Shown here in pieces: positions 1 through 42,412 of a DNA stretch of 42,412 bases (the first letter of the stretch is position 1; every line of letters begins with the position of its first letter). A program made the translations under genes and the position numbers. The notes beneath the pieces are model-generated. The model worked only from the letters and a program-made list of their open reading frames with translations. It had not been told where the DNA came from and made no database searches. Origin of the DNA: an uncultured Prevotella sp. (GTDB lineage: Bacteria; Bacteroidota; Bacteroidia; Bacteroidales; Bacteroidaceae); assembly GCA_905210845.1 (NCBI GenBank), contig CAJLYG010000005.1, positions 1 through 42,412 of the forward strand, given 5' to 3'.

Positions 1-1
1 A

Positions 2-2830
2 TGGGAGCAGCAGTTTTCAGTCGGCTATGAGGATCGTGAGGTCAAGGCTTCTGAGAACATGAGCATTACGTTGAAGAGTGATGTGGAAGACCTGAATGAG
101 GTAGTTGTGATTGGTTATGGAACACAAAAGAAGAGTGACCTGACAGGTGCTGTGGTTTCCGTTAGTGAAGGTAATTTTACGGAGGGCGTTACGACGAATG
201 CATTCCAGATGATTAATGGTAAGGCTGCTGGCGTTAATATCAGTCAGACGAACTCAGCCCCAGGTTCTTCTACGAAAATACAGATTCGTGGTGCAGGTTC
301 AATCAATAGCAGCAATAGCGCATTGGTTGTTGTCGATGGGCTTCCTGGAGTAGATCCTTCTTCCATAAACTCGAATGATATTAAATCCATTGAAGTGTTG
401 AAAGATGCTTCTGCTGCAGCTATCTATGGTACTCGTGCGGCCAATGGTGTCGTATTGATTACGACGAAAAGTGGCGCAAAAGGAAGGCTAACTGTTAAGT
501 TTGGCGCAGAAATGGGATTGCAATCCGTAGAAAAGAAATTAGATGTTCTCAATGCGAAGCAGTATATGGAGACTTTGAATGCCATTCGTCTCGAGTCAGG
601 GAATGCTGATGGCACGATGTTTACGCAAGACCAGATAAATGCTGCTGGTGAGGGCACAAATTGGCAGGAAGAGGTCTTCCGTAATGGAGCTCCTGTACAG
701 ACGTATAGAATAGGATTTTCTGGCGGAGGCGACAAACATACTTTCTATGTAGGCTTAGGCTTGATGGATCAAAAAGGTATCGTAAAGAGGTCAGGTCTAA
801 AGAAGTATAACGTAAGGGCTAATATTAATTTAGAGCCGACAAGCTTCTTGCGCTTTAAGTTCAATATGAACTTTACGCGCAATGATGTGAATGCGATTTA
901 TAACAATTCAGATGGGGTAAATGAGAATGCTGGCGTTATTAACTCTGCTGTTCAATTTGATCCGACTCTTCCCAAGGATAGAGACTCTTCAACAGGTCGT
1001 TATTATACCAACTCTTATATTTCTTTGGATAATCCATTGGCTTTGTTAAATGGGATAGACCAAGATAACCATACGAATAACTTCTATGGGACGTTTGTTA
1101 CTGAGTTGGAGCCCATCAAAGATTTGGTGTTTACAGCTCGAGTAGGAACGACTTTAGATTCTTATATGAACAATTATTACCGTACACGAGAAACAATCAA
1201 TGGCCTATCTGCAGGTGGCGTAGGATCCAAGACGAGTGGAGATAATACTCAGTGGTTGTTGGAATTCTTGGCAAATTATAAGAAATCATTTAATCATGTT
1301 CATGATTTTTCGATTTTATTAGGTGCTACTTATGAGCAATTCCTGGAACAGTATGTTTATGGGAAGGGACAAGGCTTTTTATCTGATGTCCTTCTGTATA
1401 ATAGCTTGCAAAGTGGTGATACTGTTAATGGTGATGATGTGTCTTCAAATAAGAGTCGTAACAGATTGAATGGCTTCCTTGGACGTTTCAATTATAACTA
1501 CAAGGAAAGGTATCTGTTGACTGCATCTTTCCGTTATGATGGGACATCAAGGTTTTCTGACCAGCATAAATATGCATTCTTCCCATCCTTGGCTTTAGCA
1601 TGGCGTATTACGGAAGAGCCCTTTATGAAGAAGTTTCCAAGTTTAAGCCAACTGAAACTTAGGGTTGGATACGGACAGTTAGGTAATCAAGGCATTAGCA
1701 ACTATCAAACATTAAAGACCTTAGTGTCAGGAGGGTCCGCTGTGTTTGGCAATACCTTGGAGCAAGGAGTCGTGCTTGCCAGATTGCAGAATACGAATCT
1801 GAAATGGGAGACAACTGAAGAATCTAATATTGGTATCGATTTTGGGTTCCTTAATAATAGGATCTCTGGTACGATTGACTTGTATAGCCGAGATACAAAA
1901 AATCAGCTTTTCAATAAGCCTCTGCCGTCTTCAATAGGCTTCTCATCCATTAAAGTAAATGCTGGCAAGGTAAGAAACTCTGGTGTTGATTTTACATTGA
2001 ATACGGTGAATATTGAAAATCCGCATTTCCATTGGGACACAAGTCTGAATTTCTCTTATTTGAAGAATAAAGTGATTGACCTTCCTGACTACATGCCACA
2101 ATTGATAACAGGATACATTGCTTCTTTTGTGTCTAATTATAACATCACGAGGGTGGGCGATCCTATTTATTCTTTCTATGGTTACAAGGTGGATGGAGTG
2201 TTCCAGACAAACGATGATATCGCTCATTCTGCTCAACCTAATGCTAAGCCAGGGTACTTGAAGTTCCATGACGAGAATGGAGATGGACATATATCTCCTG
2301 AAGATAAAGTGATTTTAGGAAAGCCTTTCCCTGATATAACATTTGGACTGACGAATACTTTAAGATACAAAGGCTTGACCTTAAGTGTCTTCTTGCAAGG
2401 CGTTTCCGGCATTAGTACATTGGATGTAAATGTCCTTGAGGCGTTGTATCCTACTAATGAATATCGTAACAGGTTGGCTAAATATTATCTCAATAGGTGG
2501 ACAACCTCTCATCCTACCGATAAATATCCAAGTGGGGTTAATTCGTCAGAATATGGTGGTCAATATTCTGTCAACTCCTTAACAGTAGCAGATGCTTCTT
2601 TCTTTAGGATTAAAAATATCAGTTTGACGTATGACATACCTTTGAAGAATAAAAACATCTTTCAAGCTGCCCAAGTGTATGCTGCAGTGGATAATCTTGC
2701 TACATTTACCAGCTATGATGGCTTTGACCCAGATGCGAGTGCGACGGGATCTACTTCCGTGTCTAAAGTCAATTATAATAGCTATCCTTTAGCGAGAACT
2801 TTTAGATTCGGTGTAAACTTAACATTCTAA
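2..2830 (+). CDS. SusC-like TonB-dependent outer-membrane receptor, 5' end outside the window
   Basis: This is the outer-membrane channel of a SusC/SusD pair, which imports oligosaccharides using TonB energy. The frame is open from base 2, so the gene starts upstream and the ATG at 59 is internal. The codons before it (WEQQFSVGYEDREVKA) are the end of a carboxypeptidase-regulatory-like domain. Next come the TonB-box stretch LNEVVVIGYGTQKKSDLTGA, the plug (GKAAGVNI, IQIRGAGS, VVVDGLPGVDP, IEVLKDASAAAIYGTRAANGVVLITT) and a long beta-barrel ending in aromatic FGVNLTF, as expected for an outer-membrane protein. The SusD gene follows after 12 bases, so the two are co-transcribed. The neighbouring fucosidase and sulfatase suggest a fucosylated, sulfated ligand, which is inference. 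Whether it has an STN domain cannot be seen. Confidence 0.95.
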   Translation, partial: WEQQFSVGYEDREVKASENMSITLKSDVEDLNEVVVIGYGTQKKSDLTGAVVSVSEGNFTEGVTTNAFQMINGKAAGVNISQTNSAPGSSTKIQIRGAGSINSSNSALVVVDGLPGVDPSSINSNDIKSIEVLKDASAAAIYGTRAANGVVLITTKSGAKGRLTVKFGAEMGLQSVEKKLDVLNAKQYMETLNAIRLESGNADGTMFTQDQINAAGEGTNWQEEVFRNGAPVQTYRIGFSGGGDKHTFYVGLGLMDQKGIVKRSGLKKYNVRANINLEPTSFLRFKFNMNFTRNDVNAIYNNSDGVNENAGVINSAVQFDPTLPKDRDSSTGRYYTNSYISLDNPLALLNGIDQDNHTNNFYGTFVTELEPIKDLVFTARVGTTLDSYMNNYYRTRETINGLSAGGVGSKTSGDNTQWLLEFLANYKKSFNHVHDFSILLGATYEQFLEQYVYGKGQGFLSDVLLYNSLQSGDTVNGDDVSSNKSRNRLNGFLGRFNYNYKERYLLTASFRYDGTSRFSDQHKYAFFPSLALAWRITEEPFMKKFPSLSQLKLRVGYGQLGNQGISNYQTLKTLVSGGSAVFGNTLEQGVVLARLQNTNLKWETTEESNIGIDFGFLNNRISGTIDLYSRDTKNQLFNKPLPSSIGFSSIKVNAGKVRNSGVDFTLNTVNIENPHFHWDTSLNFSYLKNKVIDLPDYMPQLITGYIASFVSNYNITRVGDPIYSFYGYKVDGVFQTNDDIAHSAQPNAKPGYLKFHDENGDGHISPEDKVILGKPFPDITFGLTNTLRYKGLTLSVFLQGVSGISTLDVNVLEALYPTNEYRNRLAKYYLNRWTTSHPTDKYPSGVNSSEYGGQYSVNSLTVADASFFRIKNISLTYDIPLKNKNIFQAAQVYAAVDNLATFTSYDGFDPDASATGSTSVSKVNYNSYPLARTFRFGVNLTF

Positions 2831-2842
2831 ATACAGACAAAT

Positions 2843-4330
2843 ATGAAAAATATCAATCAATATATTCAGGCTGTAACATGGCTGATGTGTTTGATCCTTT
2901 TACCCAGTTGTAAAGGTTTCTTGAGTGAGGAGGTATATACGGAATATAACCCAAGTGCTTTCCTTTCGGATAAGGCTGGGGTGGATGCACTTTTGGCAGG
3001 TGCTTATTCAAGGTCAAGGATTGTACAGTATGATGCTCGCAATTACACCTATATGATGAATGAGTTTTGCACGGATATCGCTTTCGAGACAGGAGGTGGT
3101 CTTGAAAGAAATTGTGTTCCGTATATTAATTTCTCTTGGCAAGTTGATGATCAGTTCCTGAACAGTTTCTGGACAAAGATGTATGCTGCTATATCCAGTG
3201 CTAATTCTGTATTAAGCGTAGCAAACAGCCTTTCAAGTTTATCAGAGCCAGAAGTGAATGCCATCAAGGGAGAGGCAAGGTTTATTAGGTCGGCATCCTA
3301 TTATTTCTTGTTTAATATATTCGGGCCTGTTCCTATCATAGAGATTCCAGACAATGCGTCTCCTGATGAAATAGAAAAAATCGGTAATTCTACGGCAAGA
3401 GCCTCTGAGACAGATATGGTTCAATACATGATAGATGACCTGACCTTTGCTGCAGAAAATCTTCCCGTGCAAGAAGATCCTATCGGGAAGGCAACCAAAG
3501 GCTCTGCTTTGGCCGTATTGACGAAACTTTATTTGCATCAGAAAAATTGGGAGAAAGTCGTGGAAACAGCCCAAAAGATTATCGACTTGAAGTATTATTC
3601 TCTATATAGTGACTATACGAAGTTGTTTTCCGTTGATGGTGAGAACAATAAAGAGTTCATTTATAGAGCACCTTGTATCGCCAAAAGCGGATATGCCAAT
3701 AATTACATGGCACATGTCTTTCCTCCAAACTATCCCATTCAAAATAATTGGGCAAATTTCGGAGCTCAGTTTAGGACGTACAATGCATTCTATGATACCT
3801 TTAGTGCTAATGATATTAGACGTACCTTGCTCATTACGCATTATGTCAATCAATCAGGGAAAGAGGTCGAATTATATAAAGACAAAGATGGACATGAATT
3901 GAATAATGTCAGAAGCTTTAAATATTGGCCCGACCCAAATGCAGTCGGTGAGAGTCAAGGGAATGATATCGTTTATATTCGTTATGCTGATATCTTGCTA
4001 TGTAAAGCAGAAGCCTTGAATGAGTTGGAAGGACCTAACAAGGAGAGTATCGATTTGATTAATATGATTCGTGATAGGGCAAAGACGGATGAAATAACCT
4101 TGGCACAATATCCAACGAAGGAAGCCTTGCGAGATTTTATCCTCGCAGAAAGAGGGCGTGAATTCTATAGCGAAGGACTACGTCGGGAAGATTTAATCCG
4201 CCATGGTAAGTTTATCTCCAATGCTATATCACGGGGCAAAAATGCCAAGGATTATCAAGTCCTATATCCTATACCTCTGACACAGATGCAAGCAAATAGC
4301 AGCCTCGTGCAGAATAAGGGCTATGAGTAG
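2843..4330 (+). CDS. SusD/RagB-like glycan-binding lipoprotein
   Basis: This is a surface lipoprotein that caps the SusC channel and binds glycan. The N-terminus is a lipoprotein signal with the lipobox LPSC, lipidated Cys23, followed by the SusD-typical KGFLSEEVYTEYNPSAFLSD. The TPR-like helical region (GEARFIRSASYYFLFNIFG, KGSALAVLTKLYLHQKNW) and the C-terminal RGREFYSEGLRREDLIRHGK are family hallmarks. The length of 495 residues is normal for the family. It lies 12 bases after its SusC and about 56 bases before the GH29 gene, in one plus-strand operon. The exact ligand cannot be read from the sequence. Confidence 0.95.
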   Translation: MKNINQYIQAVTWLMCLILLPSCKGFLSEEVYTEYNPSAFLSDKAGVDALLAGAYSRSRIVQYDARNYTYMMNEFCTDIAFETGGGLERNCVPYINFSWQVDDQFLNSFWTKMYAAISSANSVLSVANSLSSLSEPEVNAIKGEARFIRSASYYFLFNIFGPVPIIEIPDNASPDEIEKIGNSTARASETDMVQYMIDDLTFAAENLPVQEDPIGKATKGSALAVLTKLYLHQKNWEKVVETAQKIIDLKYYSLYSDYTKLFSVDGENNKEFIYRAPCIAKSGYANNYMAHVFPPNYPIQNNWANFGAQFRTYNAFYDTFSANDIRRTLLITHYVNQSGKEVELYKDKDGHELNNVRSFKYWPDPNAVGESQGNDIVYIRYADILLCKAEALNELEGPNKESIDLINMIRDRAKTDEITLAQYPTKEALRDFILAERGREFYSEGLRREDLIRHGKFISNAISRGKNAKDYQVLYPIPLTQMQANSSLVQNKGYE

Positions 4331-4386
4331 AAGTCAAGGAATAACACATAGGGAGATCCATCGTGATCTCTCTATGTCGTGAAAAG

Positions 4387-5775
4387 ATGATGATGAAACG
4401 ATTCTTAATTATAATTTTCCTGTTTGATCTTTGTGCCTGCTTTGCACAAGGCACAGGGCTCGTACTTCCTAAGGAAAACCAAGTGGAATGGCAAAATGCG
4501 GAAATAGGAGCACTCTTTAGCTATGATATCCATGTGTTTGATGGGAAAAGATATGTGCAGAGCACAAACCGGATAACACCTCCGGTTAATTATAATATTT
4601 TTTATCCGAAGCATCTGGATACAGATCAGTGGGTACTTGCGGCAAAGAGTGCAGGATGTAAGTTCGCCATCATAACAGCCACTCATGAAACAGGTTTTGG
4701 TCTTTGGCAAAGTGATTATAATCCTTTCTGTATGAAATGTCTACAATGGAAAGATGGAAAAGGAGATATCATAAGGGATTTTGTCAATTCTTGCCGTAAA
4801 TATGGGGTAAAGCCTGGTATCTATATCGGCATTAGATGGAATGCATTTTTAGGCATTTATAATTTTAAGGTAGATGGAAACGGTCCTTTCGCAAATAATA
4901 GGCAACAGTGGTATAAGAAATACTGTGTGTCCATCGTTAAGGAACTGTGTACAAAATATGGGAAGTTGTTTCTTGTATGGTTTGATGGTGGTGCGGATGA
5001 TCCAAATGGTTTAGGTCCGGATGTAGAACCTATTATCAAGGAATATCAACCCAATTGCTTGTTTTATCACAATGTGAATCGAGCAGATATTAGATGGGGA
5101 GGTTCTGAGAGTGGGAGTGTTCCTTATCCTTGTTGGTCTACATTCCCGACATGCTTTAGCCATGGCAATCAGACGGAATCTGTCAAAGATTATCAGAATA
5201 TCCTATCGCATGGTACTCCTGATGGTAAGTATTGGATGCCTGCAATGGCTGATTTCCCATTGCGAGGATATCATCATCGACATGAATGGTTTTGGGAACC
5301 AGAAGATGATGATGCAGTATTTCCTGTCAAAGATCTTCTGGCTAAATATGAGGAATCTGTTGGCAGAAATGCGACGATGGTCATAGGGCTAACGGCTGAT
5401 ACGGCAGGTTTAATACCTGAATGTGATGTCAAGAGACTGAAGGAATTTGGGGATTCTATTCAATACCGGTTCTCACATCCTATTGCAAAGTCAGAGAATT
5501 GTCATATTAAGATGAAAAAGGATGAGACTATCAACTGTTATCTTCTTCAGGAAGATATACGTCAGGGCCAGCGAGTACGGAGGTATACGGTGCAAGCAAA
5601 AGTCGGTGGTCGATGGAGGACGATTGATGTGGGATCGTGCATTGGTCACAAAAGAATCTGTAGGATTCCAGACATAAAAACTCATGAGTTAAGATTGATC
5701 GTGAGCGAGAAAATAGCAAAACCTTTAATAACGAATTTTTCTGTTTATAATTTAAGCAAGAATGATGATGAATAA
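4387..5775 (+). CDS. Secreted GH29 alpha-L-fucosidase
   Basis: Predicted retaining exo-alpha-L-fucosidase that removes terminal fucose from glycans, probably in the periplasm. I chose the ATG at 4387 (a run of three ATGs; 4390 and 4393 are possible), because a GTG at 4363 would put charged residues before the signal peptide FLIIIFLFDLCACFAQG. The protein is about 462 residues. GH29 signs are the substrate-binding motif THETGFGLW near residues 99-107 and LFLVWFDGG with the likely nucleophile Asp near residue 200. The later RWGGSESG...PCWSTF is reminiscent of the 1,3/1,4-fucosidase subfamily, but that assignment is weak. The C-terminal beta domain is short. The stop codon overlaps the ATG cluster of the sulfatase gene, so the two are likely translationally coupled. 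Confidence 0.88.
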   Translation: MMMKRFLIIIFLFDLCACFAQGTGLVLPKENQVEWQNAEIGALFSYDIHVFDGKRYVQSTNRITPPVNYNIFYPKHLDTDQWVLAAKSAGCKFAIITATHETGFGLWQSDYNPFCMKCLQWKDGKGDIIRDFVNSCRKYGVKPGIYIGIRWNAFLGIYNFKVDGNGPFANNRQQWYKKYCVSIVKELCTKYGKLFLVWFDGGADDPNGLGPDVEPIIKEYQPNCLFYHNVNRADIRWGGSESGSVPYPCWSTFPTCFSHGNQTESVKDYQNILSHGTPDGKYWMPAMADFPLRGYHHRHEWFWEPEDDDAVFPVKDLLAKYEESVGRNATMVIGLTADTAGLIPECDVKRLKEFGDSIQYRFSHPIAKSENCHIKMKKDETINCYLLQEDIRQGQRVRRYTVQAKVGGRWRTIDVGSCIGHKRICRIPDIKTHELRLIVSEKIAKPLITNFSVYNLSKNDDE

Positions 5776-7306
5776 GTTCTATTTTACAGCATTATCGTCT
5801 TTGATGGCTGCTCCATCCGTTGCAGCTGGTGCAAATGTGACGACGCAGAGACCTAATATCATCCTTTTTATGGTGGATGACATGGGTTGGGAAGATACAT
5901 CCCTGCCCTTTTGGGACAAACGCACGAAATACAATGATGTTTACGAGACGCCTAATATGGAGCGACTTGCCAAGCAAGGGATGATGTTCACCCAGGCTTA
6001 TGCTACTCCTATCAGTTCCCCAAGCCGTTGCAGTTTGATGACGGGGTCGAATGCGGTGAGACATCGGGTGACCAACTGGACGTTGGAGAGAAATGTCAAG
6101 ACGGATAGCAAGGACGACCAGCTGACAGTCCCCGAATGGAATTACAACGGGATCAGCCAGGTCCCGGGCGTGAACAATACGTACGTAGCCAAGTCGTTTG
6201 TGGAGATCCTGAAGGAGAATGGATATCATACAATACATTGTGGCAAGGCTCACTGGGGTGCCATGGATACACCGGGGGAGAACCCAGCCCATTGGGGATT
6301 CGAGGTGAACATCGCTGGTCATGCAGGGGGTGCGCCGGCTACCTATCTGAGCGAGGACAATTACGGGCATAAGCGAGATGGATCAGCTTATTCGAAATTT
6401 GCTGTCCCAGGTCTGGAAAAGTATTGGGGAACAGGCACGTTCCTGACGGAGGCATTGACAAAGGAGGCATTGGGTGCCCTGGACAAGGCTAAGAAGTATA
6501 ACCAGCCCTTCTATCTCTACATGGCACATTATGCCATCCATATTCCCATAGACAAGGACATGCGGTATTACCCGAAATATATCAGGAAGGGATTGTCAGA
6601 CAAGGAGGCCGCCTATGCTTCCCTGATCGAGGGCATGGACCATAGCTTAGGCGAGATCCTGGATTGGTTGGACAAGAACGGTGAGGCAGACAATACCATC
6701 GTTATCTTCATGAGCGATAATGGGGGATATGCTACGGGTGCTGCCTGGCGGGATGCTCCCTTATATACGCAGAACTATCCGTTGACGTGCGGGAAGGGCT
6801 CCTTGTACGAAGGGGGTATTCGCGAGCCGATGATTGTGAAGTGGCCAGGGAAAGTTGATGGTGGGACGAGATGTGGCAAGTACGTCATGATCGAAGACTT
6901 CTATCCTTCTATTCTTGAGATGGCAGGCATCACGAGGTATGAAGTGCCTCAGGTAGTGGATGGCAAGAGCTTCGTTCCCTTGCTGACTGGCACGGGTGAT
7001 CCCTCCAAGGGCAGGCCCTTGGTATGGAATTATCCCAATGTATGGGGCGATACCGGTCCGGACATCAGCCTGAACTGTGCGATCAGGAAAGGTGACTGGA
7101 AGTTAATCTATAGCTATAAGACGGGTAAGAAGGAACTGTTCAATATCCCTGAGGATATCAGCGAGAAGCACGATCTGTCGGGCGAACGTCCTGACCTGGT
7201 TCGGTCTTTGTCTAAAGACTTAGGAGGCTACTTGCGAAGGGTGGGTGGCCAGCGTCCCTCTCACAAGGATGGCACTCCCTGCCCATGGCCAGATGAGGCC
7301 AGGTAG
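5762..7306 (+). CDS. Secreted S1-family sulfatase, serine type
   Basis: Predicted sulfate-ester hydrolase acting on sulfated sugars in the periplasm. It has a signal peptide (about residues 1-24), then PNIILFMVDDMGW with the metal ligands Asp39-Asp40. The sulfatase signature is SSPSRCSLMTG, in which Ser85 is the formylglycine precursor (S-x-P-S-R). This is the serine form, which is matured by a radical-SAM anSME; no anSME gene is in the window. Later family motifs are CGKAHWG, FMSDNGGY and YEGGIREPMIVKWPG. The 514-residue length and the C-terminal WPDEAR look complete. Three ATGs (5762, 5765, 5768) overlap the GH29 stop codon at 5773-5775, which suggests coupled translation. Base composition is visibly richer in G+C than the GH29 and SusC/D genes before it, a possible sign of separate acquisition. 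Confidence 0.93.
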   Translation: MMMNKFYFTALSSLMAAPSVAAGANVTTQRPNIILFMVDDMGWEDTSLPFWDKRTKYNDVYETPNMERLAKQGMMFTQAYATPISSPSRCSLMTGSNAVRHRVTNWTLERNVKTDSKDDQLTVPEWNYNGISQVPGVNNTYVAKSFVEILKENGYHTIHCGKAHWGAMDTPGENPAHWGFEVNIAGHAGGAPATYLSEDNYGHKRDGSAYSKFAVPGLEKYWGTGTFLTEALTKEALGALDKAKKYNQPFYLYMAHYAIHIPIDKDMRYYPKYIRKGLSDKEAAYASLIEGMDHSLGEILDWLDKNGEADNTIVIFMSDNGGYATGAAWRDAPLYTQNYPLTCGKGSLYEGGIREPMIVKWPGKVDGGTRCGKYVMIEDFYPSILEMAGITRYEVPQVVDGKSFVPLLTGTGDPSKGRPLVWNYPNVWGDTGPDISLNCAIRKGDWKLIYSYKTGKKELFNIPEDISEKHDLSGERPDLVRSLSKDLGGYLRRVGGQRPSHKDGTPCPWPDEAR

Positions 7307-7320
7307 CTTTCTGCTTATCT

Positions 7321-7809
7321 TTGACAGCCAACAGGTCGATAGTTGACTTCGCCGAGCAGGATGGGTATACTTATTATTTCTGTGGTCCATTGCAGGTTTA
7401 CAAACGTGCACGTTTTTGCACTTCAAACAATATGAGAGGCATCTTCTACTGGGACATGGGCAACGATGTGCCCGTTGATCATCCATACAATATGGCAAAA
7501 TGGGCTTCGTATGGTCTTAATGCAAATGTCGATCCGATCGTTATCTCTGTCACGCCCCATTATCCTACAGGCATCAAGAAAAGCGATTCTGATCCAGTCC
7601 AGCTGATGGTAAGCAGCGACGGTATGATGAAGGTTTCTGGGGGAAAAACTGTCAAGCAGCTCTTCGTCTACTCTATTGACGGTATGAAAATCGCTGGGAC
7701 GCCAAGCGATTCTCTATCTATCAAAGATCTCAGGAAGAACAACTATATTGTGAAGATAGTATTTGAAGGAGGACAAACAGAATCGATCAAGTGGATGAAA
7801 TGTGATTAG
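7321..7809 (+). pseudogene. C-terminal remnant of a secreted, probably glycan-acting TIM-barrel protein
   Basis: This open stretch of about 162 codons begins only 14 bases after the sulfatase stop, has no good start (TTG) and no signal peptide, and is closed upstream by a stop at 7294. The motif MRGIFYWDMGNDV followed by AKWASYGLNANVD looks like the last strand and helix of a TIM-barrel glycosidase, perhaps GH18-like; the family is uncertain. Residues 95-162 (LFVYSIDGMKI...LSIKDLRKNNYIVKIVFEGGQ) resemble the C-terminal sorting-type beta domain at the end of many Bacteroidota secreted proteins. I infer that the 5' part of the gene was lost by a deletion or recombination at about 7306-7325. It could still be translated by read-through, but the product would lack catalytic parts. 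Confidence 0.55.
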
Positions 7810-7849
7810 GCTTAATTCCGTTATTCGATCGTTCCTCTTATAAGAGTAA

Positions 7850-7884
7850 AGGGTGTATCATCGCTTGATAGAATGGTACACCCT
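7850..7884. terminator. Hairpin between convergent operons
   Basis: An 8-base perfect stem, AGGGTGTA at 7850-7857 pairing with TACACCCT at 7877-7884, has a 19-base loop and is followed by CTTTCG. It lies between the plus-strand PUL (ends 7809) and the minus-strand SusD gene (ends 7949), so it probably stops transcription from one or both sides. A 12-base palindrome CTCTTATAAGAG lies just before it at 7835-7846. Confidence 0.55.
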
Positions 7885-7948
7885 CTTTCGTGATTCTTTA
7901 TATGATCATCAAATAATAATCACTTTGCTTCAACAGTAAATGTCCCAA

Positions 7949-9619
7949 CTAATCATATCCTGCTGTCTGAGTAAGGTTAGGATTGGTAGTAAGCTGTGCG
8001 TCTGGTATTGGCAGATAGCGCATATACGGCTTAAATACAAGTCTGTCAAGTGTGCGTTCTGCCTCATTTTCAGCAGTTGGTGCTATGATCATGGCACGTC
8101 GATCGGGATCGGGTTCGCTATAGTCGACAGTACCAATTGCATGATACCATTTGCCATTAAGAACAGTCTCAGCCAGCATTTTTCCATTCTTGTCATGCCA
8201 ACGCAACAGGTCAGGACGGCGCAGTCCCTCCCCAGCCAATTCAATACAACGCTCGCGTCGTATCAGTTCACGGCGTTTGTCCTGCGTGTTATATTTCTCA
8301 CGGTCAACCTTTATCTGTCCGCCACGTTGGCGTAACTCGTCAATATAGTTAAAGGCTTCATCAATATTTTGGTTCTTTTCAATATCAATTTCGGCAATGG
8401 TAAGCAATACTTCTGCATATCTGAAAAGGATGGGGCATAGTTCGTCATCATCAAGCGAAGCCGAGTATTGAGATCTTGGTGTTGTGTATTTCGCCCAGAT
8501 CATACCCGTATGTGAAGAGTTGTTTTCCTTGTTCCAATAGTCGTAATTGGTTTTTCCATTGATCTTCTTGTCGAGTCCGTTGAACACACGTGTCTTGCCA
8601 TCAGATCCCACCCAGTCTTGTCCAGAGTATACGATTGTGTTCTTCAAACGTGGGTCACGATTGGCAAATGGGTGTGTAGGGTCATAACCAGATCCTTCTT
8701 CGTTGGGCATTAAACCATTCTTCATCTCGAACATGTCAACAAGATTTTGAGTTGGCACGAATGAAGCCCATCCACCATCAGCGTTGTTGAATAAACGGAT
8801 GGTATTAGAGAACGCATAAGTTGTTGGCAGGTGCTGCATGGAGCAGATGATTTCTTTAGAATCGCGTCCCTTTAGGCTGAATAATTCAAGGAAAGACAAA
8901 TTCTTTTCTATTTCGTACATTCCCAGATTCTGAATATCGCGGGCTGCTTGAAGAGCCAAATCGAGATCTCCCCAATATAACGAAGCTCTCATTTTGATTG
9001 CGAGAGCAGTACCCTTGGCAATACGACCACGTGTGGCAGGCCGTTTGTTTAACTCATTTACAGCCAGGTCAAGTTCGTCATATACAAACTGTTTCACTTT
9101 CTCTTCGCTGTCTCGTGGCAACATGGCATCTTCAGCGAGCTGTGGCAGGTCGGTGATAAGAGGAACACCGCCAAACCAGTAGTTCATCTGGAAGTAACGG
9201 TAAGCGCGTATTGTGCGTACCTGTCCCATCAAGTCTTTTTTAACAGCGTCACTAATTCCTTGCACCTGATCAATGTTGGCAAGAAAGTTATTACAGCGGC
9301 GTATGGTTGAGTAGTTGTAATATGCTACTGTACTTGAACGTGACATAGAGCCGTTGCCTACATATTTATATTTGCTTGACCCCGTGTGGCTATATGCAAT
9401 ATCCGACATACAGTCAGCGAAGAATACTTCTGAAGATCCTGTGGCAGGGCTGCACCAACTGGGGTAACAAGCCACAACAGCCTTTTCTGCGTCTGTTTGG
9501 GTCTTCCAGAAAGTTGCGGGCGAGAGTTCGTCCTTTGGAGCTGTTTCCAAAAAGTCAGAGCATGATGTAAGTATGCCTCCGACAAGCATAAGTGCGAAAA
9601 TAGAATATTTTGCTTTCAT
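7949..9619 (-). CDS. SusD/RagB-like glycan-binding lipoprotein (second pair)
   Basis: This is the surface partner of the SusC encoded just upstream at 9632-12946, with a 12-base gap. The lipoprotein signal ends in the lipobox LTSC with Cys20, followed by SDFLETAPKDELSPATFWKT. Conserved SusD segments are VRTIRAYRYFQMNYWFGGVPLI, GTALAIKMRASLYWGDLDLA, LCPILFRYAEVLLTIAEIDIE and RRELIRRERCIELAGEGLRR. The length of 556 residues is normal. It is the last gene of the unit controlled by the adjacent sigma/FecR pair. No glycosidase follows, so the ligand is unknown. Confidence 0.95.
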   Translation of the reverse strand: MKAKYSIFALMLVGGILTSCSDFLETAPKDELSPATFWKTQTDAEKAVVACYPSWCSPATGSSEVFFADCMSDIAYSHTGSSKYKYVGNGSMSRSSTVAYYNYSTIRRCNNFLANIDQVQGISDAVKKDLMGQVRTIRAYRYFQMNYWFGGVPLITDLPQLAEDAMLPRDSEEKVKQFVYDELDLAVNELNKRPATRGRIAKGTALAIKMRASLYWGDLDLALQAARDIQNLGMYEIEKNLSFLELFSLKGRDSKEIICSMQHLPTTYAFSNTIRLFNNADGGWASFVPTQNLVDMFEMKNGLMPNEEGSGYDPTHPFANRDPRLKNTIVYSGQDWVGSDGKTRVFNGLDKKINGKTNYDYWNKENNSSHTGMIWAKYTTPRSQYSASLDDDELCPILFRYAEVLLTIAEIDIEKNQNIDEAFNYIDELRQRGGQIKVDREKYNTQDKRRELIRRERCIELAGEGLRRPDLLRWHDKNGKMLAETVLNGKWYHAIGTVDYSEPDPDRRAMIIAPTAENEAERTLDRLVFKPYMRYLPIPDAQLTTNPNLTQTAGYD

Positions 9620-9631
9620 AATGTCAATCCT

Positions 9632-12600
9632 TTAGAATGTTAAATTAATACCGAATGAATGAGTGCTAACTTGAGGATAGTGTGAGCCACGTCCTGATGG
9701 CGACTCAGGATCAATGTTTATGGGAAGGTTGTCTACCTTAAAGAGGTTTTCACCTGAATAGAATACGCGCAAGTTCGAGATACCAAAATGCGAGAGCCAC
9801 TGCTTGGGGAGGGTGTATCCCACTTGGATGTTCTTTAAACGCAAATAATTCGTACGCTTTACCCAATAGGAAGACACAGTATTAGGATAGCTGGCTGTCT
9901 TGCTTGTTTCGGCAATGCGTGGGAACTTGCCATTAGGATTCGTTTCGGCATCAAAGGCATCAAACCAAGCCGTGCATGGATGCATGGTGTCGCCTGTAAA
10001 ATCGCCGTAAACTTCACCATTGAAGTAACGATACACTCCCAGTGCGCCTTGCAAGAGCATTGATATGTCGAGATTCTTCCAAGATGGAGCCAGATTAAAG
10101 CCATATGTAAACTTCGGTTGTGATGTGCCAATTGTCGTACGGTCTTTGGAAGTTAGTTTGCCATCGCCGTCCACGTCCTTATAACGAAGGTCGCCTGCCT
10201 TAAAAGTCTTTGATGTCCCAAATGGGTTTCCATATTCCTTGGTATAGGCATCGGCCTCTTCCTGCGTACGGAACATTCCATCACATACATATCCATAGAA
10301 TGACAGGTAAGGTTCGCCTACGCGGTTGATCAGGTAAGAATCGATTTGTTCTGTAACACCTCCTAAGTTGAGTACCTTATTTTTGTTGTAGGCAAAGTTG
10401 CCAGTAGCATGGATACCCCAATCGCCCCAACGTTTATGGAAACCGAGAGATATTTCTATGCCACTGTTGCGCATGGCACCGACATTGTCCTTGTAAGCAC
10501 TAAGCCCATAAGACCCAGGAACGGGTACAGACATGATAATACCAGTGGTTTTACGGTTGTAGTAATCAATTGTAAAATCAATGTAGTTAAAGAGCATTAC
10601 GTCAAGTCCAATTCCCCATGTCGTCGTCTTCTCCCAAGAGATGGTAGAGAGCTTCTGTGAGGTCTGTGCGACACCAGATTCTAACTGTCCCCCAAATGGG
10701 TAGTTTATGCCGACAGAGTATGTAGCAAGCCATGGATAATAGTCGCTGAGAGCATCCTGATTGCCAAGTTCTCCCCATGATGCGCGTAGCTTGAGATTTT
10801 GCAACCAAGAGCGTGACGATTCTATAAAGTTTTCCTCACTGATACGCCATCCAGCGGAGAACGATGGATAATATCCCCAATGATTACCAGGGGCAAAGCG
10901 TGAAGATGCGTCAGCACGGAAGTTAGCCTCAAACAGATAGCGTCCTGCATAGTCGTAATTAATGCGCCCAAAATACGACATCATTGCCAATTCACGTGTA
11001 TATCCCGAGTTCGTCTGTGACGATGATGTTCCAGCGTTCATGTCGGTGAGCTCGTTATTGGGGAAGCTGTTGCGATATGCACGTAGCTCATCATAATTGA
11101 ATTTCTCGAGATGGTAACCTGCTAATCCTTTGAGATTGTGCTTACCAAAACTCTGGTTATAATTAAGAAGGAGGTCGAGTGACGGGCGGTTCCACGAGTA
11201 GCGACGGGAGTTGAGCGAGTTGGGTCCGTGATATTTGCTTGGATTGTATTGTATATCCTTCATAAAGTCATCGGTTGACTCCCATTGGGAAATATAAGCT
11301 CCCTTCGCTGTAAACTTCAGTTGTTTCAGTATCTGGTAATCAATGGACAGTATGCCCGTAAAGTTCTGATGACGACGTTTGATGGTCTGGTCAAGGTCGA
11401 TCCATGCGATAGGGTTTCCATCACCTAGTGTTCCATAAGTCCCATCTTCGTTCTTATAGGGAACCCACGGCGCAAAAAGATTCACTTGTCGAATGATCTG
11501 ATCAGAACCTCCGCCAACATATGAGTTTGTTGGATCTTCATATTTGTTATTGATATAAGCCAAACTTGTGTGAACAGAGAACTTATTCGATAATTTCACA
11601 TCAACATTTGAGCGTAGATTAAACTGCTCACGGTTGCTATGCTTCATAATGCCATTCTGGTTGAGGTACCCTGCTGACAACATATAACTTGCATTGTCAT
11701 TGCCACCGTTCACGCTAGCACTGTGTTGGTGCATGAATCCATTGCCTTGATAAGCTAAGGCTTGCCAGTCAGTATCAGGATGTCCATACGGATCGCTTCC
11801 ATCACGGAACTTTTCGATGCCTTCGGGAAGGAATCTTGCACTCTTACCACTTGCCAATAATGCCTTGTTTAGATATTCTGCAGCATCTGCAGCATGCATC
11901 CGCTTCACATATCCTGTTGCTGCCTGCCAGCCCACGGTACCATTGTAATTGACTGTAGGCTTACCTGACTTTCCGCGCTTTGTGGTAATCAAGATGACTC
12001 CATTGGCGGCCTTAGAACCATAAATGGCAGCAGAGGCTGCGTCTTTCAGTACTGAGATTGATTCCACGTCATTAGGGTCTATTGCACTCATGGTGCCACT
12101 TTCAACACCATCAATGAGGATATAGGGCGAAGCATTATTAAGAGTACCCACACCACGTACAATCATGGATGTGTTATCTTCACCAGGTCGTCCCTGACTA
12201 TTGGTAACTTGCAAGCCAGGAACAAGTCCTTGGATGCCCGCTTTTACCGATGTAATTGGACGTGATTCCAGTTCCTTGCTTGATACAGACGATACAGATC
12301 CAGTTAGATTCTCTTTTTTCTGTGATCCATATCCGACAACTACAAGTTCCTCAAGATTCTGGGCATTCTCCTTCATGGTGATATTTGTGGTAACACCATT
12401 ACGGGCTTTGACTTGTTGTGTGACAAATCCTATATAAGAGATCTCTAAGGTGGGACTTTCATTGTTTGAGATTAAGGTATAATTGCCATTAATATCTGTA
12501 ACGGTACCATTCTTGGTTCCTTTCTCAAACACGGAGGCACCTATGATCGGGTCGCCATTTGGATCAAGCACACAACCATTCATTTTAAATTTGGCTCCAC

Positions 12601-12946
12601 GATCTGGGGCCTTCTTTATTTGTTGCGTGTTATTTCCCTTCAAGATAATGATATGGCGGTCGACAATTTTATAGGATAGGTCGCCGTTGCCACTTAAAAT
12701 CTGATTCATAGCTTCGCCAAGCGATATCGATTTTGACTTCAAGTTCACTGTTTTGTTAAGATTGATAGTGTTCTGTGAAAAGTCTACCGACATCTGGGTT
12801 TGTTTCCGAATTGCCTTGATAATCGAGGAAATAGAGGTCTTAGTCTGTTGCAGATGAATCACCTGATTTTGTCCGAGCACTGTCGCCGACATCGACAAGC
12901 ATAGCGTGAGTGTGGCTACAGTCTTTTTGTTTAATAAGTTCTTCAT
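9632..12946 (-). CDS. SusC-like TonB-dependent transducer with N-terminal STN domain
   Basis: Outer-membrane importer that also signals across the envelope. In order it has a signal peptide (cleavage near VLGQ, residue 26), an STN domain (about 50-102; ISSIIKAIRKQTQMSVDF...YKIVDRHIIILKG), a carboxypeptidase-regulatory-like domain (about 122-192), the TonB box LEELVVVGYGSQKKENLTGS (about 198), the plug (MIVRGVGTLNN, YILIDGVESG, ISVLKDAASAAIYGSKAANGVILITTKRG) and a barrel ending FGINLTF. The 1104-residue length fits transducer-type SusC proteins. In the FecA/FecI model, ligand binding moves the STN domain against a FecR-type protein, and FecR and sigma genes lie directly upstream. The ligand is unknown. 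Confidence 0.96.
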   Translation of the reverse strand: MKNLLNKKTVATLTLCLSMSATVLGQNQVIHLQQTKTSISSIIKAIRKQTQMSVDFSQNTINLNKTVNLKSKSISLGEAMNQILSGNGDLSYKIVDRHIIILKGNNTQQIKKAPDRGAKFKMNGCVLDPNGDPIIGASVFEKGTKNGTVTDINGNYTLISNNESPTLEISYIGFVTQQVKARNGVTTNITMKENAQNLEELVVVGYGSQKKENLTGSVSSVSSKELESRPITSVKAGIQGLVPGLQVTNSQGRPGEDNTSMIVRGVGTLNNASPYILIDGVESGTMSAIDPNDVESISVLKDAASAAIYGSKAANGVILITTKRGKSGKPTVNYNGTVGWQAATGYVKRMHAADAAEYLNKALLASGKSARFLPEGIEKFRDGSDPYGHPDTDWQALAYQGNGFMHQHSASVNGGNDNASYMLSAGYLNQNGIMKHSNREQFNLRSNVDVKLSNKFSVHTSLAYINNKYEDPTNSYVGGGSDQIIRQVNLFAPWVPYKNEDGTYGTLGDGNPIAWIDLDQTIKRRHQNFTGILSIDYQILKQLKFTAKGAYISQWESTDDFMKDIQYNPSKYHGPNSLNSRRYSWNRPSLDLLLNYNQSFGKHNLKGLAGYHLEKFNYDELRAYRNSFPNNELTDMNAGTSSSQTNSGYTRELAMMSYFGRINYDYAGRYLFEANFRADASSRFAPGNHWGYYPSFSAGWRISEENFIESSRSWLQNLKLRASWGELGNQDALSDYYPWLATYSVGINYPFGGQLESGVAQTSQKLSTISWEKTTTWGIGLDVMLFNYIDFTIDYYNRKTTGIIMSVPVPGSYGLSAYKDNVGAMRNSGIEISLGFHKRWGDWGIHATGNFAYNKNKVLNLGGVTEQIDSYLINRVGEPYLSFYGYVCDGMFRTQEEADAYTKEYGNPFGTSKTFKAGDLRYKDVDGDGKLTSKDRTTIGTSQPKFTYGFNLAPSWKNLDISMLLQGALGVYRYFNGEVYGDFTGDTMHPCTAWFDAFDAETNPNGKFPRIAETSKTASYPNTVSSYWVKRTNYLRLKNIQVGYTLPKQWLSHFGISNLRVFYSGENLFKVDNLPINIDPESPSGRGSHYPQVSTHSFGINLTF

Positions 12947-12986
12947 TGTTGTTTGGGTTAGTTTAAAATATGGTGAATATAAAGTA

Positions 12987-13901
12987 TCAATAAAGTTGAA
13001 TCATGTTGCCATTCTTACTATATCGTATGTTCCCAGAGATCATTGACAGAACTTTGAGAACGCGTTCGATCGTTTCTCCCTTTCTGAAGTTCATGGTGTA
13101 GCAACGGTTGAGATTAATATTCTTATCTACGGAGAATTTCACCCCATACCTGCGTTCCAAGGTTTTAATGATTACAGAGAGTGGTTGCGAGGCAAAATCG
13201 ACATTGCCTTCTACCCATGAGTTATAAGCCAATGCGTCAATACGACCCTTTTGCATGGTACCATCCTTGCGATTGTAAACCAACTGTTCATTGGGGTGGA
13301 GCATTATCGCTTGCTTGTTGTCGAATACTTCGACAAGACCTTCTTCCAGCGTTACCTTGATTTGGTCGTCCTCATTGTATGATTCGATACTGAAGTGGGT
13401 ACCTAAAACCTTCACCTTCAAATTATACATATTCACTACAAATGGATGCATAGGATCCTTGCTAACGATAAAATGACAACGACCATTCACGTATACATTT
13501 CTGTTGAGAGTGTGACTACTGAAGTGGGTTGGATAAATGATTGACGTGCCAGCATCGAGCTTGACGCAAGTGTTGTCCGACAATATCAGACTATCCATTC
13601 TTCCTGTAGGCACATAATATTGCGTCAACTCCGTCTCTTGTCCATAATATTCTGCAGAATAGTACCAGACTAAAAAAGCTGTAACAATAGGCGCAAGGAG
13701 TAACGCCGCATATTTTATGATGTTCAGTACACGCATCTTGCGACGTTTTGCACGACTATAAGCATATCGCCGGGAGCGGAAAATTCCAAGTGCATCTGAT
13801 ATCTCTTGTTCTGATATGTCTGATACCTCTTTATTCCATAACCGACGCAAAGCTTCGTCTTTAGATGTAATTTCTGAATATTTTGTATAATCTGATTGCA
13901 T
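12987..13901 (-). CDS. FecR-family anti-sigma factor
   Basis: Inner-membrane protein that holds the ECF sigma factor and releases it when the SusC transducer signals. It has about 60 cytoplasmic residues with a basic stretch (YSRAKRRKMR), one membrane segment (about 61-81, IIKYAALLLAPIVTAFLVWY), and a periplasmic FecR domain. That domain shows FecR-typical motifs: LDAGTSIIYP, VYVNGRCHFIVSKDPMHPFVV, VKVLGTHFSIESY and KVTLEEGLVEV. The C-terminal STN-like part (SVIIKTLERRYGVKFSVD) is typical of the Bacteroidota form. The length is 304 residues. It lies 40 bases upstream of the SusC gene and 52 bases downstream of the sigma gene, all on the minus strand. Confidence 0.95.
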   Translation of the reverse strand: MQSDYTKYSEITSKDEALRRLWNKEVSDISEQEISDALGIFRSRRYAYSRAKRRKMRVLNIIKYAALLLAPIVTAFLVWYYSAEYYGQETELTQYYVPTGRMDSLILSDNTCVKLDAGTSIIYPTHFSSHTLNRNVYVNGRCHFIVSKDPMHPFVVNMYNLKVKVLGTHFSIESYNEDDQIKVTLEEGLVEVFDNKQAIMLHPNEQLVYNRKDGTMQKGRIDALAYNSWVEGNVDFASQPLSVIIKTLERRYGVKFSVDKNINLNRCYTMNFRKGETIERVLKVLSMISGNIRYSKNGNMIQLY

Positions 13902-13953
13902 AATGGTTTATGGTTCTCTCTTAAAAGAGGAAAAAGACATAAACCACACGTAG

Positions 13954-14520
13954 TTACCGATAGTTAAGTAGTGTTAATATCGAGAGTAATGGCAGTAACT
14001 TGCGCAAATGGGTAAGAGCAGCTGATATATGAGTTTCGACGGTACGCTTGCTAATACCGAGACGCTGTGCAATATCTGCATTGCTCAGTCCATCAACACG
14101 GCTCATGATAAACACACGCCGACGCTGCTCAGGCATTGAGTCTATCTCACGAAAAATAAAATTATAAAGTTCGTCGTAACACATCTTCAAGTCGCCGGAC
14201 ATATCGTTGGCTTGAATGTCTGTAGCCAACTCATGCTCACAATGCATCAGTGATTGCTTTACACAACGTATCGCCGCATTGCGAGCAGAAATGAATAAAT
14301 AGTTATCAAGATTCTCAATTTTTGAGAAGCGTTCTCGCTTGATCCATAGTTCCATAAATAGGTCCTGGACAATGTTTTCTGCCTCGCTCTTATCATGGCA
14401 AAAACGCATTGCAAACTGTAATACCTTAGGATAATACTCTACAAACAATGCATCAAAAGCTACCTCGTTGCCATCAGCAAGAGCTAACTTCTTAAAAGTG
14501 CTATTTGTAAACTTATCCAT
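13954..14520 (-). CDS. ECF-type RNA polymerase sigma-70 factor
   Basis: Alternative sigma factor of the FecI-like group common in Bacteroidota. Region 2 is visible at about residues 23-66 (FDALFVEYYPKVLQFAMRF, then AENIVQDLFMELWIKRERF). Region 4, with its helix-turn-helix, is at about 131-175 (RRVFIMSRVDGLSNADIAQR, LGISKRTVETHISAALTHLR). There is no region 1 or 3, as in ECF sigmas. It is the first gene of the minus-strand unit sigma-FecR-SusC-SusD and presumably drives the SusC/D genes once released by FecR. A standard housekeeping promoter lies in front of it at 14552-14581. Confidence 0.96.
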   Translation of the reverse strand: MDKFTNSTFKKLALADGNEVAFDALFVEYYPKVLQFAMRFCHDKSEAENIVQDLFMELWIKRERFSKIENLDNYLFISARNAAIRCVKQSLMHCEHELATDIQANDMSGDLKMCYDELYNFIFREIDSMPEQRRRVFIMSRVDGLSNADIAQRLGISKRTVETHISAALTHLRKLLPLLSILTLLNYR

Positions 14521-14551
14521 AAATATATTACTTCAAGATCATTGGTAAATG

Positions 14552-14581
14552 CAAAGATAAACATATTTTTGCAATTATCAA
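14552..14581 (-). promoter_or_regulatory. Bacteroidetes-type promoter of the sigma factor gene
   Basis: Read on the minus strand, TATCTTTG (14552-14559) matches the -7 consensus TAnnTTTG. It is preceded at a 19-base spacing by TTG (14579-14581), the -33 element. It lies 32 bases upstream of the sigma gene start. The rest of 14521-14767, between this gene and the end of the PepSY gene, shows no gene I can recognise. Confidence 0.65.
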
Positions 14582-14767
14582 CATAATTGTCGTAATATGA
14601 TTTTCATAGTGGGGTTACATATGAGCACGCTTTACCGCGGTTGCTGTAGTAGCCATCTTTAGGCATGCATCATCTCTAAGGTTCCAAATTGATCCTCAAC
14701 GGTTCCTGATTCATCGTTGGCCAGATGAGGTCTGCATTATTCGCTTAATGATGATGCCATCCATGAG

Positions 14768-16213
14768 TTACCTTTTCCTTTTGCCCACTTTCCATCCGGT
14801 AATGAGGAGAATGACCAACAAAAGTCCGCATACAGGGACATATCCAGAAACGGCTTTTTTTAGGAATGCGGCAAAGATTCTTCCTGTATGTACTTCTACA
14901 GCGACATTCCATAGTGAGATAGGTTGTCTTTTCAATGCCTCTGGCATCTTGGGAAGACGGGGATGAGCTCCTGATCGTTTCTCAAAGATAAAAGAATGAT
15001 GATGAAGACTACAAAACCCGACAATAGACGGTCCTTTGCCTACTTGGGCATGATGAACGAATGGTAGTGGATATTCCTTTGCCTCTCCTGTCATTGTGTT
15101 TAACTGATAGAGCCCGCTTAGCGATCCAATTAGCCAAGTGCGGTCCATGCGCTGGAAAACCGTAATCCCCATGGAACTCATCTTTGGTTGATGGGTGAAC
15201 GCCTGAGGGGAAGAGTCAAAGTCTTTCATGTGGTAGATCTTTTTAGTCGTCATCAACAGCCATTGAGACGTAAGAGGATCCCACCGGATGCCTCTCAGCT
15301 GATCTTGGTAGGGATTACTGGTCACTCCAGAGGAAAGATTCGATAAGCTTACTTTTCTGAGCATCGATGACATGGGGGCTCTCAGGCAGATACCGGTGAC
15401 AGTTACCCATAAAAGAAAAAGGATCAGATATCGTCCTAACCGATTATGCCAGGCCAGATCGACTTTCATTTGCCGTGCCTTGCGCGCTACATGTTGAGGA
15501 GAAGAATGGCGTATAGAAGACTTTAGGACTGTAAAGATGATTCCTGTTATGCATAAGATGATCATGACTATTGCTATCAAATCCATAAAAAGGCGTCCAC
15601 CTAAGCCGAATAGTTCTCCGCTATGCAGTTTCCTGACCATAGAGAGAAAATTCACTTTACGTACAGAATGCTTGTTAGGAGGCAGGAGCGCATGAGGTAT
15701 AAAGTGTTGATATGGAGGGTAAGAAATCAAAACCTCCGAGCGGGAAAGAATAAGCAAAGAATCACCACGTGTGGTCATGTCTTCCAATTCGGTGTGGCTC
15801 TCAAAGGCAAGATGCCATTTTCCTGAGTCATCCATTTGGTAGGCAGCATAGGGAGTGACGCACCATAGACGATAGTCTGCAGTCTCTACCATATTCAGGA
15901 TCCTACGGTTGTCCACCCCTTCCGGAAAACCATGGTTATATTCTGTGAAATAGGAGAAGCAAGAGTCTGTCTTCCAGACTCCTGCAATCCCATAAGCGAA
16001 AATGTTACCTTGGTGGGTAACGATGGTCCCCCTGATTATCCCATTATTGTAATTGTGGAAAGTATAAGTATCTGGCATCCACGCCCGACTGACATCGTAT
16101 GATGAAAAAGCCTCGCGATGGTTGAGAATGATACCAGAAACACAAAATAGGATGATAAAAGGAGTTAGCGCTAAGCCCACCCATTTATGATATTTCCTAA
16201 ACCATCTTTTCAT
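14768..16213 (-). CDS. PepSY-associated membrane protein, iron/haem uptake type
   Basis: Inner-membrane protein with the PepSY-TM pattern often found next to siderophore or haem receptors in Bacteroidota, where it is suspected to be involved in reductive or periplasmic handling of the cargo. The N-terminus RKYHKWVGLALTPFIILFCV-SGIILNHRE is the typical first membrane segment. Others are near residues 209-231 (LIAIVMIILCITGIIFTVL), 258-277 (YLILFLLWVTVTGICLRAP) and 458-476 (PVCGLLLVILLITGW). Large periplasmic loops lie between them. The length is 481 residues. It is the last gene of a minus-strand operon, 14 bases after the receptor gene. The substrate is not shown by the sequence. Confidence 0.85.
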   Translation of the reverse strand: MKRWFRKYHKWVGLALTPFIILFCVSGIILNHREAFSSYDVSRAWMPDTYTFHNYNNGIIRGTIVTHQGNIFAYGIAGVWKTDSCFSYFTEYNHGFPEGVDNRRILNMVETADYRLWCVTPYAAYQMDDSGKWHLAFESHTELEDMTTRGDSLLILSRSEVLISYPPYQHFIPHALLPPNKHSVRKVNFLSMVRKLHSGELFGLGGRLFMDLIAIVMIILCITGIIFTVLKSSIRHSSPQHVARKARQMKVDLAWHNRLGRYLILFLLWVTVTGICLRAPMSSMLRKVSLSNLSSGVTSNPYQDQLRGIRWDPLTSQWLLMTTKKIYHMKDFDSSPQAFTHQPKMSSMGITVFQRMDRTWLIGSLSGLYQLNTMTGEAKEYPLPFVHHAQVGKGPSIVGFCSLHHHSFIFEKRSGAHPRLPKMPEALKRQPISLWNVAVEVHTGRIFAAFLKKAVSGYVPVCGLLLVILLITGWKVGKRKR

Positions 16214-16227
16214 GCAGAACGTTTGTG

Positions 16228-18297
16228 TTAGAATTTGACTTTCATTCCCACGACAAGCTCTCTACCTGGTGAGAGGAATGCGTAACGGCGGGTAGAGGTA
16301 TCTATTCTCTTGTCCACCTTATCAAAAAGGTTTTCAATGCCCAGACTAGGTTCCAAGGTCAGGTACTTGTTGAATTTGAAAGTATGCGTTGTGTTCAGGT
16401 TGACAGTGCCATATCCAGGTGCATCCTCATAATCATTAAAGTAAGTGCGGCTCTGGAAACGAGCGTTCAAGTTGGCATTCAATGTATAAACACCCCATGA
16501 ATGACCATAATTGATAGCTGCTGTAGCAGAGTTCCTTACACTTCTGTCGAGGACTTTCCACGCCCCACCAGTTTTCGTGCGTGCATAAGTGTACGCATAG
16601 TTGGCGGTCACGTTCAAGTCATTCGTGATTAGATAGCTCACATTAAGATTTAAGCCCTTGACAATCCCTTTGTCACTGTTCACATATTGACCATAGTAAG
16701 TCAGTTTATTGAATGTGGCATCGGTGATATCATCGGGGAATTCTTTTTTCAGCATTTCCTTAGCAGCATCATCAATGGCAAGGTTCTCTTTAATGATCAT
16801 GTCCTTAATGAAGTTCAAGTACCCCATCACTGTCAAAGAGAAACGACGTGTTGTGTAACTCGTGCTCAAGGAAAGATAATTGCTGGTTTCCGGATCGAGG
16901 TTCTTGTTGCCGAAAGTAACAACCGGTTTACCACCCATCTTTGACTTATAATAGTGGTAATAAAGTTCGTCCAACCCTGGGGCACGGAATCCACGGGCAT
17001 AGTTGAAGCGGAAGCTAAAATTGCCAGGAGTGTAATTCATTGCGAATTTGGGAGAGAAATTACTTCCGAACGTTTCATGATTGTCGTAACGCAGTCCAAA
17101 AGTAGCACGTAAGTTATTCATTACCTGCATGTCATGCTGGGCATACACAGATTGCGTATAGGCATGATTGTCTGTGCTACCAGCAGTTGCCAACAAGAAA
17201 TCATTGCGCCAGTCAAGACCAAAAGTGGTTGTAGAGTTTGTCGTGAAATGGTTGATGCTCTTCAGTTCTGTCTCATAATATTGCTGTTTCTTCTTCATGT
17301 CATAAAGCCCGTTGTAGTAATTCCCTGTCGCGGCAGAGTTATACTCATAACCGTATCGGTAGTTGTCACTGATCAAGTCAAATTGCAGGGAATTGTGCTG
17401 TGTTATTTTATATTGCGCACCGGCGTCAAAACGCAGTGACTTATAACGCAGGTCGTAGGTATATCCGCCTTCCTTTCCCTCAACGGGGAGAGGGCGGTCT
17501 GTTTTCTTATAGGAATAATTGACGCCCCCATAGAAGGACAAAGCTTCAAAAGGAGAATAGGTGAAGCGTTGCCCGATCCCATTTGTATGGTATCCGAGGA
17601 AGAGTGGGTCCACATTCTCTTGGGTATCCCCTGAATTACCTTTGATATATTCTAAAGGATTGTTACGATAGCTGTCGGCTTCTTCGTGCTTGAAGTTCGT
17701 GTAACTTCCGAATCCCTTGTAATTGATATTCAGGCTTGCGCTTGTCGTTTGTTGCCCTTTCCCCGAGAAACGCGAGCTTGCCGTGACGCTGACGAGTTGG
17801 CTCTTCGGCTGGTCCGTAATGATATTGATCACGCCTCCGATGGCATCACTCCCGTAAAGAGAAGAGGCAGCCCCATTGAGCACTTCTATTCGTTTCACCT
17901 CTCCCATGTTGATCCTGTCAATATCCACATTACCAGAAATATCGCCAACCAATTTCTTGCCATTGATCAAGATAAGCACATATTTGTTACCCAAGCCGTT
18001 CAACCGGAGATAAGATCCCATGGCATTCGGCATGAACTCTACATTCGGCATCAAATGGGTAAGAGCATCACTGAATGTGCTTACACCCTGTTGATGGATG
18101 TCTTGAGATGTCATCACATGGACCGGAGTTGTCGAGGACCTTAGGTATTCATGATGCCCATTTCCCGTTACGACAACCGGGTTCAATTGGTGAACCGTAT
18201 TGGTCATACTTGAATCTTTCTTCATCTTTTGTTGTCCTGAAACATTCGCTAAAATCCCGCATAGGAGAAGGATCAAAGCTAAAACTTTCTTTTTCAT
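16228..18297 (-). CDS. TonB-dependent outer-membrane receptor, haem-receptor-like
   Basis: Classical (non-SusC) TonB-dependent receptor of 689 residues. After a signal peptide ending near VSGQ come a TonB-box-like LNPVVVTGNG, the plug (VHVMTSQDIHQQGVSTFSDA, YVLILINGKKLVGD, IEVLNGAASSLYGSDAIGGV-INIIT) and a barrel ending in GMKVKF. In the barrel, GFRAPGLDELYYHY is followed by FGNKNLDPET. This is the FRAP...NxxL arrangement with a nearby His seen in haem receptors such as HmuR. It is not proof, because vitamin B12 and siderophore receptors share a similar FRAP region. It lies 7 bases after the chelatase gene and 14 bases before the PepSY gene, so all three are one operon. Confidence 0.9.
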   Translation of the reverse strand: MKKKVLALILLLCGILANVSGQQKMKKDSSMTNTVHQLNPVVVTGNGHHEYLRSSTTPVHVMTSQDIHQQGVSTFSDALTHLMPNVEFMPNAMGSYLRLNGLGNKYVLILINGKKLVGDISGNVDIDRINMGEVKRIEVLNGAASSLYGSDAIGGVINIITDQPKSQLVSVTASSRFSGKGQQTTSASLNINYKGFGSYTNFKHEEADSYRNNPLEYIKGNSGDTQENVDPLFLGYHTNGIGQRFTYSPFEALSFYGGVNYSYKKTDRPLPVEGKEGGYTYDLRYKSLRFDAGAQYKITQHNSLQFDLISDNYRYGYEYNSAATGNYYNGLYDMKKKQQYYETELKSINHFTTNSTTTFGLDWRNDFLLATAGSTDNHAYTQSVYAQHDMQVMNNLRATFGLRYDNHETFGSNFSPKFAMNYTPGNFSFRFNYARGFRAPGLDELYYHYYKSKMGGKPVVTFGNKNLDPETSNYLSLSTSYTTRRFSLTVMGYLNFIKDMIIKENLAIDDAAKEMLKKEFPDDITDATFNKLTYYGQYVNSDKGIVKGLNLNVSYLITNDLNVTANYAYTYARTKTGGAWKVLDRSVRNSATAAINYGHSWGVYTLNANLNARFQSRTYFNDYEDAPGYGTVNLNTTHTFKFNKYLTLEPSLGIENLFDKVDKRIDTSTRRYAFLSPGRELVVGMKVKF

Positions 18298-18304
18298 GTC
18301 TTCC

Positions 18305-19129
18305 TTATTGATTGATTAATTTTCTAATTTGAGAGATCAAATGGTCCTGAACTTCTTTTATGGAGCCAAGACCTTCCTGGATGACTTGCACTTGATATCC
18401 CATCTCTGTGAGTTTTTGTCTCCAGGTCCCGTTGATATCCTTTACGGCATGATTACCAGCAACCATCAGAAGTGGGTAAAGGGTAACTTGTTTGTGATCC
18501 CCTTCTTTTAGGATTTTTACGGCATTGTCAAAGTTAGGATATCCTTCAATGGTAACAACATGATAATGATGATGCCCCATATCCTGCAAAACATAATCCA
18601 GTTCGGAATAAATAGCGTTGGCTGGTCCTTCTGTTCCATGTCCCACTAAGAAGACAATGCCGTTGGATTCAGCCGCGATGCGTGTAGTTAGCACCTTTGT
18701 GATCCATTTACAGTCATCTAATCCCCAAAGCAGTGGTCTCCCAATACGGATCGTATCAAAATCCGACCGCATTTCTCCTGCTACATCGTCGATCAAGGCG
18801 GTCATCACGCCATCAAGCAGATCGGATGTCTGAATGGTCACATCTGTATATCCTTGCTGTCGCAACTTCTGTAGCGATTCTCGGATATGATCCTTATGAA
18901 TCCCCCGTTTGGCAAGAGCCGCGATCACCATATTAGAGGAATAGGCCTCTACGACCTTATATCCGGGGAAAGCTTCCGCTACCTTCTTGTTCAAGACATC
19001 GAGGTTCTTGGCTCTACTTGTATCATTTGCTGTTCCATAATGCACCATTAAAATTGCTCTCTTATTCTCTGCCAAGGATATCTCGGAGAAAGATAGGATC
19101 ATGCAGATTAATAATAAAAGTTTTCTCAT
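18305..19129 (-). CDS. Secreted CbiK-type metal chelatase
   Basis: Member of the CbiK (anaerobic sirohydrochlorin cobaltochelatase) family, here with a cleavable signal peptide (residues 1-20, cut near SLA/EN), so it is predicted to be periplasmic. The N-terminus RAILMVHYGT is the family start motif. Possible metal ligands are His164 (VGHG), Glu195 (TIEGYPNF) and His227 (AGNHAVKD). Their spacing matches the His-Glu-His set I recall for the periplasmic Desulfovibrio enzyme. The segment that in many relatives carries a His/Glu-rich INGEE-type motif reads TSDLLDGVMT here, so haem binding or the reaction may differ. It is the first gene of the operon with the receptor and the PepSY protein. Cobalt insertion for B12 synthesis is less likely outside the cytoplasm; metal removal or tetrapyrrole binding during uptake is my inference. 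Confidence 0.88.
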   Translation of the reverse strand: MRKLLLLICMILSFSEISLAENKRAILMVHYGTANDTSRAKNLDVLNKKVAEAFPGYKVVEAYSSNMVIAALAKRGIHKDHIRESLQKLRQQGYTDVTIQTSDLLDGVMTALIDDVAGEMRSDFDTIRIGRPLLWGLDDCKWITKVLTTRIAAESNGIVFLVGHGTEGPANAIYSELDYVLQDMGHHHYHVVTIEGYPNFDNAVKILKEGDHKQVTLYPLLMVAGNHAVKDINGTWRQKLTEMGYQVQVIQEGLGSIKEVQDHLISQIRKLINQ

Positions 19130-19154
19130 ATTCCACTTGTTAAAAATTCAAGTG

Positions 19155-19186
19155 CAAAGTTAAGAATGTGGTCCGTTCTATACAAT
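19155..19186 (-). promoter_or_regulatory. Bacteroidetes-type promoter of the chelatase/receptor operon
   Basis: On the minus strand, TAACTTTG (19155-19162) is a full match to TAnnTTTG, with ATTG (19183-19186) 20 bases upstream as the -33 element. It starts 26 bases before the chelatase gene. I saw no cobalamin-riboswitch-like folding between it and the start codon, because the leader is too short. Confidence 0.7.
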
Positions 19187-19366
19187 ACCGAAAAATAGGG
19201 TTTTAAAAAAGCTGGGAAATCATCAGAAATGGTGAGAAAAAGGGAACCGTAGTAGGTTGTATGCTGATATCATTGCACAAAATCGACCGATGATCAAGGA
19301 GAAGACCATCTCTATAAAATATTTCCCAGTCCTCCTACGTTAGAAGAATAGTAAAAAAGGATTTCT

Positions 19367-20617
19367 ATGGATCAAGTAAATCAAGATAACACGCAAGTCA
19401 ATCAGAATGTAGTGAAGAACCGGCGGCAGCTCGTGCTTTGGATAGGAGCCCTTGTCGTGGGCACTGTGCTCGGTATGTTGGGGCAGCAGGGTCTCAACGC
19501 ACTGATGACGTTCATCGCCACTATATACACCCGCCTGTTCCAGTTCCTCGCTGTGCCCACCATCGTGTTGGCTATCACAACTACGTTGGCTTCCATCGGT
19601 ACACAGAAGGATACTGGGCGCATCTTCCGCCATGCCGTGACCTATACGCTGCTCACCACCATCGCTGCCGCAGCCGTGGGTCTCATCCTCTACCTGCTCA
19701 TCCGCCCTGGCAACCTACCCGCCCAGATGGTTGCGGGAGGGCAAGTGTCCATCCCCAAGACATTAGGTGGAGAGACTTATTATGACCATATTCTTTCGGT
19801 GATACCCAACAATCTCGTACAGCCTTTCTTAGAGGCTAATGTGCTCTCGCTGCTGCTCGTAGCTGCTGCTGTGGGCATTGCTCTGTCGAAGATGCCGGCA
19901 AGTCCTCGTCGCGACACGGTGATGAATCTGCTGTTAGGCTTGCAAGACATTCTCTTTATGCTCATCCGTGCCCTCATCTGGGCCCTGCCTTTAGGCATCC
20001 TTGCCTTTGCTGCGCAGCTCAGCGCACAGGTGTCAGCGGGGGTTGTAGCCAACTCGTTAGGTCGTTATGTGGCGGTTATCCTTGGAGGCAACGTCCTGCA
20101 GTTCTTTGTCATCCTTCCGTTCTTCCTCCTGATCCGGGGCATCAACCCCGTGCGTCACTTCGGTCGTATGCTGCCTGCCGTGCTGATGGCATTCTTCACC
20201 AAGAGTTCGGCGGCCACACTGCCCGTGACCATGGATACAGCGGAAAAGCGTGCAGGTGTATCCCCAAAGGTTTCACGCTTTGTGCTGCCTATCTGCACCA
20301 CCATCAACATGAATGGTTGCGCAGCTTTCATCCTCGTCACCTCCCTCTTCGTGATGCAAAACGGCGGAACCCATCTCACCTTGTCGATGATGCTGCTGTG
20401 GCTTCTTATTGCCGTGGTCTCTGCCATTGGTAATGCCGGTGTACCCATGGGCTGCTACTTCCTTACACTCTCGCTGATGACAGGACAGGGTGCTCCCGTA
20501 GGCATCATGGGCATCATCCTACCGATCTATACGATTATCGACATGGTAGAGACTGCGGAAAATGTGTGGTCGGATTCCTGTGTGGCAGCAATGACTGACA
20601 AAGACCTGAAGCGTTAA
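19367..20617 (+). CDS. DctA/GltP-fold dicarboxylate/amino-acid:cation symporter
   Basis: Inner-membrane secondary transporter of the DAACS family, 416 residues, with a charged cytoplasmic N-terminus and multiple hydrophobic segments. The re-entrant serine motif KSSAATLPVTM (about 279-289) and NMNGCAAF (about 314-321) match the GltPh SSSGTLPVTM and NMDGT regions, and GNAGVPMG (355-362) is hairpin 2. In the last helix, IIDMVETAENVWSD, the Asp and Asn at the GltPh D394 and N401 positions are kept. Glu stands where GltPh has the substrate-binding Arg397, so glutamate or aspartate is an unlikely substrate. It is a single gene, divergent from the chelatase operon and convergent with the GH2 gene. 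The substrate is unknown. Confidence 0.9.
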   Translation: MDQVNQDNTQVNQNVVKNRRQLVLWIGALVVGTVLGMLGQQGLNALMTFIATIYTRLFQFLAVPTIVLAITTTLASIGTQKDTGRIFRHAVTYTLLTTIAAAAVGLILYLLIRPGNLPAQMVAGGQVSIPKTLGGETYYDHILSVIPNNLVQPFLEANVLSLLLVAAAVGIALSKMPASPRRDTVMNLLLGLQDILFMLIRALIWALPLGILAFAAQLSAQVSAGVVANSLGRYVAVILGGNVLQFFVILPFFLLIRGINPVRHFGRMLPAVLMAFFTKSSAATLPVTMDTAEKRAGVSPKVSRFVLPICTTINMNGCAAFILVTSLFVMQNGGTHLTLSMMLLWLLIAVVSAIGNAGVPMGCYFLTLSLMTGQGAPVGIMGIILPIYTIIDMVETAENVWSDSCVAAMTDKDLKR

Positions 20618-20689
20618 GAGAGAAAGCGTCAATCATTCGCTAACAGAACGCTTCCAATGGCTTGATACTGTATTCCATTCCATCAATGC

Positions 20690-20719
20690 GATCACCACAG
20701 ACCGAGGCCTGTGGTGATC
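20690..20719. terminator. Bidirectional hairpin terminator
   Basis: An 11-base perfect stem, GATCACCACAG (20690-20700) pairing with CTGTGGTGATC (20709-20719), has an 8-base loop. It lies in the 110-base gap between the convergent symporter and GH2 genes, so it probably ends both transcripts. Confidence 0.7.
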
Positions 20720-20727
20720 ACTTAATC

Positions 20728-23520
20728 TTATCTGTTGGTCGGAGGAGATACATTTAAAAAGAGTTGTTGTAATGTATCTATCTCGACAGATACAGCCGGC
20801 TTAAAGTCGGTACTCGACATATAATCTATCAGGCTCTTACGGAGTTGACGTGCTGATGTCCGTTTATCCAGACCATTCATCAAGTCTGCACCAGAAACGA
20901 CCATGGATCCCTTGCCAACCTTTACCTCGAAAACCATTGCCAAGGGGCGAGCCGTGAACCAATCATCAATGATGCGGACGATCGGACGAATATCCTTGGA
21001 AATCTTGTCATAGCGGATCGCATCGGAAAGGCTCATTGCATCCTGCCACTGGTAATCGCTGTGATACGTAGTCGGGAACTCTCTGAAGGCAGGATGCTTG
21101 GGATCACAGAGAATGCCTAAGGTATGTGGCGGACAATGATTTGTCCATAAGGTGTTCCAGAAAATACTGGAGAAGCCAACTGCCACGTCTCCGCCATATT
21201 CCTTGCTTACCCTGCCACGACCTAACGACAGCAATACTTTACCTCCTTGACGCAATACCCGTATGGCATGTGTATCAAGGGTGTCTGTGACTAAGATGTC
21301 TCGTCTCGTCTGGACTTCATGTTGGGGGTACACCCAGAAATTCCAGTCATTGCTCCTGCCATTAACGGTCACCTCAAGATTCAGTTGCTGTGGAGTGGTC
21401 ACGAAGTCTAAAGGGAATTCGATGTTGCCCATCTTCTGGCAATTCCCGATTGTGATGTCCTTGGGATCCAACTTACCTGACTTCAGGAGGTTGCCAGCTT
21501 GGTCTTCTACTCCCCAGATCACCTGTGCTCCGCGGATGGGTTCTTGGTAATCGGCAACCTCAACACTTGCACGGAAGACCTCGTCGTTGTTGTAGACTAA
21601 TTTGTCCATTCTTGCCAAGGGGACAAGGCTATTGCAGAACCGACTGTATTCCTTACTGGTAACATACCCTTTGTCATCCCAAAAGACATCCACGACACCC
21701 GTTAGGGCAGTACCCTGTCCAGGGAAATCATTTAATCCCAATAGCTCGAACCCTCCGAAGTCCTTGGTCCGTAATGCTGCTTCGATATCAGCCTTGTAGC
21801 AAAGTACTTGCAATTTACCAGAAGCTAACAGAAAACTGTCAGCATACTGAAGCAGGTGATTGTCGCGGAGGCGATCCTGGAATATCTCGAAGTTATGTGC
21901 CTTGAAAGCACCTGTATATTTTTTGATTTCCTCGAACCGGGGATAGACACACCATTGACCGATCTCATGGCTGATGATAGGCTGGTGGAACTTTGATACG
22001 TACCCTGACCAGTCATACCGTGTGGAGGGCTCCTGTGCGTTAATGATACTTTTTAGTCCTGCGCCCCAAAGTTGGATACGAGGATTTGCGTCACTCAGCC
22101 AGTCGCTTTCCTCGATATTGGGCCAGCCTGCGGCTGTTGTATAGATCCTGCGGTTGTCCTTTGCTTTCCAATAAGTAACGAACTTCCGAAGATAAGAAGT
22201 ACAATTCTTCCCAGCCGGTTCGTTGCCATAAGACATCATGCAGAAAGACGGGTGGTTACCATAAGCCTTCACGATGGCTTCCGATTCTTGGTAGATAAAA
22301 TCGTCGATGGGTTTCCCATCCCCTAATGTCGTTGACTGGTTCGCCCAAGAAGAACATTCGACATAGCAATAGATCCCCATCTCGTCAGCTACCTCGAAGG
22401 CGATATCCGGTGGGCACCAGGAATGGAACCTCACATGGTTGAGTCCATAATTTTTGTAAACACTAAAAACACGTTGCCAATAGGACTTGTCAAAAGAAGG
22501 GTATCCAGTGAGGGGGAACGTGCAGCAATCCACGTTTCCGCGCATGAAAACGGGATGCCCGTTCAGGGTAAGCGTGCCATCCTGATGCCCCCATTCACGA
22601 CAGCCGTAGGTAATCATCCGCTCGTCCCGTTCCTTATTTACAGACACTGCTACGCTCAGCTTGTAGAGGTTTGGATGGAATTCATCCCAGTATTCCACTC
22701 CCTCTGGAATGGCTATGGTCTTCTCGATATGATTGTTCCCAGGAGATAGAACTTGTTGGAAATGTTGGTCGCCGATTTGTAGATCTGCATTCTTTACCTT
22801 TTTCCCGGCATTTGTCACATTCATCTTTACCGTGATGGTATGGGCTGAGAGCAAAGGGTAGACATCTATCCGATCGAAACATACCCGAGGATAGACATTC
22901 AGGCTGATATTCCCAACGATACCATTCCAAAGTCCCTGTGTATTGTCACTGATGCTGTGTCCATTCTCACCAGGGTCAATATCCTTGATCCGATTATCCA
23001 CAAGAATACTTAACGTATGCCGACCGGGCGTGAGATAAGAAGAAAGGTCATACTCCTGGGGTGCACATAGACGGTTGTTCGATCCCACCTTTGTGCCATC
23101 CACATATACCACAGATTCCCAGTGGGCACGCTCCATATTCAGCTTGATGGTCTGATTCTTCCAAGACTTGGGGATCTCAATTACCCGTTGGTACCAGGCA
23201 GGACCTACATAGTATTTCTCAGGTTGCAGGATAAACGGCACCTTGATATTTCCCGGTTGGCGATACTTGGCATAGAACGTCCCATGATAATAAGGATTGC
23301 GCTCATCAATTTCCATCATCCAAGGAGTCTGAAGTGAAATCTCATCCCCTTTGCCATTGGTCAGCATCGAACCTGGTAATCGAATTGAGTCATCAAACTG
23401 GGCGGGTATCTCCTCACCGCCTTCATGAAATAGCCAGCGGCCACTCAGGTCTATGGATTTCTGCGCATGGATACTGATGAATAACCAGCATAAAGATAAT
23501 GTCAATGCGATTCTTTTCAT
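20728..23520 (-). CDS. Secreted GH2-family glycoside hydrolase (beta-galactosidase-like)
   Basis: Retaining exo-glycosidase of family GH2, 930 residues, with a signal peptide ending at IHAQ (residue 20). The N-terminal jelly-roll sugar-binding domain (SIDLSGRWLF...WYQRVIEIPKSW, about 21-215) is followed by an immunoglobulin-like domain. The TIM barrel begins near LNGHPVFMRGNVDCC. The acid/base is Glu434 in MMSYGNEPAG and the likely nucleophile is Glu519 in ISHEIGQW. The segment FGGFELLGLNDFPGQGTA is typical of a Bacteroidota GH2 subgroup whose members need not be true beta-galactosidases, so specificity stays open (beta-galactoside, beta-glucuronide or arabinopyranoside are possible). It is a monocistronic minus-strand gene with its own promoter, divergent from the GH95-like genes. 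Confidence 0.9.
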   Translation of the reverse strand: MKRIALTLSLCWLFISIHAQKSIDLSGRWLFHEGGEEIPAQFDDSIRLPGSMLTNGKGDEISLQTPWMMEIDERNPYYHGTFYAKYRQPGNIKVPFILQPEKYYVGPAWYQRVIEIPKSWKNQTIKLNMERAHWESVVYVDGTKVGSNNRLCAPQEYDLSSYLTPGRHTLSILVDNRIKDIDPGENGHSISDNTQGLWNGIVGNISLNVYPRVCFDRIDVYPLLSAHTITVKMNVTNAGKKVKNADLQIGDQHFQQVLSPGNNHIEKTIAIPEGVEYWDEFHPNLYKLSVAVSVNKERDERMITYGCREWGHQDGTLTLNGHPVFMRGNVDCCTFPLTGYPSFDKSYWQRVFSVYKNYGLNHVRFHSWCPPDIAFEVADEMGIYCYVECSSWANQSTTLGDGKPIDDFIYQESEAIVKAYGNHPSFCMMSYGNEPAGKNCTSYLRKFVTYWKAKDNRRIYTTAAGWPNIEESDWLSDANPRIQLWGAGLKSIINAQEPSTRYDWSGYVSKFHQPIISHEIGQWCVYPRFEEIKKYTGAFKAHNFEIFQDRLRDNHLLQYADSFLLASGKLQVLCYKADIEAALRTKDFGGFELLGLNDFPGQGTALTGVVDVFWDDKGYVTSKEYSRFCNSLVPLARMDKLVYNNDEVFRASVEVADYQEPIRGAQVIWGVEDQAGNLLKSGKLDPKDITIGNCQKMGNIEFPLDFVTTPQQLNLEVTVNGRSNDWNFWVYPQHEVQTRRDILVTDTLDTHAIRVLRQGGKVLLSLGRGRVSKEYGGDVAVGFSSIFWNTLWTNHCPPHTLGILCDPKHPAFREFPTTYHSDYQWQDAMSLSDAIRYDKISKDIRPIVRIIDDWFTARPLAMVFEVKVGKGSMVVSGADLMNGLDKRTSARQLRKSLIDYMSSTDFKPAVSVEIDTLQQLFLNVSPPTNR

Positions 23521-23544
23521 TTAGTCAGAATTTTAAATCCACTG

Positions 23545-23575
23545 CAAAGTTATAGAGAAAAATCCCTCGTAACAA
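23545..23575 (-). promoter_or_regulatory. Bacteroidetes-type promoter of the GH2 gene
   Basis: On the minus strand, TAACTTTG (23545-23552) is a full -7 match, with TTG (23573-23575) 20 bases upstream. The -7 element is 25 bases before the ATG. The rest of the divergent gap (23576-23926) is A+T-rich, and I could not place a convincing plus-strand promoter in it. Confidence 0.7.
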
Positions 23576-23926
23576 TAGACAAACTTAAAAGAAAAGATGG
23601 ACAAAATGATTGAGAGGCATGGAGGCACTGTAGTTTAGGAATGATTCTATGGAGATTCTTTTATGATGCATGTGGTGACGATTGATTTTCCCGAAATGGT
23701 AAAAAAACAGAGGTTGTAATGAAAGAAGGCTTTTTACCATTTATTAATCATGCAATAGTATAAATAATGAATTAATAATTGATTGCTGTTTCTTGTGTGC
23801 GTAAACGAAAGAAAAATATAGATTTCGCGTAAAAAAGCGCATTAAATATTTGGGAGTTAAAATAACATTTTCTATATTTAAGGGCGTTAATAACATTAAA
23901 ATTAAACCTTAATAAAGATTTTTGTG

Positions 23927-24007
23927 ATGAAAAGAAACGTGAGCCTATTGATGCTAACAATGATTTTAGGGGGGGTATTTCCGGATCGGCAAATTCGCCT
24001 AATTTAG
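23927..24007 (+). other. Out-of-frame signal peptide of the first GH95-like gene
   Basis: An ATG at 23927 encodes MKRNVSLLMLTMILGG, a good signal peptide, and then runs into a stop at 24005-24007. The GH95-like frame is different and stays open upstream through this region without a start or signal of its own. Adding one G (or removing two) in the G run at 23969-23975 joins the signal peptide to ISGSANSPNLGISE and on into the enzyme. So the true 5' end of the gene is here, broken by a frameshift. Confidence 0.75.
23969..23975 (+). repeat. Run of seven G at the frameshift point
   Basis: Seven consecutive G residues lie inside the signal-peptide coding sequence, exactly where the reading frame must change to join signal peptide and enzyme. 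With eight G the gene is intact; with seven it is off. This could be a slipped-strand phase-variation tract, a fixed mutation or a sequencing error. Confidence 0.7.
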
Positions 24008-24036
24008 GAATTAGTGAATGTAGAGAAAAGAATCCG

Positions 24037-26253
24037 TTGCAAAATGTACTTCTTCCCACAAGTAATTCTTTGGAAGAGAGGTCAATTAGTGATTTGTCTT
24101 TTGATTCGCTATCTAAGAAGTGGGATGAAGGCATACCATTGGGAAATGGAGTCGTTGGAGCTGTATTATGGCAAAAAGATGGAAATTTGCGGTTTTCTCT
24201 GGATAGGACTGATTTATGGGATTTACGTCCTATGCCATATTTTGATGATCCTCAGTATACCTTTGAATGGGTCAAGGAACATATACGTGCCAAAAATTAT
24301 AAGCCGGTACAAGAGCATTTTGATAAACCGTATGATCAATTAGCAGCTCCTTCAAAAATTCCAGGAGCAGCTTTGGAATTTTCTTTAAAATCTCTGGGGG
24401 CTCCTACAAAAGTTCGTCTGCTTTTAAAAACTGCTGTTTGTGAAATGAAATGGGATCATGGCGCTACTTTGAAAACTTTTGTATCTGCGACAAAACCTAT
24501 TGGATGGTTTTTGTTTGAAAACGTTCCTTCATCCTTTGTGCCTCGAATCATTATGCCTCAATATGAAAAAGATAAAGCAGAAAAGAATAGCGGACCTGCA
24601 GGAGGACAGGATATCGTTAAGTTAGGCTATTCACAAGGTTCTGTTCGAGTGGAAGCAAATTCTTTAGTTTATCGTCAGAAAGGCTATGGAGGATTTGTTT
24701 ATGAGGTAGCTGTGAAGTGGAAAAGATTTGGTAAAAGTCTTTATGGTATTTGGAGTATTAGCTCTTCTTTGTCAAAGGATAATGCAGAGCAAGATGCCAT
24801 TTCCGCTTTAAAACGTGGCTTCGGCATAGATTTTAATGAACATTTGAAATTTTGGAGGAACTATTGGGCAGCATCTACGGTATCTCTGCCAGACCAAGAG
24901 CTACAAAAACAATATGATAACGATATGTATAAGTTGGGTTCTGTGACAAGATCTTATGGATATCCTATTTCTCTACAATCTGTATGGACGGCCGACAATG
25001 GACATTTGCCACCTTGGAAAGGGGATTTCCATCATGATATGAATACAGAAATGAGTTATTGGTCAGCGTTCGAAGGTAATCATCTCAAAGAGGCTATGGG
25101 ATTTGTAAATACATTATGGAATCAACAAGATGTATATAAGAAATATACCCAGCAATATTTTGGTAAAGGTGGGATGAATATTCCTGGTGTTTGTTCCCTC
25201 ACTGGCGAGCCATTGGGAGGATGGATTCAATATGCAATGTCTCAAACTATAGGTGCATGGCTCGCACAGCAATTCTACTTGCAATGGAAATATTCATCTG
25301 ATGATGTGTTCTTAAAAACGCGAGCTTATCCTTTTATGAAGGAAGTCGCAACCTTCTTAGAGCAGCAAACATGCGTTAATCCTGATGGAAGACGTACTTT
25401 TGAATTTAGTTCGAGCCCAGCCACACATAGAAATGAATTAGAAGCCTGGTTCCCTAAGTTCACTAATTATGATTTGGCATTAACGAAATTTGCTTTTTCT
25501 GCATCATCAGAAATGGCAAACAAATTATCCTTAAAGAATGAAGCTAAACATTGGAAGTCTTTAGAAAATCAGTTGCCAAATTTTATTTTAGATGAAGATA
25601 GTGCTTTAATAGTTGCAGAAGGGTGTTCGGATTTTTCTTATTATCATTTCTCAACTGCCTTAGCAATATGTCCGTTAGGTTTAATAAATTGGTCGGATGG
25701 TCCCCAATCTCAGAAAATAATACGCTCAACACTTGATAAATGTTGGAAGGCGGGCACGAAAAGATGGTGGGGCGCGACTTTTGCGTGGATGGCTAATTTG
25801 GAAGCTTTAGCCAGAAATGGAGATAAAGCTTATGAGGCATTAAAGACTTTTACCAAGTGTTTTGTTTCTCCAAATACGTTCCATTTAGATGGTGATCAAA
25901 GTGGCACGGGTGTCTCTGACTATACAGACCGTTCTTTTACTTTAGAAGGTAATTTCGCATTTGCGTCTGCTATTCATAAAATGTTGATGCAAAGTCATAA
26001 CGGAACAGTATATATATTCCCAGCAATTCCTTCTTCGTGGTCAAATGTTTCGTTTCGGAATTTGCGAGCAGAAGGTGCCTTCTTGATTTCGGCAGAGATG
26101 CGAGATCGGCGTATAGTGGATTTACAGGTATATTCTGAGAAGGGGGGAGCTTTTTCTATTGCATCTCCAGTTACAGGGAAAGTATTCAAATATATGATGA
26201 AGCGTGGAGAATCTAAGTCATTGATAGACATCTGTTCCTCCAAGTCCAATTAG
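24037..26253 (+). CDS. GH95-like putative glycoside hydrolase, paralog 1 (signal peptide out of frame)
   Basis: First of three tandem paralogs. The open frame is in phase from upstream, but its only nearby starts are weak (TTG at 24037); the real start is probably the frameshifted ATG at 23927. The N-terminus has the GH95-like WDEGIPLGNGVVGAVLW and LDRTDLWDLRPM. The (alpha/alpha)6 core has PPWKGDFHHDMNTEMSYWSA, and the C-terminus has FTLEGNFAFASAIHKMLMQS and FPAIPSSW. Compared with GH95 (NINTEMNYW, DGNFG), it has D-x-N (about residue 334) and E-G-N-F (about 637). Unlike copies 2 and 3, the HRH motif is changed to YYHFSTAL. GH95 enzymes remove alpha-L-fucose or alpha-L-galactose; the activity of this variant is unknown. 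It may be decaying, or switched by the G run. Confidence 0.75.
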   Translation: MQNVLLPTSNSLEERSISDLSFDSLSKKWDEGIPLGNGVVGAVLWQKDGNLRFSLDRTDLWDLRPMPYFDDPQYTFEWVKEHIRAKNYKPVQEHFDKPYDQLAAPSKIPGAALEFSLKSLGAPTKVRLLLKTAVCEMKWDHGATLKTFVSATKPIGWFLFENVPSSFVPRIIMPQYEKDKAEKNSGPAGGQDIVKLGYSQGSVRVEANSLVYRQKGYGGFVYEVAVKWKRFGKSLYGIWSISSSLSKDNAEQDAISALKRGFGIDFNEHLKFWRNYWAASTVSLPDQELQKQYDNDMYKLGSVTRSYGYPISLQSVWTADNGHLPPWKGDFHHDMNTEMSYWSAFEGNHLKEAMGFVNTLWNQQDVYKKYTQQYFGKGGMNIPGVCSLTGEPLGGWIQYAMSQTIGAWLAQQFYLQWKYSSDDVFLKTRAYPFMKEVATFLEQQTCVNPDGRRTFEFSSSPATHRNELEAWFPKFTNYDLALTKFAFSASSEMANKLSLKNEAKHWKSLENQLPNFILDEDSALIVAEGCSDFSYYHFSTALAICPLGLINWSDGPQSQKIIRSTLDKCWKAGTKRWWGATFAWMANLEALARNGDKAYEALKTFTKCFVSPNTFHLDGDQSGTGVSDYTDRSFTLEGNFAFASAIHKMLMQSHNGTVYIFPAIPSSWSNVSFRNLRAEGAFLISAEMRDRRIVDLQVYSEKGGAFSIASPVTGKVFKYMMKRGESKSLIDICSSKSN

Positions 26254-26458
26254 TTAAAAGAAAAAGTATAATTAGGAATTGCAAAATATATAAAAAATTA
26301 TCTGAAAGTTTTATAGGGCTTTTGCGTTGTGATGAATAAGCTATAATCATTGCTCGCTTCAAACTTATTAATCGTATTTACAGTGAGTTGGGATAAAAAT
26401 AAAATCCTAGCTAGAGATCATCTAACATATATATTCTCTAATCATCAACTTAAAAAAC

Positions 26459-28681
26459 ATGAAAAAAGTTTTATTGTTAGTCTGCTGCATCTGCTTGTCT
26501 TCCTTTCAAGTTTTGCATGCAAACAAGCCATCAAAAAAAAGTGATTTAATCTTTAGTCATTTTGCTAAAAACTGGGATGAAGGCATCCCTTTAGGGAATG
26601 GGGTCGTAGGGGCACTCATTTGGCAGAAGAATGCAAAATTGCGTTTTGCTTTAGACAGAACGGATTTATGGGATTTGCGTCCAATGCATTACTTTGATGA
26701 CCCAACCTACAACTTTGAGTGGGTTAAGCAACATATTCGAGCCAAAGATTATAAACCTGTTCAAGATCATTTTGATGCCCCTTATGAGGCTAATGCTGCG
26801 CCAGCGAAAATACCAGGTGCTGCATTAGAATTTCCTCTTTCATTATTAGGTTCACCTACAGAAGTCAGATTGTTGTTAGGGGATGCTGTTTGCCAAGTGA
26901 CATGGAAGAATGGTGCTTCCTTACGCACTTTTGTTTCGGCAACAAGACCTATAGGTTGGTTTGTTTTTAAAAAAGTGCCATCCTCTTTTGTTCCAGAAAT
27001 AATCATGCCAGTCTATGAAAAGACTAAAGCGGATAAAAGGCAGGGGCCTTCTGGTGGACAAGATGTCGCGCAATTAGGCTATCCACAAGGTAGCTTGAAG
27101 AAAACCGGTAATATGATAGTTTATCACCAGCCAGGTTATAATGGCTTCAGTTATGAAGTGGCAGTTACATGGAAGCGTACCGCTGATGGCATATGTGGCG
27201 TTTGGAGTATCAGTACAACTTTGTCTAAAGACCAAGCTAAAAGGGATGTTCTCAATGCAATGAAAAGAGGGATGGATTCCGATTTTAAAGAACATTTAGG
27301 TTTTTGGAATAAGTATTGGGGGGCATCCTCAGTTAGTGTGCCAGATGATCTGTTACAAAAGGAATATGATAATGATATGTATAAATTTGGCGCATCAGCC
27401 CGTTCCTATGGCTATCCTGTACCCCTTCAGGCAGTATGGACTGCTGACAATGGACATCTTCCCCCATGGAAAGGAGATTACCATCATGATCTAAATACTC
27501 AGTTGAGTTATTGGCCTGCTTTCGAAGGTAACCATCTCTCAGAAAGCCAGGGCTTTGTCAATACATTGTGGAATCAACAGGATGCTTATAAAAAGTATAC
27601 TAAGCAATATTTCGGGAAAGAGGGATTAAACGTCCCTGGCGTTTGCTCTTTAACAGGAGAGCCTTTAGGTGGTTGGATCCAGTATGCAATGTCACAATCA
27701 ACAGGTGCATGGTTATCTCAATATTTCTATTGGCAATGGAAATTCTCTGCTGATGACAATTTTTTAAGAGCCCGTGCATATCCTTTTATAAAAGAAGTTG
27801 CAACCTTCTTAGAGCAACAGACAACAATAGGACCTGACGGTAAGCGCACGCTTGAATACAGTTCTAGTCCTGAAATGAATCGGAATTCGCTACAAGCGTG
27901 GTTCCCTAAGTTTACAAATTATGATTTATCCCTAACAAAGTTTGCTTTTAGGGCGTCTTCTGAGATGGCAAAGCATTTAGGATTAGACGAAGATTCACGC
28001 CATTGGAAATTAATGGAAAGTCAGCTTCCTGATTATTATATGACAAGTGATAGCGCATTAACAGTTGCTAAAGATTATCCAGATTTCACACATCGTCATT
28101 TTTCTAATGCAATGGCGATATTTCCTTTAGAACTGATCGATTGGAGTGATGGTCCTCAAGCGCAAAAAATTATTCGTTCGACATTGGATAAATCCTGGGA
28201 GGTTGGTACAAAAGGATGGTGGGGATTCACGTTCGTATGGATGGCCCATTTGGAGGCAAGAGCAAGAAATGGCGAGGCAGCTTGCAAAGCTCTAAGAACA
28301 TTTGCTCAGAATTTTGTTTCTCCAAACACTTTCTGCCTGAATGGAGATCAAAGTGGGAAGGGAATCTCTGACTATACAGATCGTGCCTTTACATTAGAGG
28401 GAAATTTTGCATTTGCGTCTGGCATTCAACAAATGTTGATGCAAAGTCAGCGAGGTGTGATAAAAATCTTTCCTGCTATCCCGGCCTCGTGGAAAAATGT
28501 ATCCTTCAAGAATTTACGTGCAGAAGGTGCTTTCTTAGTTTCTGCTGTCCTAAAGCAGGGGAAAGTTGTCTCTGCTAATATCTTTTCTGAGAAAGGAGGG
28601 CAAACGAAAGTTATTTCCCCTTCTTCAGGGAAAGTTATTACATTGAATATGAAACCTGGAGAGATGAGGGCAATCAAATAA
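26459..28681 (+). CDS. GH95-like putative glycoside hydrolase, paralog 2
   Basis: Second and apparently intact copy, 740 residues. The signal peptide (MKKVLLLVCCICLSSFQVLHA, residues 1-21) should send it to the periplasm. Motifs in order are WDEGIPLGNGVVGALIW (39-55), LDRTDLWDLRPM (65-76), PPWKGDYHHDLNTQLSYWPA (335-354) with Asp344 and Asn346 where GH95 has the catalytic Asn pair, EYSSSPE (466-472), HRHFSNAM (545-552), and FTLEGNFAFA (644-653) with Glu647 where GH95 has the general-acid Asp. By eye it is well over half identical to both neighbours. It lies 205 bases after copy 1, in a gap with no gene seen, and shortly before copy 3. The substrate is not known; a fucose- or galactose-type alpha-linkage is the first guess. 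Confidence 0.82.
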   Translation: MKKVLLLVCCICLSSFQVLHANKPSKKSDLIFSHFAKNWDEGIPLGNGVVGALIWQKNAKLRFALDRTDLWDLRPMHYFDDPTYNFEWVKQHIRAKDYKPVQDHFDAPYEANAAPAKIPGAALEFPLSLLGSPTEVRLLLGDAVCQVTWKNGASLRTFVSATRPIGWFVFKKVPSSFVPEIIMPVYEKTKADKRQGPSGGQDVAQLGYPQGSLKKTGNMIVYHQPGYNGFSYEVAVTWKRTADGICGVWSISTTLSKDQAKRDVLNAMKRGMDSDFKEHLGFWNKYWGASSVSVPDDLLQKEYDNDMYKFGASARSYGYPVPLQAVWTADNGHLPPWKGDYHHDLNTQLSYWPAFEGNHLSESQGFVNTLWNQQDAYKKYTKQYFGKEGLNVPGVCSLTGEPLGGWIQYAMSQSTGAWLSQYFYWQWKFSADDNFLRARAYPFIKEVATFLEQQTTIGPDGKRTLEYSSSPEMNRNSLQAWFPKFTNYDLSLTKFAFRASSEMAKHLGLDEDSRHWKLMESQLPDYYMTSDSALTVAKDYPDFTHRHFSNAMAIFPLELIDWSDGPQAQKIIRSTLDKSWEVGTKGWWGFTFVWMAHLEARARNGEAACKALRTFAQNFVSPNTFCLNGDQSGKGISDYTDRAFTLEGNFAFASGIQQMLMQSQRGVIKIFPAIPASWKNVSFKNLRAEGAFLVSAVLKQGKVVSANIFSEKGGQTKVISPSSGKVITLNMKPGEMRAIK

Positions 28682-28766
28682 GATCTATTAGCCATTTGTC
28701 CCTTTAACTCTTTTGACGGGGGCAATTTGGCTTTAGATGTATTTTCTGAATAATGCAATGTTTATT

Positions 28767-30995
28767 ATGGGAAAATTTTTCTTTTTGTTGATAATTTTTG
28801 GCTGCTTTTCCTACTTTGGTAGAGCCTCGTCTATATGGAATAATGCTTCAAGTAGTGATTTGACTTTCAATAGTCTTGCCCAGAGATGGGATGAAGCAAT
28901 TCCACTTGGAAACGGTGTCGTTGGGGCATTGATCTGGGAAAAAGGAGGAAATCTGCGTTTCGCCCTTGATCGAACAGATTTATGGGATTTACGCCCTATG
29001 CACTACTTTGATGATCCTACATATACATTTGAGTGGGTAAAGCAGCATATAAGGAATCATAATTATCAGCCAGTCCAAGACCATTTTGATATTCCATATG
29101 ATAATGTTGTCGCTCCCTCCAAAATACCTGGGGCAGCATTAGAATTTCCCATGAAGGTATTGGGGAAAGTAAAATACGTCCATCTATTTCTTAAAACAGC
29201 GGTTTGTAAGGTAGATTGGATGAATGGATCTTCTTTGCAAACTTTTGTGTCAGCCCATGAGCCCATAGGTTGGTTTGTTTTTAATCATGTTCCCTCTAAT
29301 TTTACCCCTGAGATTATAATGCCTCGATATGAAAGTGCTGATGTTAAAGCGAGTACTGCTTTTTCGGGCGGTCAGGATGTAGCTTTGCTAGGATATCCTC
29401 AAGGTATACTTGGAAAAAAAGGCACAACAATTACTTATCATCAATTAGGATATAATGGCTTTAGTTATGATGTCGCTGTTTCTTGGAAGAGAGTTAAGAA
29501 TTCTATCTACGGAGTTTGGAGCATAACAAGTACACATTCTTCATTAAATGCGGAAAGTAACGTACATGCGGCTTTATCACGTGGATTTATCCATGATCTC
29601 AATGCTCATTTGGCGTATTGGAAAAAATATTGGAATGCGTCATCTGTAACTATTCCTGACGTTGAATTACAAAAGGAATATGATAATGATATGTATAAGT
29701 TTGGGTCTGTAGCTCGGTCTCATGCTTATCCAATATCTTTGCAGGCAGTATGGACTGCTGATGATGGGCATTTACCCCCTTGGAAAGGAGACTATCATCA
29801 TGATTTGAATACGCAGCTAAGTTATTGGCCTGCTTATGAAGGGAACCATGTTTCAGAGAGCATGGGCTTTGTCAATACATTATGGGATCAGCAAGATGTT
29901 TATAAAAAGTACACTAAGCAATATTTTGGAAAAGAAGGACTAAACGTCCCTGGCGTTTGCTCTTTAACAGGAGAGCCTTTAGGGGGCTGGATTCAATATG
30001 CTATGTCACAAACGACAGGAGCATGGCTTGCTCAATATTTTTATTTGCATTGGAAGTATACAGCTGATGATGTTTTCCTAAAGACGAGGGCATATCCTTT
30101 TGTGAAGGAAATTGCCAGATTCCTTGAACAACAGACTTCATTAAATAATGTAGGTAAAAGAACATTAGAATTTAGCTCAAGTCCGGAACTTAATAGAAAT
30201 ACCTTGCAAGCATGGTTCTCTGGATTTACCAATAATGATTTGGCTCTCACACGTTTTGCTTTTCACATTGCTTCAGAAATGGCACATCACTTATCTTTAT
30301 GGGACGAAGAAAGGCATTGGGCATTATTAGAGAGTCAACTTCCTGATTATTATGTAGATGAAGATGGGGCTCTGATGTTAGCAGAAAGAGTTCCGGTTGT
30401 TTCTCACCGGCATCTTTCTCATGCAATGGCAATTTTCCCTCTTGCATTAATTGATTGGTACGATGATCAAAAATCAAAGATGATAATCCGGTCTACATTA
30501 GATAAGCTTTGGGATGTAGGTGTAGAAGAATGGTGGGGCTTCAGTTATGTATGGATGGCTAATCTTGAGGCTATGGCACAAAATGGCGAGAACGCATATA
30601 AGGCATTAAAGACGTTTGTCCATCATTATGTTTCTCAGAATACATTTTGCCTTAATGGGAATCAAGGGAGTAAGGATGCAGGGCAGTTTAGGGGAAGAAC
30701 TTTCTCGCTTGAAGGTAATTTCGCATTCGCTTCTGGAATACAGAAAATGTTACTGCAAAGTCATCGGGGCATTGCATATGTATTCCCAGCAATTCCTCAT
30801 AAATGGAGGGATGTTTCATTTAATAATTTACGACTGCCAGGTGCATTCCTCGTCTCGGCAACGATGCGCAATGGGAGGATAATCAAATTGAAAGTATTTT
30901 CTGAGAAGGGTGGCGACTTCTCAATAGTGTCACCATCAACGAAGCAGGTCTTACATTATAAGATGAAAGTCGGAGAGAGCATTTCTATTTGTTAA
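28767..30995 (+). CDS. GH95-like putative glycoside hydrolase, paralog 3
   Basis: Third copy, 742 residues from the ATG at 28767. I chose this over 28737 because it places the signal peptide MGKFFFLLIIFGCFSYFGRA at the very start. It keeps WDEAIPLGNGVVGALIWEKG, LDRTDLWDLRPMHYFDDP, PPWKGDYHHDLNTQLSYWPA, SHRHLSHAMAIFPL (the copy closest to the classical GH95 HRHLSH motif) and FSLEGNFAFASGIQKMLLQS. Like the other two it has D-x-N and E-G-N-F in place of the GH95 catalytic residues. It lies 19 bases before the SusC gene, so enzyme and importer are one operon. A family shift in mechanism or substrate relative to GH95 is inference. Confidence 0.82.
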   Translation: MGKFFFLLIIFGCFSYFGRASSIWNNASSSDLTFNSLAQRWDEAIPLGNGVVGALIWEKGGNLRFALDRTDLWDLRPMHYFDDPTYTFEWVKQHIRNHNYQPVQDHFDIPYDNVVAPSKIPGAALEFPMKVLGKVKYVHLFLKTAVCKVDWMNGSSLQTFVSAHEPIGWFVFNHVPSNFTPEIIMPRYESADVKASTAFSGGQDVALLGYPQGILGKKGTTITYHQLGYNGFSYDVAVSWKRVKNSIYGVWSITSTHSSLNAESNVHAALSRGFIHDLNAHLAYWKKYWNASSVTIPDVELQKEYDNDMYKFGSVARSHAYPISLQAVWTADDGHLPPWKGDYHHDLNTQLSYWPAYEGNHVSESMGFVNTLWDQQDVYKKYTKQYFGKEGLNVPGVCSLTGEPLGGWIQYAMSQTTGAWLAQYFYLHWKYTADDVFLKTRAYPFVKEIARFLEQQTSLNNVGKRTLEFSSSPELNRNTLQAWFSGFTNNDLALTRFAFHIASEMAHHLSLWDEERHWALLESQLPDYYVDEDGALMLAERVPVVSHRHLSHAMAIFPLALIDWYDDQKSKMIIRSTLDKLWDVGVEEWWGFSYVWMANLEAMAQNGENAYKALKTFVHHYVSQNTFCLNGNQGSKDAGQFRGRTFSLEGNFAFASGIQKMLLQSHRGIAYVFPAIPHKWRDVSFNNLRLPGAFLVSATMRNGRIIKLKVFSEKGGDFSIVSPSTKQVLHYKMKVGESISIC

Positions 30996-31014
30996 ACATA
31001 AACATTAATAATCT

Positions 31015-34000
31015 ATGACTAAAAAGATTTATTCATGGGCGTTGGCTCTTTGCCTCGCTCTTTGGGGAGGAAACGTTTATGCTGTTTCACCCGGGCCGAT
31101 TGGCAACTCTATTTTGCAACAGAAGGATTTATGTACAGGAATCATCCATGATAATAGTGGAGATCCGATCATTGGTGCAACTATTTCGATTAGAGGAGGA
31201 AAGATAGGCGCTGTTTCTGATGTGGATGGAAGGTTTTCAATATCAGGAATTCAGCGCGGAGTAACTCTCCACATTTCTTACATTGGATATAAGGATGTTG
31301 ATATCGTTTGGACAGGAGGATCTATAAACGTCACGATGGTAGCAGACGATATGACATTGAATGAAATTGTCGTGGTAGGATTTGGTTCTCAAAAGAAAGC
31401 TGATTTAACAGGTAGCGTGTCCACCGTTAGTGCAAAAGATATAACAGCTCGTCCAGTTAATTCTGTCGTAGATGCTCTTCAAGGTGTCGTTCCTGGTATG
31501 AACTTCTCTGTTGGAGCTAGTGGGGGAAGCCTTAACTCCTCAGAAACGTTTAATATACGTGGTCGAGGGACTATTGGCGCAGGTTCTTCAGTAACGCCTT
31601 TAGTGCTTATTGATGGAATGGAGGGAGACTTGTCAACATTGAATCCTGAAGATGTTGACAATATCTCAGTATTAAAAGATGCATCATCATCTTCAATATA
31701 TGGGTCTCGTGCAGCAGGTGGAGTTATTCTTGTTACTACAAAAACTGGTAAGGCAGGAAAAGCCAGAGTGAGCTATAATAATAACTTCAGATTTGGAATG
31801 CCAATGAATATGCCGGAAATGATGGATTCCTATTCTTGGGCTCTTTACATGAATGACGCAAGTAAATATGGGGGATCAGGTATATGGTTTAGTGATGCGA
31901 AACTTGAACAAATCAAAGCTGCGATGTCTGATCGCTCTAAGCCAACCATGTTTAAAAATCCTGGTACTAACCATTGGGAGGTATGGGATGTAAATGATTT
32001 GCTGCCTGTTGGAAATACGGATTGGTTGAAAGAGCATTTTACAAATAGTTTTTCTCAAGAGCATGCTGTCAGTGCTACTGGGGGATCAGAAGGGATTCAT
32101 TACTACTTCTCTGGTGATGTGTTGAGCCGCCAAGGTTTACTCCGCCATGGGAGAGATAAGAAGAATAGGTATAATCTTACTTCAAAGGTTGACGCACAAC
32201 TAACTAAATGGGTAAAGGCAACCTATTCCATGCGATTTACTCGTACCGATTATAATGGTCCTACCTTTATAGATAATAATGTTTTCTATCACAATGTCTG
32301 CCGCTACTGGCCAATTATTCCAGCGAAGGATCCCAATGGGCATTATGTTCCGGAATCATTTATCTCGGAACTTACCACAGGAGGGCGTCATAAGAATCAA
32401 GAGGATGTAATAGCTCAGCAACTTGCCTTGTGTTTTACACCGGTTAAAGGATTGGTTGTCAATGCAGAACTCAATTATCGCATCAATACAAATAATCAAC
32501 ATATTGAATGGTTGACTACGTATGGATATGATGTTGACAATAATCCTTATGCTACCAATAACCAAAACAACTCTGTAAAAGAGTATTATCTGAAGCAGAA
32601 TTATTTTAATCCCAATATTTGGGCGGAATATAGTCTTTCTTTGAAAGATGCTCATAATTTCAAGATTATGACTGGTTTCCAAAGTGAAGAAATGCATCAA
32701 AACTGGTTCTCAGGGCAACAATATGGCATTGTTGCTAATTTACCTACCTTGCACACTACATCTAAAAATCCCAAAGTTGATGGGAAACCAGAGAAGTGGA
32801 CGACTGCAGGATTTTTTGGCCGATTGAATTATGATTATTTGGGTAAATATCTTTTTGAAGGCAATTTGCGGTATGATGGATCTTCTCGGTTCCTACGTAA
32901 TAATCGATGGAATTGGTTCCCGTCTTTCTCTGTAGGTTGGAATATTGCGAGAGAGAATTTTTGGAAACCAATAGAAGAGTATGTGAATTCGCTTAAGTTG
33001 AGAGCTTCTTGGGGAAAATTGGGAAATCAGAATACTGATAGTTGGTATCCATTTTATTCAACAATGTATTATGCGAACCAAGGAGGAGAATGGCTGATTG
33101 ATGGTAAAAAGCCAAATGTCTCTGGTGAGCCATCTTTGGTTTCAGCAACGCTTACTTGGGAGAAAAGTAGGACTTGGGAAGTCGGTCTTGATTGGGGCGC
33201 ATTTAATAATCGCTTGACAGGATCTTTCTCTTATTTCCAAAGAAAAACTTATGATATGGTTGGTCCGGCTCCAGAGCTTCCTGTTATTTTAGGAACAGCT
33301 ACACCAAAAGTTAATAATCTTGATATGACCTCTAAAGGATGGGATTTGCAAATTTCGTGGCGTGATCGTATTAATACATTTGAATATGGTATTAACCTGA
33401 TATTGAGCGATAGTAAAGTTGTTATAGACAAATACCCCAATGATTCCAAAGATTTAGGACAAACTTATTATAAAGGAGCTCATTTAGGGGATATTTGGGG
33501 ATATAAGACAGTAGGGATTGCTAAGAGTCAAGAAGAGATGGATCAGCATCTAAAGAATGCAGATCAAAGTTCTCTTGGTAGTAATTGGGCTGCTGGAGAC
33601 GTAATGTATGCAGATATAAACGGCGATCATAAAGTTAATAATGGAGAGAATCGAGCTGATAATGCCGGCGATTTGAAAATTATTGGGAATTCTACTCCAA
33701 GGTATAATTTTGGACTCAATATGACTGCGGCCTGGAAAGGAATAGATGTTAAAGTATTTTTCCAGGGTACTCTTAAACGAGACTATGCACCAGGTAGAAG
33801 TGACGCTGTTTTCTGGGGGGCATGTGGAATCAACAAGTGGCAGGCAATAGGTTTTAAAGAGCATCTTGACTATTTCCGTGATTCTAATAGTCCTTTGGGG
33901 GAAAATTTGGATAGCTACTATCCTCGTCCGAATTGGAGAAGTAGTAGAAATAATTACACGCAAACGCGATACCTGCAGAATGCTGCTTATTGCAGGTTGA

Positions 34001-34221
34001 AGAATCTTACGATAGGATATACACTTCCTCAACAGCTTACGAAAAGAATATATGTTCAGTCTTTGCGCTTCTTTGTATCGGCGGAGAATTTGTTTACAAT
34101 AACTAACTTTACGAGACTGGGTGATCCGGAGATTATCGATGCTCGAGGTTATGATGATGGATTGAGCAAAACTTATCCTTTGACAAAGAATTTCTCTTTT
34201 GGCATGAATATTACCTTATAA
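31015..34221 (+). CDS. SusC-like TonB-dependent outer-membrane receptor (third pair)
   Basis: Outer-membrane oligosaccharide channel, 1068 residues. It has a signal peptide ending near VYAVS (residue 24), a carboxypeptidase-regulatory-like domain (about 41-110; TGIIHDNSGDPIIGATISIR, HISYIGYKD), the TonB box LNEIVVVGFGSQKKADLTGS (about 115), the plug (FNIRGRGTIGAG, LVLIDGMEGDLSTLNPEDVD, ISVLKDASSSSIYGSRAAGG) and a barrel ending FGMNITL. It has no STN domain, so unlike the second pair it is not a FecR-type transducer. It directly follows the three GH95-like genes and precedes its SusD by 23 bases, which points to the product of those enzymes or their polymer as cargo. Confidence 0.96.
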   Translation: MTKKIYSWALALCLALWGGNVYAVSPGPIGNSILQQKDLCTGIIHDNSGDPIIGATISIRGGKIGAVSDVDGRFSISGIQRGVTLHISYIGYKDVDIVWTGGSINVTMVADDMTLNEIVVVGFGSQKKADLTGSVSTVSAKDITARPVNSVVDALQGVVPGMNFSVGASGGSLNSSETFNIRGRGTIGAGSSVTPLVLIDGMEGDLSTLNPEDVDNISVLKDASSSSIYGSRAAGGVILVTTKTGKAGKARVSYNNNFRFGMPMNMPEMMDSYSWALYMNDASKYGGSGIWFSDAKLEQIKAAMSDRSKPTMFKNPGTNHWEVWDVNDLLPVGNTDWLKEHFTNSFSQEHAVSATGGSEGIHYYFSGDVLSRQGLLRHGRDKKNRYNLTSKVDAQLTKWVKATYSMRFTRTDYNGPTFIDNNVFYHNVCRYWPIIPAKDPNGHYVPESFISELTTGGRHKNQEDVIAQQLALCFTPVKGLVVNAELNYRINTNNQHIEWLTTYGYDVDNNPYATNNQNNSVKEYYLKQNYFNPNIWAEYSLSLKDAHNFKIMTGFQSEEMHQNWFSGQQYGIVANLPTLHTTSKNPKVDGKPEKWTTAGFFGRLNYDYLGKYLFEGNLRYDGSSRFLRNNRWNWFPSFSVGWNIARENFWKPIEEYVNSLKLRASWGKLGNQNTDSWYPFYSTMYYANQGGEWLIDGKKPNVSGEPSLVSATLTWEKSRTWEVGLDWGAFNNRLTGSFSYFQRKTYDMVGPAPELPVILGTATPKVNNLDMTSKGWDLQISWRDRINTFEYGINLILSDSKVVIDKYPNDSKDLGQTYYKGAHLGDIWGYKTVGIAKSQEEMDQHLKNADQSSLGSNWAAGDVMYADINGDHKVNNGENRADNAGDLKIIGNSTPRYNFGLNMTAAWKGIDVKVFFQGTLKRDYAPGRSDAVFWGACGINKWQAIGFKEHLDYFRDSNSPLGENLDSYYPRPNWRSSRNNYTQTRYLQNAAYCRLKNLTIGYTLPQQLTKRIYVQSLRFFVSAENLFTITNFTRLGDPEIIDARGYDDGLSKTYPLTKNFSFGMNITL

Positions 34222-34244
34222 ATTATCTTTAAAACTATGTTATT

Positions 34245-36263
34245 ATGAAACTGAGATATTTAAATGTGATTATGGGGCTTGTAATTATCTGCTTAGCTTC
34301 CTGTAATGATTTTCTTGACCAAACGCCTGAGGGTGATATTACCCCTCAAAAATATTTTTCTTCAGAAGCAGACTTGGCCGCATTTACTGTGAATTATTAT
34401 AACTTTAGATCTATTCCTCCCTATGCTTATGCTTTAAGCTATTGGGGAGATGACAATGATACAGATAATCAAGCTGCGATGAATTACTCTTCCAGATGGG
34501 CTCCTGGAGAGTGGAAAGTTCCATCAAGCGGTGGTCAATGGGATTTTTCCAGAATCCGTCATATAAACTATTTCTTGGAGCAAACGATGGAAAAATATAA
34601 AGCGAATCAAATTCAGGGCAATGACGCAAATATACGGCATTATATTGGCGAAGCTCATGTAATGAGGGCCTATGAATATATTAAAAAACTTCAAAACTTA
34701 GGCGATTGTCCAATAGTAACTTCTGCGTTGAGTGATAATAAAGAAGCCCTCATTGCGGCTTCGAAGCGTCAGCCGTCTTATAAAGTCGCTCGTTTTATAT
34801 TGAATGACCTTGATACTGCAATCACTATGCTCAAGGATACCCCGCCCCAAGGTGGTAAATGTAGGATAGGAAAAGATGTTGCATATTTATTGCGTTCTCG
34901 GGCAGCCTTGTTTGAGGGGACCTGGTTAAAATATCACAAGGGAACAGCTTTCGTGCCAGGAGGGACAGGCTGGCCAGGGAACTCAGAAGATATCCAAGGA
35001 TTCAATATCGATGATGAAATCAAATATTTCTTGTCAGAAAGTATGAAATCAGCTAAGATCGTAGGCGATAGAGTAGTTGACAATTTAGTAGTTAATACAG
35101 ATACTCAAGAAGGCATGGATGCATCATTTAATGTTATCAATCCTTATTATTGCATGTTCTGTGATGAAAATATGGAGAATTACAGTGAGATATTAATGTG
35201 GCGTTCTTATAGTGTCGCAGAAGGTATTACCCATAATGTCCAACTTTGTCTCGAAAATGATGGCGGAGGTTCTGGATGGACACGGGGTTTGGTGAATTCT
35301 TTCCTCATGCGTAATGGCTTACCTATATATGCATCTGGTTCTGGATATAATTCGGATTGGGAAAAAGCAGGCGTAGCCGCTACGCTAAAAGATAGGGATT
35401 CAAGAATTCAGCTGTTTACAAAAAAGGATGGAGATATAGAGGACTATCATTCGGACGGTAGTGTAAATCATGTTGATTATACGTGGATAGCGAAGGGCAT
35501 CTCTGAAAATAGAATGGTTACAGGATTCCCGATTAAGAAAGGTAAGCACTACTCTCCAGTGATGAGGATTCAGCATGATCATGGAACATCGGGAAGTGTT
35601 GTCTTTCGCGCAACAGAAGCAATGCTAAATTATATGGAAGCAAGTTATGAACTGAATGGCAATATTGATGCCACATGCGATAAATACTGGCGTGCATTGC
35701 GTGTAAGAGCCAAAGTGAATCCTGATTATAAAGTTACAATAGCGGCAACTTCCATGGGTGAAGAAGCTAAAGGTGATTGGGGAGCATATTCACATGGTAT
35801 GTTAATCGATCCCACTCTTTATAATATAAGGCGGGAACGTCGAAATGAATTTATAGGGGAAGGTCTTCGTTGGGCAGATTTGTGCCGTTGGAGAGCATTA
35901 GACCAAGTCCGTAATTATCAGATAGAAGGTATTCGGTATTGGGGATCTATTTATGAAGGAAATCTCCGTTCTAATGTAGATGGGAAAATTGTAGATTTAG
36001 TGAAAGTAGATGAGATTGGTGGTACAGGCAATATGTCATCAAAGGATAGGAGCGTTTATATACGCCCTTATCAAATTTCTAAAGTGAATAATTCTGTTTT
36101 TGATGGATATAATTTTACTCCAGCTCACTACTTGTATCCAATTGCACAGAGCGTATTCCGCCAGACTGCTTCGGGCGATCAGACAGATTTAAATACGTCA
36201 GTTGTTTACCAGAATCCAGGTTGGCCCAAAGTTGCGGATCAGGGGCCCAGTGAAATACGTTAA
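34245..36263 (+). CDS. SusD/RagB-like glycan-binding lipoprotein (third pair)
   Basis: Surface lipoprotein partner of the SusC at 31015-34221. The lipobox is LASC with Cys20, followed by NDFLDQTPEGDITPQKYFSS. SusD segments are IGEAHVMRAYEYIKKLQNLG, DVAYLLRSRAALFEGTWLKY, VVFRATEAMLNYMEASYELN and NIRRERRNEFIGEGLRWADL. At 672 residues it is longer than the other two SusD proteins here, with extra sequence in the middle that may shape a larger binding face. It is the last gene of the GH95-like/SusC/SusD operon and is followed by a strong hairpin. Confidence 0.95.
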   Translation: MKLRYLNVIMGLVIICLASCNDFLDQTPEGDITPQKYFSSEADLAAFTVNYYNFRSIPPYAYALSYWGDDNDTDNQAAMNYSSRWAPGEWKVPSSGGQWDFSRIRHINYFLEQTMEKYKANQIQGNDANIRHYIGEAHVMRAYEYIKKLQNLGDCPIVTSALSDNKEALIAASKRQPSYKVARFILNDLDTAITMLKDTPPQGGKCRIGKDVAYLLRSRAALFEGTWLKYHKGTAFVPGGTGWPGNSEDIQGFNIDDEIKYFLSESMKSAKIVGDRVVDNLVVNTDTQEGMDASFNVINPYYCMFCDENMENYSEILMWRSYSVAEGITHNVQLCLENDGGGSGWTRGLVNSFLMRNGLPIYASGSGYNSDWEKAGVAATLKDRDSRIQLFTKKDGDIEDYHSDGSVNHVDYTWIAKGISENRMVTGFPIKKGKHYSPVMRIQHDHGTSGSVVFRATEAMLNYMEASYELNGNIDATCDKYWRALRVRAKVNPDYKVTIAATSMGEEAKGDWGAYSHGMLIDPTLYNIRRERRNEFIGEGLRWADLCRWRALDQVRNYQIEGIRYWGSIYEGNLRSNVDGKIVDLVKVDEIGGTGNMSSKDRSVYIRPYQISKVNNSVFDGYNFTPAHYLYPIAQSVFRQTASGDQTDLNTSVVYQNPGWPKVADQGPSEIR

Positions 36264-36334
36264 ACATAGCAATATACAGATAGGTTTTGTCAAAATGTTC
36301 TCTTGCTATCTGTGCGCTAAGTTGGCTTGAAAAT

Positions 36335-36386
36335 CATAGGATCCATATCTACTCCTCATCATCAAAAGTAGATATGGATCCTTATG
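36335..36386 (+). terminator. Strong hairpin terminator after the third PUL
   Basis: A perfect 15-base stem, AGGATCCATATCTAC (36338-36352) pairing with GTAGATATGGATCCT (36368-36382), has a 15-base loop. It is extended by CAT/ATG after a one-base bulge. It lies 75 bases after the SusD stop and before the next promoter. There is no clear T run, which is common for terminators of this phylum. Confidence 0.65.
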
Positions 36387-36511
36387 AAACGAGATAACCT
36401 TATAGCCAAAATGTATATCAATTTTTTGTGAAGTGTAAAATTTAGATGGATTGCAAAGTTTATGATTACTTTCGTTTTGTGTTATAAATCCGTGAAAAAA
36501 CGTCTGATAAC

Positions 36512-36542
36512 TTGTACATATAAAAATGATTATGTATCTTTG
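36512..36542 (+). promoter_or_regulatory. Bacteroidetes-type promoter before the small coiled-coil gene
   Basis: TTG (36512-36514) and TATCTTTG (36535-36542) are separated by 20 bases, a full match to the -33/-7 consensus. The next ATG in good context is at 36582. This supports the reality of the very short gene there. Confidence 0.75.
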
Positions 36543-36581
36543 CGCTGAGATTAAGAAATTGAATGATTAACCATCAAGTCA

Positions 36582-36737
36582 ATGCTAATTGACACTGAAG
36601 AAATTGAGCGGATTATCGCACGAAAAGAAAAAGAGATTAAGCAATTATTAGAACTTCAAAGTCTACTCTCTTCAGAACATCTAGAAGAACAGATAGATAT
36701 GGGATTGGAAGACCTTTCGAAGCTCTACAAAGAATAG
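36582..36737 (+). CDS. 51-residue coiled-coil hypothetical protein
   Basis: A short gene of unknown function. The product, MLIDTEEIERIIARKEKEIK and onward to DLSKLYKE, is almost entirely charged with regularly spaced Leu/Ile (KQLLELQSLLSSEHLEEQ), so it should form a helix or coiled coil. There is no signal peptide, so it is predicted to be cytoplasmic. A full consensus promoter lies 40 bases upstream, and the DUF5053 gene begins 63 bases downstream on the same strand, so the two are likely co-transcribed. Its function might be as a partner of the DUF5053 protein; this is inference from position only. Confidence 0.6.
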   Translation: MLIDTEEIERIIARKEKEIKQLLELQSLLSSEHLEEQIDMGLEDLSKLYKE

Positions 36738-36800
36738 AGGAAATGTAAGTAATAATCAAGGTCCTCTTCCCTCTGGAGGGGCTTGCAAAAGGATAAGAAG

Positions 36801-37199
36801 ATGGAAGAATATTTGATTAAACTAAAAGAGTTTGAGTCTTTGCTCGGGAAAGACGACGAGGCAAGCAACCGGCGTCGCACAGAAATTGTGGAATGGCTTA
36901 AAGATAATGAAAGTGCTGATGTGAAGAAAGCGGCTGAAAAACTCATTATGCGTCATCTCCACGAGACGGACAAGTTTGTAAAGACCATACGTCAGCAACT
37001 TGGCGATAAGTATGAATTATTGCCAATATCGTATATTGCACGCCATTACTTTGGCAAGAGTGCATCGTGGCTCCATCAGCGTATCAATGGTTACCGCGTT
37101 CGGGGCAAGGTTTATACCCTCAACGAAGAACAAAAGAAAATATTCAATGATGCCTGTCAGGATATTGCTAAGCAGATAGGCTCATTCCATTATGCTTGA
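36801..37199 (+). CDS. DUF5053-type hypothetical protein
   Basis: Cytoplasmic protein of 132 residues that looks like DUF5053, a family of unknown function mostly in Bacteroides and Prevotella. I chose the ATG at 36801 rather than the TTG at 36783, because an A/G-rich stretch (AGGATAAGAAG) sits just before it. The N-terminal half is helical and charged. The C-terminal half, LLPISYIARHYFGKSASWLH followed by QRINGYRVRGKVYTLNEEQK, resembles a DNA-binding helix-turn-helix in which the YFGKSASWLHQRING part would be the turn and recognition helix. It probably forms an operon with the small gene before it. No function is known; regulator or phage-derived origin is speculation. Confidence 0.7.
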   Translation: MEEYLIKLKEFESLLGKDDEASNRRRTEIVEWLKDNESADVKKAAEKLIMRHLHETDKFVKTIRQQLGDKYELLPISYIARHYFGKSASWLHQRINGYRVRGKVYTLNEEQKKIFNDACQDIAKQIGSFHYA

Positions 37200-37275
37200 T
37201 TCGTCATGATTTAGCTGATAATCAGGATATGCCGCTAGAAATTCTGCTTTTGGGGCGATATTACTTTATTGCGGT

Positions 37276-37520
37276 TCATTCGATGAAGACCATCACGGCA
37301 CATGCTGCCAATAGTGAGGCCATCACCCAACCAACTTGCCTACGATAGTCTTTCAGGAAACGACTCATGGCGGCTCCGGCTAACAGCCATGCTAAGTTGG
37401 CTCCTGGTCCGGCGATGAGTAGCAGGGCAGCGGCGAAGAAAAGGTCGATCAGGTGGGAGGAATATGGTAGGACGTAGACGGAGTAAACCAGGAAGTCGAA
37501 GTCTTGTAAATAGAAAAAGT
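37276..37520 (-). pseudogene. 3' fragment of a LysE/RhtB-type exporter gene
   Basis: The C-terminal part of this minus-strand reading frame, DLFFAAALLLIAGPGANLAW followed by LLAGAAMSRFLKDYRRQVGW and a final hydrophobic segment, resembles the last two membrane helices of LysE-family amino-acid exporters (W-x-L-x-G followed by R-R-F-L-x-x-x-R-R). The usual N-terminal 110-130 residues are missing; upstream the frame only overlaps the opposite-strand DUF1304 gene and reads as nonsense. I infer a gene truncated by a deletion or insertion at about 37520. A short real protein starting from a weak codon is not excluded. Confidence 0.5.
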
Positions 37521-37554
37521 GGATGGAAGAGGGTGCAAATTCATTTGTTTGGAG

Positions 37555-37562
37555 TATCTTTG
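37555..37562 (+). promoter_or_regulatory. -7 element before the DUF1304 gene
   Basis: TATCTTTG matches TAnnTTTG, but there is no clean TTG about 20 bases upstream. It ends 14 bases before the ATG at 37577. This decides the start: an upstream in-frame ATG at 37523 would precede the promoter. Confidence 0.5.
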
Positions 37563-37576
37563 CATTTCCAAAAACG

Positions 37577-37942
37577 ATGATGGTTATGAATATGTTATTA
37601 ATGATTCTCATCCTGCTTGTTGCAGCCGAGCACCTATATATTCTATGTTTAGAGACTTTTGTGACAACCTCCAGACATACCTCCAAGACATTCAATATCG
37701 AAAGAGATGAGCTTGGCAACCACCACATCTCCACTCTATTGAAGAATCAAGGCGTTTACAATGGTTTGTTAGCTGTGTTACTTATCATTGCCACCATCAG
37801 TCAAGACCTGTTGTGGTGCCGGCTACTTTTAGGTTATGTTATTCTCGTGGCTCTCTTCGGAGCGTTAACCAGCGACCCGAAGATACTCCTCAAGCAAGGC
37901 GCACTCGCCATCATTGCCTTGGTGGTGAGTTTCTTGGCGTGA
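37577..37942 (+). CDS. DUF1304 family small membrane protein
   Basis: Inner-membrane protein of 121 residues. Four hydrophobic segments are visible: MNMLLMILILLVAAEHLYIL, GVYNGLLAVLLIIATIS, LLLGYVILVALFGAL and LKQGALAIIALVVSFLA. The motifs AAEHLYILCLETF and KNQGVYNGLLA are characteristic of the DUF1304 family, whose function is unknown. The start at 37577 (MMVMNML) is favoured by the -7 element just upstream. It has no close operon partners; the neighbouring minus-strand gene fragment ends beneath its promoter. Confidence 0.85.
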   Translation: MMVMNMLLMILILLVAAEHLYILCLETFVTTSRHTSKTFNIERDELGNHHISTLLKNQGVYNGLLAVLLIIATISQDLLWCRLLLGYVILVALFGALTSDPKILLKQGALAIIALVVSFLA

Positions 37943-38110
37943 TTCATGAGGTGTCGTCATTGATCCCAGCACGGTGAGCTGTTGCTCTAATGAAGTCTTT
38001 TTGCATGGTGGCTTGCTATTCTCTGGGCGTGTTCTTGCCATGGATGGTGGACATGATTCCGTGGGTTTGTTCACGACTTCTCAAGGTATGCCTCCTTCAA
38101 TATGAGTGCG

Positions 38111-39040
38111 TCAAGGTTGATTATTGTGGTCAAGAAACCTTAGTTCTGCCTCTAACATTTCCATCATTGGCATGGGGGCTCCTGCGTAGCGTGCTTCCTC
38201 GATAGGACGTGAATAGAGATAGTCTATTTCCATGGGACGATGAAAGTCGTAGTCGAGTTTCATGCTGGGGGAATAAGGCTTCATCTTGCGCGTCATGTCG
38301 AGCATGGCATCGGCATAATCCTTGGTGATATTCTTCACGCCCACGGCTTGTGCTGCTTGGATAATCTCAAGCATCTGGTAGCGTAGAAGTCGTTCCGTGT
38401 CAGGATCGTTCATCAGCTGATCTGTCTGTGCGTTAAGGACCACGCTCATACCGTTGAAGGTCATGTTCCACACGGCTTTCTTCCATCGCGCCTCACGATA
38501 TTCCACCTCGTCAGCCTTGATGCCCGCATCCATGAAGTCACTGACCACAGCCTTGACTCGGTTGGTGTCAGGACAGGAATAGTTGCCGAGGCTGATGCGT
38601 CCGTAACATTGGTGGTTCACACGTCCGGGCTCCGTCTTTGCTGAGCAAATGTAGGCCAGTCCGGCTGCAAGATGCACTCCAGGAAACATCTCTTGTACAT
38701 CTTTCTCTACACCAATACCATTTTGGATGAGAACGACAAGGGTGTCAGCCTTCAATATCGGTGGTAACATCTGTCGTAGCAGATGGTTATTGACTGACTT
38801 GAGCGAAACCAGTACCACATCACACTGAGGCATGTCGGTGGTACTATGATATGCATTGACAGCATCTAAGTGAAACGAACCATCGCAGGAGTCGATCTGT
38901 AAGCCGTGCTCCATTACATAGTCGTAGTCGTTGTGGAAGAGGAAGTGTACCTCCTTGCCACTGTGGGCAAGTTTTCCACCATAGTAGCCACCAATGGCAC
39001 CGGTTCCTATTACGTCATATATTAGTTTGGGTTGGTTCAT
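38111..39040 (-). CDS. 2-dehydropantoate 2-reductase family protein (ketopantoate reductase-like)
   Basis: NADP-dependent reductase of the ApbA/PanE family, in which true members make pantoate for coenzyme A. The ATG at 39040 (MNQPKLIYDV) gives 309 residues. The nucleotide-binding GTGAIG is at about 12-17, followed by GGYYGGKLAHSG. LVSLKSVNNHLL and VVLIQNGIGVEKDV are family motifs. The catalytic Lys is probably Lys188 in RWKKAVWNMTFNGMSV, with the Lys-x-x-x-Asn spacing of PanE. The C-terminal helical domain is present (KMKPYSPSMKLDYDFHRPME-IDYL). It stands alone with no pantothenate genes beside it. A paralog with another 2-keto acid substrate cannot be excluded. Confidence 0.88.
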   Translation of the reverse strand: MNQPKLIYDVIGTGAIGGYYGGKLAHSGKEVHFLFHNDYDYVMEHGLQIDSCDGSFHLDAVNAYHSTTDMPQCDVVLVSLKSVNNHLLRQMLPPILKADTLVVLIQNGIGVEKDVQEMFPGVHLAAGLAYICSAKTEPGRVNHQCYGRISLGNYSCPDTNRVKAVVSDFMDAGIKADEVEYREARWKKAVWNMTFNGMSVVLNAQTDQLMNDPDTERLLRYQMLEIIQAAQAVGVKNITKDYADAMLDMTRKMKPYSPSMKLDYDFHRPMEIDYLYSRPIEEARYAGAPMPMMEMLEAELRFLDHNNQP

Positions 39041-39098
39041 AAGCAATATTTTATAGGATCTATATAACCCATCTCTTAGAGGGTTTGTACTGTCTCTG

Positions 39099-39106
39099 CA
39101 AATTTA
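39099..39106 (-). promoter_or_regulatory. Possible -7 element of the ketopantoate reductase gene
   Basis: On the minus strand, TAAATTTG fits TAnnTTTG, 58 bases before the ATG. No clear -33 TTG is seen at the right distance. Confidence 0.4.
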
Positions 39107-39278
39107 TCGGAAATTCTTGATATAGTACGCAGTCTTTCTGCAGCTTTAATATTTTTTATAGCGGTGCGTTCTGTTAAAAGGTAGAAATCTATGGTTTTGA
39201 TTGTTTAACATAAAGCTCTAAAGCAGCCAAAGGAGAATAAGAGAGGTTGGAACGTAAACAGTTGGGAATGAGCAGATT

Positions 39279-39404
39279 TGCACAAAGTTGCCAAATCGGC
39301 ATAAAGCAAGCGAGTGAGGAATATTGAAGTAGTTCAGTTACTAAATCGTGAGCCACAGTTACCTATGCAAAGCAGGTAACAATGCGGAAAGGCAACTTTG
39401 TGCA
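39279..39404. repeat. Perfect 14-base inverted repeat upstream of the recombinases
   Basis: TGCACAAAGTTGCC (39279-39292) and its exact reverse complement GGCAACTTTGTGCA (39391-39404) enclose 98 bases without a gene. A second dyad, GTTACCT (39358-39364) and AGGTAAC (39374-39380), lies inside. Recombinase arm or core sites, or the ends of a small invertible segment, are possible. The rest of the gap 39107-39278 shows no gene. Confidence 0.75.
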
Positions 39405-39450
39405 TCAACGGATTTTATTGCGCTGATTCTCAATGTTTTGCGTATCAAGG

Positions 39451-39496
39451 AACGCTTACAAAATGATTATATTTGCACACTCAAAATGTAAGCGTT
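39451..39496. promoter_or_regulatory. 10-base inverted repeat flanking the recombinase promoter
   Basis: AACGCTTACA (39451-39460) and its exact reverse complement TGTAAGCGTT (39487-39496) lie 26 bases apart. The -7-like TATATTTG (39468-39475) is between them, and the second arm touches the start codon at 39497. This placement suits an operator or recombinase-binding site controlling the promoter. Confidence 0.7.
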
Positions 39497-40729
39497 ATGA
39501 AAATCGAAAAATTCAAGGTGTTGCTCTACCTAAAAAAGAGCGGAATGGACAAGAATGGAAAAGCTCCCATCATGGGACGCATCACGGTGAACAGGACTAT
39601 GGCGCAGTTCTCCTGCAAGTTGTCTTGCACTCCATCGCTTTGGAATCCTCGTGCCAGCCGATTGGAGGGCAAGAGCAAGGAAGCCGTGGAGACCAACAAG
39701 GACATCGGGCAGTTGTTGCTTTCCATCCAAAAGGCTTTCGATGTGCTTGTGGAAAAGAGAACGGACTTCGAGGCTAAGGATGTCAAGGAGGCCTTGCAGG
39801 GCAGCGTCAAGACACAGACCACCCTTCTCTCCTTCGTGGACGAGCATATCAGTGAACTCAGCAGCCATGAGGGCATTGATATGTCGAAGAGCAGTGTCTG
39901 GACTTACAGAAAGATTCGCAAGAATCTCGCTGAGTTCATCGGGGAGAAGTATAGGTTGACTGATTTGGCTTTCGGACAGCTGACCGAGCCTTTCATCAGT
40001 GACTTTCACCATTACTTGCTTGACGAGAAAGGCTTTTCATCAGGAACCATCACCATCTATGTGTCGCTCTTCAAGAAGATGTGCCGCATCGCCTTTGAGC
40101 GAGGTTTGTGCAAGAACCTGCTGTTCGCCCATTATCGGGTTGGCACTCCAAAGGTTACGACACCCAAGGCTCTCAGCATGTCTGATTTCATAAAAATTCG
40201 TGATGTGGAACTGCCCGAAGACAAGCCGAGACTATCCGTTAGCCGTGACCTGTTTCTTTTCGCCTGCTATGCAGGAACAGCCTTCATAGACACCGTTTCC
40301 ATCACGAAAGCCAATGTCAAGGTGTTGGAGGATGGTGACAAATGGCTCATCTATAACCGCAAGAAGACCGGAACACTTGCCAGGGTGAAACTCCTGCCCG
40401 AGGCGTTGGAGCTGATGGCGAAATACGAGGACGGGGCAAGAGATACCCTTTTCCCATTGCTGAGCACGAATCGTGTTCGTATCGATCTCATCACCATCTG
40501 CAAGTTGGCGGAAACGAGCAAGACCTATTCCTACCATTCGGGACGACACTCGTTCGCCAGCCTCATTACGCTGGAGGCAGGTGTGCCGATGGAGACCATC
40601 TGCAAGATGCTCGGTCACAAGGATGTGAAGATGACGCAGCGGTATGCGAGAGTGACCCAAAAGAAGCTGTTTGAGGACATGGACAAGTTCATCGCTGCAA
40701 CCGAGAAGGACTTTATTCTCGCATTATGA
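39497..40729 (+). CDS. Tyrosine recombinase/integrase 1
   Basis: Site-specific recombinase of the Bacteroidota conjugative-element type, 410 residues from the ATG at 39497. The N-terminal arm-binding domain (KVLLYLKKSGMDKNGKAPIM) is followed by a SAM-like core-binding domain (SVWTYRKIRKNLAEFIGEKY). The catalytic domain has Lys290 (NRKKTGT), the H-S-G-R box at 347-350, His374 (LGHKDV) and the nucleophile Tyr383 (TQRYARVT). The first catalytic Arg is absent: CYAGTAFIDTVSIT stands where many integrases have TGLR. This is also seen in IntDOT-like enzymes. It lies 64 bases before a second recombinase gene on the same strand. It probably moves the element that begins nearby. Confidence 0.93.
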   Translation: MKIEKFKVLLYLKKSGMDKNGKAPIMGRITVNRTMAQFSCKLSCTPSLWNPRASRLEGKSKEAVETNKDIGQLLLSIQKAFDVLVEKRTDFEAKDVKEALQGSVKTQTTLLSFVDEHISELSSHEGIDMSKSSVWTYRKIRKNLAEFIGEKYRLTDLAFGQLTEPFISDFHHYLLDEKGFSSGTITIYVSLFKKMCRIAFERGLCKNLLFAHYRVGTPKVTTPKALSMSDFIKIRDVELPEDKPRLSVSRDLFLFACYAGTAFIDTVSITKANVKVLEDGDKWLIYNRKKTGTLARVKLLPEALELMAKYEDGARDTLFPLLSTNRVRIDLITICKLAETSKTYSYHSGRHSFASLITLEAGVPMETICKMLGHKDVKMTQRYARVTQKKLFEDMDKFIAATEKDFILAL

Positions 40730-40793
40730 ACAAGGCTTTCAACTTTTCTTTTTACAGTTTCAACTACATTATTATATTATAAGGACAACAACT

Positions 40794-42005
40794 ATGAGCA
40801 GAAGTACATTTTCAATTTTGCCTTACATCAACAGACAGAAGGTGAAGGCAGACGGAACAGCCAACATACTTTGCCGCATCACCGTTGACGGCAAAAGTGC
40901 AGCCATTTCCACAGGCATATCCTGTACCCCACAGGAGTGGAACGCCAAGAAGGGAGAGGTACGGAACGCAAGGGACAACGGACGATTGGCAAGTTTCCTT
41001 GCTGAGGTCAAGGATAAATACAACTCACTTCTTACCACCAACGGCATCATCACCGTGGATATGCTGAAGGCTGTGTTGAAGGACAAGGACACGACAGGAA
41101 GGTTCTTGCTGAGCTTTGGTGATACCATCGTGGAATGGTATCGAACCTCAAAAGCCAGACAAACCTTTCTGCACAAGCGGACATGGCAGAAGAACCTGAG
41201 AGCCTTTGTCCATTCGTTGGATAAGGACGACATCGCCTTTGAGGACATAGACGAGAATTTCGGGGAGGAATACAAGCTATTCCTGAAACGAGACCAGGGA
41301 CGCATCGACAGCTACGTGAACCATTGCCTTCTCTGGCTGAACATGTTGATGTACAAGGCAGTGGACAGGAGCATTATCCGCTTCAATCCCATAGCCAGGA
41401 TAGGGTATGAGAAGAAGGCAGCCCCGAAGATGACCCATATCAGCAAGGCAGACTTCATCAAGATGCTCTCTACCCCGATGGCTGACGAGCGAACGGAGCT
41501 TGCACGCAGATGTTTCATTTTTGCCTCGCTCACCTCCTTATCCTATATAGATGTAAAGAAACTGTACCCTCACCATATCAGTGAGAACTCCGATGGTAGG
41601 AAGTTCATCCGCAAGGAAAGAGAGAAGACAGGCGTGGAGTTCTTCGTGCCACTCCATCCGATAGCCGAGAAGATTCTTTCGCTCTACAATACCACGGACG
41701 ACAGCAAGCCTGTTTTTCCACTGGGTGAGAAGAAAGACATCTATCTTGATGTGCATACCCTTGGAATGGTGCTTGGCATAAGTAATAAGTTGGGATTCCA
41801 CGCCAGCCGCCATACATTCGGAGTCTTGATGCTCAACGAGGACATTCCCATCGGCAGCATAGCCAAGATGATGGGACACGCAGACATTACAAGCACACAG
41901 GTCTATGCGCAGGTGACGGAGCAGAAGATTTCAAATGACATGGATAAGCTTATTGCCAAGCGAGAAAGGAACAGATTATCGAACGAAAAAACTATTGGAA
42001 AATGA
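40794..42005 (+). CDS. Tyrosine recombinase/integrase 2
   Basis: Second site-specific recombinase, 403 residues. I chose the ATG at 40794 because AAGGACAACAACT precedes it and the sequence matches the family start (MSRSTFSILPYINRQKVKAD). The N-terminal Arm DNA-binding domain has CRITVDGKSAAISTGI and PQEWNAKKG. The catalytic domain has Lys in EREKTGVEF, H-A-S-R at 336-339, His362 (MGHADI) and Tyr371 (TQVYAQVT). The first Arg is again replaced (SLTSLSYIDVKKL). It is clearly different in sequence from integrase 1, so it is not a recent duplication. Its stop overlaps the next gene's start by four bases (ATGA), which suggests coupled translation. Confidence 0.93.
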   Translation: MSRSTFSILPYINRQKVKADGTANILCRITVDGKSAAISTGISCTPQEWNAKKGEVRNARDNGRLASFLAEVKDKYNSLLTTNGIITVDMLKAVLKDKDTTGRFLLSFGDTIVEWYRTSKARQTFLHKRTWQKNLRAFVHSLDKDDIAFEDIDENFGEEYKLFLKRDQGRIDSYVNHCLLWLNMLMYKAVDRSIIRFNPIARIGYEKKAAPKMTHISKADFIKMLSTPMADERTELARRCFIFASLTSLSYIDVKKLYPHHISENSDGRKFIRKEREKTGVEFFVPLHPIAEKILSLYNTTDDSKPVFPLGEKKDIYLDVHTLGMVLGISNKLGFHASRHTFGVLMLNEDIPIGSIAKMMGHADITSTQVYAQVTEQKISNDMDKLIAKRERNRLSNEKTIGK

Positions 42006-42364
42006 ACAGAGGAGTTATAACTATCAGCGAGAGCGGAACGGTATCCATGCCGACCGATACTGTATGGATGACCATGCAGGAGATTGCCGACATGTATAAT
42101 GTGTTCGGCTGCTATGTGCGCAAGGCTGTCAAGGCTATATTCAAGGATGGCATTCTGAAAGAGCAGGGTGTGCGTCGTCATGTCAGGAAGAACGACCGCA
42201 TCAGCTATGATGTGTATAGCCTTGAACTCGTCATTGCGGTAGCCTTCCGTATTGACAGCATTGAGAGCAGAGCCTTTCGGGAGTTCATCATGCAGTCCGT
42301 CATCGGCAGACAGACAAGCCGTACGAAACTGGTCTGTATTTTTACAGAGAATGCAATGGCATAG
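42002..42364 (+). CDS. Small RhuM-like protein of the mobile element
   Basis: Protein of 120 residues of unknown function, starting at the ATGA overlap with integrase 2 and so part of the same operon. Residues 20-45 (TVWMTMQEIADMYNVFGCYV) look like a helix-turn-helix. The stretch YDVYSLELVIAVAFRIDSIE followed by FREFIMQSV recalls the RhuM/virulence-protein pattern in which a YxLdxIIxVGYRVxS motif occurs. Similar short proteins accompany integrases in Bacteroidota elements. It may regulate excision or transfer, but this is only suggested by position. Confidence 0.6.
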   Translation: MNRGVITISESGTVSMPTDTVWMTMQEIADMYNVFGCYVRKAVKAIFKDGILKEQGVRRHVRKNDRISYDVYSLELVIAVAFRIDSIESRAFREFIMQSVIGRQTSRTKLVCIFTENAMA

Positions 42365-42387
42365 ACCTGCCATAAAGCAACGTTCCT

Positions 42388-42406
42388 TGGAGGCTTTGCG
42401 CCTCCA
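42388..42406. terminator. Possible hairpin terminator after the recombinase operon
   Basis: A 7-base stem, TGGAGGC (42388-42394) pairing with GCCTCCA (42400-42406), has the loop TTTGC. It lies 24 bases after the RhuM-like stop. No T run follows before the window ends, so the call is weak. Confidence 0.4.
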
Positions 42407-42412
42407 GTGCAG

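Follow-up and report, generated by a model that had tools for sequence, protein, structure and literature searches.

We suggest that three neighbouring genes of an uncultured Prevotella sp. arose by an old tandem triplication within an uncharacterised sister clade of GH95, and that they form one unit with a SusC/SusD importer. On this reading, copies 2 and 3 would be inverting exo-glycosidases for L-fuco- or L-galacto-configured sugars and copy 1 would be non-catalytic. As a whole we give it about an even chance, and it is anchored in the tandem order, the clade, the conserved residues and the predicted fold. Coordinates (Table 1) refer to the window, i.e., the whole stretch of 42,412 nucleotides that was analysed.

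Table 1. Features in and around the triplet unit
Feature	Position	Strand	Remarks
Divergent GH2, nearest BT4151 type	20728..23520	-	1099.5 bits; equivalog cut-off 1500
ATG and signal-peptide-like start (MKRNVSLLMLTMILGG)	23927..23975	+	Different frame from copy 1
Copy 1	24037..26253	+	GH95-sister-clade protein, 738 aa, TTG start; probable pseudo-enzyme
Copy 2	26459..28681	+	GH95-sister-clade predicted exo-glycosidase, 740 aa; D344, N346, E472, HRH545-547 and E647 kept
Copy 3	28737..30995	+	Like copy 2, 752 aa; Y590 to F, Y641 to G
SusC/RagA outer-membrane transporter	31015..34221	+	Same unit as triplet
SusD glycan-binding lipoprotein	34245..36263	+	Same unit as triplet
Perfect 16-nt inverted repeat after SusD	36338..36382		Terminator-like on the - strand only; the unit is on the + strand

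The triplet and its place beside GH95

The three copies and the SusC and SusD genes run head to tail, with gaps of 205, 55, 19 and 23 bases. As the preliminary description had claimed, the copies are adjacent and more than half identical (66.6% for copies 1 and 2, 62.7% for 1 and 3, 64.9% for 2 and 3, at the protein level), and a SusC/SusD pair of their own comes directly after copy 3. All three frames are open across 738-752 codons. The two motifs singled out earlier are present in every copy: HHD-x-N-T reads HHDLNT or HHDMNT where ordinary GH95 rows have H/T-x-N-x-N, and F(T/S)LEGNF stands where these rows have PPFQIDGNF. The picture of three like copies holds for the shared motifs but not throughout, since copy 1 deviates elsewhere (SSSPE to SSSPA, HRH to YYH). 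PF22124, the GH95 catalytic domain of Pfam, matches copies 1, 2 and 3 with 126.9, 158.6 and 147.8 bits (cut-off 27), and Pfam's GH95 C-terminal domain is above cut-off in all three. PF14498, named for the GH65 N-terminal domain, stays under cut-off in all three copies, and no NCBIfam model is satisfied by any of them. The fold is predicted to be that of GH95, with an N-terminal beta-sandwich, an (alpha/alpha)6 barrel and a C-terminal sandwich; an initial structure model, built on an alignment of 15 rows, reached a pLDDT of only 70.5 and was set aside. The nearest solved structures share 15-23% identity with the triplet proteins.

A protein search with copy 2 as query gave 6035 relatives at E ≤0.001 among 7994 scored candidates, and the best 120 were used. 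A scan of genome contigs confirmed at least 582 stretches encoding relatives, from which the best 80 loci were kept. The resulting alignment holds 85 clade rows (three from the window, 80 from the loci, the second copy in L031, and L103) and 17 other GH95-domain proteins; as L103 duplicates L010, the 82 non-window clade rows represent 81 distinct members. The clade also includes rows from records titled Akkermansia (L035), Planctomycetaceae (L067) and Aminicenantes (L057), and, of 399 genomes belonging to one family, 19 contain a clade match at E ≤1e-200.

In six genomes picked because they contain a clade member, PF22124 gave 517-610 bits for 11 ordinary GH95 proteins, 172-185 bits for six clade members and 19-117 bits for the other eight matches; with the triplet included, the clade spans 127-185 bits. 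In a 57-row tree, built by a quick search in which the program flagged long branches, ordinary GH95 (SH-aLRT 100) and the clade including the triplet (97) form two groups on separate long stems, and the triplet is a single group (100) inside the clade. Judged by these scores, far under those of ordinary GH95, and by its branch outside the ordinary members, the clade is a sister of GH95, in agreement with the distinct clade proposed earlier. The full active-site signature given below is absent from five solved GH95 members that were aligned, which argues for distinctness. Asp at the position of AfcA N421 is, by itself, not unique to the clade: 8zbv, a structure from Pontiella sulfatireligans deposited as an alpha-L-fucosidase, has it too, and so does L099, a protein with 553 bits against the GH95 model. 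Judged by titles and the start of abstracts, in a literature set with few subscription papers, no work on this clade was recognised in searches for the clade, GH95-like proteins, 8ZBV, or tandem or duplicated GH95 in Bacteroid groups.

Other families fit less well or not at all. GH139 (BT0984, a 2-O-methyl-fucosidase) has a fold score below that of GH95, and its sequence match is limited to about 60 C-terminal profile positions. According to PMC12282258, an asparagine base is assumed for only a few families, GH95 and GH139 included, with Asn729 and Asp723 as residues of GH139. Asn729 occupies the position of AfcA D766, and this feature is absent from the clade, which carries Glu647 there. The GH65 alpha-1,2-glucosidase 7fe3 shares 14% identity; among GH65 models, PF03633 (12.9 bits, cut-off 22) and NF053734 for kojibiose hydrolase (12.9 bits, cut-off 800) touch copy 1 only. 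None of the three copies was matched by GH141 at E 0.1. The DUF5703 model PF18961 covers only about 40 N-terminal residues with 28.9-33.3 bits (cut-off 26.7), and no literature linking DUF5703 to a glycoside hydrolase was found. Two further GH95-related groups (L096 and L097; L100 and L007:4100-6457) score 84-116 bits with PF22124 and have active-site motifs of their own, NLNVQLTYW and HLNYNSQAGFY.

Active-site residues of the clade and of the three copies

The proposed base of AfcA is N423, which D766 activates, and E566 serves as the acid (PMC12282258); N421 is held to position the acid (PMC12282258) or to be a second base residue (PMC10154630). N385, N387, E541 and D699 of FucOB are the equivalents of AfcA N421, N423, E566 and D766, and W655 and H693 touch the fucose (PMC10063614). 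The fucose-contacting loops of FucOB are critical, the mutants including W655A, H693A, N385A, N387A and D699A, and the mutant with the acid changed to Ala has no activity (PMC10063614). His419 in AfcA versus Thr370 in BACOVA_03438 may divide fucosidase from L-galactosidase (PMC4491172).

By alignment (copy 2 numbering), AfcA N423 and E566 correspond to N346 and E472, N421 is replaced by Asp344 and D766 (FucOB D699) by Glu647. Compared with FucOB and ordinary GH95 rows, the clade has Tyr590 for the stacking W655, Tyr641 for the sugar-binding H693, and Arg for the next Pro. What it shares with GH95 (AfcA, FucOB, BACOVA_03438, Xac1774, 8zbv) is the fold, the catalytic Glu, the base Asn, the HRH motif and the fucose-type His (H342). 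Because this His, the base Asn, the acid and HRH are kept, GH95-like catalysis is plausible, though the sugar pocket differs. The altered mechanism put forward in the preliminary description is weaker than it sounds, since only N421 of the Asn pair is exchanged and N346 remains, copies 2 and 3 retain the acid (E472), and Glu647 is still a carboxylate.

The pocket signature comprises 13 residues: H342, D344, N346, E472, H545, R546, H547, W587, Y590, Y641, R642, P643 and E647. It is identical in all 81 distinct non-window clade members sampled and in 117 of the best 120 of the 6035 protein matches, the three exceptions being a counterpart of copy 1 (P0002), a counterpart of copy 2 (P0001) and P0003, the window's own copy 3. 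Among the 399 genomes of one family, 20 of 21 clade matches read the full signature, at least three of the 21 being genes already counted in L001, L002 and L022; the one that differs, L123, has Phe at 590. Asp344 and Asn346 occur in 85 of 85 clade rows, where GH95 has the Asn pair N421/N423, and so does Glu647, with Asp at the same position in 14 of the 17 comparison rows. E472 is kept in copies 2 and 3 and in all 82 other clade rows (81 distinct), and is Ala in copy 1. Matches to one ordinary GH95, a narrow sample of 120, read N344, W590, P642 and D647 without exception and H641 in 119. The motif change is common to all sampled clade members, including those of six genomes with one clade-range match each, and is thus not a product of amplification in this operon. 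Of the earlier idea of a distinct clade amplified in one operon, the clade and the unit with SusC/SusD hold, but the motif change is clade-wide.

More telling than the motif change, and overlooked in the preliminary description, is how far the three copies have moved away from the rest of the clade. Where the other rows hardly vary, copies 1, 2 and 3 show 15, 9 and 17 departures, and the same scoring of the 82 other clade rows, with near relatives removed, gives a median of 2 and a maximum of 7. Both clade Tyr are gone in all three copies (Y590 to A, F and F, and Y641 to D, D and G, in copies 1, 2 and 3). Copies 2 and 3 keep the acid, HRH and the Asp/Asn/Glu set and have, by eye, signal-like N-termini; copy 2 has a counterpart elsewhere, P0001, that is 96% identical. 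Since two Tyr of the -1 pocket are lost, we lean towards a sugar or linkage for copies 2 and 3 that is probably unlike the usual one of the clade.

Copy 1 alone has E472A, H545Y and R546Y, i.e., it lacks the acid and two of the three HRH residues. Because the FucOB mutant with the acid changed to Ala is inactive, copy 1 should be inactive by the GH95 mechanism, and from its sequence it is probably a pseudo-enzyme. Thus, copies 2 and 3 may, as suggested earlier, cover different linkages of one glycan, but by that mechanism the suggestion does not extend to copy 1. The copy 1 frame, which opens with TTG at 24037, contains no signal peptide. It parts from the frame of the ATG at 23927 at a run of seven G (23969-23975), no longer G run having been found in the window, and the signal-like start at 23927 may have been the original signal peptide of copy 1. 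P0002, a copy 1 allele found elsewhere, shows the same residue losses and is called from the same start. Compared with copy 1, its residues 265-738 (474) are identical and all 12 differences lie within the first 264, so that P0002 carries little independent weight on the lost residues; the pattern looks like recombination between strains.

Gene neighbourhood

Triple tandem copies are uncommon in our sample, as had been claimed: a second clade copy lies within the fetched flanks in one of 80 related loci (L031) and three copies in none, many of the contigs ending before 10 kb. The search of 399 genomes scored two candidates per genome, which puts triplets beyond its reach; two genomes gave two clade matches, on different contigs in G068 and about 280 kb apart in G285.

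Phocaeicola massiliensis and P. faecalis (L002 and L005) carry members of the same clade with related SusC (49%) and SusD (44-45%) genes adjoining. They differ from the window in having one clade copy in the locus, with the Tyr pair intact, and downstream of it AraC, RraA, MR/MLE dehydratase, SDR, SMP-30 lactonase, sodium symporter and GH2 genes. A cassette of RraA-like aldolase, MR/MLE sugar-acid dehydratase, SDR and GH2 lies near the clade gene in distant Bacteroidota (L002 12244-22191, L005, L060, L071 and L074), in some loci with an SMP-30 lactonase or a sodium symporter added. RraA, MR/MLE and SDR are thus near the clade gene in five of 80 loci, and the cassette proteins of L060, L071 and L074 are 66-69%, 78-85% and 62-67% identical to those of L002. 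The cassette of L002 and L005 has the look of a sugar-oxidation pathway. For a control, we searched with the L002 MR/MLE protein at E 1e-150 and found it in two of 395 phylum genomes (G002, the source, and G584) and in three of 399 family genomes (G002, G068 and G375). All three of these family genomes also have the clade gene; in G068 it lies about 2 kb from the MR/MLE gene, and in G375 the two are on separate contigs, each close to a contig end. A search of G584 at E 1e-100 did not find the clade gene, and the G584 cassette sits among other genes. Because a similar cassette occurs without the clade gene, we rejected it as proof of the enzyme's product; the linkage is real, but it does not identify the sugar and serves as a lead only. 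Several gut species (L006:3541-6828, L010, L013, L014 and L022) have genes for a DUF5107/TPR protein and a sugar-porter transporter close to the clade gene and to GH2 genes; L006 is the single clade copy of Bacteroides fragilis.

Relatives of the window's GH2 lie in the flanks of the clade gene in eight of 80 loci. In two sets of same-strand neighbours within two genes, GH2_N was counted in 14 of 88 and 4 of 100. Among the top 25 families listed for each set, GH2 is the commonest enzyme family over both, followed by GH29 (4 of 88 and 5 of 100, above GH2 in the second set), with GH43 (4 of 88) and GH10 (3 of 88) in the first set. The unit at 24037-36263 has a GC3 of 0.30-0.335, the lowest of 22 genes examined. 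It may, as a weak inference, have been acquired as a block; the argument is weak because the GH29 gene at 4363-5775, with 0.342, comes close to it.

Elsewhere in the window, 59-7306 holds a second utilisation unit of SusC, SusD, a GH29-type fucosidase and a sulfatase, the last with a GC3 of 0.61 against 0.34-0.39 in its neighbours. A third SusC/SusD pair lies at 7949-14520 with a FecR protein and a sigma-factor-like ORF; its SusC (9632-12946) and the sigma ORF were labelled by eye. Two adjoining ORFs at 39473-42005 look by eye like tyrosine recombinases, with high GC3 (0.67 and 0.60).

Readings of the triplet and their meaning

In the mechanism that we propose, copies 2 and 3 would be exported to the periplasm or surface and would remove a terminal alpha-linked L-fuco- or L-galacto-configured sugar that caps galactose, by single displacement with inversion. 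Glu472 would act as the acid, and a water placed by Asn346 and Asp344 would attack, with Asp344 or Glu647 supplying the carboxylate. The beta-D-galactose thereby exposed could then pass to the neighbouring GH2. Copy 1, lacking the acid, two HRH residues and the export signal, would be a non-catalytic remnant or a retained binding protein.

Alternatively, the pocket changes could be tolerated, so that all active copies are ordinary alpha-L-fucosidases releasing L-fucose. The retained His342, acid and base Asn fit this, as do the GH29 neighbours and the Asp of 8zbv. We nevertheless consider it improbable, given that the Trp to Tyr, His to Tyr and Pro to Arg changes occur in every sampled non-window member, that the fucose-contact loops of FucOB are critical (PMC10063614), and that the clade branches outside ordinary GH95. 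A bolder reading, in which the clade is an unclassified glycosidase family, appears unlikely: the carboxylate of Asp344 would join or replace the Asn base, the sugar would be other than plain L-fucose, and the triplet copies would have reshaped the pocket for a new sugar, one of them being now a kept pseudo-enzyme. That the unit is no longer selected and all copies are drifting seems quite improbable. Copy 1 without acid and export signal and the numbers of departures are what decay would produce, but the three frames are open, copies 2 and 3 keep their catalytic residues and signal-like N-termini, and copy 2 has its close counterpart P0001; P0003, being the window's own protein, is no outside witness for copy 3.

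Two further alternatives concern copy 1. It could be no remnant but a pseudo-enzyme retained for glycan binding or for a role within the cell, for which its open frame, its branch from the triplet ancestor (0.42, no longer than the 0.45 of copy 3) and the P0002 allele with the same losses and called start would speak; P0002, as part of an identical stretch, adds no independent sample, and we see a low probability here. The frame break before copy 1 could also be an assembly error or a slipping G7 tract, with copy 1 exported in some or all cells. The break does fall at the longest G run of the window, a usual place for both, but P0002 is called from the same position despite its diverged N-terminus, and the missing acid would stay missing; we regard this as somewhat unlikely.

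In the triplet, the stepwise change of an active site can be followed at a single locus. The clade, which keeps one Asn with a carboxylate two residues before it, is a natural comparison for the question of which residue is the base. Since the clade is not rare, and the sources that name it use GH95 or alpha-L-fucosidase 2, the prediction of a fucosidase may be wrong in many genomes.
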